A DNA stretch of 64,000 bases, from assembly GCA_001447805.1 (NCBI GenBank), contig CP013099.1, positions 3,109,181 to 3,173,180 of the forward strand. The letters are read 5' to 3'. The notes beneath the pieces were generated by a model, which worked only from the letters and a program-made list of their open reading frames with translations, was not told the origin of the DNA and ran no database searches. This stretch comes from Candidatus Tenderia electrophaga (lineage in GTDB: Bacteria > Pseudomonadota > Gammaproteobacteria > Tenderiales > Tenderiaceae). The translations under genes were made by a program, and so were the position numbers. Of this stretch, positions 1 to 64,000 are shown in pieces. Numbering within the stretch: the stretch's first letter is position 1; each line of letters opens with the position of its first letter.

Positions 1-3272
<3,272 letters not shown>

Positions 3273-3452
3273 AAGCAAACGTCTAACCGGTTGATTGTAC
3301 TAAGCGCCTGTTGAACGCCATGGCATCATACAGACACAAAAGGGCACAGGAGTATACAATCAGCGCAGAAACGACGCAATGGCGCCCCCTCGCCCCGAGG
3401 CGACAACCCCAGTAATATCAACAAAATAGGGATGTTGACGGCGCGTGAACGG

Positions 3453-5009
3453 CTATTCTTCGGCCGCGTCCTGACGCACGCCGGCGAATCGGCGAACCCA
3501 GGGCTGGCCCACGCCCCAGGGGCGGGGCAGTTCGGCGGCCGCCCGGTTGGCGGCGGCGCGACTGGGATAGCTGCCATAGACCAGCACCGTCAGCACCTTG
3601 CCGCGCCGGGTGATGGGAAAGGTCGCGCTTTGCTCGGCGATGCCGTGGCGGGCGACGAAATCGATGACGTCGCCCCGGTCCACCAGGGCCATGAGCTGCA
3701 GGGTGTAATAATCCTCGGGCTGGTCCATGAGCCATTGCATTTGCGGCGTCAGCTGGGGGGCGGGTTGCGGCGCCGGCGTAGCGGACTCGGTGCGCGCCGT
3801 TTGTTGGGGCGGTTCCGTAGGGGGCGCGGGCGGCGTTTGGCCGGCCTCGGGCTCAATCGCTTCGGGCGCGGAAACCTGCGACTGGCCCACCGTGCCCAAC
3901 TCCATGTGCGCCGGCGGCGGCGCCTGCTCGGCCTGGCCGACAATGGTTTCTTCGGGCACGGGCAGGTCCAGGGGTGAGCCGCCTTCATCCTCCAGCGTGG
4001 CGACCGCCTCGCCGCGCATGACAGCGCTGCCACCGTCCCCTTGATCGTCGATAGCGCCCGGCGGCGTTTGCTCGGCCATCTCCTGCGACGCGCTTTGCTG
4101 CGCGGGTGGCTCGAGCATGCGATTGATTTCATCCTGATACAACAACACAGTCGCAGCGACCACACCGATCACGACGACGGCGCCGACGGTTAACAACGGA
4201 CGCTTCCTGGCGCCGCCGGGCGTCACGGTTTTGTTTTGTTTGACCAACAGCTCATGGGCCAGGCGATCGACCCGCTCGGGCAGGCCGCCGCTATCGTGAT
4301 GAATGGCCGCCACGGTCTCGGGGGTGAGCAACATGTCCGGCTGGGCGTCCATGGCGGCGAGACGATGACGTAGATAGCCGTCGACCTCCTTGCGGCTCAG
4401 AGGCTCAAGCCGAATGGTGTAGGCCAGCCGCTCTTTCAATACGGCAAAGCGATCCAGTTTGACGCCCTGCTCCTGACGCATGCTCAGCACCAGGCTGAAA
4501 CCGTCATCGGCGCGCTCGTCGCGCAGCATCTTTTCCGCCATCAGAATGACATCGTCGCTGAGCAGATGGGCGTCATCGACGACGATAATGGCGCGTCGGC
4601 CACTGCGCCCCAGGGCCTGCAGATAACGCTCGATCTCCCACAACACATCATCCACGGCCACCGCGTCGCCCAGCTCCAGCTCAAAGCCCTGGGCCATGCG
4701 GCGCAAAAAACTCTCGCCGTCCATCAAGGCATTGGCGCCGACAAAGCTGACGCGCCAGGTGCTGGCGGCGCGCTGCATAAAGGCTTTGAGCACGGTGGTG
4801 CGGCCGACACCCGGCTCACCCAGCAGCAACAACACCTCGCTGTAGGGGGCCAGGTGTAGCAGCTTATTCAGAACGAGCTTGCGTGACTCTTCCAAATAGA
4901 TGAAATGTGACGAGTTGTCGATGTCGGACTCCCGGGTATGTTCATCGGCGCCAAACAGGTCCGAGAAACGTTCGCTCAGTCTGGGGGTGATACTCTGATC
5001 TTCGGCCAT
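3453..5009 (-). CDS. AAA ATPase with C-terminal SPOR domain (DamX/ExeA-like)
   Basis: A membrane ATPase with a peptidoglycan-binding tail. From the ATG at 5009 the order is: an ExeA-type AAA domain with Walker A GEPGVGRTT (residues 64–72) and Walker B AIIVVDDAH; one transmembrane helix (PLLTVGAVVVIGVVAATVLLY) just after it; a long Pro/Gln/Glu-rich linker; and a SPOR domain over the last ~80 residues (DYYTLQLMALVDRGDVIDF…). SPOR domains bind denuded septal glycan, so a role at the division site is likely. It sits between dgt/aroB/aroK and gltB, as the damX-type gene does in Pseudomonas and, in part, E. coli. Start is uncertain: ATGs at 5036 and 5096 are in frame, none has a clear ribosome site, and the latter would overlap the WGR gene. 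Confidence 0.85.
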   Translation of the reverse strand: MAEDQSITPRLSERFSDLFGADEHTRESDIDNSSHFIYLEESRKLVLNKLLHLAPYSEVLLLLGEPGVGRTTVLKAFMQRAASTWRVSFVGANALMDGESFLRRMAQGFELELGDAVAVDDVLWEIERYLQALGRSGRRAIIVVDDAHLLSDDVILMAEKMLRDERADDGFSLVLSMRQEQGVKLDRFAVLKERLAYTIRLEPLSRKEVDGYLRHRLAAMDAQPDMLLTPETVAAIHHDSGGLPERVDRLAHELLVKQNKTVTPGGARKRPLLTVGAVVVIGVVAATVLLYQDEINRMLEPPAQQSASQEMAEQTPPGAIDDQGDGGSAVMRGEAVATLEDEGGSPLDLPVPEETIVGQAEQAPPPAHMELGTVGQSQVSAPEAIEPEAGQTPPAPPTEPPQQTARTESATPAPQPAPQLTPQMQWLMDQPEDYYTLQLMALVDRGDVIDFVARHGIAEQSATFPITRRGKVLTVLVYGSYPSRAAANRAAAELPRPWGVGQPWVRRFAGVRQDAAEE

Positions 5010-5067
5010 AGGGGATACTGTTTCTGAAGCGGCCATTGTGGCAAAAGCACGGCAAAAACAAAAGACT

Positions 5068-5316
5068 TTACTGGCGCTGGCCTTCCATGAACACAACCCG
5101 ATAACCGCGCTTGAGCTGGGTGTCGCGGCTTTGCATTAATGCCGTCTCCGCCGTATCGTAATCGGGATAGTGTTCGCGCTTGAGACGCCCGCCGCTACCC
5201 TGAAAGCCCCACTCCTTTACCAGGGTCCAGCCTGCGATCAAATCGGCGTGCAAAAACAGATGGTAAAAGCGCGGTGGCTTGCCCTCCAACGGCGGCAATT
5301 GCAGGTAGATGCGCAT
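5068..5316 (-). CDS. Small WGR-domain protein
   Basis: An 82-residue protein that is essentially one WGR domain. The signature appears as GWTLVKEWGFQGSGG at about residues 29–43, followed by the conserved acidic/aromatic stretch and a C-terminal basic strand. WGR domains occur in PARPs and bacterial MolR-like regulators and are thought to bind nucleic acid; no function is established for stand-alone copies. The ATG overlaps the stop of the 16-codon minigene immediately upstream (TGATG), which itself overlaps the dgt stop, so translation is probably coupled to dgt. The damX-like gene follows after about 60 nt. Confidence 0.75.
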   Translation of the reverse strand: MRIYLQLPPLEGKPPRFYHLFLHADLIAGWTLVKEWGFQGSGGRLKREHYPDYDTAETALMQSRDTQLKRGYRVVFMEGQRQ

Positions 5317-5366
5317 CAGTCCTGGCTCATGCCCCGACTCATGCCCTGGCTCATACCCTGGCTCAT
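5316..5366 (-). CDS. Repeat-encoded 16-codon minigene linking dgt and the WGR gene
   Basis: Reads [16 protein letters not shown] then stop. Its ATG overlaps the dgt stop codon (ATGA, 5363–5366) and its TGA overlaps the ATG of the WGR gene (TGATG, 5314–5318). It is made entirely of four 12-nt repeats, each starting with ATG. Whether the peptide matters or the element only hands ribosomes from dgt to the WGR gene cannot be told; it may also be an accidental repeat expansion at a former ATGA junction. Confidence 0.4.
5319..5366 (-). repeat. Four tandem 12-bp repeats
   Basis: On the minus strand the unit ATGAGCCAGGGT is repeated at 5366–5355, 5354–5343, 5342–5331 and 5330–5319. Copies 2 and 4 differ by one base and copy 3 by three. 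Being a multiple of 3, the unit keeps the reading frame and supplies an ATG every 12 nt. Confidence 0.9.
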
Positions 5367-6526
5367 GTCAGGGCCGAGGGATCGAAGATGCGATCATGCT
5401 CGATGATGGCGTAGCGGTCGGTCATGCCAGCGATATAATCGGCCACCACGCGGGCACGGCCTTGTTCGTCCTGCTCCGCCTCCAGCTGCCGGCACTGACG
5501 GGACTGTTCCGGTGGCAGCATGGCGGTCTCATCCATGAAGGCGTTGAACAGGTTGCGGATCACCCGGCCGGCCTTGTTGGCCATGCGCTGGACGCGATAG
5601 TGATGATATAGCTGGCGGCGCAGAAACTGTTTCAGTTGCAGATTGAGCTCGTCCATTTCGGCGCTGAAACAGATCATGGCCTGGGGCAGGGCGCGGACGG
5701 CATCGATGGACTCAGGTCGATGCGTGCGCAGATTGTCTTGGCTGTGATTGATCAGGTCCGAGACCTGGTCATTGATCATGCGGCGGATGATTTCGTGCAC
5801 CATGCGTCGACCGGTGATGTCGGGATAACGCCGTTTGACCTCGTCGTACTGACGCCGGAACAAAGCGATCTCGCACAACTGCTCCACCGTGATCAGGCCG
5901 GCGCGCAGGCCGTCGTCCACATCGTGATTGTTGTAGGCGATCTCGTCGGCCAGATTGGCCAGCTGGGCCTCGAGACCGGGCTGAGTCTTGTGGAGAAAAC
6001 GCTGACCCAACTCGGCCAGCCGTTTGGCCTTTTCCAGGTTGCAGTGTTTCAAAATACCTTCGCGGGTCTCGAAGGTGAGATTGAGCCCGCGGAACTCGGC
6101 ATACTTTTCCTCCAGCTCGTCGACCACACGCAAGGATTGCAGGTTGTGCTCGAAACCGCCGTAGTCGCGCATACACGCGTTGAGCACATCCTGACCGGCA
6201 TGGCCGAAGGGGGTATGACCCAGGTCGTGGGCCAGGGCGATGGCCTCGGTCAGGTCCTCGTTCAATTGCAAGGCACGGGCGATGGAACGGCCGATCTGGG
6301 CCACCTCGATGGAGTGGGTCAGGCGGGTGCGGAACATGTCGCCTTCGTGATTGACGAACACCTGGGTCTTGTATTCCAGGCGACGAAAGGCGGAGGAATG
6401 GACGATACGGTCGCGGTCGCGCTGGTAGTCGCTGCGAAACTGTGGGCCGGCCTCGTCGAACATGCGGCCGCGGGAGTGACTCGGGTGGGCGGCATAAACG
6501 GCCAGATTGGTTTGCGGCTGGTGCAT
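5363..6526 (-). CDS. dgt: dGTP triphosphohydrolase-like HD-domain protein
   Basis: Hydrolyses dNTPs, classically dGTP, to deoxynucleoside and triphosphate. At 387 residues it matches the shorter dGTPase-like class rather than the ~500-residue E. coli enzyme. The metal-binding HD motif is visible: H71 in [13 protein letters not shown]100–D101 in [15 protein letters not shown], and a distal Asp in [15 protein letters not shown]. The N-terminal SRGRMF and [21 protein letters not shown] stretches are typical of the family. It begins 3 nt after the aroB stop, so it belongs to an aroK–aroB–dgt transcript, and its stop overlaps the minigene start. Confidence 0.93.
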
Positions 6527-6529
6527 GGC

Positions 6530-7606
6530 TCAGGCCTGACACTCGGCCAGGGTCCGGTCCAGCAGGACCGGATCGAATGCATCGCTGACCACCGCCTCGC
6601 CCAGCGCCTTTAACAACACCAAACGGATACGGCCGTCCTGAACCTTTTTGTCCACCGCCATTAATGCCTTCATTTTATCCACGCTGAGGGCCGGCCCGCG
6701 GGTTGGCAACTGCGCCCGGGCCACGAGTTTCTCCACCCGCCGCACGTCCTCGGCACCGAGCCAACCCAAACGCGCGGAGAGGTCGGTCGCCATCACCATG
6801 CCCGCCGCCACCGCCTCGCCGTGTAGCCATTGACCGTAACCCATACCGGTCTCGATGGCATGGCCGAAAGTATGCCCCAGATTGAGCAGGGCGCGCCGGC
6901 CGTGCTCCAGCTCGTCGGCCGCCACCACCTCCGCCTTGTTGCGGCAGGACCGCTCGATGGCGTAACTCAAGGCGTCGCGATCACGCGCCACCAGGGCTTC
7001 CATGTTCTTCTCCAGCCAGGCAAACAATTCCTTGTCGCAAATCAGACCGTATTTGATCACCTCGGCGATGCCGGCGCTGAGCTGGCGCGCATCCAGGGTG
7101 TCGAGCACGGTGGTGTCGGCAATGACGCAACGAGGCTGATAAAAGGCACCGATCATGTTCTTGCCCAGCGGGTGGTTCACCGCCGTCTTGCCGCCCACCG
7201 AGGAATCCACCTGGGCCAACAGGGTGGTGGGGATCTGGATGAAGGGCACGCCGCGCTGATAACAGGCCGCGGCGAAACCGGCCATGTCGCCGATCACGCC
7301 ACCGCCCAGGGCAAGGATGGTAACCTGGCGACTGCAGCGCTGTTCCAGCAGGGCGGTGAAAATGGTGTCGAGCTGGGCCAGGGTCTTGTATTCCTCGCCG
7401 TCGGGCAGGATCACCGCCTCGGCGCGCACACCGTCCAGCGCCGCCATGACGCGTTCGAGATAGAGCGGCGCCACGGTGTCGTTGCTCACCACCATTACCT
7501 CGTTGCCCGCCAGATGGCGGCGGATCAGGTCGGCCCGGTGCAGCAGCTCGACTCCGATATAGATGGGGTAACTTCTTTCACCCAAGGCCACATCAAGCGT
7601 AATCAT
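6530..7606 (-). CDS. aroB: 3-Dehydroquinate synthase
   Basis: Second step of the shikimate pathway: converts DAHP to 3-dehydroquinate using NAD+ and a divalent metal. The 358 residues match the family length. Visible signatures are the NAD-binding [19 protein letters not shown], the [26 protein letters not shown] active-site block, and the metal-binding [12 protein letters not shown]. It starts 5 nt after the aroK stop and ends 3 nt before dgt, giving a compact aroK–aroB–dgt operon. Confidence 0.97.
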
Positions 7607-7611
7607 GCAGT

Positions 7612-8178
7612 TTATCTCAATTTACTCTGTTCTGATTCGTTTACTATACCGAAGCGCTTCAGGTGCCCCATCAGTTTTCTCACCACGGCGCGCACATTTT
7701 CCTCGCCGGTCTCCATGACAATGTCGGCCACCTCGCGATACAGGGGTTCACGCTGGACCAGCAAGTCCCTGATTTTCTGCTGCGGGTCGGCGGTCTGCAA
7801 CAAGGGGCGATTGCGATCACGGGCGGTGCGCTTGAACAACTGCTCGGCACTGGCATGCAAATACACCACCACGCCGCGTTCGTTCAAGCGGCGGCGGTTT
7901 TCCGCATCCAGCACCACGCCGCCGCCGGTAGCCAGCACCAGCCGCTGACACGCGCTGAGTTCGTCGATGACCTTCTTTTCGCGGCGGCGAAAGCCGACCT
8001 CGCCCTCCACATCGAAGATGACCGGGATCTGGACCCCGGTACGCGCCACGATTTCATGATCGCTGTCGACAAATTCCCAGCCCAGACTGCGGGCCAGCTG
8101 CCTACCGATGGTCGTCTTGCCCGCCCCCATCGGGCCAACAATAAAGATATTTTTCGGCTTTGCCGAGGGGTGGGTCAT
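7612..8178 (-). CDS. aroK: Shikimate kinase
   Basis: Phosphorylates shikimate at the 3-OH using ATP. At 188 residues it is a little longer than E. coli AroK. The P-loop [15 protein letters not shown] is at residues 15–29, followed by the DSDHEI metal/shikimate motif, the [12 protein letters not shown] shikimate-binding arginines, [14 protein letters not shown], and the lid arginines in [12 protein letters not shown]. It lies downstream of pilQ but is separated from it by a strong hairpin (8253–8288), so it may have its own promoter. Confidence 0.97.
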
Positions 8179-8252
8179 GAAAATGCGCCAGTTGCCGGGG
8201 TTTGGACAGCAAATTTACCAAAAAAAGGCTTGGTGGCGTTAATTTAGGCAAT

Positions 8253-8288
8253 AAAAAGGGGCCATGAGCGTGCTCATGGCCCCTTTTT
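8253..8288 (-). terminator. Intrinsic terminator after pilQ
   Basis: Perfect 16-bp inverted repeat: 8253–8268 (AAAAAGGGGCCATGAG) pairs with 8273–8288 around a 4-nt loop. On the minus strand the stem ends in five Ts, as for a factor-independent terminator. It separates the pilMNOPQ operon from aroK. Confidence 0.85.
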
Positions 8289-8300
8289 GGTCGGGGTGGA

Positions 8301-10460
8301 TCAGTTGATCGACAGACCTTCTTTGATGATCTTGGGGGTAATGAAGACCAGCAGTTCTTCCTTGTCGTCTGTCTTGGTGGTATTGCGGAACAACACGCCG
8401 ATCAGGGGCAGATCACCCAGGAACGGCACCTTGGTGACATTGTCGTTGGTGGATTGCTCGTAGACGCCACCGAGGACGACCGTCTCGCCGTTCTCCACCA
8501 GCACCTGGGTGGTGATAGTGCGGGTGTTGATGCTGGGCACACCCTGGAAGATATCGCCGACACTGTCTTTGCTGATTTCCAGATCCATGATGATGCGGTC
8601 ATCGGGGGTAATCTGCGGGGTGACGCGCAGCTCCAGCACCGCCTCCTTGAACGAGGTGCTGGTGGCGCCGGAAGAAGAGGCCTCCTGATAGGCGATCTCC
8701 ACACCCTGCTTGATGTTCGCCTCTTTCTGGTTGGCGGTGATCACCCGCGGCGAGGACACCACTTCACCCTGACCTTCGGCCTGCATGGCCGACAGCTCCA
8801 AGTCCACATTGGTGCCGAAGGGCAGCTTGACGAAACTCATGGCGAAGGAGCCCGCGGCGCTGGCGACCGGCAGGTTGACATTGAGCCGGCCGGGGGCCGT
8901 GAGGGTATCGTTGTTCACCAACTGATCGGTCGCTTCCAGGGTGCCGCTGAACTGGGCCCCGTCGCCGGTGGTGTTGGTCCCCATGGAATCACGCGAGACG
9001 CCGAAGCGTGAGCCGACTTCCTTGCCGTAGGTACTGTTGGCGATGACGATGCGCGACTCGATCAATACCTGGCGCACCGGGATATCGAGCCTGGCGATCA
9101 TCTTGTGGATTTCATCCAAGGATGCCGCGGTATCCTGAACCAACAGGGTGTTGGTGCGGGCATCGATGGTGACACTGCCGCGCGTCGACAGCAGCGAGTT
9201 CTTCTCGCCCTTCAGCAGGGCGGCGATTTCGCTGGCCTTGGCGTAGTTGATCTGGATCATTTCCGAATACAGCGGTTCCAATTCTTGAATTTGCTGCTTC
9301 GCCGCCAGCTCGGCCTTTTCACGCGCGGCGATCTCTTCCGCCGGGGCGATGAACATCAGGTTGCCGGTCTTGCGCATGCCCAGCCCCTTGGTCTTGAGGA
9401 TAATATCCAGGGCCTGATCCCAGGGCACATTCTGCAAGCGCAGCGTGACGCTGCCGGTGACGCTGTCGCTGGTGACCAGGTTCATGCCGGTAAAATCGGC
9501 GATCAACTGCAGCACGGCGCGCACTTCGATATCCTGAAAGTTGAGCGACAGGCGCTCGCCGGTGAAGACGCTCTCGTCACCTTGACGACGCAGTTCTTCG
9601 TCAGTCGGCTCTATTGACTCCTTGATCTCGACCGTGAGCAGGTCACCGGACTGATAGGCCAGGTGTTCAAAGTTATCCTGGGCGCTGATCACCATGCGCA
9701 CGTTGTTGCCCTGGCGGAAGGTATCCACCAAGGTCACCGGTGTGGCGAAATCGGTGACATCCAGGCGCTGCTCCAATTCCGCCGGCAGGCTGGTATCGAT
9801 GAAATCCAGCGCCAGCTTACCGCCCTGCTCCTGAATATTGACGCTGGTGCCGGCATCGGAGAGGGAGACCAGGATGCGCCCTTCGCCTTCTTCACCGCGG
9901 CGGAAGTCGACACCTTTAATAGAGTGACTGGCGGAGATTTCACGCGAGGTGAATACGGTCGGGTCTTTGTCCACCGGCGGGCTGGCCATGGACGCGGCGG
10001 CACCGGCGCTGTCCAGAATGACATAGACATTATTGCCCTCCACCCGTGTTTCGTAAGGCACCAGGCGGACCAGGTTCAGGACCACACGGGTACGGCCGCG
10101 GGCCTCCACGGCGCTGACACTGCGCGCCACGCCTACGCCCACCTGGGTGGTACGCTTGTCCAGATTGTTGGAGGTGGCGGGAAAATCCAGGGCGATGCGC
10201 GCCGGGTTGTCGATGGTGAAGCTGAGCGGCGCTTCAGCGGCCTTGGCCATGCTGAATTTGATCTGCACCCGGTTGCCGGGCAGACTGGAGACATCCACCG
10301 TCTCCAGGGCGTTCTCTCCATCCGCCTCCTGGGCATGCGCCGGGACCGTCAGCAGTCCCAGCAGCAGGCACGCCAGCAATACTAACCGCTGCATCATGGT
10401 GTGGCTCCATTCATCTCGTATTTTCATCGTGCATTCGCCCATATTACCGATTCGCTTCAT
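8301..10460 (-). CDS. pilQ: Type IV pilus secretin
   Basis: Forms the outer-membrane ring through which the type IV pilus fibre passes. Order of parts: signal peptide (hydrophobic LVLLACLLLGLL, likely cut after VPAHA), two AMIN-type β-domains that bind peptidoglycan (about residues 45–290), a secretin/TonB short N-terminal domain (LNFQDIEVRAVLQLIADFTGMNLVTSDSV), and the secretin core ending VENGETVVLGGVYEQSTNDNVTKVPFLGDLPLIGVLFRN. The ATG at 10460 has an upstream GGGGAA and is kept; ATGs at 10427 and 10397 would give a more compact signal peptide. Last gene of pilMNOPQ, 18 nt after pilP. Confidence 0.96.
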   Translation of the reverse strand: MKRIGNMGECTMKIRDEWSHTMMQRLVLLACLLLGLLTVPAHAQEADGENALETVDVSSLPGNRVQIKFSMAKAAEAPLSFTIDNPARIALDFPATSNNLDKRTTQVGVGVARSVSAVEARGRTRVVLNLVRLVPYETRVEGNNVYVILDSAGAAASMASPPVDKDPTVFTSREISASHSIKGVDFRRGEEGEGRILVSLSDAGTSVNIQEQGGKLALDFIDTSLPAELEQRLDVTDFATPVTLVDTFRQGNNVRMVISAQDNFEHLAYQSGDLLTVEIKESIEPTDEELRRQGDESVFTGERLSLNFQDIEVRAVLQLIADFTGMNLVTSDSVTGSVTLRLQNVPWDQALDIILKTKGLGMRKTGNLMFIAPAEEIAAREKAELAAKQQIQELEPLYSEMIQINYAKASEIAALLKGEKNSLLSTRGSVTIDARTNTLLVQDTAASLDEIHKMIARLDIPVRQVLIESRIVIANSTYGKEVGSRFGVSRDSMGTNTTGDGAQFSGTLEATDQLVNNDTLTAPGRLNVNLPVASAAGSFAMSFVKLPFGTNVDLELSAMQAEGQGEVVSSPRVITANQKEANIKQGVEIAYQEASSSGATSTSFKEAVLELRVTPQITPDDRIIMDLEISKDSVGDIFQGVPSINTRTITTQVLVENGETVVLGGVYEQSTNDNVTKVPFLGDLPLIGVLFRNTTKTDDKEELLVFITPKIIKEGLSIN

Positions 10461-10478
10461 TTGAAATATTCCCCGCCA

Positions 10479-11036
10479 TCATTCCGTTACGATGGCCAAC
10501 GAGGCCGGCCGCTTGGTCCACGAGCCTAAGCCGTCCGGCACAATTTCCATTACCTCCACCGAATCCTGCTCGATGGCGACGACCTGACCGTAGTTCTGGC
10601 CCAGGTAGTTGCCCACCGTGATGCGGGAAACAAGTCCGTCGGGCGACTTGATTAGCGCCGAGGTCTGCCCATCTTTCTGCATGGTGCCGACCATGCGCAG
10701 TGTATCCAGCGGGAAGGCCTCCAAGGGTTCGCGGCGGCGCCCAAGATCCGGTTGCAGCCCACCGCCGGAACTGGCCTTTTGTTCCGTCTTGGCCGCCAGG
10801 GCCGCCTTGGTCTGCCAAGACATAAAAGGATCGCCAAGCTTATCGGCCGCATAGGTGAAGTTCTCCACCGGCACGAACTCAGGCAGGGGCTCAATGCGGC
10901 TCTTGCGCGAGGCCTTGACCTCATCGATATACTGCTGCAAGTCCTGATGGCCGCCGCCGCTGCAACCTGTGAGAAAAATTGCCAGCAGACCAACGGCTAG
11001 ACAGGCCCGGTACTTGACTACCCCTAACATGCTCAT
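10479..11036 (-). CDS. pilP: Type IV pilus inner-membrane lipoprotein
   Basis: 185-residue lipoprotein that connects the PilMNO inner-membrane platform to the secretin PilQ. The signal ends with a lipobox (IFLTGC, Cys25), followed by a disordered linker and a C-terminal β-sandwich HR domain (DTLRMVGTMQKDGQTSALIKSPDGLVSRITVGNYLGQNYGQVV). Its start overlaps the pilO stop by 4 nt (ATGA). Confidence 0.95.
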   Translation of the reverse strand: MSMLGVVKYRACLAVGLLAIFLTGCSGGGHQDLQQYIDEVKASRKSRIEPLPEFVPVENFTYAADKLGDPFMSWQTKAALAAKTEQKASSGGGLQPDLGRRREPLEAFPLDTLRMVGTMQKDGQTSALIKSPDGLVSRITVGNYLGQNYGQVVAIEQDSVEVMEIVPDGLGSWTKRPASLAIVTE

Positions 11037-11625
11037 TGCCCATCCTCCAGATAGCGATAGGTTTTAGCGGTGGCGGACATGGACAAGGCGGTGCCGTCTT
11101 TGCTGATAATGGTGATGTCGTGCAAGGTCACGATTCGGGGCAGGGCCGCCACGTCACTGACGAAATTACCGAAATCGTGATACGTGCCGGTGACCTTGAC
11201 GTCGATCGGCAGTTCGGCATAAAACTCGGCCGGTTTTTCCGCCAGTGGCTTGAACAATTCGAATTCCAGTCCGTTGCCCAGACCGGCCTGGGAAATATCC
11301 ACCAGCAGCTCCGCCACTTCGGTCTTGCTCGGCAGCTGGCGCAGCATGGCACCGAAGGAGCGCTCCATCTCGGCCATTTGCTGTTTGTAGGCGTCCAGGT
11401 TGATGGCCTTGAGCTGCTTGGCCTTGAAAGTTTCCTTCAGTTCCGCTTCGCGCTTTTCCGCCTTTTCCAGATCGGCCAGTTGATGCTGGGTATGGAACCA
11501 ATAGCCGGCGAATAGCACGGCGATGCAGGCCGCCAGTACGGCAACGGTCTTGACCGCGATGGGCCAGGAGCCCGGGTCATTCGGGTCCAATCCCTTGAAC
11601 TGCTCGAAATCTAAATTCTTCAGAT

Positions 11626-11629
<4 letters not shown>
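11033..11629 (-). CDS. pilO: Type IV pilus alignment protein
   Basis: 198 residues: a short cytoplasmic N-terminus, one transmembrane helix (AVKTVAVLAACIAVLFAGYWF, about residues 26–46), a coiled coil rich in Lys/Glu/Ala, and a periplasmic ferredoxin-like fold (ELPIDVKVTGTYHDFGNFVSDVAALPRIVTLHDI). It forms heterodimers with PilN in the inner-membrane alignment complex. ATGA overlaps join it to pilN upstream and pilP downstream. Confidence 0.95.
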
Positions 11630-13325
<1,696 letters not shown>

Positions 13326-13331
13326 TTAGTG

Positions 13332-13421
13332 GTTATCGGGCATTCAGTAACATACTTTACGCAAATTCACTATTTCTAGGATTATCGTGAAAGGGCCCGA
13401 TAACTTGATGTAGTATACATC
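13332..13421. promoter_or_regulatory. Inverted repeats in the pilM–mrcA divergent promoter region
   Basis: In the 227-bp gap between pilM and mrcA a perfect 10-bp inverted repeat, GTTATCGGGC at 13332–13341 and GCCCGATAAC at 13395–13404, is separated by 53 bp. Just beyond it lies a compact dyad, GATGTA–GTA–TACATC, at 13407–13421. These look like operator sites, but no regulator is identified and the promoters cannot be placed with confidence. Confidence 0.4.
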
Positions 13422-13504
13422 GGAAGAGCCTTAACAAACCTTAGGACAGCTCCTGTAAAATTGCTGGCACAATCACACTTTAGTACCACATTAGCATATC
13501 GGCC

Positions 13505-15991
13505 ATGAAGTTCATCCGCACCCTGACCCGCCGGGTTTTTCTTGCCTCCGTCATTCTGTTAGTGCTCGGCGTCGGCGCCGTGGCCGCCACCTATTTTTAT
13601 CTTTCGCCGCAACTGCCCTCGGTGGAAGTGCTGCGCGACGTACACTTCCAGGTGCCGCTGCAGGTCTATACCCAAGATCAACAACTGATCGCCGAGTATG
13701 GCAGTAAAAAACGTGATCCGGTCAAGTACGCCGAGATTCCGGATACCATGATCAAGGCCATCCTGGCCGCCGAGGACGATCGCTTCTTCCACCACCCCGG
13801 TGTCGATTATCAAGGTATCCTGCGCGCCGCGCTCAACCTGATCATGACCGGTGAAAAGGCCCAGGGCGGTAGTACCATCACCATGCAGGTGGCGCGCAAT
13901 TTCTTTCTCAGCAGCGAAAAGACCTATCTACGCAAGATCAACGAAATCTTTCTCTCCTTCAAGATCGAAAAAAAATTGAGCAAGGAAGAGATTCTGGAAC
14001 TCTATCTGAATAAGATCTACCTGGGCAACCGCGCTTACGGCATCGGCAGTGCCGCCAAGACCTATTACGGCGCGCCGCTGGATGAGCTGACCCTGGCCCA
14101 ATATGCCATGATCGCCGGCCTGCCCAAGGCGCCGTCGAGCTTCAACCCCATCGCCAATCCGGAACGTGCCGTTATCCGCCGCGATTATGTACTTAAGCGC
14201 ATGCGCGGCCTCGGCTACATCAGCGAGGCGGAATTCCAAGCGGCCCGGAGCGAGCCGGTCAGCGCCCGGCTAAGCCGGCGCTCCATTGATCTGGACGCGC
14301 CTTTCATCGGCGAAATGGTGCGCAGTTTTATGTATGAACGCTATGGCGAGGATGCCTATACCAGTGGTTTTAAGGTATACGTCACCATCGATCCGGAACG
14401 GCAACTGGCGGCCCAGGAGGCCCTGCGTCAAGCCTTACTCAGCTACGAACATCGCCACGGCTTTCGCGGCCCGGTGGAACAGATTGACGTCGGCCCCGGC
14501 AGCGATTTTGAAAACATCCTGGCGCGTCTAGACGCCCTGCCCGTGGTCGGCGACCTGCGCCCGGCCGTGGTGCTTTATACTGAAGATCAACGCGCCCAAG
14601 GGCTGCTCGCCAATGGTGATCAGTTTGAGCTGGGGTGGGAGGGGCTCTCCTGGGCGGCGCCCTATCTCAACACCAACCGAATCGGCAGCGCGCCGGAATC
14701 GGCACAGGATATCCTGACCGCAGGCGATGTGGTCTACATCAAGCAACAAACCGCCGGCACCTGGCAGCTGGGCCAGATCCCCCATGTCTCCGGCGCCATC
14801 GTCGCGTTGGACCCGGAAGATGGCGCCATCGTTGCCCTGTCCGGCGGTTATGACTTCTTTCACAGCAAATTCAACCGCGTTACCCAGGCCAAACGCCAAC
14901 CGGGCTCCAGCTTCAAGCCCTTCATCTATTCCAGCGCCCTGGAAAAGGGGTTCACCCCGGCCTCCATCATCAACGACGCGCCAGTGGTGTTCGATGACCC
15001 CGGCCTGGAGACCTCGTGGCGACCGGAAAACTACAGCGGCCGCATTTACGGCCCGACGCGGCTGCGCGAGGCCCTGACACGCTCGCGCAATCTGGTCTCC
15101 ATCCGACTGCTGCAGAGCATCGGCATTCCCTATGCCATCCGCTATGTGCAGCGTTTCGGCTTCGACCCCGAGCGGCTCCCGCGCGATCTGTCATTGTCGT
15201 TGGGCAGTGCCGCCGTGACACCGCTGGAAATGGCCACCGGCTATGCCGTATTCGCCAATGGTGGCTTTCGCGTCACGCCTTACTTCATCCAGCGCATCGA
15301 GGACATGGACGGCAACACTGTCTTCGAGGCCGACCCCGCCATCGCCTGCCTGCCCTGCGAAGAGGCGGAAAAAGAGGCCCGGCTGGCAGCAGCCGCCGAA
15401 GCCGATCCCCCTCCGGATACGGAGATCAGCGCCCAAGCGCTGACCGCCATGACCACGATCGAAGAACCGGACGAGCCCAATCTCGCCGAACGCGTCATCA
15501 CAGCGCAAAACGCCTACCTTATGACCGACATGATGCAGGACGTGGTGCGCCGCGGCACCGCGCGTCGCGCCCTGCAGCTAGGACGCAAGGACATCGCCGG
15601 CAAGACCGGCACCACCAATGACCAGCGCGACGCCTGGTTCGCCGGCTTCAATCATGAATTGGTGGCTATCAGCTGGGTGGGCTTTGACGACGGCGGCCCG
15701 CTGGGCAATCGCGAAACCGGCGGCCACGCCGCATTGCCCATGTGGATCGAGTTTATGCGCAGCGCGCTGGCCGACATGCCCGAGACCGAACTGGAACAAC
15801 CGCAAGGACTGGTCACCGTGCGCATCGATCCCCAGACCGGTTTGCTCGCGCCGCCCAGCCAGCGCAACGCCGTTTTTGAAATCTTTCGTCACGAACATGT
15901 GCCGCAGCGCCAGGCACCCGATATTGACGAATCGGTGGCAAGCCCGGATAGTGAACGCGGTGACGAGTCCAGCCCGCAACTACTGTTTTGA
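13505..15991 (+). CDS. mrcA: Penicillin-binding protein 1A (bifunctional transglycosylase/transpeptidase)
   Basis: Polymerises and cross-links peptidoglycan. 828 residues: short cytoplasmic tail, one transmembrane helix (VFLASVILLVLGVGAVAATYFYL), a GT51 transglycosylase with catalytic Glu90 (AAEDDRFFHHPGVD) and the GGSTITMQVARNFFL block, a large insertion before the transpeptidase as in other PBP1A proteins, then the transpeptidase with SxxK at S468–K471 (PGSSFKPF), SRN at TRSRNLVS, and KTGTT from K700. The acidic C-terminal tail is probably disordered. The next gene starts 3 nt downstream. Confidence 0.97.
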   Translation: MKFIRTLTRRVFLASVILLVLGVGAVAATYFYLSPQLPSVEVLRDVHFQVPLQVYTQDQQLIAEYGSKKRDPVKYAEIPDTMIKAILAAEDDRFFHHPGVDYQGILRAALNLIMTGEKAQGGSTITMQVARNFFLSSEKTYLRKINEIFLSFKIEKKLSKEEILELYLNKIYLGNRAYGIGSAAKTYYGAPLDELTLAQYAMIAGLPKAPSSFNPIANPERAVIRRDYVLKRMRGLGYISEAEFQAARSEPVSARLSRRSIDLDAPFIGEMVRSFMYERYGEDAYTSGFKVYVTIDPERQLAAQEALRQALLSYEHRHGFRGPVEQIDVGPGSDFENILARLDALPVVGDLRPAVVLYTEDQRAQGLLANGDQFELGWEGLSWAAPYLNTNRIGSAPESAQDILTAGDVVYIKQQTAGTWQLGQIPHVSGAIVALDPEDGAIVALSGGYDFFHSKFNRVTQAKRQPGSSFKPFIYSSALEKGFTPASIINDAPVVFDDPGLETSWRPENYSGRIYGPTRLREALTRSRNLVSIRLLQSIGIPYAIRYVQRFGFDPERLPRDLSLSLGSAAVTPLEMATGYAVFANGGFRVTPYFIQRIEDMDGNTVFEADPAIACLPCEEAEKEARLAAAAEADPPPDTEISAQALTAMTTIEEPDEPNLAERVITAQNAYLMTDMMQDVVRRGTARRALQLGRKDIAGKTGTTNDQRDAWFAGFNHELVAISWVGFDDGGPLGNRETGGHAALPMWIEFMRSALADMPETELEQPQGLVTVRIDPQTGLLAPPSQRNAVFEIFRHEHVPQRQAPDIDESVASPDSERGDESSPQLLF

Positions 15992-15994
15992 ACC

Positions 15995-16621
15995 ATGGCC
16001 GGTAAGAAAGCCGCGTACAGCAACAGCAAAGATCTGCGCATGCGCGAACGCTTGGCGCAGGAAGCCGCCCGCCTGATCGCCGAGGAAGGTATCAAGGATT
16101 TCCAGGTGGCCAAGCAAAAGGCCGCCCTGCGGCTGCATGCCCCCCAGACCCACAATCTGCCGCGCAACGACGAGATCAAGGCGGCGCTGCAGGAATATCA
16201 GCGCCTATTCAAGGCCGACACTCAACCCCGCCAACTGCGCCGCCTGCGCGAAATCGGCCGCGCCGCCATGGTCTATTTCGAGGCCTTCGAACCGCGCCTG
16301 GTGGGCGCCGTGCTGGACGGCACGGCCGATGAGTTTTCCGAGATCACCCTGCACCTGTTCACGGATACCGTGGAGGAACTGACTATCCACCTGTTGAACC
16401 AAGGCATTCCCTTCGAGCAGCTCAGTCTACGCCCCACCATGCCCAACGGCGATACCTGCGAAGTACCGGGCTATCGCCTGGTAATGCAGGAGGCGCCGGT
16501 ATTGTTATTGGTGTTCGAGCGCAAGGGCTTGCGCCAGGCGCCGCGCTGCCCGACAACGGGCAAACCCATGGAACGCTTCAGCCTGAACCGGGTGGAGGAA
16601 CTGCTGCGCCTGGAGGACTAA
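15995..16621 (+). CDS. Conserved hypothetical protein with HTH-like N-terminus
   Basis: 208 residues, no family recognised with confidence. The N-terminus (RMRERLAQEAARLIAEEGIKDFQVAKQKAALRLHAP) resembles the first helices of TetR-type regulators, but the usual recognition helix is not clear. The rest is mixed α/β with conserved-looking LRRLREIGRAAMVYFEAFEPRLVGAVLDGTA and PMPNGDTCEVPGYRL-type stretches and no transmembrane segment. Some of this pattern (EPRLVGAVLDGTA) recalls nucleotidyltransferase-like proteins, which is only a guess. It follows mrcA by 3 nt and is surely co-transcribed; its stop faces the gltA stop 29 nt away. Confidence 0.7.
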   Translation: MAGKKAAYSNSKDLRMRERLAQEAARLIAEEGIKDFQVAKQKAALRLHAPQTHNLPRNDEIKAALQEYQRLFKADTQPRQLRRLREIGRAAMVYFEAFEPRLVGAVLDGTADEFSEITLHLFTDTVEELTIHLLNQGIPFEQLSLRPTMPNGDTCEVPGYRLVMQEAPVLLLVFERKGLRQAPRCPTTGKPMERFSLNRVEELLRLED

Positions 16622-16650
16622 GGCGTTACGCCGCCTTGCCCCGATTCCGC

Positions 16651-17958
16651 TTAACGCTTGTTTATGTCTATATAGTCGCGCTTGGCCGCCCCCTCGTACA
16701 GCTGGCGCGGGCGGGCGATACGCTGTTCCGGATCGCCGATCATCTCCATCCACTGAGACACCCAACCCACGGTACGGGCGATGGCGAACATGACGGTGAA
16801 CATGTTGGTGGGAATACCCAGCACCTTGTAGATAATGCCTGAGTAGAAATCCACATTGGGGTAGAGCTTGCGCTCTTTGAAGTAATCATCCTGCAGGGCG
16901 ATCTCTTCCAGCCGCAGCGCCAGTTCGAACAACGGATCATTTTCGTCGCCCAGCTTGGCCAGCACCTCATGACACATCTTACGGATCAGGGTGGCGCGCG
17001 GGTCGAAGTTTTTGTAAATGCGGTGGCCGAAACCCATCAGGCGAAAGGGATCGTCTTTGTCCTTGGCCTTTTCCAGGAACTTGGGAATGTTCTTTACATC
17101 GCCGATCTGATCCAGCATGTGCAACACCGCTTCGTTGGCGCCGCCGTGGGCCGGTCCCCACAGGGCGGCGATGCCCGAGGCGACACAGGCAAACGGGTTG
17201 GCGGCCGAGCTACCGGCCAAACGGATGGTGGAAGTACTGGCGTTCTGCTCGTGGTCGGCGTGCAGGATGAAAATCATATCCAAGGCCCGTTCCGCCACCG
17301 GATCCACTTCGTACTCCTCGCAGGGGACTGAGAACATCATGTTGAGCAGGTTGCCGCAGTAGCTCAGCTTGTTGCGCGGATAGACGAAGGGCTCGCCGAT
17401 GGAGTGCTTGTAACAGGCCCCGGCGATGGTGGGCATCTTGGCGATCAGGCGATGGGCCGCGATCTCGCGATGCTCGGGATTCCGTATATCGGTGGAATCA
17501 TGATAGAAGGCCGACAGCGACCCCACCACCCCGACCATGATAGCCATGGGATGGGCATCATGATAGAAACCCTCGTAAAAACTTTTAAGGCTTTCGTTGA
17601 TCATGGTGTGGCGGGTGATGTTACCCAGAAACTCGTTCTGCTGCTCGCGCTTGGGCAATTCGCCGTGGAGCATCAGATAGGCCACCTCCAGGAAGGAACT
17701 CTTCTCGGCCAGCTGTTCAATGGGATAGCCGCGGTACATGAGCTGGCCCTTGTCGCCGTCGATGTAGGTGATGGAACTGCGGCAGGCGGCGGTGGAGACG
17801 AAACCGGGATCGAAGGTGACATAGCCGAACTCCTTGAAAAAGGCGCGGATGTCCACCGCACCGGGACCGTGGGTGCCGTGATAAATGGGCAGTTCGATGG
17901 TCTTGCCGGTGACGTTGTCGGTCACGCTGATGGTGTCTTTGCCAGTGTCTTTGGCCAT
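16651..17958 (-). CDS. gltA: Citrate synthase (type II)
   Basis: Condenses oxaloacetate and acetyl-CoA to citrate. From ATG 17958 it is 435 residues, typical of the hexameric, NADH-sensitive proteobacterial type. Catalytic histidines are seen in [13 protein letters not shown] and [15 protein letters not shown], and the catalytic Asp in [10 protein letters not shown]. The ATG at 17958 is preferred over the more upstream 17994 because AGAAGGGA lies just before it and the extra 12 residues are not conserved in the family. Compared with Pseudomonas, gltA is inserted between mrcA and the malic enzyme. It is a complete housekeeping enzyme, unlike the two degenerate citrate-synthase-like proteins at 44.7–46.3 kb. 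Confidence 0.96.
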
Positions 17959-18039
17959 AGCAGATAATCCCTTCTTACAGTGTAAATTCATCAATGGTCA
18001 TCGGGGCCGGAGTCCCCAAATGCCCGCTTGCCCCTCAGC

Positions 18040-19287
<1,248 letters not shown>

Positions 19288-19333
19288 CGGGATTGTCCAT
19301 AAAAGGCTTTACATATTAGCGGTTTCCCGGCGC

Positions 19334-20152
19334 TTACGGTAGCACCGGCCCAGCCCCTGACGGCAGGAGCTGCAGCGCCCGCGGATGATACAGGTTGAGG
19401 CGTGTCTGGCCCCGCACCTGATACAGCCAGCCGCGCAGTTTGAGCGTCCGCCCCTGCAATTGGTCCACGTCCAACACCCTGGCAAAGCGGGGCAAATCGC
19501 GCTTATCGATACGCGCCGCAAACCCGCCCGCAAAGTTCAGCCAATAGGCCTGACGGCTTTCGCCGACCCGTTTCACCCTGCCCTGCACCACCCGGAAGCC
19601 GCCGGCATCGGACGGCAGTGCCGTGGTGGCGATGCCCTGGTACTCGGGCAGCCGCCAGATCCCTTGCCCTTGAGCCCCGTCCTCGGCCGCCAGATAGCAG
19701 TCGAAGTTGGCCAGATTGGGCGCGATAGCGACGGCAGCGGCCAGCCCGCGCTGCAGCAACAATTGTTGCAGATTGCGACCGTCGGACAGAAAGGCATGGG
19801 CCAGCAAACGGCCGTAACGGTCTTGGCGCTGTTGCTCGTAGCGCAGGGCCAGGCGTGGTTGCTGCGCCACTAGATCGACCAGCGCCTGGCGCGCCTCATG
19901 GGCCAAGGCTTCGGAAGGCGTGCCGTCGCGGCCGATTTCGGGGGTGTTGATGCCCAGCAGGCGCAGCTTGCGGCCGTCCTCGAGCTTGAGGGTATCACCG
20001 TCGTAGACATACACCGGCGTCACCCACTCATCGGCGCGGAAGGCGAGACAATCGGCGGCCCAAGCCAGCGCCGGCGCCAGCAACGCAAACCAGAATGCAA
20101 AAAGGGCGCCCCGTAGGAACGCCCTTTTCAGTAGACCTGTCGGTCGCAGCAT
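19334..20152 (-). CDS. Secreted/periplasmic thermonuclease-family nuclease
   Basis: Staphylococcal nuclease-type (SNase) domain protein of 272 residues from ATG 20152. The N-terminus is a signal peptide (MLRPTGLLKRAFLRGALFAFWFALLAPALAWA). The SNase core shows VYDGDTLKLEDGRKLRLLGINTPEIGRDG (Asp/Thr calcium site and the first catalytic Arg) and YEQQRQDRYGRLLAHAFLSDGRNLQQLLLQRGLAA. The C-terminal ~80 residues form an extra OB-like region. Earlier in-frame starts would run into rpmE and are rejected. It starts 8 nt after the rpmE stop, with an intrinsic terminator inside its signal-peptide codons. The nuclease–rpmE neighbourhood matches Pseudomonas. Confidence 0.88.
   Translation of the reverse strand: MLRPTGLLKRAFLRGALFAFWFALLAPALAWAADCLAFRADEWVTPVYVYDGDTLKLEDGRKLRLLGINTPEIGRDGTPSEALAHEARQALVDLVAQQPRLALRYEQQRQDRYGRLLAHAFLSDGRNLQQLLLQRGLAAAVAIAPNLANFDCYLAAEDGAQGQGIWRLPEYQGIATTALPSDAGGFRVVQGRVKRVGESRQAYWLNFAGGFAARIDKRDLPRFARVLDVDQLQGRTLKLRGWLYQVRGQTRLNLYHPRALQLLPSGAGPVLP
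20099..20128 (-). terminator. Terminator-like hairpin inside the nuclease signal-peptide codons
   Basis: Stem 20100–20108 (AAAAGGGCG) pairs with 20120–20128 around an 11-nt loop; on the minus strand it ends in five Ts. It lies 33 nt after the rpmE stop but within codons 9–18 of the nuclease gene, so it should end most rpmE transcripts and limit read-through into the nuclease. Confidence 0.65.
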
Positions 20153-20160
20153 ACAGCCGC

Positions 20161-20370
20161 TTATTTTTTCAAACCGTACTTCTGGCGGAACTTGTCTACA
20201 CGACCCGCGGTATCGACGATCTTCTGCTTGCCGGTAAAGAACGGATGGCAACTGGCACAGACGTCAATGTGCAGATCATTTTTGCCCAAAGTTGAACGGG
20301 TGGTGAACGTGGCACCACAGCTGCAAGTCACTTCAACTTCTTGATAGGCGGGATGGATATCCGCTTTCAT
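20161..20370 (-). CDS. rpmE: 50S ribosomal protein L31, zinc-binding form
   Basis: 69 residues. The zinc ligands are present as C16–S–C18 and C38–A–S–C41, so this is the C+ (zinc) paralogue rather than the Zur-controlled zinc-free form. The N-terminus [22 protein letters not shown] and the middle [26 protein letters not shown] are standard. Divergent from glgP. The 259-bp upstream gap contains a 12-bp palindrome (AAAAGCGCTTTT, 20448–20459) and no other recognisable element. Confidence 0.98.
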
Positions 20371-20629
20371 CGCTTAAAACCTCTTTTGCAAATCTACATC
20401 CGCGCCAGGGCCGGCGCAGTCCGAGAAATAGCCGCGCATCTTACCGAAAAAGCGCTTTTCCCACAAGTCCCCGTTAGGACTGCCGTGCCGGAGCGGAGTT
20501 CAGGTTTGGCCATATTAAAGAGTACCTCGGGCCGGCCGCCAAACTATGGACTACACTGGACAAACCGATGCTTTCCGATATTAGCCACAGAAAAACAAAG
20601 AGTTATCTACCAAGGACACGAGGATCCGC

Positions 20630-23143
20630 ATGAAAGACGAACGCAAGTTGCCCGCCTTCAAGTACGACTATCTGGGCCTGGACAGCCAAACCATAAAACA
20701 CTCCATGGCCAACCGCCTGGAATATTCCGCCGGCAAAGACCTCTACACCGCCACCGCGCGCGACTGGTATCACGTCTGCGCCTGGGTGATCCGCGACCGG
20801 CTGATGGAGCGTTGGATGGAGACCATGCGCAGCTACTACCGCCAGGACGCCAAGCGCGTCTACTATCTGTCGCTGGAATTCATGATCGGCCGCACCCTGA
20901 GCAACAGCGCCTTGAGCCTGGGCGTTAGCGATGAGCTGGGCGCGGCGCTGCGCGAGATCGGCGTGGATTTGGAACAGGTGCGCGAGATGGAAAACGACGC
21001 CGCCTTGGGCAACGGCGGCCTGGGTCGCTTGGCGGCCTGCTTCTTAGATTCCATGGCCACCCTGGCGCTGCCCGGCTACGGCTACGGCATCCGGTATGAA
21101 TACGGCATGTTCAACCAGCGCATCGAGAACGGTCAGCAAATCGAGCATCCGGAAAACTGGCTGCGCTACGGCAACCCCTGGGAGTTTCCCCGCGCCGAAG
21201 TGTTGTACCCGGTCAAATTCAACGGCCGGGTGATCACCTACCCGGACGACAGCGGCGAACGCCGCTACCAATGGGTGGACACCGACGAGGTCATGGCCAT
21301 GGCCTACGACACGCCCATCCCCGGCTACGGCAACAGCACGGTCAACAACATGCGCCTGTGGTCGGCCAAATCGTCGCGTGACTTCGATCTGAACTTCTTC
21401 AATCAAGGCGATTACATCAAGGCGGTGGAAGACAAGAACGATTCGGAAAACCTGTCCAAGGTGCTGTATCCCGATGACTCCACCGAGATGGGGCGCGAGC
21501 TGCGCGTAAAGCAGCAGTACTTCTTCGTCAGCGCTTCGCTGCAGGATATTCTCTACCGTCACCGCAAGTATCATGACAGTTTCGACAACCTACCGGACAA
21601 GGTGGCCATACAACTCAACGACACCCATCCGGTGCTGGCCATCCCGGAACTGATGCGCATTCTGATCGACAAGCATCACCTGCCTTGGGACAAGGCCTGG
21701 GATATCACCCGGCGCACCTTCGCCTATACCAACCATACCCTGTTGCCCGAAGCACTGGAGACCTGGCCGGTGGCGGTGATCGAAAACCTGTTGCCGCGCC
21801 ACATGCAGATCGTTTACGAAATCAACCAGCGCTTTCTGAATGAGGTGATGCACCGCTATCCGGGCGACACGGCCCTGCTGCGGCGCATGTCCATTATCGA
21901 CGAGGACAACGGCAAACGCGTGCGCATGGCCCACCTGGCCGTGGTCGGCAGCCACAAGGTTAATGGGGTCGCCGCGCTGCACACCGAGCTAATGAAGAAG
22001 TCGATCTTTGCCGACTTTGATCGGTTTTATCCCGACAAGATCGTCAACAAGACCAACGGCATTACCCCGCGGCGCTGGCTCAAACAGGCCAACCCGCAGC
22101 TCGCACAGCTGATCTCAGCCAATATCGGTGACGCCTGGGTGACTGACCTGGACCGGCTCAAGCAATTGATGCCCCTGGCGGAAAACAACGCGTTCCGGCA
22201 GCAGTTTCGCGAAGTGAAGCGCCACAACAAACAACAACTGGCCGGGCTGATCAAACAGCGCCTCAACATCGACGTCAATGTGGATTCCATTTTCGACTGC
22301 CACATTAAACGCATGCATGAATACAAACGCCAGCTACTCAACGTGCTGCATGTAATCACCCTCTATAACCGTATCCGCCTTAGCCCGGACAACGGGGTCG
22401 TGCCGCGCACCGTCATCTTCGCCGGCAAGGCGGCGCCCGGTTACCACCTGGCCAAACTGATCATCCGACTGATTAATGACGTGGCCGACATCGTCAACAA
22501 CGACCCGGCAGTGGATAACCAGCTGAAGCTAGTGTTTCTGCCCAATTACAATGTCTCGCTGGCGGAAGAGATCATCCCGGCCTGCGACCTGTCGGAACAG
22601 ATCTCCACCGCCGGCACGGAGGCCTCCGGCACGGGCAATATGAAGTTTGCCCTGAATGGCGCGCTCACCATCGGCACGCTGGACGGCGCCAACATCGAAA
22701 TCAAAGAGGAAGTGGGCGATGAAAATATTTTTATTTTCGGCATGACCGCCGACGAAGTAGTGGAGCGCAAGCGGGCGGGCTACCGGCCCCTGGATGACTA
22801 TCGCAACAACGCGGAACTGGGACAGGCCCTGGACATGATTGCCACGGGCTATTTTTCACCCACTGAACCCGACCGCTTTCAGGCCGTTATCGATACCCTC
22901 ACCACGCACGGCGATAACTACATGGTACTGGCCGATTATGCCGCCTATGTCGAGTGTCAGGAACGGGTCGCCGAGCTTTACCGCGATCAGGAGAGCTGGA
23001 CACGCAAGACGATTCTGAATACCGCTAACATGGGCAAGTTCTCCAGCGATCGCACCATCCGCGAATATGCGCAGGAAATCTGGCAGGCGGAACCGGTCGA
23101 CGTCGAGCTGTCCGACCACGCCATAGAAAAAAAGGCCGGGTAA
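20630..23143 (+). CDS. glgP: Glycogen/maltodextrin phosphorylase
   Basis: Releases glucose-1-phosphate from α-1,4-glucan ends. 837 residues, the normal length for GT35. The PLP-site signature EASGTGNMKFALNGALTIGTLDGANIEI carries the Schiff-base Lys, and the N-terminal YYLSLEFMIGRTLSNS and NGGLGRLAACFLDS motifs are intact. It stands alone, without glgA/B/C neighbours in this window, so it may work together with glk, pgl and fbp elsewhere. The ATG at 20630 follows AAGGACACGAGG. A strong terminator overlaps its stop. Confidence 0.97.
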   Translation: MKDERKLPAFKYDYLGLDSQTIKHSMANRLEYSAGKDLYTATARDWYHVCAWVIRDRLMERWMETMRSYYRQDAKRVYYLSLEFMIGRTLSNSALSLGVSDELGAALREIGVDLEQVREMENDAALGNGGLGRLAACFLDSMATLALPGYGYGIRYEYGMFNQRIENGQQIEHPENWLRYGNPWEFPRAEVLYPVKFNGRVITYPDDSGERRYQWVDTDEVMAMAYDTPIPGYGNSTVNNMRLWSAKSSRDFDLNFFNQGDYIKAVEDKNDSENLSKVLYPDDSTEMGRELRVKQQYFFVSASLQDILYRHRKYHDSFDNLPDKVAIQLNDTHPVLAIPELMRILIDKHHLPWDKAWDITRRTFAYTNHTLLPEALETWPVAVIENLLPRHMQIVYEINQRFLNEVMHRYPGDTALLRRMSIIDEDNGKRVRMAHLAVVGSHKVNGVAALHTELMKKSIFADFDRFYPDKIVNKTNGITPRRWLKQANPQLAQLISANIGDAWVTDLDRLKQLMPLAENNAFRQQFREVKRHNKQQLAGLIKQRLNIDVNVDSIFDCHIKRMHEYKRQLLNVLHVITLYNRIRLSPDNGVVPRTVIFAGKAAPGYHLAKLIIRLINDVADIVNNDPAVDNQLKLVFLPNYNVSLAEEIIPACDLSEQISTAGTEASGTGNMKFALNGALTIGTLDGANIEIKEEVGDENIFIFGMTADEVVERKRAGYRPLDDYRNNAELGQALDMIATGYFSPTEPDRFQAVIDTLTTHGDNYMVLADYAAYVECQERVAELYRDQESWTRKTILNTANMGKFSSDRTIREYAQEIWQAEPVDVELSDHAIEKKAG

Positions 23144-23155
23144 TCCCGGCCTTTT
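23130..23155. terminator. Bidirectional terminator between glgP and rho
   Basis: An 11-bp stem (23130–23140 AAAAGGCCGGG with 23145–23155) has the glgP TAA stop in its 4-nt loop. A- and T-runs on both sides allow function in both directions between these convergent genes. Confidence 0.85.
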
Positions 23156-23187
23156 CTAAGTGGTATCGCGGTCTGTCGCGAGCCGAC

Positions 23188-24444
23188 CTAACGCTTCATG
23201 GAGTCGAAGAACTCGTCATTGGTCTTGGTATCCTTGAGCTTGTCGAGCAGGAACTCCATTGCCGCCAATTCCTCCATGGGATGCAGTAGCTTGCGCAGGA
23301 TCCACATCTTCTGCAGTTCATCCGGCTTGGTCAACTGCTCCTCGCGGCGCGTGCCGGAACGGTTGATGTTAATGGAGGGATAAATACGTTTTTCGGAGAT
23401 GCGGCGATCCAGATGCAGCTCCATATTGCCGGTACCCTTGAACTCCTCATAGATCACATCATCCATGCGTGAGCCGGTCTCCACCAGCGCGGTGGCGATG
23501 ATGGTCAGGCTGCCGCCCTCTTCGATATTCCGCGCGGCGCCGAAAAAGCGCTTCGGCCGGTGCAAGGCGTTGGCATCCACACCACCGGTGAGCACCTTGC
23601 CCGAGGACGGTATCACCGTGTTATAGGCGCGCGCCAGACGGGTGATGGAGTCGAGCAGAATCACCACGTCGCGCTTGTGCTCCACCAGACGTTTAGCCTT
23701 TTCGATGACCATCTCGGCCACCTGCACATGGCGGCTGGCCGGTTCATCAAAGGTACTGGAGATCACCTCGCCGCGTACCGAGCGCTGCATCTCGGTGACC
23801 TCTTCGGGGCGTTCGTCGATGAGCAAGACAATCAGATAACATTCGGGGTGGCTGGCGGCGATGGACTGGGCGATGTTCTGCATCATCATGGTCTTCCCCG
23901 CCTTGGGCGGCGAGACGATCATGGCACGCTGGCCCTTGCCGGTGGGCGCCACCAGGTCGATGACGCGGGCGGTCAGATCTTCGGTACTGCCGTTGCCCTG
24001 CTCCATCTTAAGCCGCTGGTTGGCGAACAGGGGCGTCAGATTTTCAAACAGCACCTTGTTCTTGGAATTCTCGGGCGGCTCGAAGTTGATCTTGTCCACC
24101 TTGAGCAGGGCGAAGTAACGCTCACTCTCCTTGGGTGGGCGGATCTTGCCCGATACACTGTCGCCGGTGCGCAGGTTAAAGCGCCGTATCTGGCTGGGCG
24201 AGACATAGATGTCATCGGGTCCGGCCATGTAGGAACTGTCCGCGGACCTCAAAAAGCCAAATCCGTCCTGCAAAATCTCCAGCACGCCGTCGCCGTAAAT
24301 GGCCTCGCCTTTTTTGGCATGGCTTTTCAGGATGGCGAAGATAACCTCCTGTTTGCGCATGCGCGCCATGCCGTCAAGGCCGAGTGATTGGGCTAAATCG
24401 ATTAATTCGGACGCGGATTTCTTCTTAAGTTCGGTTAGATTCAT
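23188..24444 (-). CDS. rho: Transcription termination factor Rho
   Basis: Hexameric RNA helicase that ends transcription. 418 residues, practically the E. coli length. N-terminal helix bundle [39 protein letters not shown]; primary RNA-binding cold-shock-like fold with DGFGFLR; P-loop [14 protein letters not shown]; Walker [17 protein letters not shown] (preceded by [16 protein letters not shown]); Q/R-loop [11 protein letters not shown]. No insertion is present in the N-terminal region. Downstream of trxA with a 214-nt leader, as in other gammaproteobacteria, where rho is autoregulated through its leader. That leader contains a small stem (AAGCGG…CCGCTT, 24554–24573), whose role I cannot assign. 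Confidence 0.98.
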
Positions 24445-24658
24445 GATTTGGAATAGTTTTGTCTTACGGAACGTGCTGAAAGGAGGAATGAATTTATTAA
24501 AATAAATTAAGGGGCGAGCTGCGCATTGCGGGCTCTGGGAACTCAGGGCGAGAAGCGGTTTTGTGGCCGCTTTTCTTTAATTATCTAAATGAACGTAACA
24601 CCTTTACAACGCCACGTCCAGCATTTTTATCAGACGCGGCGTCGGGGTGCAAGACTTA

Positions 24659-24985
24659 TTAGATATTGCTATCCAGGAACGCTGTCAATTGTGATTTTGA
24701 CACGGCACCCACCTTGGTGGCTTCGACATTGCCGTTCTTGAACAGCATCAAGGTCGGAATGCCGCGAATACCAAATTTCGGCGGCGTGGCGGGATTCTCG
24801 TCGATGTTGAGCTTGGCGACGCGGACTTTGCCTTCATAATCGGTGGAAATTTCATCCAGAATGGGGGCGATCATTTTGCAGGGGCCGCACCAATCCGCCC
24901 AAAAATCCACCAATACCGGGCCTTCCGCATTCAGCACCTCGGCCTCGAACGTGGCATCCGTTACATAAACTATCTTGTCACTCAC
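24659..24985 (-). CDS. trxA: Thioredoxin 1
   Basis: 108-residue disulfide reductase. Active site WCGPCK in [21 protein letters not shown], cis-Pro loop [14 protein letters not shown], and the usual C-terminal helix. Sits between divergently transcribed rhlB and downstream rho, the trxA–rho/rhlB arrangement also found in E. coli. Confidence 0.98.
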
Positions 24986-25126
24986 AATTCAATCTCCAGT
25001 ATCGGGCTTAACTTCGTCCGACTTAGCTTAAATGAAATAAAAACAATTGGGAATCAAGTGTCTTATTTGGGTCAATCCTTGTAGAATTCAAGCTCAAACT
25101 GAATAATATTGCAACCCCTGGGAAAT

Positions 25127-25197
25127 TGTCGGGCTCGAGGGGGTAGGCGCGAGGCTCGCTCCCCCGCTTCCGCAGCCAGTTCATCCCAAGCCCGACA
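25127..25197 (+). promoter_or_regulatory. Structured leader upstream of rhlB
   Basis: A perfect 9-bp inverted repeat (TGTCGGGCT 25127–25135, AGCCCGACA 25189–25197) encloses a second G5/C5 stem (25139–25143 with 25161–25165). The element ends 34 bp before the rhlB ATG and would fold in its 5' untranslated RNA. It could be an autoregulatory site for a helicase gene or a terminator-like attenuator; no T-run follows, so the former seems likelier. Confidence 0.4.
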
Positions 25198-25231
25198 GAC
25201 GCCTAGGACGGGGAAAGAGCTAATTAAATCC

Positions 25232-26536
25232 ATGAGTAATACCCACTTATCCGAGACCCGCTTTGCCGACCTGCCGCTGGTCGAGACACTTCAGTCCGGT
25301 ATACGCGACGCCGGCTACAGCCACTGCACCCCCATCCAGGCCAAGACCATCCCGCTACTTCTGGACGGCCAAGACGTCGCCGGGCAGGCCCAGACCGGCA
25401 CCGGCAAGACCGTCGCCTTCCTGGTGGCGACCATGAATCGCCTGCTGAGCCAGTCCAGCATCGAAAAACGGCGCCAAGACCAGCCGGGGGCCCTGATCCT
25501 GGCACCCACGCGCGAGCTGGCGGTACAAATCCACAAAGACGCCGTCGCACTCAACACACACACCGGTCTGAAGCTGGGTCTGGTCTACGGCGGCGCCGAT
25601 TATGAACAACAGCGCAACGACTTGAGCGCGGGCGTGGACATCCTCATCGGCACACCGGGACGTATTATCGATTACTTCAAACAGAAGATTTTCAACCTGC
25701 GCGCCATTCAGGCCATGGTGCTGGACGAGGCCGATCGCATGTTCGACCTGGGGTTCATCAACGATATTCGCTTCCTGCTGCGGCGCATGCCGCATCCGGA
25801 AAAGCGCCTCAACATGCTGTTTTCTGCCACCATGTCGTTTCGCGTCACCGAACTGGCCTACGAACATATGAACAATCCCACCGTGATTGCGGTGGAAGCG
25901 GAATCCGTTACCGCCGACAAGGTCGAGCAGGCGGTTTATTACACCGCCAACAACGAGAAGATACCGCTGCTGATCGGCCTGCTGAAACAAACCGCCGCGC
26001 CGCGCAGCATCGTCTTCGTCAACACCAAGCGCCATGCCGATCTGGTGTGGCGCTACCTCGAGGGCAACCAGATCAAGGCCGGGCTGCTGTCCGGTGACAT
26101 TCCGCAAAAAAAGCGCCTGCGGCTGCTGGAGGAATTCCAGCAAGGTGATCTCCCGGTGTTGGTGGCAACGGACGTGGCCGCCCGCGGCCTGCATATCCCG
26201 GCCATCAGCCACGTCTTCAATTTCGACCTGCCGCAAAACGCCGAAGACTATGTGCATCGCATCGGGCGCACCGCGCGGGCCGGCGCCACCGGCATGGCCA
26301 TCAGCTTCGCCTGCGAGGACTACGCCTTCCACCTGCCGGAGATCGAGGAGTTCATCGATATGAAGATACCCTCGGAGCCCGTGGATGCGGCATTGCTGGC
26401 AGCGCCGGCACCGGCGCTTAAACCCGCCAAAACGGCCAAGCCCAAACACGCCCGGCGCAGCCAAGGCAAGGGCGGCACCAGCCCCACCGGCGGGCCGCGA
26501 CGACGCCCGCGGCCCAACACATCGCGCCAGGGTTAA
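25232..26536 (+). CDS. rhlB: DEAD-box RNA helicase, RhlB-like
   Basis: 434 residues from the ATG at 25232, which is preceded by GGGGAAAG and begins the conserved MSNTHLSETRFADLPL. An in-frame extension to 25109 reads through a structured leader and is rejected. Motifs in order: Q-motif (CTPIQAKTIP), motif I AQTGTGKT, motif Ia PTRELAVQIH, DEAD box as VLDEADRMFDLGF, motif III SAT, motif V ATDVAARGLHIP, motif VI HRIGRTARAG. A basic, low-complexity C-tail rich in Lys/Arg/Pro follows. The trxA-adjacent, divergent position supports RhlB, an RNA degradosome helicase, over other DEAD proteins. Confidence 0.92.
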   Translation: MSNTHLSETRFADLPLVETLQSGIRDAGYSHCTPIQAKTIPLLLDGQDVAGQAQTGTGKTVAFLVATMNRLLSQSSIEKRRQDQPGALILAPTRELAVQIHKDAVALNTHTGLKLGLVYGGADYEQQRNDLSAGVDILIGTPGRIIDYFKQKIFNLRAIQAMVLDEADRMFDLGFINDIRFLLRRMPHPEKRLNMLFSATMSFRVTELAYEHMNNPTVIAVEAESVTADKVEQAVYYTANNEKIPLLIGLLKQTAAPRSIVFVNTKRHADLVWRYLEGNQIKAGLLSGDIPQKKRLRLLEEFQQGDLPVLVATDVAARGLHIPAISHVFNFDLPQNAEDYVHRIGRTARAGATGMAISFACEDYAFHLPEIEEFIDMKIPSEPVDAALLAAPAPALKPAKTAKPKHARRSQGKGGTSPTGGPRRRPRPNTSRQG

Positions 26537-26539
26537 AGC

Positions 26540-27175
26540 GTGACCATGCTGTTGAATCAGATGCCGACCCGCAAGGCACTCAGCGAAGTGGCGCACGACT
26601 TCCATGGACGCGGCTGGATGGCGGGTACTGCCGGCAATTTGAGCGCGCGCTCGGCCAGTCGCCCGGACTGTTTCTGGATCACCGCCAGTGGTCTGCCTAA
26701 GGGTCAGCTCGAGCCCAGCGACCTGATCCTGGTCGACAGCGAGTCGGATGAGGTCATGCAGCGCTTCAAAGACAGCGCCAAACCGTCGGCGGAGGTCGCC
26801 ATTCATCGCTGTATCTACGGGCTCTTTCCCGAGGCCCGCGCCTGCTTTCACGTCCACACCGTGGAGGCCTGCCTGGCCGCCGGGCGTGTGAGCGCGGACG
26901 CCGATTCCCTGCCCCTACCGGCACTGGAAATGTTAAAGGGCCTAGGCCTCTGGGACCAGAAACCCCAGGCCAGTCTGGCGCTGTTCGACAACCTGCTGGA
27001 CGTGCCACAAATCGCAGCCCAAATCCAGCAACGTTTCCAGGCACAGCCACCGCAGATCCCGGCGCTGATGATCCGCGACCACGGCGTTACCGTGTGGGGC
27101 GCCTCCTTGCAGCAGGCCTATAACCGCATCGAGATCGTCGAATTCCTGATGAGCTATTTGGCGCGCCGACCTTAA
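26540..27175 (+). CDS. mtnB: Methylthioribulose-1-phosphate dehydratase-like class II aldolase
   Basis: Probable methionine-salvage enzyme. 211 residues from a GTG at 26540 (ATG at 26546 is possible). The class II aldolase fold shows GTAGNLSARS, WITASGLPKGQLEPSDLILVD, the zinc ligands in CFHVHTVEA (H104, H106) and a distal His in IRDHGVTVWGAS. No mtnC or mtnD is adjacent, unlike many Pseudomonas clusters, so the pathway assignment rests on sequence only; another aldolase-family activity remains possible. It follows rhlB by 3 nt and its end overlaps the convergent DUF2892 gene by 4 nt. Confidence 0.8.
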   Translation: MTMLLNQMPTRKALSEVAHDFHGRGWMAGTAGNLSARSASRPDCFWITASGLPKGQLEPSDLILVDSESDEVMQRFKDSAKPSAEVAIHRCIYGLFPEARACFHVHTVEACLAAGRVSADADSLPLPALEMLKGLGLWDQKPQASLALFDNLLDVPQIAAQIQQRFQAQPPQIPALMIRDHGVTVWGASLQQAYNRIEIVEFLMSYLARRP

Positions 27176-27405
27176 GCCGAGCCGATCTTGGCGCAGCGCG
27201 ACGCCTCGGGCACGCCGAGCTTGGCCAGGATCTTATCCATCAGACACCAATTGGTCAGGCCGCTTTGAAACAAGTTGGCCCCGACGAATACGGTAAACCA
27301 AAGCCAATAACTGGAATGGTAGAGCGGGCTGGCCTCGACGCCCAAGGCCAGGGAGAGCAGGATAAAGGTACCCGCCATGGTGCGGGTGACTCGATTGATG
27401 TTCAT
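27172..27405 (-). CDS. Small membrane protein, DUF2892/YgaP-C-like
   Basis: 77 residues: MNINRVTRTMAGTFILLSLALGV, then a hydrophobic helix around WLWFTVFVGANLFQSGLTNWCLMDKILAKLGV. The two-helix pattern with the late TNWCLMDKILAKLG is typical of the DUF2892 membrane domain found alone or fused to rhodanese (YgaP). Function unknown. Convergent with mtnB, overlapping it by 4 nt; divergent from the fatty-acid hydroxylase gene. Confidence 0.8.
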   Translation of the reverse strand: MNINRVTRTMAGTFILLSLALGVEASPLYHSSYWLWFTVFVGANLFQSGLTNWCLMDKILAKLGVPEASRCAKIGSA

Positions 27406-27501
27406 TACCGACCTCCGTGATCTGTATAAGTGAACTCTAATATTGTAGCGCGGCCACGGCTGTGTTACAAGAGTTTTAATTATTTGACGCGACCCGTTTC
27501 A

Positions 27502-28332
27502 ATGAACAGCGAATTGTTAATCCGGCTGAGCGCTTTTCTCGGCGTCTTTGTCATCATTGCCTTGTGGGAGACCAGACGTCCGCGCCGGCCGCTGCAACTG
27601 GCCAAACCCAAACGCTGGCTCAACAATCTCGGTCTGGTCGCGGTGGACACCCTGCTGCTGCGTCTGCTGTTCCCCACCGCGGCAGTGGGATTGGCCGCAC
27701 TGGCGCAGGAACAGGGCTGGGGTTTGCTGAACCAGATGGAACTGGCCTTTGGGGCCGCGCTTGTCATTAGCGTGGTGGCGCTGGATCTGGTGATCTATTT
27801 TCAGCATGTGCTGTTCCACTCGGTGCCGCTGTTGTGGCGCCTGCACATGGTGCATCACGCCGACATGGATTATGACGTCACCACCGGCCTGCGCTTTCAT
27901 CCCGTCGAGATCCTGCTCTCCATGCTGATCAAGATGGCCACCATTCTCGTGCTCGGCCCGCCCGTGGTGGCGGTCATCGTTTTTGAGATCCTGCTCAACG
28001 CCACCTCCATGTTCAATCACGGCAACCTGCGCCTGCCGGCACGGGTGGATGCACTACTACGGATGTTAATCGTTACGCCCGACATGCATCGCGTGCATCA
28101 TTCCGTCATCAAGCGCGAAACCAACAGCAACTACGGATTCAATCTTTCCCTCTGGGATCGCCTGTTCGGCACCTACCGCGCCCAGCCGCAATGGGGTCAC
28201 GAAGGCATGACCATCGGTCTGAATCAGTTTCGTGACGCTAAGCTACAAAACCTGCACCGGCTGTTGTTGTTGCCCTTTGTCGGCAACGTCGGCGAATACC
28301 CGATAAATCGTGACAAACAGGAGGATGTTTGA
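27502..28332 (+). CDS. Membrane fatty-acid hydroxylase/sterol desaturase-family protein
   Basis: 276 residues from ATG 27502; the upstream GTG at 27430 is less likely. Several hydrophobic helices are followed by the diiron histidine boxes of the family: H102–x3–H106 (HVLFH), H115–x2–HH119 (HMVHH), a later FNHGN and HRVHH. Members oxidise lipid substrates in the membrane; the substrate here is unknown. It stands alone. Confidence 0.85.
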   Translation: MNSELLIRLSAFLGVFVIIALWETRRPRRPLQLAKPKRWLNNLGLVAVDTLLLRLLFPTAAVGLAALAQEQGWGLLNQMELAFGAALVISVVALDLVIYFQHVLFHSVPLLWRLHMVHHADMDYDVTTGLRFHPVEILLSMLIKMATILVLGPPVVAVIVFEILLNATSMFNHGNLRLPARVDALLRMLIVTPDMHRVHHSVIKRETNSNYGFNLSLWDRLFGTYRAQPQWGHEGMTIGLNQFRDAKLQNLHRLLLLPFVGNVGEYPINRDKQEDV

Positions 28333-28388
28333 CGCTTTTTATATCCTCACGCTTTCTAAGACTATAAAAAACAATATCTTGCTATACC

Positions 28389-28418
28389 TTGACAGTCCAT
28401 GGAGGCGCATGGCATAAC
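28389..28418 (+). promoter_or_regulatory. Candidate σ70 promoter of the cytochrome c gene
   Basis: TTGACA at 28389–28394, an 18-bp spacer and CATAAC at 28413–28418. It lies about 165 bp before the cytochrome ATG, which implies a long leader. An ORF over 28399–28656 overlaps the promoter and gene and is not considered coding. Confidence 0.45.
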
Positions 28419-28582
28419 ATTTCGACCGAACAGTTGTGACGGGTGGGAAATTAACTCATTAAGCAACATGTTTTGGAAGTTTGACGGGGGTACTGTTGGA
28501 GGGGAACGCTTAACAGTCTCGCGTCTACGAAACAGCACCGTTGCTGTTTTTCTATCACAAATAAAATACGAGGGGAAAACTC

Positions 28583-28912
28583 ATGAAAGTACGTTGGTTA
28601 ACTATTCCTGCTGCGGCAGTAATGATGATGGGGATCGGTCAAGCAAGCGCCGATGAGCTGGAGCTGGCCAAGAAGAGCGGTTGCCTGGCTTGCCACAGTG
28701 TGGAAAAAAAGGTTGTCGGGCCGGCCTGGAAAGATGTCGCTGAAAAATACAAAGGTGACAGCGGCGCTAAAGCGGCCCTGATCGAAAAGGTCAAGAAGGG
28801 CGGCAAAGGCAACTGGACCTCCGTCACCGGCGGTGTCCCCATGCCTCCTTACTCGCCGCGCGTTGCTGACGCGGACATCGAAAAGCTGGTTGACTTTGTT
28901 CTGTCACTCTAA
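28583..28912 (+). CDS. Periplasmic class I cytochrome c (c551/c552-like)
   Basis: 109-residue precursor: signal peptide MKVRWLTIPAAAVMMMGIGQASA, then a single-haem cytochrome with C34–x2–C37–H38 (GCLACHSV) and axial Met87 in GGVPMPPYSP. The short mature size and the KKVVGPAWKDVAEKY block match the c551/c552 electron carriers. Ribosome site GAGGGGAAAACTC precedes the ATG. Monocistronic, with a promoter and its own terminator. Electron partner not evident from neighbours. Confidence 0.93.
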   Translation: MKVRWLTIPAAAVMMMGIGQASADELELAKKSGCLACHSVEKKVVGPAWKDVAEKYKGDSGAKAALIEKVKKGGKGNWTSVTGGVPMPPYSPRVADADIEKLVDFVLSL

Positions 28913-28937
28913 GCTTTAGTAATTAGTTTCCGAATTG

Positions 28938-28966
28938 AGCCAGCCCCTTGGGGCTGGCTTTTTTTG
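28938..28966 (+). terminator. Intrinsic terminator of the cytochrome c gene
   Basis: A 10-bp perfect inverted repeat (AGCCAGCCCC 28938–28947 with 28950–28959) is followed by a run of seven Ts. The following gap to thiD (about 300 bp) holds no recognised gene or riboswitch; a CACCACC/GGTGGTG inverted repeat near 29030–29060 is the only structure noted. Confidence 0.9.
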
Positions 28967-29268
28967 TCCCCCACAAACATGCGCATCCCGCTTGATTGTC
29001 GCCCCCCCTAGCCCGGTCTTCTCACCACCGTGCTTCGAGACGCTTCAAGGGTGGTGCCGCACAACCGACTTCTGCGACCGAAGCGCGCAGGCATAATCGC
29101 CACTCTGCCGAGCGCGCAAACGCCCCATCGGTCCGTTGCAGCAGGCGGAAGGTGACAAATCCGGGCGTGCCCCGACAGGCGCCTGGATCGATGCTGAGAT
29201 AGTGTTAAAATCAGCGATTCCGAATCCATACCTGTGCTAACGCCAACCGAATCACTCGAGGACATGCC

Positions 29269-30078
29269 TTGACTTCACTTGCACACGTACCCGTCGTCAT
29301 GACCCTGTCGGGCAATGATCCGACCGGCGGCGCCGGTATCCAGGCCGACATCGAGGCACTGGCCAGCATGGGTTGCCATGCCGCACCTGTGATTACCGCA
29401 TTGACCATTCAGGACACCGGCACGGTCTATCGCTTCGACCCGGTGGATCCATCGGTGGTGGTCGAGCAAGCACGGGCCGTGCTGGAAGACATGCCCGTGG
29501 CCGCATTCAAGATCGGCGTAGTGGGCAGTGTGGAGAATGTGGAAAGTATTCACAGCATTCTCATCGATTATCCTCACATCCCAGTGGTGCTGGACCCGGT
29601 GCTGGCCGGGGGCGGCGGCGGCAGCCTGGCCGACGCCGAGGTTATTGACGCCCTGATCAGCATGCTGCTGCCCCAGACCACGGTGCTCACCCCCAATAGC
29701 AAAGAAGCCCGTCTGCTGGCGGCGCTGGCCGACAGTCTCGATGCCTGCGCCCAGGAACTGCTCGACATGGGCGTCGAGTTCGTGCTCATCACCGGCACCC
29801 ATGAAAATACACCGACGGTGGAGAACCGCCTCTATGCCGAACACCGCCGCCTGGAAACCTTCACCTGGGAACGTCTGCCGGAGAGCTATCACGGCTCCGG
29901 CTGCACCCTGGCCGCCACCATCGCCGGGCTGCTGGCCCAAGGCTTGGAACCCTTTACCGCCATCCACGAAGCCCAGCAATACACCTGGGAAGCGCTCAAG
30001 CACGGCTACCGCATCGGCATGGGCCAATCGCTGCCCAATCGCCTGTTCTGGGCCCGCGACGATGAGACCGGCGGCTGA
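29269..30078 (+). CDS. thiD: Hydroxymethylpyrimidine/phosphomethylpyrimidine kinase
   Basis: Phosphorylates the pyrimidine moiety for thiamine. Uses a TTG start at 29269, placed 5 nt after GAGGAC, giving MTSLAHVPVVMTLSGNDPTGGAGIQADI. The first in-frame ATG (29299) would cut away the first conserved strand. Ribokinase-fold anion-hole motif YHGSGCTLAATIA near the C-terminus, and DPVLAGGGGGSLAD in the middle. Overlaps thiE by 1 nt (TGATG). thiD, thiE and hemL are adjacent in several gammaproteobacteria. No TPP riboswitch is seen upstream. Confidence 0.94.
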   Translation: MTSLAHVPVVMTLSGNDPTGGAGIQADIEALASMGCHAAPVITALTIQDTGTVYRFDPVDPSVVVEQARAVLEDMPVAAFKIGVVGSVENVESIHSILIDYPHIPVVLDPVLAGGGGGSLADAEVIDALISMLLPQTTVLTPNSKEARLLAALADSLDACAQELLDMGVEFVLITGTHENTPTVENRLYAEHRRLETFTWERLPESYHGSGCTLAATIAGLLAQGLEPFTAIHEAQQYTWEALKHGYRIGMGQSLPNRLFWARDDETGG

Positions 30079-30728
30079 TGCACCCGCTGGCCGGTCTTTA
30101 CGCCATTACCGATACCACGCTGTTGCCCGGCGACGCGCTGTATCCAGGCGTCGCCGCGGCCATCGCCGGCGGGGCGCGCCTGATCCAATATCGCGACAAG
30201 GGCGCTGACCGGCCACGGCGTCTAGCCACGGCGACGGCACTGCTGCACCTGTGCCGGACACACAATATTCCCCTCATTATCAATGACGATGTGGTCCTCG
30301 CCAGCGAAATCGGCGCCGACGGCGTCCATCTCGGCCGTGATGACGGTGACGTCGAACAGGCGCGCGCGACGCTGGGGCCGGACGCGATTATCGGTGTCTC
30401 CTGTTACAATGAGTGGCCGCGGGCTGAGGCCGCCCGGGATGCCGGCGCGGACTATGTCGCCTTCGGCGCCTTTTTCGCCTCGGCCACCAAACCGCATGCC
30501 ATGCCCGCCCACGCGACGCTACTCAAGCGCGCCAGACAGGCCCTGGGGCTGCCGGTGGCGGCCATCGGCGGCATCACCCCCGCCAACGGCGCCCCCTTGG
30601 TGGCCGCCGGGGCCGACATGTTGGCAGTGATTCAGGGCATCTTCGCCCGGCCCGACATCCGGCGCGCGGCCGGCGACTATGCCCGACTATTCGATTCATC
30701 AGAAACAACCATGAAGGACGCACTATGA
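30078..30728 (+). CDS. thiE: Thiamine-phosphate synthase
   Basis: Couples HMP-PP and thiazole phosphate to thiamine phosphate. 216 residues of a TIM barrel: [115 protein letters not shown]. Downstream it overlaps the hemL start (ATGA, 30725–30728). Confidence 0.96.
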
Positions 30729-32005
30729 CCCGTTCCCACGATCTGTTCGAAGCCGCCCAGACCCATATTCCCGGCGGCGTCAATTCACCGGTACGCGCCT
30801 TTCGCGGCGTCGGCGGCGATCCCATTTTTTTCACCAAGGGTGAAGGCGCTTATCTATGGGACGCGGACGGCAACAAATACATCGACTACGTCGCCTCCTG
30901 GGGACCGATGATCCTGGGCCACGCCCACCCCAAGGTACTGGCGGCGGTGCAGGAGACCATCCAAAACGGCCTCAGCTTCGGCGCTCCGACCGAGCTGGAG
31001 ACACGCATGGCCGACAAGGTCTGCCAGATCATGCCCTCGATGGAGATGATCCGCATGGTCAACTCGGGCACCGAGGCCACCATGAGCGCCATCCGCCTGG
31101 CGCGCGGCTTCACCGGCCGCGACAAGATCGTCAAGTTCGAGGGCTGTTACCACGGCCACGCCGACTCCTTATTGGTAAAGGCCGGTTCCGGTGCCCTGAC
31201 CCTGGGCGTGCCTACCTCCCCCGGCGTGCCGGTGGCCCTGGCGGAACACACCATTACCTTGAGTTTCAATGACCTGGATCAGGTGCGCGAGACCTTCGCC
31301 CACCTCGGCGGCCAGATCGCCGGCATCATCGTCGAGCCGGTGGCCGGCAATATGAACTGCGTGCCGCCCAAGGCCGGCTTCCTCGAAGGACTGCGTGAAA
31401 TCTGCGATGAATACGAAACGGTGCTCATCTTCGACGAGGTGATGACCGGCTTTCGCGTTGCCCTGGGCGGCGCCCAGGCGGTCTACAAGGTAACGCCTGA
31501 CCTGACCTGTCTCGGCAAGGTCATCGGCGGCGGCATGCCGGTGGGCGCCTTTGGCGGCAAGCGCGAGATCATGGAACAGATCGCGCCGCTGGGCCCCATC
31601 TACCAGGCCGGCACGCTGTCCGGCAATCCGGTCGCCATGGCCGCCGGACTGGCCAATCTGGAAGAGATCGCCCAACCCGGCTTCTACGACGAGCTGGGAC
31701 GCCGGACCGAGAAACTGGCCAAGGGGCTGGTGACGCGCGCCCGGGCCTTCGACATTCCCATGACCGAGAACCACGTCGGCGCCATGTTCGGGGTGTTCTT
31801 CTCCGAGGCCGACAAAGTGGAAAACTTCTACCAGGTCACCCAGTGCGACGTGGAGCGCTTCAAGCTGTTCTTCCACGGCATGCTCAACGAAGGCATTTAC
31901 CTGGCGCCGTCCGCCTATGAGGCCGGCTTCGTCTCCGCCGCCCACAGCGAGCGCGACATCAAGGACACCCTGATCGCGGCGGAAAAGGTCTTTTCAACCC
32001 TGTAA
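30725..32005 (+). CDS. hemL: Glutamate-1-semialdehyde 2,1-aminomutase
   Basis: PLP enzyme forming 5-aminolevulinate in the C5 tetrapyrrole route. 426 residues, family length. Opens [28 protein letters not shown]; the PLP lysine is in [35 protein letters not shown] precedes it. Co-directional with thiE through a 4-nt overlap. Confidence 0.97.
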
Positions 32006-32018
32006 GGAAATCAAGGTA

Positions 32019-33056
32019 ATGGAATACCGCCAACTCGGCCGCAGCGACATCCAGGTCAGCGCCCTGTGTCTGGGCACCATGACCTTTGGCGAACAAAACA
32101 GCGCGCATGATGCCCACGCGCAGCTCGACCGCGCCCTGGCGGCGGGCATCAACTTCATCGACACCGCCGAGATGTATCCCGTGCCGCCCCGGGGTGAGAC
32201 TCAGGGCCGTACCGAGGAATACATCGGCAGCTGGCTCAAGGCGCGCGGCAAGCGCGCGCAGATAATCCTGGCCACCAAGGTCTCCGGCCCTTCGGCCAGC
32301 TTCACCTACCTGCGCGGCGGCAAGCTGGGCTTTGACCGTCACAATATCGAGACGGCGCTCAATGACAGCCTGAAACGGCTGCAGACCGATTATGTCGATC
32401 TGTACCAACTGCACTGGCCCGAGCGCAGCACCAACTTCTTCGGCCAGCTTGGGTACCGCCACGAGCCCGAGGAACAGTTCACCCCCTTTGAGGAGGTGCT
32501 GGGCGTATTGGGCGAGCTGGTGCAGGCGGGCAAGATCCGCCACATCGGCCTGTCCAACGAGACCCCCTGGGGGGTAATGCAGTGTCTGGAGATCGCCCGG
32601 CGCGACCTGCCGCGGGTGGTGAGCGTCCAGAATCCCTATAGCCTGCTCAACCGCAGTTTTGAAGTGGGCCTGGCCGAGATCGCCCAACGCGAAGATGTGG
32701 GCCTGCTGGCCTACTCGCCGCTGGGCTTCGGCGTGCTGAGCGGCAAGTACCTGGACGACACCAAACCGGCCGGGGCGCGCCTGACCCTGTTCGACCGCTT
32801 CCAGCGTTATACCAATGCGCAGGGCACGGCCGCCACCCGCGCCTATGTGGAACTGGCCCGTGCGCACGGCCTGGCCCCGGCCCAGCTGGCGCTGGCCTTC
32901 GTCACCTCGCGCCCTTTCGTCACCAGCAACATCATCGGCGCCACCCGTCTGGACCAACTGGAGCAGAATATCGGCAGTGAATCCTTAACACTGTCTGACG
33001 AAATCCTGGAGGCCATCGACACCATCCACCGGCGTTACACCATCCCCTGCCCTTAG
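32019..33056 (+). CDS. tas: Aldo/keto reductase, Tas-like
   Basis: 345 residues, the size of E. coli Tas. Begins MEYRQLGRSDIQVSALCLGTMTFGEQN; catalytic Asp/Tyr in INFIDTAEMYPVPPR, catalytic Lys in IILATKVSGPS and His in YVDLYQLHWPERSTNFFGQLGY, the long loop characteristic of the Tas group. The NADPH-binding region GATRLDQLEQNIGS is at the C-terminus. Physiological substrate unknown. It follows hemL by 13 nt and precedes the LVIVD gene by 29 nt, so the accessory sensory set may partly share the hemL transcript. Confidence 0.9.
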   Translation: MEYRQLGRSDIQVSALCLGTMTFGEQNSAHDAHAQLDRALAAGINFIDTAEMYPVPPRGETQGRTEEYIGSWLKARGKRAQIILATKVSGPSASFTYLRGGKLGFDRHNIETALNDSLKRLQTDYVDLYQLHWPERSTNFFGQLGYRHEPEEQFTPFEEVLGVLGELVQAGKIRHIGLSNETPWGVMQCLEIARRDLPRVVSVQNPYSLLNRSFEVGLAEIAQREDVGLLAYSPLGFGVLSGKYLDDTKPAGARLTLFDRFQRYTNAQGTAATRAYVELARAHGLAPAQLALAFVTSRPFVTSNIIGATRLDQLEQNIGSESLTLSDEILEAIDTIHRRYTIPCP

Positions 33057-33085
33057 CCCGAAGAATCATCCACAGACGTTTGATC

Positions 33086-35842
33086 ATGCCCGCCAAGACA
33101 TTTCGACGCCCCCTGCTGCTGGCCCTGATGGCGGCGGGTCTCAATACCCCCCTGCACGCCGCGGTGAGCGTCGAGCCGAACCGCGTCGCGGTGGGCAAGG
33201 CGGCGGAACTGACACTGCGTTTCGACGCCCCCGATGCAGTCGAATCGGTCAGCCTGCAGCCGGGCAGTCCGTATGTGCTGGAACACCTCGCGCTCGACGG
33301 CCCGCATCCCGAATACCAGATCCTGCGGCGCCACAACGGCCTTTATCTGCGCGACGCCAGCAACCAGGTCATCGCGTTTTTCGCCAACCAGCGCGGCCAC
33401 GCCAGCAGCGCCCGTTACGACTTTGTCGCCGCCGAGCAGGGCGGCCTGCAGATCTATAAGGAGCATGACTGGCGCCACACCACCCCGGTGGCCGGCTATG
33501 TCACCAGCACCCCGGCCCTGGATGTGGCGCTGAGCGAGGGACTGGCCTTCGTCGCCGCCGGCCAGGGCGGCCTCACGGTGCTGGACGTGCAAAATCCCGA
33601 GCAGCCTCTATGGTTGGGCAGTCATCAAAACTTGGGGTACGCAATAAAAGTGTCCGCCAACGGCCGCCGCACGGCTATTTTGAATGATACCGGGGTGGTC
33701 TATCTGCTGGACGCCGACAACCCTGCCGAACCCACCACGCTCAGCGCCTGGCGCAGCGACAGCGTCGTGCTGGATATCGCCCTGCACGGTGGGCGGCTGT
33801 TCGCCCTGAGCGCGGACGCCATTCAGGTGGTCGATATCAGTGTGGAGACGCCACAGCTCAGCAACCAGGGCCTGGACTTCGGCCAGGGGGTCAATCTGGG
33901 CGGCGAGCGACGCGTCTATATAGAGAATGGTCTGGCCTACGTGGCCGACTGGTTCTCCGGCATCCACATCTACGACCTGAGCCGGCCGCGCCAGCCCGAG
34001 CTGCTGTCCAGCGTCCCCACCCCCGGCTCGCCCAAGGGCATCGTGGTGCGCGACGGGGTGGCCTTCGTCGCTGACGACGATCATGGCCTGCAGGTCATCG
34101 ACGTCAGTGATCCACTCGACCCCAAGCAGATTTCCACCCTGCTCACCCAGGGCTTGGCCTATACCCCGCGGCTGGTGGGCGACCAGTTGTATCTGGCCAG
34201 CCACCGCGGCGGCTTTCAGATCATCGACGTCAGCGACGTCAGCGCGCCGCAGCTGATCAGCGAATATGACACCGAGGGCAAGGCCTGGTCCATGGAGATC
34301 CACGGCGACATCGCCTATGTGGCCGATGACGACAGCGGTCTGCTCATGTTCGATATCAGCGATCCGAGCACACCCGAGCTGATCGGTCAGTACTTCACCG
34401 GCGCCGCCGCCGAGGAGGTGGTGGTACGCGATACCATCGCCTTCGTCGCCTTTTTCAATGACGGTGTGCACATCGTCGATGTCTCCGACCCGACCCAGCC
34501 CCAGCCTGTCAGTCGCCTGCCCCTGCCCGGCAACAGCCGCGGTCTGGACCTGGTGGACGACACCCTGTACGTCGCCGGCTGGCTGGCCGGGGTGCAGGCG
34601 GTGGACGTCAGCGATCTGCACCAGCCACGGCGGCTGGGCGGCTACGACACCCGCGGCGCCGCCTGGGGTGTGGAAGCGGTCGGCGCGTACCTCTATGTCA
34701 TGGACTGGTGGGGCGGGGTCAGCGTCATCGACGTCTCCGACCCGCGCCGGCCGCAGGCGGCGGGCGGGTATCATAACCGCGGGCTCGTGCACGACATCGC
34801 CGCGCGCGGCAATTACAGCTTCGTCGCCCACGGCAGCAACGGACTGCAGGTGTTCGACATCAAGAACCCGCTCAACCCGACCTGGACCACCGGCGTCAGC
34901 TTTCCCGGCCAGGCACGCCACGTAACGCTGCACGGGGAGCGCGCCTATGTCGCCGCCGGCGATGGCGGCCTGGCCATCGTCGACATCGCCAATCCCTTCA
35001 ATGTTCGCTGGCTGGGCAGTTACGCTAGCCCGGGCGAGGTGAACGCCGTGGTAGCGGACGCGCAGTACGCCTATCTCAGCGACAGTCGCGCAGGCCTGAT
35101 CGCCCTCGATATCGGCGATGCCGCGACGCCGCGCAGACTGGCCAGCCTAGCCATTCAAGCCAATGATCTGTGGCTGGACGACGGCCTGCTGTATCTGGCC
35201 ACCGCTCGCGGCGTGGAGGTGTTACGCCAAACGCCGGCGGGGCGATTCGAGTCGGTCACGGTCTTCGAGCTCGCCGGCGGGGCCCAGCACATCAGCGGGG
35301 ACGGCCGCCTGCTCTACGTCGCCGCGGGGCACAGCATTATCACTCTGCAACGCAAACTCCCATTGGAACGGCTGGGCGACATCGAACTGGACTCGACCAT
35401 CCGCGCGCTCGCCGTGGGCGAGCAGGGTCTGCTGGCCGCAACCGACACGGCGCTGATCAGCATCGACAACCGTAGCCCGGAACACGTGCGCATCGCCACG
35501 CGCTACCCGCTGCTGGCCCCTGGCCTTCAGATCACCCATCACCAAGGCGTGGCCTATCTCAGCGGTGCGGAGACCATCACCGCGCTGCGTCCCCTGCCCC
35601 TGTTGCAACAGCGGACGCGCGGCCTGGCCGAGATCCAATTTCCGCTGCCGCAAAGCCTGGCTGTCGGCAGCTATCACGTGCAGGTCCATTACCAGGACGG
35701 GACCACAGAACGGGTGCCTGACGCCGTCCGCGTCATCATGCCCGCGTTTTCCAAACCCAGCATGAGCATGGAAGCGTTCAAAAAGCTGATGCAGCAACAA
35801 CAAAATAACCGTGACCTGTTCACCGCTCCACCTGCTCAATAG
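33086..35842 (+). CDS. Exported LVIVD-repeat β-propeller protein
   Basis: 918 residues with a signal peptide (ATG 33086; MPAKTFRRPLLLALMAAGLNTPLHA). After an N-terminal β-domain of about 100 residues there are about 14 copies of a ~42-residue repeat whose core reads like AYVADDDSGLLMFDISDPSTPELIG or AFVADDDHGLQVIDVSDPLDPKQIS. This is the LVIVD repeat, a probable β-propeller blade; 14 would make two seven-bladed propellers. The late copies are more divergent. A C-terminal β-stretch (QSLAVGSYHVQVHYQDGTTERVPDAVRV) and a Gln-rich tail follow. Such proteins are surface or periplasmic and usually binding scaffolds; no enzyme motif is seen. First gene of the accessory plus-strand set. Confidence 0.88.
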   Translation: MPAKTFRRPLLLALMAAGLNTPLHAAVSVEPNRVAVGKAAELTLRFDAPDAVESVSLQPGSPYVLEHLALDGPHPEYQILRRHNGLYLRDASNQVIAFFANQRGHASSARYDFVAAEQGGLQIYKEHDWRHTTPVAGYVTSTPALDVALSEGLAFVAAGQGGLTVLDVQNPEQPLWLGSHQNLGYAIKVSANGRRTAILNDTGVVYLLDADNPAEPTTLSAWRSDSVVLDIALHGGRLFALSADAIQVVDISVETPQLSNQGLDFGQGVNLGGERRVYIENGLAYVADWFSGIHIYDLSRPRQPELLSSVPTPGSPKGIVVRDGVAFVADDDHGLQVIDVSDPLDPKQISTLLTQGLAYTPRLVGDQLYLASHRGGFQIIDVSDVSAPQLISEYDTEGKAWSMEIHGDIAYVADDDSGLLMFDISDPSTPELIGQYFTGAAAEEVVVRDTIAFVAFFNDGVHIVDVSDPTQPQPVSRLPLPGNSRGLDLVDDTLYVAGWLAGVQAVDVSDLHQPRRLGGYDTRGAAWGVEAVGAYLYVMDWWGGVSVIDVSDPRRPQAAGGYHNRGLVHDIAARGNYSFVAHGSNGLQVFDIKNPLNPTWTTGVSFPGQARHVTLHGERAYVAAGDGGLAIVDIANPFNVRWLGSYASPGEVNAVVADAQYAYLSDSRAGLIALDIGDAATPRRLASLAIQANDLWLDDGLLYLATARGVEVLRQTPAGRFESVTVFELAGGAQHISGDGRLLYVAAGHSIITLQRKLPLERLGDIELDSTIRALAVGEQGLLAATDTALISIDNRSPEHVRIATRYPLLAPGLQITHHQGVAYLSGAETITALRPLPLLQQRTRGLAEIQFPLPQSLAVGSYHVQVHYQDGTTERVPDAVRVIMPAFSKPSMSMEAFKKLMQQQQNNRDLFTAPPAQ

Positions 35843-35862
35843 TCGTCATAGAGGACGTTGAT

Positions 35863-36735
35863 ATGCCTTTGCACCAAATCTGCGCCGGTTGGACGCTCTC
35901 ACTCATGCTGCTCGGCGGCGTGGCCACTCCCTTTGCGGCGGCGCCGCGCGATGTCAGCCATTCCACCGATGCCGCGCTGCGGCTGGACTACCTCGGCAAA
36001 CTGCTCGATTCACGCAGCGGCCAACGCCTGGCGCAACACCCTGACGGCGCCATCCGCGGTCGGATTGAGGCCATGCTGGCCCAGGCCCGGGAGGCCATCG
36101 CCGGCGGCGACAATGACACGGCCGACGCGCTCACCAAGCAGGCGCTGGAGACCCTCATGAGCGCCGTGCGCGAACTCCCCGCAGACCCCGAAGAGACTGC
36201 CCGACACAAGGCGCGTTATGAAGAACTGCGCCGCGGCCTGGAAAAATTCAATTACGCCCAGGCGGCCAATCGGGAACGCTTTGCCGCACAGGCGAAGCAG
36301 GCCTCTGAACCCGATCACAGCCAGGTTAATAAACTTCTGGCGCTGGCCGATAGGGATGCGAAGGCGGGTGATTATGAACAGGCCGTAACGCGTTTGACCG
36401 AGGCCCAGTCCATCGTTACCAGCGCCTTACGGGGCATGCTCAATCACAAACAACTGGTCATCGAGCTGGACATCGGTACGCCGGAAAAAGAATACTTTTA
36501 CGAGTTGCGCCGCTATCAAGGCTATGAAGAGCTGATCCCGGTGGCCATTGAAACCAAACGACCGAACGAAATGGCGACACAGACCATGATTAAACTGGGC
36601 GAAAAGGCAAAATGGATGTCGGAGCAGGCACGCGGCAAGGCGATGCAGGGTGATTATGCCGTCGCCATTCGTATGATAATGGATGCCACCGATGTCGTTA
36701 AACAGGCACTCAGGGTGGTCGGCATCACCATGTAA
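35863..36735 (+). CDS. Exported α-helical protein of unknown function
   Basis: 290 residues: signal peptide MPLHQICAGWTLSLMLLGGVATPFAAA, then an almost wholly helical, charged body with heptad-like and TPR-like patterns (LLALADRDAKAGDYEQAVTRLTEAQSIVTSALRGML; QARGKAMQGDYAVAIRMIMDATDVVKQALRVVGI). The paired segments with …GDY..A…A… suggest helical-hairpin repeats. No family is named. Ribosome site GAGGACG before the ATG; it follows the LVIVD gene by 20 nt and is followed by the binding-protein gene, so it likely acts in the same periplasmic system. Confidence 0.8.
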   Translation: MPLHQICAGWTLSLMLLGGVATPFAAAPRDVSHSTDAALRLDYLGKLLDSRSGQRLAQHPDGAIRGRIEAMLAQAREAIAGGDNDTADALTKQALETLMSAVRELPADPEETARHKARYEELRRGLEKFNYAQAANRERFAAQAKQASEPDHSQVNKLLALADRDAKAGDYEQAVTRLTEAQSIVTSALRGMLNHKQLVIELDIGTPEKEYFYELRRYQGYEELIPVAIETKRPNEMATQTMIKLGEKAKWMSEQARGKAMQGDYAVAIRMIMDATDVVKQALRVVGITM

Positions 36736-36812
36736 GATGGACGCGGCGCGTGCTTTGGCATGATCGCCCGGCGACCGCATCAGGCCGGATGAAAATTTTT
36801 AAGAAGGGACGC

Positions 36813-37730
36813 ATGATTCGCTTCATTGCCACTCTGCTAATCGTTTTATTGGGGATGTTTACGTCGGCCGGGGCCGCTGAAACCAGCGCCAATCTGCTCA
36901 TCCTGGTTCCCAAGATCAACGCGGCCTATGACCGTGTCTTTGCCGAGATCGTCGCTGGTGTGGCGTCTCATGACGGCGTCACGCCAACCACTATGGCTCT
37001 GACCAATTCCACCGACGAGGAGGATATTCAGCGGGCCATCGATGCCGGCGAAGCCGACGCACTGATCGCTTTGGGGCATTCCAGTTATGACATCGCGCAG
37101 CAATTCGACGACCGGCTGCCCGTCATCCACGGCGGCATGATCATGACGCCCCAAGGGCAAAGCGGCATCAGCCTGGCGGGTTCCCCGGCCGAATTCTTCT
37201 CCCATCTGGGAATCATTGCGCCCACGGTAAAACGGGTGTTCACTGTGTATGGCGATCAAAACAGTGGCTGGCTCATCGACCTGGCCCAGCGCGAGGCTGA
37301 CAAGCGCGATATCGAGCTGATTGCCCTGGCCGCCAAAGATGTGCGCGACGCGGTGTATCGCATGCGCGATGTCCTCAATCAGGTGCGCGGCCCATCCGAC
37401 GGAATTTGGTTATTGCTCGACAAAGTGATGCCGGATCAAACCGTCTTGCCCATGGTATTAGAGGCGGCTTGGAAACAGAACGTGGTGCTATTTTCCAACA
37501 ACCCGTCGCATACCAAACGCGGGGCCCTGTTCGCCCTGTACCCCGATCATCACAACATGGGTTACGCCCTGGCGGAGTTGAGTCTGCAGCGCATCCAGTC
37601 AGAGCAGCCGCTGCTGCTACCCCTGACCAACCTCAAGGTGTCGGTGAACGAGCGTACCGCGTCCCATTTGGGCTTACGCTACTCCACTGATCAACTTGAA
37701 GGTTTCGACCTCATCTATCCCTTGAGATGA
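36813..37730 (+). CDS. Periplasmic ABC-type substrate-binding protein (ABC_sub_bind family)
   Basis: 305 residues from ATG 36813, chosen for the AAGAAGGGAC ribosome site; ATG 36789 is in frame. Signal peptide MIRFIATLLIVLLGMFTSAGAA, then a two-lobe fold: NLLILVPKINAAYDRVFAEIVAGVAS, ADALIALGHSSYDIAQQ, PVIHGGMIMTPQG, KRVFTVYGDQNSGWLIDLAQREADKRDIELIAL, VVLFSNNPSHTKRGALFALYPDHHNMGYALAEL. This matches the PF04392-type family. No permease or ATPase gene is nearby; its stop overlaps the start of the histidine kinase by 4 nt (ATGA). A ligand sensor feeding the kinase is therefore more likely than transport. Confidence 0.83.
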   Translation: MIRFIATLLIVLLGMFTSAGAAETSANLLILVPKINAAYDRVFAEIVAGVASHDGVTPTTMALTNSTDEEDIQRAIDAGEADALIALGHSSYDIAQQFDDRLPVIHGGMIMTPQGQSGISLAGSPAEFFSHLGIIAPTVKRVFTVYGDQNSGWLIDLAQREADKRDIELIALAAKDVRDAVYRMRDVLNQVRGPSDGIWLLLDKVMPDQTVLPMVLEAAWKQNVVLFSNNPSHTKRGALFALYPDHHNMGYALAELSLQRIQSEQPLLLPLTNLKVSVNERTASHLGLRYSTDQLEGFDLIYPLR

Positions 37731-39283
37731 GGACACTCAAGAGTATGAACAGGCAATCGGCACAATCCAAGACGAAGAGCTTTCGCGGTCAGCTGACCAC
37801 GATCTTTACCTTGGGCATCCTGGCGTTGGGCCTGGCCGGTGCCGTCTCATCCGCCTGGGTGACCAAGGTCCATATCGAGGGCCAGCTGTACGAGAACGGC
37901 CTGCAGGTGACCGAATCCCTGGCCAAACAGTCGGTGTTGGCATTGATCTACGACAGCCCGGAAAACGCCGAAGAGGCCACCGTCGCCGCGATGGGCTTTC
38001 CCGCTATCGAGCAGGTCGCCATCCTCGACATCAACGGCGGGGTGTTGCTGGTTAAGGGTGATCCGTCGGTGGACTACGACCTGTCGGCACTCAGCGAAGG
38101 AGTGACCTTGGTGAACGAAACTTTGGATTACTGGTTGTTCGGGGCGCCGGTCTTCATCCAACAAGAACAAGCGGCGGATCAATCGCCCTTGCTGCTCGAC
38201 ACCGAACAACAGCAGGAGCTGGTCGGCCGCGTGCTGGTCAGGAAGAGCAAGGAAAAGATCGGCCAGGTCTTTACTGCGGCCATCATTAACAATCTGGCCA
38301 TCGGCCTGCTGTTCGCGTTGGTGCTGCTCGCCATACTCCATCTCAGCTTTAATCGCCTGGTGACGCCCTTGGACAAGCTCGCCGCCGTCATGGGCCGCGC
38401 CAAGGAAGGCGATGTGGTCAAGGCCTACGCCAGCCTGGAGGGTCCGCGGGAGGTCACTGAAATCGCCCAGGCCTACAACACCATGATTGAGGCGCTGGCC
38501 CGGCACCAGGCGCAGTTGAAGCGCCACAACGAACTGCTGGAATACGAAGTCGAGGAGCGTACCCGCGATCTGGTCTACGCCCGTGACATGGCGATCCGCG
38601 CCAACCGCAACAAATCCCACTTCCTTTCCAACGTCAGTCACGAATTGCGTACACCGCTGCAGTCCATCCTCGGTTACAGCGACCTGATTCTGGAAACCCT
38701 GCCAGCCGAGCTGGCCGAGATTCACCGAGATATCGACACCATTGTACTAAATGCGGAAAGTTTGCTGCACATGATCAATTCAATACTGGATATGTCGAAA
38801 ATCGAGGCCGGGCGCATCGAACTCACTAAACAAGAGACTAATCTCGACGAACTGGTCGATGGCGTGATTGAGACTATCAAGCCTCTCATCACGCCCAACC
38901 AGAACACGCTCAAGCTGGAGCGACGGCTGATCAAGACGGTGGTCTACGTGGACGGCGACAAGCTGCGCCAAGTATTACTCAACCTGCTGGGCAACGCCGC
39001 CAAATTCACCGATAACGGCACCATACTTTTCAGCATGACGCAGAACGACAAGCTGCTCGAGTTTAAAGTGGAGGACAATGGCATCGGCATGAACCAAGAC
39101 CAGCTCGACCACATCTTTGAGCCGTTTTACCAGATTGACGGAGGCCATACGCGGCGCTATCAGGGTACCGGCCTGGGACTGGCCATTACCCATCAATTTT
39201 GTCATTTAATGAACGGGAACATCAAGGTACGCAGTGAGCCAAACCGGGGAACTCGATTTTATGTGCAGATTCCCTACGATTAA
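37727..39283 (+). CDS. Membrane sensor histidine kinase
   Basis: 518 residues: transmembrane helix 1 (about 24–46), a periplasmic sensing domain of about 140 residues (EGQLYENGLQVTESLAKQSVLAL…, CHASE-like), helix 2 (about 186–206), a HAMP-type linker and coiled coil, then the HisKA domain with phospho-acceptor H305 in FLSNVSHELRTPLQSILGYSDL, and the HATPase with LRQVLLNLLGNAAKFTDNG, VEDNGIGMNQDQLDHIFEPFYQIDGG and GTGLGLAITHQF. All catalytic boxes look intact. Start and binding-protein stop overlap (ATGA). The cognate regulator is most likely the next gene. The stimulus probably comes through the binding protein; this is inferred from context. Confidence 0.9.
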   Translation: MRTLKSMNRQSAQSKTKSFRGQLTTIFTLGILALGLAGAVSSAWVTKVHIEGQLYENGLQVTESLAKQSVLALIYDSPENAEEATVAAMGFPAIEQVAILDINGGVLLVKGDPSVDYDLSALSEGVTLVNETLDYWLFGAPVFIQQEQAADQSPLLLDTEQQQELVGRVLVRKSKEKIGQVFTAAIINNLAIGLLFALVLLAILHLSFNRLVTPLDKLAAVMGRAKEGDVVKAYASLEGPREVTEIAQAYNTMIEALARHQAQLKRHNELLEYEVEERTRDLVYARDMAIRANRNKSHFLSNVSHELRTPLQSILGYSDLILETLPAELAEIHRDIDTIVLNAESLLHMINSILDMSKIEAGRIELTKQETNLDELVDGVIETIKPLITPNQNTLKLERRLIKTVVYVDGDKLRQVLLNLLGNAAKFTDNGTILFSMTQNDKLLEFKVEDNGIGMNQDQLDHIFEPFYQIDGGHTRRYQGTGLGLAITHQFCHLMNGNIKVRSEPNRGTRFYVQIPYD

Positions 39284-39306
39284 AGGTTCTAAAACGGAAG
39301 CCGATC

Positions 39307-39321
39307 TTGTAGTCACTACAA
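39307..39321. promoter_or_regulatory. Dyad between the kinase and regulator genes
   Basis: TTGTAG–TCA–CTACAA, a perfect 6-bp dyad with a 3-bp centre, in the 118-bp gap before the regulator gene. It could be an operator or a weak RNA hairpin. The regulator has its own ribosome site AAGGGAG. Confidence 0.35.
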
Positions 39322-39401
39322 ATTCCTTCGATTCGGCGGAAACGCACCATGGTGGTCCGGCAGGATAATAACTCTAAAGGAAGAGAAAGGGAGATTCGAA
39401 G

Positions 39402-41888
39402 ATGAATCAACATATACTGATCGTAACGCTCGATCGGGAGCAGGGAAGCGCAATCAAACAGGTATTGAAGGGCGCCGGATTCAGCAATCTGGCGATCGCG
39501 CATAGCAGTCAGGCGGCCATAAACCTGCTTACTGATCATCCTGTTGACGCCATCGTCAGCGCCGTCGATCTCGAACCCGTGGATGGCTGGCGCTTCGCCC
39601 GGATCATACGCTCCGGCGCCCTTGCGGTGAAACTCCACGTCCCCATCGTCATGATCTCCGACGGTTTCAGCGAACGCATCGCCCAAGCGACCTCCAAGGC
39701 GTTCCAGGTGAATCGTTTTATTCCCTTTGAGAAATTTCACACCCTGCCGTCTATTCTCAGTGACTTGTTGCGCCAGGAAAAGCCCGGCGTGCCAAAATCA
39801 AGCCTACTGGTGGTGGAGGATTACCTCGACACGGTGGAGTTGGTTAAGCGTGTGCTCGGCAGCCGTTTCGATATCGACGTCGCGACTACCGGCAAGCAGG
39901 GTTTGCGGGCCTGGACGGAGAAACGACACGACCTGGTGCTACTCGATGTGATGCTGCCCGAGATGGCCGGTAACGATGTGTTGAAGGAAATCCTCAAGGA
40001 ATCACCGCGCCAATCGGTAGTGATGATGACCGCACAGTCCACCCCCGAGCGCGCCGCCGAACTGATCATCGACGGGGCCGTGGATTACATCTCCAAGCCG
40101 TTTCGCGCCGACCAGCTTCGACAAGTATGTGAAATCGCCGTGCAGCGCGAAGACTTCATCGTCAGCAACGAGGAGTTTTCCTCCCACGAGGAGGCGCTTT
40201 ACCAGGAAAAGGAGCTGGCGCAAATTACCCTGCAGTCCATCGCCGACGGCGTTATCCGCACCAATGCCAAGGGTGAAATCGAATTCATGAATCCGGTGGC
40301 GGAACACGTCACCGGCTGGAGTTTTGAGCACGCCCGCAACAAACCATTTCGCGACATATTGCGCTGCTTCAACGACAGCAATCAGGCCGCCACCAATCCC
40401 GTTGAGATCACCTTAAATAACCAGTCGACGCTGTATGGCACACAGGATGTCACCTTCATGGATCGCGATGGCGCCAAGTTGAAGCTCGACCATGTCACCT
40501 CGCCGATCAAGAACCGACATGAGGAAATCATCGGCACGGTTATGGTGTTTCGAGACATCACCGAGGAACATGAATTAGCCCGCCAACTCGACTACCAGGC
40601 GAAGCACGACGCGCTAACCGGACTCACTAACCGCGCCGCCTTCGAGGACTATCTGGAAACGGTGATCGAGAAGTTGCCCCAGAGCGATGAAGTGCATGCG
40701 CTTTGTTATATCGACCTCGACCAATTCAAAGTGGTGAACGATACCTGCGGTCATATCGCCGGCGACCAACTGTTGCAACGTATTTCATCGATCATTCTAA
40801 ACAAAATCCGCAAAGACAGCGATGTGCTGGCACGCTTCGGCGGCGATGAGTTTGTGCTCATGCTGTCGGACTGCCCTATCGAGCGCGCCACGCGCGTTGC
40901 TGAAGATATCTGCCAAGAGATCCAGGAATACCGATTCGTTTATGACTACAAGACCTTTGCCATAGGCGCCAGTATCGGGGTTGTGTCACTGACCTCGGAA
41001 ATCGCCAATACCAACGACGCCTTGCGCATGGCCGATAACGCCTGTTACGTCGCCAAAGAAAAAGGCCGCAACCGTGTCCATTTGTACCACATCGATGACC
41101 AGGAGCTGGTGCGCCGTAGCGGCGAGATGCACGTGGTATCGAAAATCAACCACGCTCTGGAGAACGAAGGGTTTTCACTGTTCTTTCAGGAGATAATGGC
41201 GCTCAAAGGCGATAGAGAAAAGCACAAGCACATAGAAATCCTGATCAGGATGAAAGATGAGGGAAATGACTGGATTACTCCCGGGTTTTTTCTGCCCGCC
41301 GCTGAACGCTACAGCGTGGCGCCCAAAATCGATAAGTGGGTGATAAGCTCGGTCATGAAGTGGCTGTCGGAAAACCGGCGCTGCTTGGACGCGCTTGAAA
41401 TGTGTTCAATAAACTTATCAGGACTGTCGTTCTGTAATGAAGGGTTTTCTGAATTCGTTAAAAATGAAATTCAGGCGCGTAACATACCGGCTGAGAAGAT
41501 CTGTTTCGAGATCACCGAAACCGCCGCTATTCGCAACATGCATGATGCCTCCGACTTTATAAACACCATGCGTGGGTTCGGTTGCAGCTTCGCACTCGAT
41601 GATTTCGGCAGCGGCATGTCGTCCTACGCCTATCTCAAGGCATTGCCTGTCGACTATCTCAAGGTCGACGGCATGTTCGTCAAGGATATTATGATCGACC
41701 CCATCGACAAGGCCATGGTCAAATCGATTAACGAGATCGGGCACGTATTCGGCCTTAAGACCATCGCCGAATTCGTCGAGACCGACGACATCATTGATGA
41801 GCTGTGCATGCTGGGTGTGGATTACGCTCAAGGGTATGCGATCAGCAAGCCTGCGCCCATAAGCGCTCTGGCATCCAGTTGCACTTGA
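39402..41888 (+). CDS. Response regulator with REC–REC–PAS–GGDEF–EAL domains
   Basis: 828 residues, a multi-domain c-di-GMP enzyme. REC1 (1–125) is degenerate: Ala54 stands where the phospho-Asp belongs and the late Lys is replaced (NRFIPFEKF). REC2 (132–245) is intact with D182 in LVLLDVMLPEMAG and the SKPF Lys. A PAS domain (about 268–390) follows. GGDEF is intact at 480–484 (ARFGGDEF), with the product-inhibition RxxD changed to K471–x2–D474. In the EAL domain the signature reads EIL at 612–614, but E612, N671, E703, D733–D734, K754, E790 and Q810 are present, so phosphodiesterase activity is plausible. Follows the histidine kinase by 118 nt. Confidence 0.92.
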   Translation: MNQHILIVTLDREQGSAIKQVLKGAGFSNLAIAHSSQAAINLLTDHPVDAIVSAVDLEPVDGWRFARIIRSGALAVKLHVPIVMISDGFSERIAQATSKAFQVNRFIPFEKFHTLPSILSDLLRQEKPGVPKSSLLVVEDYLDTVELVKRVLGSRFDIDVATTGKQGLRAWTEKRHDLVLLDVMLPEMAGNDVLKEILKESPRQSVVMMTAQSTPERAAELIIDGAVDYISKPFRADQLRQVCEIAVQREDFIVSNEEFSSHEEALYQEKELAQITLQSIADGVIRTNAKGEIEFMNPVAEHVTGWSFEHARNKPFRDILRCFNDSNQAATNPVEITLNNQSTLYGTQDVTFMDRDGAKLKLDHVTSPIKNRHEEIIGTVMVFRDITEEHELARQLDYQAKHDALTGLTNRAAFEDYLETVIEKLPQSDEVHALCYIDLDQFKVVNDTCGHIAGDQLLQRISSIILNKIRKDSDVLARFGGDEFVLMLSDCPIERATRVAEDICQEIQEYRFVYDYKTFAIGASIGVVSLTSEIANTNDALRMADNACYVAKEKGRNRVHLYHIDDQELVRRSGEMHVVSKINHALENEGFSLFFQEIMALKGDREKHKHIEILIRMKDEGNDWITPGFFLPAAERYSVAPKIDKWVISSVMKWLSENRRCLDALEMCSINLSGLSFCNEGFSEFVKNEIQARNIPAEKICFEITETAAIRNMHDASDFINTMRGFGCSFALDDFGSGMSSYAYLKALPVDYLKVDGMFVKDIMIDPIDKAMVKSINEIGHVFGLKTIAEFVETDDIIDELCMLGVDYAQGYAISKPAPISALASSCT

Positions 41889-41896
41889 TCGGTCTG

Positions 41897-43798
41897 CTAC
41901 GAGGTGGCGTCGACATTGTCGGACGCGCGTCTTGAAGTCGTGGTCCCACGCCGCTTACGCCGTCGATCAAGGGCGCTAACTCTAACACCCATCGGCGGGG
42001 GCTCCTCGGGATCAATATAGACATCGAGCACTGTCGGGACGCTGGTGGATAATACCCGCCCAAAATCAAACTGATCAAGTTCCTGTCGATTGCGAATAGT
42101 GAACCCTTCCGCACCCATGGCGCGCGCCACGGCGGCGAAATCGACTCTCGGTAATTGATAACCGATAGGCTCGGCGCCAGTTAGCCGCTGCCCATGCTTA
42201 ACCATGCCAAAAGCTTCGTCATTTAGTACAACAAACACAACGGACAGACGCTCAGCAACTGCCACTGTAATCTCCTGTCCGCTCATCAACATGGAACCGT
42301 CCCCTGTTATCGCCACCACAGGGCCATTAGTAGTTGCAGAGGCGACACCAATAGCATTACCAATCGCCCAAGTCATAGCGCCGAAAGCGATACCAATTCG
42401 GAAACTACCGCTACTTCTTAAATGGAGATAATGGATGGCCCAGCTCCATGCATTACCGGTGTCAATGACAACTCGCGCATTTTGCGGCAATGATTTGCCA
42501 AGCTGTTGCATCAGCAGCTGTGGCTTTACGGCAGCTTGATCCCAAGGTAACGACAAGGTGTCCGGTGTAAGCTTGTTTTCGTGATAACGTTTCATTGGGA
42601 AACTTAACCCACCGTGTGTAGCAAAAGTCAGTGGAGGGCTCTTTTCACGACATACTTCGGCGCTTATCGCCACCTTAATATCATCAGTTAGTTTTTTAAA
42701 AATCATCGCCACATCGCCATAGACATGCAGCCGCGCCATCGGTGACTGAGAAAAATTGTCCTCCACGGAGTCGATATGTACCAGCTTGTAGTTTAGCAAT
42801 GCTAATTTGTCCCAAGTGGATGTTGACAACTCGTCCAACCTACTGCCGACCGCAACCAATACGTCCATTTCCGGATCCAACAGAGTTTGGCGTGCGCTGT
42901 CATGACCGGCGAAACCGAAAACACCACGGTATAACGGGTGATAGGCGTTCATCCAACTTTTTCCGGAAGGCGTTGTCACGACCGCTGAATTCACGATTTC
43001 CGCAAACTCGGCAATAGGATTTATTGCTCCCCCGCCGCAACCACCGCCGGCCAAAACTACGATTTTTTTTGCCTTCTCGACGATCTCTACTAGTTTTTCA
43101 TAACTTGTATCATCGATAACGGCTCTGGGTTGAATCAGCCGTTCAATTTCATAGCTCGGCTGGTGATGTGCACATTCACATTCAAGAATATCCTTGGGAA
43201 TACTTATATGGACCGGGCCCTGTGGCGCCTGAAAGGCTTTCGATATCGCTTTTATCAGTTTCCCCTCGAGCTGGGCCGGATGAGAGACGAGGGTATTGAA
43301 TCGAGTCAAATGGGAAAACATGCCGACAATATCCACACCCGCATCGGAGGAGTCTTGTAAGGGCATGCGGCCAAAATCGCGCAACGCCGTTTGTGGCGTA
43401 ATTACCAAAATTGGATTTCGTTCCACGTAGGCAGAGGCGACGCCGGTAGCGAGATTTGTGGCGCCGGGACCCGTGGTTGAACAGCATACTCCCAGACTGC
43501 CTGTTTCTCTGGCATAGCCGGCGGCCATAAAGGCTGCACCGGACTCATGCCTGGTGATAACGAGCTTGATACCGTCGGGATGATAGCGGGAATGACGAGC
43601 AAGTGCATCGAATAGGGGCTCAATGGCGGCCCCAGGCACACCGAATATCCGCCTTATACCAAGCGTATAAAGATAATTGATAATCAGATCTGCGTAAGTG
43701 TGCATTGCTGTGACATCGCCACCACTAATATTCGATTGATCTGTAGGGTTATCAGCTACCATAGCCGCGCCTGCAGCCAGACCAAAGCGCGTAGCCAT
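41897..43798 (-). CDS. Acetolactate-synthase-like TPP enzyme (copy 1)
   Basis: 633 residues from ATG 43798; a GTG at 43807 and an ATG at 43705 (MHTYADL…) are alternatives. The three TPP-enzyme domains are present: N-terminal with IFGVPGAAIEPLFDALARH and the catalytic Glu in ITRHESGAAFMAAGYARE; middle domain GVFGFAGHDSARQTLLDPEMDVLVAVGSRLDE; C-terminal TPP site GDGSMLMSGQEITVAVAERLSVVFVVLND. No regulatory subunit (ilvN-like) is adjacent, so it is not an ordinary acetolactate synthase. Decarboxylation of a 2-oxo acid followed by acyl transfer is inferred from the family. It is paralogous to the gene at 50813–52675. Last gene of the minus cluster, 167 nt after the dehydrogenase. Confidence 0.85.
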   Translation of the reverse strand: MATRFGLAAGAAMVADNPTDQSNISGGDVTAMHTYADLIINYLYTLGIRRIFGVPGAAIEPLFDALARHSRYHPDGIKLVITRHESGAAFMAAGYARETGSLGVCCSTTGPGATNLATGVASAYVERNPILVITPQTALRDFGRMPLQDSSDAGVDIVGMFSHLTRFNTLVSHPAQLEGKLIKAISKAFQAPQGPVHISIPKDILECECAHHQPSYEIERLIQPRAVIDDTSYEKLVEIVEKAKKIVVLAGGGCGGGAINPIAEFAEIVNSAVVTTPSGKSWMNAYHPLYRGVFGFAGHDSARQTLLDPEMDVLVAVGSRLDELSTSTWDKLALLNYKLVHIDSVEDNFSQSPMARLHVYGDVAMIFKKLTDDIKVAISAEVCREKSPPLTFATHGGLSFPMKRYHENKLTPDTLSLPWDQAAVKPQLLMQQLGKSLPQNARVVIDTGNAWSWAIHYLHLRSSGSFRIGIAFGAMTWAIGNAIGVASATTNGPVVAITGDGSMLMSGQEITVAVAERLSVVFVVLNDEAFGMVKHGQRLTGAEPIGYQLPRVDFAAVARAMGAEGFTIRNRQELDQFDFGRVLSTSVPTVLDVYIDPEEPPPMGVRVSALDRRRKRRGTTTSRRASDNVDATS

Positions 43799-43965
43799 CG
43801 TTATCACTTCACAATAGCAAAAGAGGTTTTATTAAGCCAATATGGATTGATGAGTAAATGGGTGGGCGGTTGCCTGAACACATACAAAAAACATATAAAA
43901 AGCGGCTCCTAGGCGACGAACCATCGATGCAATGCATCCTACGAACAACGAATTCGACCGTAAAG

Positions 43966-44685
43966 CTAAATTGAATCCACTCCACCATCAACATGCCACA
44001 CTGCACCTGTTACATACTTGGCTTCAAGCTGGGCAAGGATGACATGAGCAACTTCTTCAGGCGTTCCGAAACGCCCTAACGGTATTGTTGCCTTTTGATG
44101 CGCACGAACAGCTTCAATTTGTTCCTCTGATAACCCTAGCTTGGATATAAGGGGAGTATCGATAGCCCCTGGAGAAACACAGTTCATACGTATCCCTTGA
44201 GGCGCGAGCTCTACGGCTAGACTTCTGGAAAATCCGTCCATTGCACCTTTTGTAGCAGCATAAAGTGATGCATTCGGCAGCCCGTTATTAGTGACAGCCG
44301 AAGAAATATTGGTTATTGCACCAGATCGTTGAGCGAGTGCGGGCACGAGGAACTGGATTAACATAAGCGGGCCACGTATATTTGTACTGAAAAAAACGTC
44401 ATAGTCCTCGTCCGTATGTGCGGTAATAGGCATAAATTTCGCTACCGCTGCATTATTGACTAGCGCATTTAATCCAGTGCTAGCAAAGGCATCAGCCAAA
44501 CGCAGTAGGTCATCTGTCTTCTGCATGTCAGCTACGATACCAGTAACACCTAAGGCTTCTTCTGCTACAGCAACAGCCTCACGATTTCGTCCGCTTATCG
44601 TGACATCATATCCGCGTGCCTTTGCTAATGCCGCGGTTGCATACCCAATTCCTGAATTCCCACCGGTGATCAATATATTTTGCAT
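43966..44685 (-). CDS. Short-chain dehydrogenase/reductase
   Basis: 239 residues, classical SDR: nucleotide loop TGGNSGIGYATA, NNAAVAKF, Ser in NISSAVTN, catalytic Tyr–x3–Lys in YAATKGAMDGF, and PGAIDTP. The basic residue after strand 2 (ISGRNRE) suggests NADPH. Its likely role is reduction of a keto group made by the neighbouring TPP and citrate-synthase-like enzymes, which is inference only. It lies 16 nt after the citrate-synthase-like gene B and shares its low GC content. Confidence 0.9.
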   Translation of the reverse strand: MQNILITGGNSGIGYATAALAKARGYDVTISGRNREAVAVAEEALGVTGIVADMQKTDDLLRLADAFASTGLNALVNNAAVAKFMPITAHTDEDYDVFFSTNIRGPLMLIQFLVPALAQRSGAITNISSAVTNNGLPNASLYAATKGAMDGFSRSLAVELAPQGIRMNCVSPGAIDTPLISKLGLSEEQIEAVRAHQKATIPLGRFGTPEEVAHVILAQLEAKYVTGAVWHVDGGVDSI

Positions 44686-44701
44686 GAAAACACTCCTATA
44701 T

Positions 44702-45547
44702 CTAAGCTGTTTGTTCGGGTACTGATCTATGTTCCTTGCCTTCGTAATTTATATCATCGCACTTTAAAGGAAGGAATGATCCGGGCGTTCTTGCATTAGC
44801 ATCTAGATAGCATGCAGTTACGCCACTCGCCACTAATGTCGAACAACTTATATACACTTGTTCTGCAGTAAATCCGATATCTGATAGGAATGCGGATACA
44901 TACCCGTTTATATTCATACTTTCGCTAAAATGATCATTTAGATACTCCTCAACCTTGTACGCTAGTGCGAGATGTTCACCTATTTCAAAACCCAACTCCT
45001 CCGTAACCTTCTCCATCGCACCGACTCGCTCATCGCCCTTGGCAATAGGTCGGGCGTATCCGGTAATCACCGGCGTTGCACCGACCCGCTGACTTGCTGC
45101 TTTTACGAGTTCTTCAACCGACACTCCTGACTTATATTCTTTGAGCGCGTTCTGGATGAAGTTTACACCGTCAATCAAAGTATGCGATCCATAGGCCCGT
45201 GACTCCATTGCCATATTTCCACTGCTGGTTGCGGCCACAGCAGATACCTTCATTTCAGCACCCAAGGCACCAATGTGATTACACCAAATCCTAGGGTCGG
45301 GCCAACTCAGGCATATGTGAAACGCTTCCATCCAATCAGCAAGGCGCCTATCAGGCAATTTCCCGAGCGAGTTAAGCATCATTACCTGCATATACGAAAC
45401 ATTCCCGACCAGATCATCCATCATAGAATAGCCATGATTTAACACGGCTTTACCAATCTTCCACCCTCCTTTCCGGCTGAAAATCTTGTTTCGGCGCTGA
45501 TCCCAAAAAGATGTGTCGTTAATCGCTTTCAATGATGTAGTCCTCAT
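44702..45547 (-). CDS. Small citrate-synthase-like protein B
   Basis: 281 residues of the short citrate-synthase/citryl-CoA-lyase-like type. Helical N-terminus GYSMMDDLVGNVSYMQVMMLNSLGKLPDRRLADW, the SWPDPRIWCNHIGALGAE block, and AYGSHTLIDGVNF where the first catalytic His would lie. The second His motif (normally GHxxY…DPR) reads GYARPIAKGDERV at 163–175 with Arg in place of His, and the usual Asp region reads MNINGYVSAFL. True citrate synthase activity is therefore doubtful. Its ATG lies within the 3' end of gene A (29-nt overlap) in another frame. GC content is much lower than that of gene A (20/60 in 44881–44940). Confidence 0.75.
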   Translation of the reverse strand: MRTTSLKAINDTSFWDQRRNKIFSRKGGWKIGKAVLNHGYSMMDDLVGNVSYMQVMMLNSLGKLPDRRLADWMEAFHICLSWPDPRIWCNHIGALGAEMKVSAVAATSSGNMAMESRAYGSHTLIDGVNFIQNALKEYKSGVSVEELVKAASQRVGATPVITGYARPIAKGDERVGAMEKVTEELGFEIGEHLALAYKVEEYLNDHFSESMNINGYVSAFLSDIGFTAEQVYISCSTLVASGVTACYLDANARTPGSFLPLKCDDINYEGKEHRSVPEQTA

Positions 45548-46346
45548 CGGAAATAAAAGGCATCGCCGTCAGTGGCTTGTTGGCCAACTCGGCGCCGTGG
45601 GCTAAAAGCCCGGGGGCGCTGATGATTTGATATACACCCGCGGCGGCACGGGGAGGAAACCCCAGATCAGTCAGTGCGGCCGCCACCACACCTGTTGCCA
45701 ACCAGCCCATTCCGTGCTCTGCCAAACCAGCAGCAAACTGCTGCCCCCAGTGCAAAGCAGCGCTGGCGGCGGGCATCTGCGCCAGGTGGTCGGCAATGCT
45801 TGCACTGATCAGATCTATGCCGTTGTAATAACTACCGAAGCCAGGGGCGATATGCCAATCGCCTTCGTCCGGACGATCAGGATTGGCCATTAATAGCTGC
45901 AATACATCTTCAACCGGCTTACGCTGGTTCTTACGCAGAAATCGCATCGCCTCTTCGAGAGTCCCCGCCGCATTATGTGTGCCGCTCAAAGTCGTCAGAG
46001 CAATGGGCAATATCAAGGCGGGATCGGTCTTGCCGACGCCTGCGTTCATGGCGGCTCGGGTAGCCGGATGGCGCGGGCCGGGATTGATAAAAGCGACCAT
46101 CAACGCGTCCAGCAGCTGAGCCTCTGCGGTCGTCGGGAGTTCGCCACGGAATAGTAAATACAGCATATCAGCGAAGCTGCGCTTCTGAACAAGCTCTAGG
46201 AGATCATACCCATGGCAGCGACACTGTGCCGCAATATAGGGGTTTTCGGCCGATGGCAGTTCTTGCCATATCCGCGTAGCGGTGCGCTCGGCGTAAATAT
46301 CATCGCGCCGCTGCACCTGCGCTGAAGGCTTATCTGATTTAATCAT
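45519..46346 (-). CDS. Small citrate-synthase-like protein A
   Basis: 275 residues. The fold is marked by GYDLLELVQKRSFADMLYLLFRGELPTTAEAQLLDALMVAF, RHPATRAAMNAGVGKTDP and the C-terminal ATGVVAAALTDLGFPPRAAAGVYQIISAPGLLAHGAEL. His124 (SGTHNAAGTLEEAM) fits the first catalytic His, but the second His motif is GFGSYYNGID (169–178) without His, and the usual late Arg is Ala (ISAPG). It starts inside the stop codon of TonB receptor 1 (ATGA) and overlaps gene B by 29 nt. It may pair with B as a heteromer; substrate unknown. GC is high (38/60 in 45661–45720), unlike gene B. Confidence 0.75.
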   Translation of the reverse strand: MIKSDKPSAQVQRRDDIYAERTATRIWQELPSAENPYIAAQCRCHGYDLLELVQKRSFADMLYLLFRGELPTTAEAQLLDALMVAFINPGPRHPATRAAMNAGVGKTDPALILPIALTTLSGTHNAAGTLEEAMRFLRKNQRKPVEDVLQLLMANPDRPDEGDWHIAPGFGSYYNGIDLISASIADHLAQMPAASAALHWGQQFAAGLAEHGMGWLATGVVAAALTDLGFPPRAAAGVYQIISAPGLLAHGAELANKPLTAMPFISDEDYIIESD

Positions 46347-48469
46347 TCTCTCAATCGATGCTCCGCTTCTAGGAAAACACTCCGCCCGGGCAACGGGTAA
46401 TCGCCGGGAATGATGCCATTGCTTGGCTCGCGATTATCCGCATCAAAAGCATTTTTTATACTCACACCGAACGCCCAGTAGTTACTTAAAGGCTGATAAC
46501 GTACGGCCAGATCAACCGTCGAGTTATCCGCGATAGGAGGACGTGGATCACCCTTGGCCCGACTTCTATCCATTACCCAATTGGCCTGCCCATACAATAC
46601 CCATGGAAGAGACGGCTGCCAAGCCGCTGCCAAAAACAATTGCCGTCTCGGCGCGTTGGGGATCACTGTATCGTCTTGTGCATCTTCAGAAAACTGGAGC
46701 GCAAAATTACTCTTCAATTGCAATGCGTCGGTTGCATACCATTTCGCCTCCATCTCCAGGCCATGGCCATTCTGCGCATGAGTGTTCTGCGCTGTCCCGT
46801 TGACGAATTCAATCAGCTCGTCGGCATGGTATGTGAAAAGCGTCAGGATCGCGATCCGCCGGGGACCCGGCCGATAATCGAAGACCAACTCAATCATATC
46901 GATGGTCTCGGGCTCCAAGTCAGGATTTCCTGCCACCACTGGGTTATTTTCGAAATAAAGTTCGGTCAGGCTGGGCGCGCGAAACGCTCGACCGTAAAGC
47001 AACTTGGTTGTCAGGAAATAATCGCGTTTCCAAACCAAGGCAAGACGAGGATTGATGGTTTCACCGAAGTCGGAATAATTGTCATACCGGACACCCGCGG
47101 TCATCTCCCAGTCAGCGGCGAATCGCCATTCATCCTGTAATGAAAGATAACGCACGGTTCGGGAACGCTGTTTCACAAATATGTACGGCGTACCGGTGAC
47201 ATCGGTCAATGTGCCGTCGATTGAGCTTTCGCTGCCGTTTATAACGCCCGGCCCGAAATTTTTCGTTTCAGTGGCTGTAAACGAATCTTGATCCATGCCG
47301 ATAGCGCTTCGAAGACGATGGCCATGCCATCCCTCATACAGCCCAGCGACCTCCAGCCGGATTTCAGTTTGTTCGCCGCCCGGATTGCCCAGCACGCCGT
47401 CGGTAAAACGAACGGTACCGACAGGTACACAGCCAGGATAAATGCACAAATTTCCATCTGCCGCGACCTGCACCTCGGTCCCTGGAGGGAGTATCCGATA
47501 GCGAACCTCTTGATCGAAAACGCGGTAGGACACGCTCGAATTCAATCGCCAATCCTCAAACGATTCGTCATCTTTATAGCCTATCGCTAACGTGTAGTGA
47601 TCATTTTCCTGTTCTCCGGCCGGATCCAGTGCTTGGAACGCACCCGGGCCGACTCCACCATCCTGGAGATTCCAGGCGTTAAGCCAAAAAGACCATTTCT
47701 TTTTCTCGAGGTTAATTGAGCTGTTCAATAGTTTATAACGGCTATCTAATGGGCCCGGCGCGAGACTGGCATTCGTGCCAAAACGCGCGTCCAGATCAGT
47801 TTGAAAATCGCTCTCGATAATCCTGCTTCGATCTCCGTCGCTGCTGATATATTCCAGGCTCAGACCGATATCCCAGCCGCCTAGCTCGCCGCCGTACTGA
47901 ATCCACCCATCTCTGGCTCCGAAGGAGCCAAAACGAACACCGACTATATGGCCGTCGATATCCAGCCTTTCCTTGGTGATAATATTAATCACGCCGGCGA
48001 ATGCATCCGCTCCGTATACTGCCGAGCCCGGTCCGCGGATTACTTCAATCAAGGCGATATTTTCCACCGGCAACCGGAACAAGGGGGGTCTGGAACCAGT
48101 GATGAGCTGGTTAAATGAAATACCATTCACCAGCAACAATACCTGTGAATTCCAATCGGTGTGGATTCCGCGAATGGAATAGATGCTGCTGTTGCGAGCG
48201 AATGAAAGCGAAACATGCAGACCGGGGACGGTTTCCAGCACCTCTGCCAGGGTGCGGGCGCCGCTGGCCTTGATCTCATCGGCGCGGATCACGGTTGCCA
48301 CGGAGGGCGCCAGATGAATAGCTTTATAGGTGCCGGTGGAGATGCTGACGATCTCTTCCGAGGGATAGTAGAGGTTCAGCTCACTCTCATGGGTGGCGAA
48401 GGTCAATGCATAGGAAGGCGAACAGAACATCCCCAGCAGCGTAGCCAATGCTGGAAAACGGCGTCGCAT
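46343..48469 (-). CDS. TonB-dependent outer-membrane receptor 1
   Basis: 708 residues with a signal peptide (MRRRFPALATLLGMFCSPSYA). TonB-box-like EEIVSIST, then the plug: IHLAPSVATVIRADEIKASGARTLAEVLETVPGLHVS, YSIRGIHTDWNSQVLLLVNG, IEVIRGPGSAVYGADAFAGVINIITK. The barrel ends NPDLEPETIDMIELVFDYRPGP … and the last residues are HRLRE without the usual terminal aromatic. Plug and barrel are strongly similar to receptor 2 throughout, so the two arose by tandem duplication. Ligand unknown. The stop overlaps the start of citrate-synthase-like gene A. Confidence 0.93.
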   Translation of the reverse strand: MRRRFPALATLLGMFCSPSYALTFATHESELNLYYPSEEIVSISTGTYKAIHLAPSVATVIRADEIKASGARTLAEVLETVPGLHVSLSFARNSSIYSIRGIHTDWNSQVLLLVNGISFNQLITGSRPPLFRLPVENIALIEVIRGPGSAVYGADAFAGVINIITKERLDIDGHIVGVRFGSFGARDGWIQYGGELGGWDIGLSLEYISSDGDRSRIIESDFQTDLDARFGTNASLAPGPLDSRYKLLNSSINLEKKKWSFWLNAWNLQDGGVGPGAFQALDPAGEQENDHYTLAIGYKDDESFEDWRLNSSVSYRVFDQEVRYRILPPGTEVQVAADGNLCIYPGCVPVGTVRFTDGVLGNPGGEQTEIRLEVAGLYEGWHGHRLRSAIGMDQDSFTATETKNFGPGVINGSESSIDGTLTDVTGTPYIFVKQRSRTVRYLSLQDEWRFAADWEMTAGVRYDNYSDFGETINPRLALVWKRDYFLTTKLLYGRAFRAPSLTELYFENNPVVAGNPDLEPETIDMIELVFDYRPGPRRIAILTLFTYHADELIEFVNGTAQNTHAQNGHGLEMEAKWYATDALQLKSNFALQFSEDAQDDTVIPNAPRRQLFLAAAWQPSLPWVLYGQANWVMDRSRAKGDPRPPIADNSTVDLAVRYQPLSNYWAFGVSIKNAFDADNREPSNGIIPGDYPLPGRSVFLEAEHRLRE

Positions 48470-48580
48470 GGTGCTATTACTACCCCCTTGTTATATCGAG
48501 AACCCATAAATTACACGCATATATTTCATGTTCTGAGCCCTGCTTAAGGCAAAGCCTCTTGATGGATACGAGCCCACGAA

Positions 48581-50713
48581 CTAACGTATATGAAATACCA
48601 CTTCCAAAAAAACACTGCGCCCTTCAAGGGGATAATCACCGGGAATGGTCCCGTCGCTGGGCTCACGGGCATCCTCATCGAATACATTCTTGGCGCTGAG
48701 GCCAAACTGCCAGTGGCGGTTATCCGGTTGATGTCTGAGAAACAGATCCACCGTAGTATAGTCGTCAATTGCAGGGCGAGGGTCTGTACTCGCACGCGTG
48801 CGGTCGGCTACCCAATTTGCCTGGCCATACAGTGACCATCTTTCGATCATGCGCCAATCGGCTGCGACAAACAGTTGCCGCCGCGGGGCATTGGGAACCA
48901 CGGCGCCGCTATTGGCGTCCTCGGAGTACTGCAGGGCGAAATTTCCTTTTATCTGCAATTCATTGCTGGCATGCCATTCGGCTTCGAATTCAAGCCCGTG
49001 GCCTTTCTGGTTGTGGCTGTTCTGTGCTGTGCCATTCACAAATTCAATCAAGTCGTCCGCCTCGTACGCATATAAACCGAATATGGTTTCCACATCGAAA
49101 GACGGGCGATAGTCGACGACCAACTCAATCATATCGATGGTCTCGGGTTCTAAATCGGGATTACCAATTGTTACCGGATTATTTTCAAAATATAGTTCCG
49201 TTAAGCTCGGTGCTCGAAAAGCGCGCCCGTAAAGAAGCTTAGTTGTAAGATTATAGTCAGTCGCCCATACCAAAGCCAAACGGGGATTGGTGGTTTGACC
49301 AAAATCAGAGTAATCATCGTGGCGAATTCCTGCGGTTAGTTCCCAGTCACGTCCGACCCGCCATTCATCTTGCAACGACAAGTAGCGCACAGTACGCGAC
49401 GCGTTTTGAACAAAAACATAAGGAGTATCGGTAACGTCTGATAGCCCCCCATCGATCGGGCTCACGGAACCATCAATAACACCTGGACCGAAGTTCTTTG
49501 TCTCTACAGGCTCGAACTCATCATGGTCGGCGCCAACCGCAAGTCGTAAGCGATGGTCCTGCCAACCTTCAAAAATTCCGGCCACTTCGAAACGCGTTTC
49601 GGTTTGTTGGCCACCCGGGTTACCCCAGACCCCGTCTGTAAAAGTCACTAGACATGGAGGTGAACTGCAACTGGGCGGTGTGAACAAATTTCCGTCTGCA
49701 CCAATCGGCACAACAGCTCCCGGCGGTAGAATTCGGTACGTAGATTGTTGATCAAGAACACGATATGAAAGGCGCGTCTCCAGTAGCCAGCTTTCAGTCA
49801 GATCGTCGTCCGTATAGTCCAATACCAGTGTGTACTGGTCGTTCTCTTGTTCGCCCGCCGGGTCGATCGCCTGAGCCACACCAGGTCCGACACCAGCATC
49901 GTTTAGAACCCAACTATTGAACCAAATCGACCATTTTTCCCGTGTTAACGTGACGGACGTATTCAATAAGTCGTATCGTGTTTCTAATGGTCCAGGCGCG
50001 AGACTAACGTCGGTACCGAATTGAGTGTCTAGCGTGGTCTGGAAATCCGAGGTGACGATACGGTCGTGGTCACCGTCGCTGGTGCTATACTCGAAGCTTC
50101 CGGCAACTGCCCAACCATTGAATTCGCCGCCATACTGCAACCAAGTCTCTTGCGTATCAAAGGAGCCTGTGCGTGCACCTGCGACCAGTCCATCGATATC
50201 GGCGCTGTCTTTGGAAATTATATTGATGACGCCTGCAAATGCATCGGCACCAAACACCGCTGAACCCGGACCCCGAATTACCTCTACACGGGCAATATTT
50301 TCTACCGGCAGACGAAACAATGGTGGTCGTGAGCCTGTGATGAGATCATTAAAAGGCAAGCCGTTGACAAGTAGAAGCACTTGCGGATTCCAATCTGTAT
50401 GGATACCGCGAATGGAAAAAATACTGCTATTGCGAATCGACGACTTAGACACATGTACGCCCGGAACCGTTTCCAGGACCTCATCTAGAGTACGCGCCCC
50501 CATCGCATTGATTTCTTTCGCAGTAATAACGCTGGCCACCGAAGGTGCCAAGTGGATAGGTTTGCTGGTCCCGGTCGCGATGCTAATCATTTCTTCGTCT
50601 TCATAAAGCAGCATAAGGTCTTCTTCGACCGCGGCTAGCTGCTGCGCGTGTACAGAAGGCACCAACAACAACGAAGCCACGGTAGCAATTGCAGTAACTT
50701 TGATATTAGGCAT
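48581..50713 (-). CDS. TonB-dependent outer-membrane receptor 2
   Basis: 710 residues: signal peptide MPNIKVTAIATVASLLLVPSVHA, TonB-box-like EEMISIAT, plug IHLAPSVASVITAKEINAMGARTLDEVLETVPGVHVS and VEVIRGPGSAVFGADAFAGVINIISK, barrel ending VFLEVVFHIR. The plug is nearly identical to receptor 1, while signal peptides and parts of the barrel (for example the Cys-containing TPPSCSSPPCLVTF loop) differ, suggesting ligand divergence. Ribosome site GAGGACGTGA. GC is slightly lower than in receptor 1. It follows the TPP enzyme copy 2 by 99 nt; a TAGTGG/CCACTA dyad (50732–50750) lies in that gap. Confidence 0.93.
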   Translation of the reverse strand: MPNIKVTAIATVASLLLVPSVHAQQLAAVEEDLMLLYEDEEMISIATGTSKPIHLAPSVASVITAKEINAMGARTLDEVLETVPGVHVSKSSIRNSSIFSIRGIHTDWNPQVLLLVNGLPFNDLITGSRPPLFRLPVENIARVEVIRGPGSAVFGADAFAGVINIISKDSADIDGLVAGARTGSFDTQETWLQYGGEFNGWAVAGSFEYSTSDGDHDRIVTSDFQTTLDTQFGTDVSLAPGPLETRYDLLNTSVTLTREKWSIWFNSWVLNDAGVGPGVAQAIDPAGEQENDQYTLVLDYTDDDLTESWLLETRLSYRVLDQQSTYRILPPGAVVPIGADGNLFTPPSCSSPPCLVTFTDGVWGNPGGQQTETRFEVAGIFEGWQDHRLRLAVGADHDEFEPVETKNFGPGVIDGSVSPIDGGLSDVTDTPYVFVQNASRTVRYLSLQDEWRVGRDWELTAGIRHDDYSDFGQTTNPRLALVWATDYNLTTKLLYGRAFRAPSLTELYFENNPVTIGNPDLEPETIDMIELVVDYRPSFDVETIFGLYAYEADDLIEFVNGTAQNSHNQKGHGLEFEAEWHASNELQIKGNFALQYSEDANSGAVVPNAPRRQLFVAADWRMIERWSLYGQANWVADRTRASTDPRPAIDDYTTVDLFLRHQPDNRHWQFGLSAKNVFDEDAREPSDGTIPGDYPLEGRSVFLEVVFHIR

Positions 50714-50812
50714 TCACGTCCTCGTCGTCACTAGTGGATGACCCCCACTAATGGTTCCGCGCCTCAGAGTAGCAGCACATTGGCTTACGCAAGAATCTAC
50801 TAGTCTCATTCA

Positions 50813-52675
50813 TCACGCTCTATTCTGCTGCCTTTTTAGTGTGTTAACCCGGGCTCCCATGGGTGGTAAGGCTTCCGGATCTATATGTATATCCAGCAAT
50901 GCCGGGCGCCCGGTTTGGCATAATTTCTTGATATCGATGCGCTGCAAATCGTGTAGGGTGCGCACTGTATAGCCCTGCGCGCCCACGCTTCTAGCCATCA
51001 TGGCGAAATCAACCGGGGGTAAGTCGTAGCCGATCGCCTCGGCGCCGCTTAGGCGCTGGCCATGTTTGATCATACCTAGTGCCTGGTCGTTAAATATGAC
51101 GAAAATCACCGCTAGCTGATGTGTGACGGCGACACTTAACTCCTGGCCGCTCATCAGATAACTGCCGTCACCGGTGATACAGACCACGGGATGTTTGGCA
51201 TTGCCCAATGCCGTGCCAACTGCTGCGCCAACGGCCCATCCCATAGCGCCAAAGGTGAAGCTGCTGCGCTGTACACCGACGTTATCCAGAAACAGGTAAT
51301 GGGTAGCCCAAGAAAACGCATTACCGGTATCGATGACAAAACGAGTATCTCTGGGAAAGCGTTGAGCTAGCTCACTCATTAGGCGTTGCGGCTTGAGCGG
51401 TGAGCTTGTATCAGCAACGGTTTCCGGTTCATAGACTTCTACCTGGCCCGGTAAATAGTCGGTGCTTGTCTGCTTGAATTCCTGGCGCGCCATCGGGCAA
51501 ATGGCATTTTTACGGTCGGTAGTATTTAAGATGTGATCTTTATGTAGGCTGGCGAAGATAGTCCTGACATCCCCTGACAAGTGCAGGCACGCCATAGGCG
51601 TACGAGCAAAATCTTCTGGCGAAGCCGAAACATGCACGAGTTTACTACTCATGAGTTGTTTGTCCCAACCACTGGTGGACAATTCCCCCATAGCTGTGCC
51701 CACTGCCAAAATCAGATCGACATCTTCGGTGGCAAGCGTTTCATATGCGCTGGGGTGACCAGCAAAACCGAATACACCGCGATAAAGCGGGTGATAGCCA
51801 TTGACCCAGCCTTTGCCTGATGGAGTGGTAACAATTGGCGTATTGGTCAATTCTGCATAGGATGTAATGATGTCTATGGCATGGCGACATCCTCCACCTA
51901 AAAACAGCACCTGTTTTTTTGACTGCCCTATTGCGCTGACCAAAGCCTGATAGGCTTCGTCATCCATGGAGCGCGGTTGGCGAAACAAATGAGCCACTTG
52001 GTAACCACAGGTATCGCCTTTGACCGGTGCATTTAGGATATCCATCGGAATACTGAGATGGACAGGTCCACGTGGCCGGCGAAAGGCATTGAGTAGGGCG
52101 GTATATAGCTTTCCTTCAAGCTGATCGGGGTGAGACACCAGGGCGTTGTATTGGGTGCAATGTTCAAACATGCCGACAATATCGATGGCATCGCTGGACG
52201 ACTCTTGGAACCCGCCTTTACCGAAAAACGGCAGCGCCGTCTGAGGTGTGATGACCAACATGGGAGTACGGTCGGCGTAGGCCGAAGCGACCCCGGTAAT
52301 CAGATTGGTCGCACCGGGCCCGGTGGTGGCACAACAAACGCCGAGTCTACCTGTTTCACGTGCATAGCCGTCGGCCATGAAGGCGGCCCCGGCTTCGTGA
52401 CGGGCGATGATCGGTTTGATATGGGGTTTGATGTCTCTTTGACGCATGGGCACCAGACTGTTAACCGCCAACTGTCGTGTGGCATCCTCCGCCGGCCGGC
52501 GCAAATGCCGCGCCAAGGCGTTATACAGCGGTTCGATACCGCCGCCGGGGATGCCGAAAATGTATTCAACGTCGATCTGAACCAGATAGCTGACGATCAA
52601 ATCGGCGTACGTGAACGGCTGCGCCGCCACGGACGCAGGCGCAGGCGTGTCTATTACCTGTGTAACAGAATCCAT
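50813..52675 (-). CDS. Acetolactate-synthase-like TPP enzyme (copy 2)
   Basis: 620 residues from ATG 52675, which has GCGAGAGATTCC before it; the GTG at 52702 is less likely. Catalytic Glu94 in IIARHEAGAAFMADGYARE; IFGIPGGGIEPLYNALARH; TPP site GDGSYLMSGQELSVAVTHQLAVIFVIFND; substrate region MIKHGQRLSGAEAIGYDLPPVDFA. Compared with copy 1 it has an extra ~19 residues before the catalytic Glu (around RRPAEDATRQLAVNSLVPM). No small regulatory subunit nearby. First gene of the minus-strand cluster; the promoter presumably lies in 52.68–52.9 kb. Confidence 0.85.
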   Translation of the reverse strand: MDSVTQVIDTPAPASVAAQPFTYADLIVSYLVQIDVEYIFGIPGGGIEPLYNALARHLRRPAEDATRQLAVNSLVPMRQRDIKPHIKPIIARHEAGAAFMADGYARETGRLGVCCATTGPGATNLITGVASAYADRTPMLVITPQTALPFFGKGGFQESSSDAIDIVGMFEHCTQYNALVSHPDQLEGKLYTALLNAFRRPRGPVHLSIPMDILNAPVKGDTCGYQVAHLFRQPRSMDDEAYQALVSAIGQSKKQVLFLGGGCRHAIDIITSYAELTNTPIVTTPSGKGWVNGYHPLYRGVFGFAGHPSAYETLATEDVDLILAVGTAMGELSTSGWDKQLMSSKLVHVSASPEDFARTPMACLHLSGDVRTIFASLHKDHILNTTDRKNAICPMARQEFKQTSTDYLPGQVEVYEPETVADTSSPLKPQRLMSELAQRFPRDTRFVIDTGNAFSWATHYLFLDNVGVQRSSFTFGAMGWAVGAAVGTALGNAKHPVVCITGDGSYLMSGQELSVAVTHQLAVIFVIFNDQALGMIKHGQRLSGAEAIGYDLPPVDFAMMARSVGAQGYTVRTLHDLQRIDIKKLCQTGRPALLDIHIDPEALPPMGARVNTLKRQQNRA

Positions 52676-53078
52676 TGGAATCTCTCGCTTTTTACAATCC
52701 ACCCTGGACTCATATCGGGCGATTCACATTAAGGTTTAATAATTTCATAACGTTTCATCAGCGGTGACTAATAGTGTCAACCAGATCGGGTAGCTGGATG
52801 CGCTTGGGTGGTTGGATGAAACGCTTGGGGAATTTAATGACCGGAGGGAAAAGTACGGTCGGTGGCGATGACCTGAGGATTTAGGCCTGCCCGCTGCGGC
52901 TGGAAACATCGTCTTGATCAAATTCACCGGTCCATCCTTGTTTCGGTGTGCTACTAATCAATTTGCCGGTGCCGGCGCGGCGGCACGTCTTTCATTTATA
53001 CCAAATATAGCCCTGTAGTGCTTGTTACAATTTTTGTAATCATTCTCAAACGAAGCCCAAACGGTGGCTCTACAAAAG
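52676..53078. promoter_or_regulatory. Upstream region of the minus-strand cluster with repeats
   Basis: About 400 bp with no gene I accept. It holds an inverted repeat CGTTTCATC (52751–52759) / GATGAAACG (52815–52823), a direct repeat TGGATG(AAA)CGCTTGGG (52795–52808 and 52813–52829), and a minus-strand TTGACA (52780–52775) whose −10 would fall in the left arm of the inverted repeat but is poor. This looks like a regulated promoter; no start site can be fixed. Confidence 0.4.
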
Positions 53079-53112
53079 AAAAAACCCGGCTCACCGTATG
53101 GGTGAACCGGGT
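53079..53112 (-). terminator. Intrinsic terminator of fbp
   Basis: Stem 53084–53095 (ACCCGGCTCACC) pairs with 53101–53112 with one G·T-type mismatch. On the minus strand it follows the fbp stop by 27 nt and ends in six Ts, then CTTTTG. Confidence 0.85.
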
Positions 53113-53139
53113 CTCTGCAACGCGTTGCGGGTAAGGGGC

Positions 53140-54144
53140 TCAGTCTTTGTGATAAGACACGACGCGCTCCACCTCATTCTTGGAGCCGAGAATAACGGGG
53201 ACGCGCTGATGGATGTCGTTGGGCTTCATTTCCATAATGCGTTCGCGCCCGGTGCTGGAGGCCCCGCCGGCCTGTTCCACGATCATGGACATGGGATTGG
53301 CCTCGTACATGAGCCGCAGCTTGCCGGCCTTGCTCGGGTCCTTGGTATCTTTCGGGTACATGAAAATACCGCCGCGCGTCAGGATACGATGCACCTCGGC
53401 CACCATAGAGGCCACCCAACGCATGTTGAACTCTTCGCCGCGCGCTCCTTCCTTGCCTGCCAGGCATTCATCCACATAGCGCTGCACCGGTTCTTCCCAG
53501 AAACGCTGGTTGGAGGTGTTGATGGCGAACTCGCGTGTATCGGCGGGAACCGTCATATTCGGATTAGTGAGAATGAACTCGCCGATGTCGCGATCCAGGG
53601 TAAAGCCGTTGACGCCGTTGCCGGTGGTCAGCACCAGCAGGGTGGACGGGCCATACAGGGCATAGCCGGCGCAGACTTGTTCCGTGCCGGGCTGTAGAAA
53701 GTCTTCCTTGGTCGGCTCGGTGACGCCGTCCGGACAACGCAGGATGGAGAAGATGGTGCCCACCGAGATATTGACGTCGATGTTGGACGAGCCATCCAGC
53801 GGATCGAACAGCAGCAGGTATTTACCCTTGGGATAACGGGCCGGAATGGGATAGATGTCGTCCTCTTCCTCGGAGGCCATGGCGGCCAGATGGCCGGCCC
53901 ACTCGTTGGACTTGATCACCACGTCGTTGGCGATAATATCCATCTTCTTCTGGGTTTCGCCCTGGACGTTTTCACTCTCGGCCGTGCCCAACACGCCGAT
54001 CAGCGCGCCCTTGTTGACCCCGTTGGAAATGACCTTGCAGGCGGTGACGATATCGTTGAGCAGGGAGGTAAAGTCGCCTGTTGCCCCCGGCAGACGACGC
54101 TGTTCTTCGATAATGAACTGAGTGACCGTGACTCCGTTATACAT
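53140..54144 (-). CDS. fbp: Fructose-1,6-bisphosphatase class I
   Basis: Gluconeogenic phosphatase. 334 residues, family length. Signatures: [24 protein letters not shown] (metal site), [61 protein letters not shown]. Ribosome site AAGGA precedes the ATG. It has its own terminator. Divergent from the truncated rlmI-like remnant and lgt. Confidence 0.97.
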
Positions 54145-54300
54145 GACCGTATTCCTTATATATTGTATGAAACCGTGATTTGATACGCGTAATAGCGCGC
54201 TATTATCCTGCTTTCAGGCACCAAAATAAAGCCGCAATCCCATCGGCTGCCGCCGCAGGAGTATAATGCCGCGCACCCGAACCAGGCGGATTGAGCCCCG

Positions 54301-54516
54301 ATGACCCCTGCGCAACCAAGATTAGGCCAACACGAAGCGCACCGCCGGCGCGCCGGACAGCTCTGGGCGTTCAGCAAGGAGGTCGACACAAAGTACTCGC
54401 CGCGGCACCGGTTCGGCCCCGGCGATGCCGTTCAAGTCGCTGATTACCGGGGAAAGTTCACCGCGCATGCCTACATCAATCGGCGTTCCCGCTACTGCCG
54501 CGTCACACTCAGCTGA
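54301..54516 (+). pseudogene. Truncated RlmI-like rRNA methyltransferase remnant (PUA part)
   Basis: 71 codons. Residues 7–71 align by eye with the N-terminal PUA region of the RlmI family: HRRRAGQLWAFSKEVDTKYSPRHRFGPGDAVQVADYRGKFTAHAYINRRSRY corresponds to the usual (R)GHLWVFSNEVDT…F.PGELV…D.RG…G.AYVNP.S. Then a TGA ends it, where the family continues with a ~300-residue methyltransferase domain. The conserved Asn–Pro is changed to NRRSRY. lgt begins 24 nt later. A decayed remnant is the simplest reading. Confidence 0.65.
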
Positions 54517-54539
54517 GTCTGTTGATATACTAGCCGCCT

Positions 54540-55334
54540 ATGCTGACTTACCCCGATATTGATCCGGTCGCCCTCTCCCTCGGTCCCCTGAAAATCCACT
54601 GGTACGGCATTATGTATCTGGTCGGCTTTGCCGCCGCCTGGTGGCTAGGCCATGTGCGTGCCCGTCAGGCGCATACCCCCTTCAAACCGGAACAGGTCGC
54701 CGACCTGATCTTTTACGGCGCGCTGGGCGCGGTGATCGGCGGAAGACTGGGTTATATCCTGTTTTACGATTTCGCCAATTACGCGCAACACCCGCTCAAC
54801 ATACTCAAGGTGTGGCAGGGCGGCATGTCGTTTCACGGCGGGCTGATCGGCGTGCTGGTGGCCATGTGGCTGTACAGCCGCAAGCTCAAACTGGCGTTTT
54901 TTCAGGTCACGGACTTTCTCGCGCCGCTGGTGCCGGTGGGCCTGGGGGCCGGGCGTATCGGCAATTTCATCAACGGCGAGTTGTGGGGCAAGACCACCGA
55001 CCTGCCCTGGGGCATGGTGTTTCCCCATGCCGGTCCGTTGCCGCGCCACCCCTCGCAACTCTACGAGGCCCTGCTGGAAGGGGTGGCGCTGTTCGTGATC
55101 CTGTGGTTGTATTCGGCCAAACCCCGCCCCACCGCCGCGGTGTCAGGGTTGTTCCTGATTTGCTACGGTGCCTTCCGCTTCATTATCGAATTCGGCCGCC
55201 AACCCGACGCCCATATCGGCTATCTGGCCTATGGCTGGCTCACCATGGGGCAACTCTTGTCCCTGCCCATGGTCATTGCCGGCGCCATCCTCATGCTTTG
55301 GGCCCACAAGCGTCAGCCCCAGACTGCCGCATAA
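54540..55334 (+). CDS. lgt: Prolipoprotein diacylglyceryl transferase
   Basis: Attaches diacylglycerol to lipobox cysteines, in the inner membrane. 264 residues with about seven helices; signatures [26 protein letters not shown] and the family motif [15 protein letters not shown]. thyA follows after 65 nt and folA after that: the lgt–thyA–folA order is usual in gammaproteobacteria. Confidence 0.97.
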
Positions 55335-55399
55335 ACCAGGCCGCTGCATGAATATGAACTTTGTTATGCTTGATTAACCGCCGCTCAGACAGGACAACG

Positions 55400-56233
55400 A
55401 TGCAACAATATCTCGATTTAATGCGCCATGTATATGAACAGGGCGCACGCAAAGAAGACCGCACCGGTACCGGCACGGTGAGCGTGTTCGGTTATCAAAT
55501 GCGTTTTGATTTAAATGAAGGTTTTCCGCTGGTGACCACCAAGAAGTGTCATCTGCGTTCCATCATTCATGAATTGCTGTGGTTTCTTAAAGGTGAGACC
55601 AATACTCAATATCTAAAGGACAACGACGTCAGCATTTGGGACGAATGGGCCACCGAGGCCGGCGACCTGGGCCCGATCTACGGCAAGCAGTGGCGCTCCT
55701 GGCCTACGCCCGACGGTCGCAACATCGACCAAATCAGCGAGCTCATTGAACAGATCCGGCGCAAACCCGATTCGCGCCGCCTCATTGTCTCGGCCTGGAA
55801 CCCGGCCGACCTGCCGGACGAATCCATCAGCCCTCAGGCCAACGTGGAACAGGGCCGCATGGCGCTGGCGCCCTGCCACGCCTTTTTCCAGTTCTACGTG
55901 GTGGACGGCCGGCTCTCCTGCCAGCTGTATCAACGCAGCGCCGATATCTTCCTGGGGGTGCCCTTCAACATCGCCTCTTACGCCCTGCTGACGCTGATGG
56001 TCGCCCAGGTCTGCGAGCTGGCGCCGGGGGCGTTTATCCATACCTTCGGCGACGCCCATCTGTATCTCAATCACCTGGAACAGGCCGAGACCCAGTTGGC
56101 ACGCCAGCCCTATGCGCTGCCGCAAATGCGCATCAATCCGGCGGTGAAGAATATTTTCGATTTTCGCTTCGAGGATTTCGAACTGGTGAACTACCGGTGC
56201 CATCCCCATATCAAGGCACCGATCGCCATATGA
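55400..56233 (+). CDS. thyA: Thymidylate synthase
   Basis: Methylates dUMP with methylene-tetrahydrofolate. 277 residues from ATG 55400 (AGGA 7 nt upstream; [15 protein letters not shown] is the conserved start; ATG 55361 would add 13 unconserved residues). Catalytic Cys in [14 protein letters not shown]; phosphate-site Arg in [40 protein letters not shown]. The dihydrofolate it produces is handled by folA, 10 nt downstream. Confidence 0.97.
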
Positions 56234-56243
56234 GGGCCGCCCT

Positions 56244-56729
56244 GTGAAGATTTCCCTCATCGCCGCCCTGGCCGACAATCGAGTCATCGGCATCGACAAC
56301 CGGTTGCCGTGGAACCTGCCGGCCGACATGCAATGGTTTCGCCGCCACACCCTGGGCAAACCGGTGCTCATGGGACGCAAGACCTTCGACTCCATCGGCA
56401 AGCCCCTGCCCAAACGCCGCAATATCGTGGTCAGCCGGGAGCCCGGCTTGGCAATTGAGGGGTGCGAGCTGGCCGATAGCATCGACGCGGCGCTGGCACT
56501 GTGCGCCGCCGAAGCCGAGGTGATGATTATCGGCGGCGCCTCGTTTTACGCCCAGACGCTGGCCCGGGCGGACCGCCTTTATCTCACTCGGGTGCATACC
56601 GAGCCCGAAGGTGACGCCTGGTTTCCGGAGATCGACCTGAATCAGTGGCGTGAGGTGGAACGCATTGACCACCCCGCCGATGCGGCCAATGCCTTCCCCT
56701 GCAGTTTCGAAATTCTGGAACGTAAGTAA
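56244..56729 (+). CDS. folA: Dihydrofolate reductase
   Basis: 161 residues, the E. coli-type size. ISLIAALADNRVIGIDNRLPWNLPADMQWFRRHTLGKPVLMGRKTFDSIGKPLP carries the Asp (DMQWF) and NADPH-binding motifs; VMIIGGASFYAQTLARADRLYLTRVH follows. Convergent with the YhcB-family gene, with the two stops 1 nt apart. Confidence 0.96.
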   Translation: MKISLIAALADNRVIGIDNRLPWNLPADMQWFRRHTLGKPVLMGRKTFDSIGKPLPKRRNIVVSREPGLAIEGCELADSIDAALALCAAEAEVMIIGGASFYAQTLARADRLYLTRVHTEPEGDAWFPEIDLNQWREVERIDHPADAANAFPCSFEILERK

Positions 56730-56730
56730 A

Positions 56731-57336
56731 TCAGTGAATGGTGCGCGGCGCTTCCTCTGATGAGGCGCCTTCTTTCGGTGAAGCGGTCGTTACGTCTGCC
56801 GGGCTACCGTCGTCCTTTTTCGCTGCCGTGCCGGCCGAGGCATCCGCCGGCGTCTCAGCCGCTGGCTTTTTTGGCGGCTGTGGGGCCGCCTCCTCGGCGC
56901 CGTGCGGCGCCGCTTTGCCGGCCTTCGCATCGGCTGCGGTCGTGTTTGCAGGTGTTTGTTGCGCCGCGGCCGCGCCGGACGCCGACTGATCCTGGTCCGT
57001 CGCTTGGCGTTCGCCTTCCAAGACATTCTTGTCGGCGGTCAGGCTTTTGAGCTTGGCGGTGTCTGTGCCACACAGTTTGTTGGAGCTGGTCGCCAGGTGT
57101 TCGTAGACTTCGCGATAGTCCTTGGTGAGCTGATTGAACAGGGTGGCGGTCTTTTCGAAATGGGTGGTCACTTCGCTGCGGTAGGTCTGCAATTGTTCCT
57201 TGGCCTGGTGCAGGTCTTTTTCCAGCTCTCTCACTTTGGGTGCCGAGACATCCCCCTTGCTGCGCCCGATGACAAAACCGAAGAGTATCCCCACACCGAG
57301 CATGCTTATTAAAATCAACCACATGTAGCCTTCCAT
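56731..57336 (-). CDS. YhcB/ZapG-family cell-envelope protein
   Basis: 201 residues: an N-terminal transmembrane helix (MWLILISMLGVGILFGFVIGR), a coiled coil (VRELEKDLHQAKEQLQTYRSEVTTHFEKTATLFNQLTKDYREVYEHLATSSNKLC) characteristic of DUF1043/YhcB, then an Ala/Pro/Lys/Glu-rich disordered tail of about 90 residues, longer than in E. coli. YhcB acts in cell division and envelope growth in E. coli. ATGs at 57336 and 57324 are both possible. Confidence 0.88.
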   Translation of the reverse strand: MEGYMWLILISMLGVGILFGFVIGRSKGDVSAPKVRELEKDLHQAKEQLQTYRSEVTTHFEKTATLFNQLTKDYREVYEHLATSSNKLCGTDTAKLKSLTADKNVLEGERQATDQDQSASGAAAAQQTPANTTAADAKAGKAAPHGAEEAAPQPPKKPAAETPADASAGTAAKKDDGSPADVTTASPKEGASSEEAPRTIH

Positions 57337-57523
57337 CGTGCCTCCTCTACCCTGATGTTATTAGCCCGTCGTTATTCATCCTGTGTCGAACTTCACAGAG
57401 TATGCCGCCCTCTGGCGCCGGTCAAGCCGCTTGTCTTTGTGCCGATGTTATAAAAGCAAAGCGTTGCAAGTTGATCTTTGAATAATACGAATTCACCAAA
57501 GCTATCAATGGATTAAAAGGCCG

Positions 57524-59167
57524 ATGGCGGTCGACACTGACAGGACAGGGATGAGCGCTACTCTCGAAAACACGCTGCAAGCACTCAAGAAAAAGATTGA
57601 GCAGAGCGGCGATTTGCCTGTTTTCAGCGCCTCGGTCAACCATATTTGCGCCGTCAGTTCCGACCCCGACGCCGACGTCATGGCCCTGTCGCAGGGGGTG
57701 CTGAAAGACGCCAACCTGAGCATCAAGCTCCTGCGTCTGGCCAACTCCCCCTATTACAACCGCAGCGGCGGCAAGGTCGGCGTGGTGTCGCGCGCCATCG
57801 TGCTGCTCGGTTTCGAGACGGTGAAAAATCTCAGCCTGACCATGAAGTTCATCGAGAGCTTCCAAAACGAGCACCCCTCCATCGATATGGACAAGCTACT
57901 GGTGCGCGCCTACATCACCGCCGGCTTCGTGCGCGACCTGGCCATAAAGATCGGTGTCAAGGATGCGGAGGAGACCTATACCTGTGCCCTGCTGCATGAT
58001 TTAGGGGAAATCGCCGTCGCCAATTACCTGCCGCACAAATACATCGAAATCGCCGAGCTGAACAAGCAAGGTGACAACGATCCGGATAGCAATGAAAAGC
58101 AGGTGCTGGGGGGTAGCATGCAGAAGATCGGTAGCGAATTGGCCGCCAGTTGGGACTTTTCCTCACACATCGTTGCCACCATGAACAGTGAGCCGTTCAA
58201 GATCACCGGCCAAATCACCAAACCCTTAGAGCTCAACAAGGTGTTGACCTCACTTGCATCATCGCTGGTGGGGGCGCTGTACAGCGCCCATCCTTCTGAG
58301 GCTAGCAGTACGCGCGAATTGATGGTCGATCTGGCACAAGCCACCGGCATGCGCCTGAATTCCATCGAGGCATCCCTAAGCGATTCGTTCAAAATGTCCT
58401 GTGACTTGGCCACGACCTACGGGTTGCCCGCCAAAAAACTGATGCCGGTAATCGCCGAGACCGACGACGAAGGCAGAGACAAGCTGGCCAGCCAATTCTC
58501 GTTTTATGTCAGCAATCAAATCGCGTCGCAGCCGACGCCGGTCGGGACCCAACCGAGCAGCGCAGCGGCGCCGCGACAAAACAGCGCGCTAGCGGATGCA
58601 GCGGCTGCGGATCAGGACCAAGTCGCCCAGCCAACGGCCCGGGACGCGGAGGGCGTCGTGGATCAGGGCTTGCAGCTTCAGTATATTCAGGACATCACCT
58701 CCCTTATCACGGACGGTTCCAAGCTCAATACCGTTCTGATCAAGGCGCTCGAGGGGATTCACGTGGCCGCCGCATTCCCGCGCGTGGTGCTGTGCCTGCT
58801 GGGCATGGATCGTAAACAGTATTCGGGCCGCATCGCCATCGGCACCGACAAGGAGTTGATGAAAGAATATTTCAGTCGCGCGGTGAATCCCACGAATGAC
58901 ATCTTTGCCCGGGTACTGGTGGAGGGCACCGATATCCTGGTCGAAAACAGCCGTGACGAGCGCTGGAAGGGCGTACTGCCTAACAAGTTTCATACCCAGA
59001 TCGGGGCGCGTAGCTTCGTCGTTGCACCGCTGCGTTCCGGTGCCAAGCCGATCGGTTTTGTCTATGCCGACAAAGCTCACTCGCGTTATCCCATCAGCAG
59101 CGCGCAACATCGCGCGTTTATTCAGTTCATCGCCCAGGCGCGGCTGGCGTTTCAGACCTGCCGCTGA
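57524..59167 (+). CDS. HDOD-domain protein with C-terminal GAF-like domain
   Basis: 547 residues. The HDOD domain (about 20–230) shows LPVFSASVNHICAVSSDPDADVMALSQGVLKDANLSIKLLRLANSPYYN and YTCALLHDLGEIAVANYLPHKY, a metal-dependent-phosphohydrolase-like fold that usually lacks full HD catalysis. A variable Gln/Ala-rich linker follows, then a GAF-like domain (IQDITSLITDGSKLNTVLIKALEGIHVAAAFPRVVLCLL … FVVAPLRSGAKPIGFVYADK). Such proteins regulate signalling cascades; a precise role is not known. Divergent from the YhcB gene; start 57524 or 57551. Confidence 0.85.
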   Translation: MAVDTDRTGMSATLENTLQALKKKIEQSGDLPVFSASVNHICAVSSDPDADVMALSQGVLKDANLSIKLLRLANSPYYNRSGGKVGVVSRAIVLLGFETVKNLSLTMKFIESFQNEHPSIDMDKLLVRAYITAGFVRDLAIKIGVKDAEETYTCALLHDLGEIAVANYLPHKYIEIAELNKQGDNDPDSNEKQVLGGSMQKIGSELAASWDFSSHIVATMNSEPFKITGQITKPLELNKVLTSLASSLVGALYSAHPSEASSTRELMVDLAQATGMRLNSIEASLSDSFKMSCDLATTYGLPAKKLMPVIAETDDEGRDKLASQFSFYVSNQIASQPTPVGTQPSSAAAPRQNSALADAAAADQDQVAQPTARDAEGVVDQGLQLQYIQDITSLITDGSKLNTVLIKALEGIHVAAAFPRVVLCLLGMDRKQYSGRIAIGTDKELMKEYFSRAVNPTNDIFARVLVEGTDILVENSRDERWKGVLPNKFHTQIGARSFVVAPLRSGAKPIGFVYADKAHSRYPISSAQHRAFIQFIAQARLAFQTCR

Positions 59168-59205
59168 ATCTTTACATTTTTTAACCACAGGTTAGTATTA
59201 GTCAG

Positions 59206-59940
59206 GTGCAAACATACAAAATTATTAAGCCGGACGCGGATGCGATCTGCCTAGAAGCCGCCAAAGATTTCCTCCGTCTGGCGCAACAATGCGTGCAGCA
59301 AAAGGGGGAATTCAGCGTCGCCCTAGCCGGCGGATCCACACCCAAAAAGCTTTATCAAATCCTCGCCAAACCGCCCTATGCCGATGCGCTTCCGTGGGGC
59401 AAAATGCGGCTCTTCTTCGGCGACGAGCGGGGCGTGCCGCCCGACCATCCGGACAGTAATTACGCCATGGCCAATCGTTATCTGTTCAAGCACATCAACA
59501 TCGATCCGACCCATGTGCATCGGGTGCAGGCCGAACTGGAGCCGGACAAGGCGGCGCAGGCCTACCACGCCACGCTCAAGGGGTTTTTGCCCTTGGATGA
59601 AGACAACCGCCCGGTGTTCGATCTGGTGCTGCTCGGACTGGGCGCGGACGGCCACGTCGCTTCCCTGTTTCCCGGCACCGACATCCTCCAGGTCGAGGAC
59701 CGTTGCGCCGCCGCCGTTTGGGTGGAGGACAAAAACAGCTGGCGCATCAGCGTCACCTTGCCGGTTATCAACAGCGCCGAACACGTCTGGCTGCTGGTGA
59801 CCGGCGAGGCCAAGAACGATATCGTCGATCGTGTATTTCACTATCCCTCGGTCAACACACCGCTGCCGGTGGAACGGCTCAACCCCAAGCGCGACCTGAG
59901 CTGGTATCTGGATCACGCCGCGGCCCGCTGGGTACGCTGA
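59206..59940 (+). CDS. pgl: 6-Phosphogluconolactonase
   Basis: Hydrolyses 6-phosphogluconolactone. 244 residues with a GTG start at 59206. Family motifs: ALAGGSTPKKLYQILAKPPY, MRLFFGDERGVPPDHPDSNYAMANRYLF, LVLLGLGADGHVASLFPGT. DevB-type (not YbhE). Its stop overlaps the glk ATG (TGATG), so pgl–glk form an operon linking glucose phosphorylation and the oxidative branch; zwf is not adjacent. Confidence 0.94.
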   Translation: MQTYKIIKPDADAICLEAAKDFLRLAQQCVQQKGEFSVALAGGSTPKKLYQILAKPPYADALPWGKMRLFFGDERGVPPDHPDSNYAMANRYLFKHINIDPTHVHRVQAELEPDKAAQAYHATLKGFLPLDEDNRPVFDLVLLGLGADGHVASLFPGTDILQVEDRCAAAVWVEDKNSWRISVTLPVINSAEHVWLLVTGEAKNDIVDRVFHYPSVNTPLPVERLNPKRDLSWYLDHAAARWVR

Positions 59941-60941
59941 TGCAACTGCTGTGCGGCGACATCGGCGGCACCAAGACCTTGCTGCAACATGTCGTCGTCG
60001 CCGCAAATAGGGTCGAGGTGTTGACCGAACAGCGCTTCCCCAGCGCCGATTACCCGAGCTTTGATCTGATCCTGGAACAATTCCTCAGCCAGCACGATGC
60101 CAGCGGTGTCGCCGCCGCCTGTTTCGGCGTGGCCGGTCCGGTGGTCCACACGGACAGCGGGCACACGGCAGCCATCACCAATCTGCCCTGGCAGATGGAC
60201 AGCGCCGGGCTGGCGCGGCGCTTCAAACTACCCCGGGTGGCGCTGATCAACGACTTTGAAGCGGTCGGTCACGGTATCGACGCCCTGCCCGAATCGGATT
60301 TCGTCAGCCTGCAGGGCGGTGAACCGCTTGCCCAAGGCAATCGTCTGGTGGTCGGTGCCGGGACTGGCTTGGGGGTGGCGCAAATGGTCTGGGGAGAAGG
60401 AGGTTATCGGGTGATGCCCAGTGAAGGGGGTCATGCCGACTTCGCCCCCGGCGATACGATGCAGCTCAAATTGGCCGAGCACATTATGCGCAAGCACGGC
60501 CGCTGTTCCGTGGAATTCGTGCTTTCGGGACCGGGCTTAATGAATATCTTTACCGCGCTGGCCGAGATGAAGCAACTGCTGGACTCGCTCGACTATCAGC
60601 GCATCCGGCAAGCAGCCGACCCGGCGGCGGCCATTGCCACGGCCGCCGATCAGGACAGTGCTTCGCTGGCCGGCGCAGCCATGGCATTGTTCGTGAAGAT
60701 CTATGGCGGCCAGTGCGGCAACTACGCCTTGGCCTGCCTGCCCCGCGGCGGGGTATTTGTGGCGGGGGGAATCGCCGCCAAGATCATCCAACAGCTGCGC
60801 CAAGGGGACTTCATGGCGGCCTTCAATGCCAAAGGCAAAATGGCACAACTGATGCAGCGCATGCCGGTCAACGTGATCACCAATCCGGGGGTCGGACTGA
60901 TTGGTACCCGTGTGTACGCGGAAAGACTAGCGACAGATTAA
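59940..60941 (+). CDS. glk: Glucokinase
   Basis: Phosphorylates glucose with ATP. 333 residues from the ATG overlapping the pgl stop. MQLLCGDIGGTKTLLQHVVV is the phosphate-binding start; catalytic Asp in RVALINDFEAVGHGIDAL; VVGAGTGLGVAQMVW; PSEGGHADFAP; and the PRGGVFVAGGIAAKI adenosine motif. Belongs to the E. coli-type Glk family (ROK-less). Convergent with gyrB through an AT-rich hairpin. Confidence 0.95.
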   Translation: MQLLCGDIGGTKTLLQHVVVAANRVEVLTEQRFPSADYPSFDLILEQFLSQHDASGVAAACFGVAGPVVHTDSGHTAAITNLPWQMDSAGLARRFKLPRVALINDFEAVGHGIDALPESDFVSLQGGEPLAQGNRLVVGAGTGLGVAQMVWGEGGYRVMPSEGGHADFAPGDTMQLKLAEHIMRKHGRCSVEFVLSGPGLMNIFTALAEMKQLLDSLDYQRIRQAADPAAAIATAADQDSASLAGAAMALFVKIYGGQCGNYALACLPRGGVFVAGGIAAKIIQQLRQGDFMAAFNAKGKMAQLMQRMPVNVITNPGVGLIGTRVYAERLATD

Positions 60942-60955
60942 AAAATAGTTATATA

Positions 60956-60980
60956 AAAATATATAGTATACTATATTTTT

Positions 60981-60981
<1 letters not shown>
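60956..60981. terminator. AT-rich palindromic terminator between glk and gyrB
   Basis: A 16-bp perfect palindrome, ATATAGTATACTATAT at 60961–60976, is extended by A/T runs (one mismatch at each end). It lies between the convergent stops; likely terminates both genes, though stem strength is low because the arms lack GC. Confidence 0.55.
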
Positions 60982-63431
<2,450 letters not shown>

Positions 63432-63487
63432 TTAAGATCGTCGCCAGCGAACCGGCTGGATACACGGGCTAAATTATACCGTGTTGC

Positions 63488-64000
63488 TCAATCCCCGTCT
63501 TCATTTTCACGTGTGATACTTCCCTGTTCCACGTGGAACACACGCTTGTCACTGAATACATCAAGATCCAGGGAATCTCGGTCCGTGGTGGTCACAAATA
63601 GCTGGCCACCGATTGAATACAGTAACTGCATAAAATTATGGCGGCGATGGCTGTCGAGTTCGGCCGGTAGGTCGTCCACCAAAATGATGCAATTTTTTTG
63701 CGTATGCCGATTAAACACGCTGGCCTGCGCCAGCAAAAGGGCGCAGGCAGCCAATTTTTGCTGCCCGCCTGAGAGCACCTCGGCGGCCGATCGCCCCGCG
63801 ACACGCACATTAAGGTCGGCGCGATGCGGGCCGCGCTGTGTAAACCCAGCGCGTAGATCACTTTCTAGATTGCTTCTCAAACTGTCGACATAGCCTTCGC
63901 CTGGCGGCCAGCCCGATTGATAGCGGAATTCGAAGGTGTCGAGGGCGAGCAGCTGCCGGATAAAATGGTCGGCCTGCCGCGCCAATTTATCCACATAATC
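63488..64000 (-). CDS. recF: RecF recombination protein, C-terminal part (cut by the window)
   Basis: About 170 codons of the C-terminal part of RecF. The ABC-type signature motif is visible as AEVLSGGQQKLAACALLLAQA and Walker B as CIILVDDLPAELDSHRRHNFMQLL, followed by the D-loop and FVTTTDRDSLDLDVFSDKRVFHVEQG. The N-terminal half with Walker A lies beyond position 64000. RecF loads RecA at gapped DNA. Position upstream of gyrB is standard. Confidence 0.93.
   Translation of the reverse strand, partial: DYVDKLARQADHFIRQLLALDTFEFRYQSGWPPGEGYVDSLRSNLESDLRAGFTQRGPHRADLNVRVAGRSAAEVLSGGQQKLAACALLLAQASVFNRHTQKNCIILVDDLPAELDSHRRHNFMQLLYSIGGQLFVTTTDRDSLDLDVFSDKRVFHVEQGSITRENEDGD

Follow-up and report, generated by a model that had tools for sequence, protein, structure and literature searches.

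A conserved cluster joining ThDP enzymes, citryl-CoA-lyase-fold paralogues and TonB receptors to c-di-GMP output genes in Candidatus Tenderia electrophaga: a possible chemical communication system

Organization of the locus

The locus lies within a 64,000-nt stretch of contig CP013099.1 of Candidatus Tenderia electrophaga, referred to below as the window. Seven genes are located on the minus strand in the following order: ThDP (TPP) enzyme a of 629 amino acid residues with three TPP domains in Pfam (50813..52702), TonB-dependent receptor a of 710 residues with a plug and a barrel (48581..50713), TonB-dependent receptor b of 708 residues (46343..48469), the citryl-CoA-lyase-fold protein CL1 (45519..46346), its paralogue CL2 (44702..45547), an SDR oxidoreductase (43966..44685) and ThDP enzyme b of 636 residues (41897..43807). 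An earlier note, made by reading the letters of the window, had listed seven minus-strand reading frames in this order, and all of them were present. Its family assignments also held: the TPP, TonB, SDR and first citrate-synthase-like (CL1, its protein A) calls are backed by Pfam, and the second (CL2, its protein B), which has no Pfam match, is backed by NCBIfam citryl-CoA lyase models matching below their cut-off together with PDB entry 6hxp. The tight coupling that it described was exact, with an ATGA junction from receptor b (46343-48469) to CL1 (45519-46346) and a 29-nt overlap of the CL1 and CL2 reading frames (45519-45547).

The seven genes are therefore real, but the system is larger than had been proposed and continues on the plus strand at 36750-41888, where the genes adjoin the seven-gene cluster and belong to the conserved system. 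They encode a periplasmic substrate-binding protein (SBP, PF04392; 36750..37730) with no ABC permease or ATPase alongside, a sensor histidine kinase of 518 residues (37727..39283) and a response regulator with the architecture REC-PAS-GGDEF-EAL (828 residues; 39402..41888), which constitutes the c-di-GMP output. The kinase has two TM segments flanking a periplasmic sCache-like domain, followed by HAMP, HisKA and HATPase domains. The SBP and kinase genes overlap by ATGA, and from the adjacency of the genes we infer that the two proteins are functionally linked. The PDB matches of the SBP were all weak; members of PF04392 with known structures presumably bind aromatic amino acids. Directly upstream of the SBP gene, a putative exported protein of 290 residues with no assigned function is encoded (35863..36735, plus strand), which beyond this window is present in one family relative only. 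Rfam models matched no upstream riboswitch, either in the window or in three loci, and so gave no cofactor assignment.

The ThDP enzymes and the CL1-CL2 pair

ThDP enzymes a and b share 50% identity, and the second copy is unique to this genome among those searched, the others having at most one. Receptors a and b, which resemble CirA/BtuB-type receptors, are 66% identical; judged by their sequences, the pair is evidently a local duplication. The ThDP enzyme forms a discrete family, with 48 genomes at E<1e-208 and none from there to 1e-130. It has the three TPP domains, the catalytic Glu and the GDG...N motif of the AHAS-like ThDP superfamily; Glu103 is invariant, and GDG at 511-513 and Asn538 are conserved at 99-100%. 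In both sequence and fold, the closest solved relatives are the 'HKA synthases' BbmA (8x3x) and CsmA (8x3z), with 29-32% identity and Z of about 41 (41.6), compared with about 38 for pyruvate oxidase/AHAS. The TPP carboligation chemistry suggested by the earlier note was supported, and an acyloin-type product is plausible. The two copies scored 301 and 300 bits against the acetolactate synthase model (TIGR00118), whose cut-off is 538; a simple acetolactate pathway, which also leaves CL1 and CL2 unexplained, was dropped.

The degenerate citrate-synthase fold likewise found confirmation. CL1 and CL2 have the fold and family of the Hydrogenobacter citryl-CoA lyase (6hxp), as shown by profile matches (E=6e-25 for CL1 and 3.5e-18 for CL2) and by the structure model of CL1 in Foldseek (E=1.8e-11). 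However, the GYGH and NVDG motifs of 6hxp are lost in both paralogues, and the best NCBIfam citryl-CoA lyase scores, 88 bits for CL1 (PRK06224; cut-off 212) and 58 bits for CL2 (cut-off 245), fall short. CL1 has kept the AHxxE motif and CL2 the N and R positions, but each lacks the two catalytic residues, His in GYGH and Asp in NVDG. The His is missing in 102 of 102 CL2 sequences and in 99 of 99 CL1 sequences, where its column holds Pro (79), Ser, Ala, Thr, Cys or Lys; the Asp column holds A/G/S/N/T/V in CL2 and T/S/P/V/L/A in CL1. Each protein keeps its own near-invariant polar residues, and the idea that the two are pseudogenes was dropped because of this strong conservation. In contrast to the single gene of 6hxp, CL1 and CL2 are two paralogous genes that are always paired, and they are ancient paralogues with complementary conserved residues, as expected for an obligate heterodimer. 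Given that neither has any canonical catalytic residue, their chemistry is a guess, and a regulatory role is possible. The 'citryl-CoA lyase' of the Caulobacter iron paper is an unrelated citrate lyase beta-chain gene.

Conservation of the gene set across genomes

The core order was found to be TPP enzyme-(SDR)-CL1-CL2-TonB receptor-SBP-histidine kinase-GGDEF/EAL, with median intergenic gaps of -4 to 56 bp and one or two TonB receptors. Since this order recurs in dozens of genomes, the cluster is not a matter of chance, and the view of the earlier note that it forms one functional unit was upheld. The outcome that it had named as refuting, no joint occurrence in other genomes, did not arise, the set being widely conserved. 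All six families occur together in 35 of the 40 named loci with full flanks, from beta- and gammaproteobacteria, and at least one component is absent in the remaining five. Across 369 genomes, presence and absence coincide for the ThDP enzyme and CL2 (p=1.7e-43), the ThDP enzyme and the SBP (p=2e-38), and CL2 and the SBP (p=5e-39). The strongest distance correlations, for which the species tree was not controlled, were those among CL1, CL2 and the receptor (0.72-0.83). The REC-PAS-GGDEF-EAL protein is a conserved neighbor in other loci, and of the six long kinases that were scanned, four carry a fused REC-Hpt-REC-GGDEF-EAL module. The SDR accompanies the cluster in a minority (18 of 80 named loci). 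Carriers, which include Collimonas, Dechloromonas, Rhodoferax, Gallionella, Cycloclasticus and Shewanella, come from soil, freshwater, marine and engineered systems; Collimonas, Dechloromonas sp. CZR5 and Shewanella salipaludis are among those that can be cultured. In a plasmid collection, CL2 was absent and the matches to the ThDP enzyme were distant acetolactate synthases only.

Variation in the set was also observed. CL1 and CL2 are substituted in two genomes, by KAS III at locus L190 and by a SAM methyltransferase at L183, with the ThDP enzyme, receptor, SBP and kinase kept in both. A natural fusion of the ThDP enzyme to CL1 is present at L043, and L186 is a receiver-only locus with receptor, SBP and kinase but no ThDP enzyme, CL1 or CL2. 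Where the ThDP enzyme stands apart from the set, in some genomes, genes for a FIST sensor and/or a histidine kinase lie beside it. The core set contains no inner-membrane transporter, CoA ligase/transferase, DNA-binding regulator or exporter. In agreement with the earlier note, which could name no pathway with this combination, no description of the cluster was found in the literature searched, which left out most subscription papers.

Interpretation of the gene set

The earlier note had favored a metabolic pathway acting after TonB-dependent import, a reading that omitted the SBP/kinase/GGDEF-EAL half. This half, the swaps of CL1/CL2 and the lack of a transporter, CoA ligase and transcription factor point instead to synthesis plus sensing, and we give about even chances to the gene set being a make-and-sense c-di-GMP signalling system. 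In such a system, the ThDP enzyme and its partner enzymes would build an acyloin-type small molecule, which the CL1-CL2 heterodimer, through its CoA-binding fold, would join to an acyl-CoA or trim with one, and which the SDR, where present, would reduce. The product would exit the cell, be concentrated into the periplasm by the TonB receptor and be handed by the SBP to the kinase, from which a phosphorelay via REC/Hpt domains would set the c-di-GMP level; the whole circuit would act as an autoinducer or kin-recognition system. Gene content is what suggests the identity of the product, its secretion and its self-sensing. Speaking for signalling are the gene order, the co-occurrence across genomes, the discrete ThDP family with HKA synthases as nearest relatives, the partner swaps at L190 and L183, the fusion at L043, the receiver-only locus L186, the kinases fused to GGDEF-EAL, the sensor genes beside ThDP genes that stand apart, and the distance correlations among CL1, CL2 and the receptor. 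Counting against signalling are the lack of an exporter, the five incomplete loci, the loss of the canonical catalytic residues in CL1/CL2 and the fact that TonB-dependent uptake is commoner for nutrients and metal complexes.

Nutrient sensing coupled to catabolism, with TonB import, SBP-kinase control of c-di-GMP (settle and feed) and breakdown by the ThDP enzyme, CL1/CL2 and SDR, would account for the TonB receptor as a core member; ThDP lyases and the citryl-CoA-lyase fold are both known in cleavage reactions, and a receiver-only locus could rely on other breakdown enzymes. We nevertheless consider it unlikely, given the absent transporter, CoA ligase/transferase and DNA-binding regulator, the lost lyase residues, the typically biosynthetic nature of KAS III and the methyltransferase, and the synthases that are nearest to the ThDP enzyme. 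The chelator-and-receptor alternative of the earlier note was weakened, and it is kept as a rival of rather low probability: the product of the enzymes would be a chelator of hydroxycarboxylate or acyloin type, its metal complex would enter through the receptor and the SBP-kinase pair would report metal supply. The CirA/BtuB-type likeness, the co-divergence of the receptor with CL1/CL2 and the placing of a TonB receptor beside biosynthetic genes, typical of siderophore loci, fit this proposal. However, Fur boxes were not enriched upstream of the ThDP gene (best score over 85 loci 11.19, no better than the 10.89 of shuffled sequence, as matches of 19), and a c-di-GMP output is unusual at such loci. 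Nor was an NRPS/NIS synthetase, exporter or inner-membrane metal transporter recognized in the gene set; NRPS/NIS synthetases numbered 0 among the 11 genes of the locus, with none recognized in the recurrent neighbor families, which are partly annotated.

It is improbable that CL1 and CL2 are non-catalytic regulatory or assembly subunits that sense a CoA thioester for a ThDP enzyme making its plain product. The small subunit of acetohydroxyacid synthase is a model for such a subunit, and the loss of all canonical catalytic residues and the fusion at L043 are in favor. The CSH domain of ACLY has also been argued to act allosterically, not catalytically (PMC10115795). On the other hand, the near-invariant polar residues exceed the needs of a passive scaffold, and the ThDP enzyme is present in genomes lacking CL1/CL2.

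Known systems resemble the cluster in part. ScrABC of Vibrio parahaemolyticus, whose operon includes the signal-producing PLP enzyme ScrA, likewise links a periplasmic SBP to GGDEF-EAL output, but it has no TonB receptor; the cluster, which has no PLP synthase, combines a ThDP enzyme and CL1/CL2 with a TonB receptor and with a phosphorelay that starts from a histidine kinase. The DSF system RpfF-RpfC-RpfG, which has neither SBP nor TonB receptor, also places a CoA-ester-fold enzyme beside a sensor kinase and its c-di-GMP-related response regulator, whereas the cluster lacks the crotonase-fold synthase (RpfF) and the HD-GYP regulator (RpfG). In LuxPQ, the gene of a periplasmic binding protein is paired with that of a membrane sensor kinase, as here, and the LuxS synthase is unlinked; LuxPQ differs in lacking a TonB receptor and a fused GGDEF-EAL output. 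To our knowledge, the HKA synthases BbmA and CsmA do not occur beside sensing genes. The biosynthetic pair CqsB3 and CqsB1 (NzsH and NzsJ) of carquinostatin/neocarazostatin combines a ThDP enzyme with a KAS III-like enzyme (PMC7466098), as does L190, but the cluster mostly has CL1/CL2 in second place, and CqsB3/CqsB1 comes without receptors or kinases.

A more specific version of the signalling reading, to which we give somewhat under even chances, is a new chemical signalling class. Its signal would be made by a ThDP carboligase together with a citryl-CoA-lyase heterodimer put to a new use, and would be actively gathered by the TonB receptor for the SBP/c-di-GMP phosphorelay, partner swaps being lineage dialects and receiver-only genomes eavesdroppers. 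We know of no described autoinducer system with signal chemistry and a reception route of this kind. The gene set resembles a means of chemical communication that has yet to be described. If this is true, a widespread signalling circuit would be added across soil, freshwater, marine and engineered-system bacteria, citrate-synthase-fold proteins would have been re-used as a non-citrate heterodimer, and 'orphan' TonB-receptor/SBP/kinase modules would become assignable to a ligand.

Gene layout and recurrence of the cluster

Based on the ORF and domain analysis of the window, the seven ORFs described in the earlier note were borne out together with their order, and both junctions it had reported, ATGA from a receptor into CL1 and a 29-nt CL1/CL2 overlap, were exact. 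These minus-strand genes encode two ThDP (TPP) enzymes (T; 50813-52702 and 41897-43807, 50% identical to each other), two TonB-dependent receptors (R; 48581-50713 and 46343-48469, 66% identical), the citryl-CoA-lyase-like proteins CL1 (45519-46346) and CL2 (44702-45547), and an SDR oxidoreductase (43966-44685). The second T gene (41897-43807) is convergent with a plus-strand gene set beyond these seven, encoding a periplasmic substrate-binding protein (SBP; 36750-37730, PF04392), a two-TM HAMP/HisKA/HATPase histidine kinase (HK; 37727-39283, ATGA overlap with SBP) and a REC-PAS-GGDEF-EAL protein (39402-41888). Upstream of SBP, a putative exported protein of 290 aa (35863-36735, plus strand) had no confident Pfam family, and its only homologue seen was at locus L059.

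Searching 369 genomes of the class turned up CL2 in 43 (44 once two fragments at contig ends are included), and T, CL1 and R recur around it; when all CL2 neighbours were clustered, the next commonest families were SBP, HK and a GGDEF-EAL protein. When 84,980 species genomes were scanned, 272 CL2 relatives were found, and 80 loci were kept, including those of Collimonas, Rhodoferax, Dechloromonas, Gallionella, Pseudoduganella, Aquabacterium, Shewanella, Cycloclasticus, Porticoccus and Methylococcaceae. The earlier note had proposed searching other genomes for a conserved order, and in these loci the order recurs, usually as T-(SDR)-CL1-CL2-R-SBP-HK, and the median intergenic distances are 6 bp (T-CL1), -4 bp (CL1-CL2), 56 bp (CL2-R), 42 bp (R-SBP) and 10 bp (SBP-HK), whereas the SBP-HK-output part in the window is divergent, not colinear. 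CL2 was present in 80/80 loci and CL1 in 79/80, and all six families (T, CL1, CL2, R, SBP and HK/c-di-GMP output) occurred together in 35 of the 40 loci whose 10-kb flanks were complete. Outside the class, the set was seen as R-CL1-CL2-T-SBP-HK in some genomes and as T-CL1-CL2 alone in others. At L066 (G034), the entire cluster appears decayed, the T, receptor and CL2 frames each being broken into several pieces; at L189, R-SBP-HK is mirror-duplicated on one contig, probably an assembly artefact.

Among the 369 genomes, T was counted in 48, CL2 in 44 and SBP (E<1e-60) in 44. T and CL2 were shared by 41 (Fisher p 1.7e-43), T and SBP by 39 (2e-38), and CL2 and SBP by 38 (4.8e-39); these p values ignore relatedness and thus overstate independence, and the genomes cover many GTDB families. 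The T family was sharply delimited: its 48 genomes all had E<1e-208, and no other genome scored better than 1e-130.

The ThDP enzyme and the CL1/CL2 pair

Throughout the family, T retains its catalytic Glu and its TPP motif. Its best solved relatives, by sequence and fold, were BbmA and CsmA (298 bits, vs 192 to E. coli AHAS I; Z 41.6, vs about 38 for pyruvate oxidase/AHAS), entries titled "ThDP-dependent HKA synthase", where we take HKA to be alpha-hydroxy-beta-keto acid. At L199, L200, L207 and L208, T sits apart from the set, adjoining FIST and/or histidine-kinase genes; FIST-domain sensors adjoin it at L199:10581-12691, L200:10297-12440 and L207:7362-8516, with a histidine kinase in two, a second and possibly intracellular sensing context.

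Sequence profiles, and a structure model of CL1, related CL1 and CL2 to citryl-CoA lyase. Their description as degenerate citrate-synthase-like proteins held, as both have lost the GYGH His and the NVDG Asp (about 100 sequences each). In CL2 the LNVDG Asn (98%) and the DPR Arg (100%) are conserved, whereas Cys replaces the AHxxE His in 95%; CL1 kept the AHxxE His and Glu (98-99%) and lost that Asn and Arg. This complementary residue loss and the presence of both genes in 79/80 loci suggest one obligate heterodimer, which may have a new composite site. At L105:7400-10870, the pair is tandemly duplicated behind T and SDR. A full-length, above-cut-off citrate synthase is encoded at 16705-17805 (minus strand), so the organism has an ordinary enzyme of this kind and does not depend on CL1/CL2 for its TCA cycle.

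Pairwise-distance correlations, used for ranking alone because the species tree was not controlled for, were highest for CL1-CL2 (0.83), CL1-R (0.74), CL2-R (0.72) and SBP-HK (0.69), and lower for T-CL1 (0.44). By this ranking R follows the CL enzymes, which would fit a receptor that handles what they make.

Variant loci, output and interpretation

Without CL1/CL2, L183 carries T-methyltransferase-R-SBP-HK (SAM methyltransferase, L183:12506-13303) and L190 carries T-KAS III-R-SBP-HK (KAS III plus a 131-aa ORF with no Pfam match, L190:4691-6060), the replacements lying between T and R. These swaps indicate that T and the reception chain are constant and that the varying part is an enzyme for modification or condensation; CL1/CL2 could fill the same slot, using acyl-CoA. 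T and CL1 are fused at L043 (886 aa), and L186 has R-SBP-HK with T, CL1 and CL2 all absent.

In many loci, HK is a single protein of about 1,340-1,520 aa, with the order HisKA-HATPase-REC-Hpt-REC-GGDEF-EAL in 4/4 of this size scanned (four of six long kinases overall). Chemotaxis genes (MCP, CheW, CheR, CheA, CheB, CheD) adjoin the set at L034, L036, L037, L038, L039, L042, L044, L070 and L072. No inner-membrane transporter or DNA-binding regulator was conserved with the set among the neighbour families of the compared loci.

No description of this gene set was found in the open-access papers searched. In its workings it would resemble ScrABC or RpfFCG, but the defining synthase of each, when tested for, was not found, and the set therefore belongs to neither. 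A cluster that senses and catabolizes its ligand is a rather unlikely reading, a metallophore system somewhat less likely again, and a regulatory role for CL1/CL2 improbable. Favoured over these, in that order, and given about an even chance, is a make-and-sense c-di-GMP system, with a putative product, putative secretion and a putative ligand.

Follow-up and report, generated by a model that had tools for sequence, protein, structure and literature searches.

A near-obligate pair of citrate-synthase-like genes in Candidatus Tenderia electrophaga and the conserved gene set around it

The 64,000-nucleotide stretch of the Candidatus Tenderia electrophaga genome that was analysed here (hereafter the window) carries two overlapping genes, A and B, whose products are predicted to share the fold of citryl-CoA lyase and citrate synthase, have lost the catalytic triad of these enzymes and are encoded as a near-obligate pair within a conserved neighbourhood. 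The reading that we place first, and on which we are nearly evenly divided, is that A and B form an obligate heteromer with a remodelled site, which would act with a neighbouring ThDP-dependent enzyme on a small molecule that is taken up and sensed via c-di-GMP.

Fold and active-site residues of the two proteins

Gene A (45519..46346, minus strand) encodes a protein of 275 aa and gene B (44702..45547, minus strand) one of 281 aa. Both open reading frames were found where the original prediction had placed them, the end of A overlapping the start of B by 29 nt (45519..45547, minus strand); the sequence also offers an alternative start for B, a TTG at codon 6 with GAGG 9 nt upstream, which would give an overlap of 14 nt and not 29. 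The junction is compact, with at most 81 nt between the stop codon of A and the codon of the invariant Gly27 of B, in 71 of 81 loci, the median distance over the 81 being 52 nt.

The Pfam scan matched A to PF00285 with 31.1 bits against a gathering score of 27, but over only 41 residues (41-81), and gave no match for B, PF00285 included. Both proteins match the citryl-CoA-lyase NCBIfam models (PRK06224) along most of their length, B with an E-value of 8e-16, and both stay below the curated cut-offs (at best 88 of 212 bits for A and 58 of 245 for B). By sequence, both proteins come closest among solved structures to the citryl-CoA lyase 6hxp; its profile matches A at E 3e-28 and B at E 3e-16. 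AlphaFold2 monomers, built on 78 sequences for A and 81 for B, reached a mean pLDDT of 90.6 and 89.0; the predicted fold of A aligns with 6hxp at Z 22.7 (237 aligned, rmsd 3.5) and that of B with 6hxn at Z 21.9 and with 6hxp at Z 21.7. These models, which match citryl-CoA lyase at Z of about 22 and with which the profile matches agree, support the earlier claim that both proteins keep the overall citrate synthase fold. A tree of 36 rows puts A and B in separate, strongly supported clades, each divided by a matching deep split.

Alignment shows SAHGGA, GYGHR..DPR and NVDG in 6hxp, and we take SAHGGA, GYGHR and NVDG to be the sites of the catalytic His, His and Asp. Residues of A and B were placed on this scheme from alignments of sequences and profiles; structural alignment yielded ranges only. 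The 78 rows for A and 81 for B represent the nearer clade, and left out of the A alignment were locus L069, where A is partial, and L068 and L098, where A is a short end. The ordinary citrate synthase of the window (16651-17994, minus strand) has the HGGAN and GHRIY..DPR motifs, and the translations of the pair likewise read as predicted, with a His at 124 and GFGSYYNGID at 169-178 in A and GYARPIAKGDERV at 163-175 in B.

The second catalytic His is present in none of the 78 A and none of the 81 B rows, which upholds the central claim of the original prediction; that claim was too narrow in limiting the loss to this residue, since the whole triad is lost and the third-site Asp is also absent from every row of both alignments. 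As had been noted, the two proteins differ in what replaces the second His: it is Arg in 81/81 rows of B, and Ser, Ala, Gln, Thr, Arg, Lys, Asn or Val in A, where the third position holds Thr, Pro, Ser, Val or Ala. His124 of A, which had been considered retained, does occupy the first-His position, but this position is variable (H 44, Y 19, F 11, R 2 and V 2 of 78) and its role as a conserved catalytic residue was rejected. The corresponding region of B contains no conserved His, with H at position 118 in a single row of 81.

At the sites of the lost triad, B carries the invariant or nearly invariant motifs PDxR[IV]WCN, YG and GYxRPxxxGDER. Residues P83, D84, R86, W88, C89, N90, Y119, G163, R166, P167, D172, R174, H192, N212, D223 and D265 are found in all 81 rows, G120 and E173 in 80 and G171 in 78. 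The distant loci L050-L053 depart from this pattern at several columns (C89 is Asn; the region of A94) and retain R166, D172, E173 and R174. In A, the residues common to all 78 rows are E29, N35, G46, Y47, P71, G90, R92, P114, L228, Q240 and P245, and the PGFG loop is retained in 70-76 of them. Because B carries invariant residues, a new active site appears more likely, as judged from these alignments, than simple loss of function, which is in keeping with the earlier suggestion of a different reaction at altered and perhaps shared active sites. Sequence decay can be ruled out, as both proteins are full-length and strongly conserved over the 78 and 81 rows. The original observation is thus real and stronger than first claimed.

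Pairing of A and B and the genes around them

Of 56 relatives, one and the same set of 15 carries both A and B; a match of 37 residues in G023 was left out of this count. We then surveyed 369 genomes of the class, counting as strong the matches above 200 bits for A and above 150 bits for B and sorting them by hand; A matches in G363, G199, G276 and G256 were dropped at this step as weak or belonging to other families, as were B matches in G062 and G074 (short fragments), G372, G101, G363, G166 and G276. A strong match to A or B remained in 42 genomes, of which 41 have both genes and 39 have them adjacent. A scan of a second collection gave 176 relatives of B, of which the best 80 loci were analysed; a match to A lies directly before B in all 80, A being interrupted by the contig end in three (L068, L069 and L098). 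Three genomes of the survey are exceptions: G188 has B, and its match to the A profile is 41 residues inside a 463-aa frame, as an ordinary citrate synthase gives; G206 has A and B on separate contigs; and G145 has residues 1-55 of B beside A and residues 51-265 about 0.5 Mb away (L169 and L170). In this last genome B appears to be broken by a rearrangement (or a misassembly) and A stays near the ThDP gene.

The pair is therefore near-obligate, and its co-occurrence and adjacency across many families are beyond chance. The homologues almost always form adjacent pairs, and the finding that would have refuted the original prediction, either gene routinely lacking its partner, was not made. Coevolution measured by distance correlation was uninformative on this point: the A-B value (r 0.615) is not above that of B with the ThDP enzyme (0.662; 0.751 for the ThDP enzyme with the substrate-binding protein) and so adds little.

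In the window, the pair takes the fourth (A) and fifth (B) places in a run of genes on the minus strand. The run begins with a ThDP-dependent carboligase-like enzyme (50813..52702) with Pfam TPP domains, followed by two TonB-dependent receptors (48581..50713 and 46343..48469, both PF00593/PF07715), the first of which has the colicin I receptor as its nearest PDB entry and the second of which overlaps the start of A by 4 nt at its end. After B come, at 16 nt, an SDR oxidoreductase (43966..44685, PF13561) and a second ThDP-dependent enzyme (41897..43807, PF02776/PF00205/PF02775). Converging on this run from the plus strand (36750-41888) are genes for a periplasmic substrate-binding protein (36750..37730, PF04392), a HAMP sensor histidine kinase (37727..39283, PF02518/PF00512/PF00672) and a response regulator with the domain order REC-REC-PAS-GGDEF-EAL in the domain scan (39402..41888). 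Ahead of the binding-protein gene on the plus strand are two more genes (33080-36735), for products of 920 and 290 aa, which are also present in several related loci; the larger product matches the choice-of-anchor B model below its cut-off. The two ThDP paralogues, 52% identical over their matched part, share one A/B pair, as do the two receptor paralogues. This ThDP, TonB, sensor and c-di-GMP gene set, which the original prediction overlooked, says more on the role of A and B than does the pair alone.

The ThDP enzymes carry the catalytic Glu and the GDG..N cofactor motif of the ThDP carboligase/decarboxylase superfamily, and these are intact among the homologues (Glu 56/56, GDG 56/56, N of GDG..N 55/56). 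The two enzymes score 301 and 300 of the 538 bits set as equivalog cut-off for acetolactate synthase (TIGR00118) and are below the cut-off of all NCBIfam models among the matches listed.

The same neighbourhood recurs among the best 80 loci of the second collection, 45 of which are untruncated (8.5 kb or more of sequence to either side). A ThDP enzyme is present in 61 of the 80 (38 of the 45 untruncated) and a TonB receptor above 100 bits in 75 (43 of the 45). Among the untruncated loci, a kinase core is found in 34, EAL in 32, GGDEF/EAL proteins in 34 and a PF04392-type binding protein in 18, so that no ThDP enzyme was detected in 7, no GGDEF/EAL protein in 11 and no PF04392-type protein in 27; a second type of binding protein (PF12974 in the one member scanned) occurs in 10 of the best 80. 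As background, calculated for the window's genome only (3.76 Mb), there are 21 EAL matches, about one per nine windows of this size, and just two PF04392 matches, one of them the gene at 36750..37730. In the distant locus L053, HAMP, HisKA, HATPase, REC, Hpt, GGDEF and EAL are joined in a single protein of 1501 aa beside the binding protein.

An SDR gene lies near B in 19 of the best 80 loci. Gene fusions were also found, a ThDP::A frame of 886 aa in L050 and a B::SDR frame of 530 aa in L113; together with the synteny, these fusions place the pair, the ThDP enzyme and the SDR in a common pathway. A sulfotransferase follows B in 8 of the best 80 loci, one of them in a genome of the window's own genus, and an APS kinase is present in 4. 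In L121, L123, L126 and L127 the APS kinase is directly after B, with the sulfotransferase adjoining on the other strand. In L132, B is followed by a gene for a GAF-HD protein, and a further recurrent family is found in L063, L077, L099 and L114, with a class I/II aminotransferase domain in the one member scanned (L099).

By record titles, the gene set occurs in Gammaproteobacteria, Desulfuromonadales, Desulfobulbaceae, Gallionellaceae and others. Since it includes named genera (Cellvibrio, Colwellia, Teredinibacter and Malonomonas), the product and its link to c-di-GMP are open to direct test. An anti-phage role was rejected, PADLOC giving no match for A, B, the ThDP enzymes or the SDR, and so was a mobile origin, with no plasmid match and no relative in viral contigs.

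A proposed role and its alternatives

In the reading that we prefer, A and B would be the partner subunits of an obligate heteromer with the fold of citryl-CoA lyase. Its new site, for which the three conserved motifs of B are the most likely centre, would be completed by A. This site may act on a compound that the ThDP carboligase-like enzyme encoded nearby makes or consumes, and the SDR, joined in some lineages by the sulfotransferase, would finish the molecule. As TonB receptors lie in the same locus as the binding protein, kinase and GGDEF-EAL genes, a small molecule is probably released as the product and then taken up and sensed: it would be recaptured through the TonB receptors and the binding protein, both seeing it as their ligand, and a relay from the binding protein to the histidine kinase and on to the GGDEF-EAL protein would set c-di-GMP accordingly. 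The receptor and sensor genes themselves suggest uptake of the compound, or of some form of it, with c-di-GMP as the readout. The direction of synthesis is suggested by the sulfotransferase and APS kinase, which in their minority of loci also suggest a product carrying a hydroxyl group, and the two fusions, with these genes in the few loci that have them, point to biosynthesis. Against this reading, the SDR and the sulfotransferase are minority genes, and no exporter was identified; the three exceptions to pairing and the untruncated loci with no detected ThDP enzyme, GGDEF/EAL protein or PF04392-type binding protein also count against it. Should A and B indeed be a heteromeric enzyme, catalysis on the citrate synthase fold would here proceed without the textbook His/His/Asp triad, other invariant residues standing in its place.

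A broader version is possible, and we regard it with some doubt. It takes the locus for a so far undescribed chemical-signalling system of proteobacteria, in which the ThDP carboligase, together with a citrate-synthase-fold enzyme of two subunits and a new catalytic site, would make a small molecule (sulfated in some lineages); dedicated TonB receptors would recapture it, and the binding protein and kinase would relay it to c-di-GMP. No literature on the A/B gene set was found by title or start of abstract in open-licence PubMed Central text, and the parts of PMC5371394 and PMC12118335 available to the search contained no match for the terms sought.

TonB receptors and pairs of binding protein and kinase typically serve uptake and the sensing of substrates, and the locus might instead be a catabolic island, in which an environmental compound, imported by the receptors and sensed by the binding protein and kinase, is degraded by the ThDP enzyme and an A/B lyase. 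Citryl-CoA lyase is itself a lyase, 2-hydroxyacyl-CoA lyases are among the relatives of the ThDP enzyme, and an ABC-transporter ATPase family is present in 7 of the best 80 loci (L087, L128 and five others), about 8.6 kb from B. We nevertheless consider this explanation unlikely: among the families listed (those in at least 4 loci, 6 of them annotated) there was no transporter common to most loci, the sulfotransferase and APS kinase that follow B are in keeping with tailoring rather than breakdown, and GGDEF/EAL proteins accompany the pair in most of the untruncated loci.

The absence of the second His and the Asp from both proteins would also fit a non-catalytic, ligand-binding pair, pseudoenzymes that bind a CoA ester or a carboxylic acid and regulate or scaffold the ThDP enzyme. 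The ThDP::A fusion agrees with such an attachment, as does the PGFG loop kept by A, a loop that is next to the adenine of CoA in citrate synthase. This is less probable again, as D84, R86, N90, R166, D172, R174 and N212 of B are held in 81/81 rows at active-site positions, more than a scaffold would appear to need. That A and B are independent short citrate synthase paralogues, merely co-transcribed and each a homo-oligomer, as citryl-CoA lyase and citrate synthase are, is the least probable of all; the separate clades and the lone B of G188 speak for it, and the near-obligate adjacency over a deep split, with its compact junction, speaks against it.

Comparison with known systems

The ThDP enzyme beside the pair has BbmA, CsmA and acetolactate synthase as its nearest relatives of solved structure, the first copy having BbmA (8x3x) as its best PDB match at 298 bits; the products of BbmA and CsmA were not found in the literature search. 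The sensory genes recall the autoinducer-2 system LuxP/LuxQ, in which a periplasmic binding protein likewise stands beside a HAMP histidine kinase, and the kinase core of the window resembles the LuxQ model, far below its cut-off. Unlike LuxP/LuxQ, the present locus, recognised by gene linkage, has a PF04392 binding protein, a GGDEF-EAL output and a TonB receptor.

Among solved structures, the citryl-CoA lyase of Hydrogenobacter thermophilus (6hxp) is the best relative of A and one of the best for B. It is alike in fold and length but retains SAHGGA, GYGHR..DPR and NVDG, whereas no row of A or B has the second or the third catalytic residue, and the two are different chains. The citryl-CoA lyase module of ATP-citrate lyase has the same fold (Z 19-22) and keeps both GHR and NVDG, which are missing from the free-standing A and B. 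The short citrate-synthase-like GHPxH..DPR proteins of L166-L168 have, like B, a Pro after the site of the lost His and a D.R pair, and neither the first His nor the Asp; unlike A and B, they keep the second His and are encoded by single genes in other neighbourhoods.
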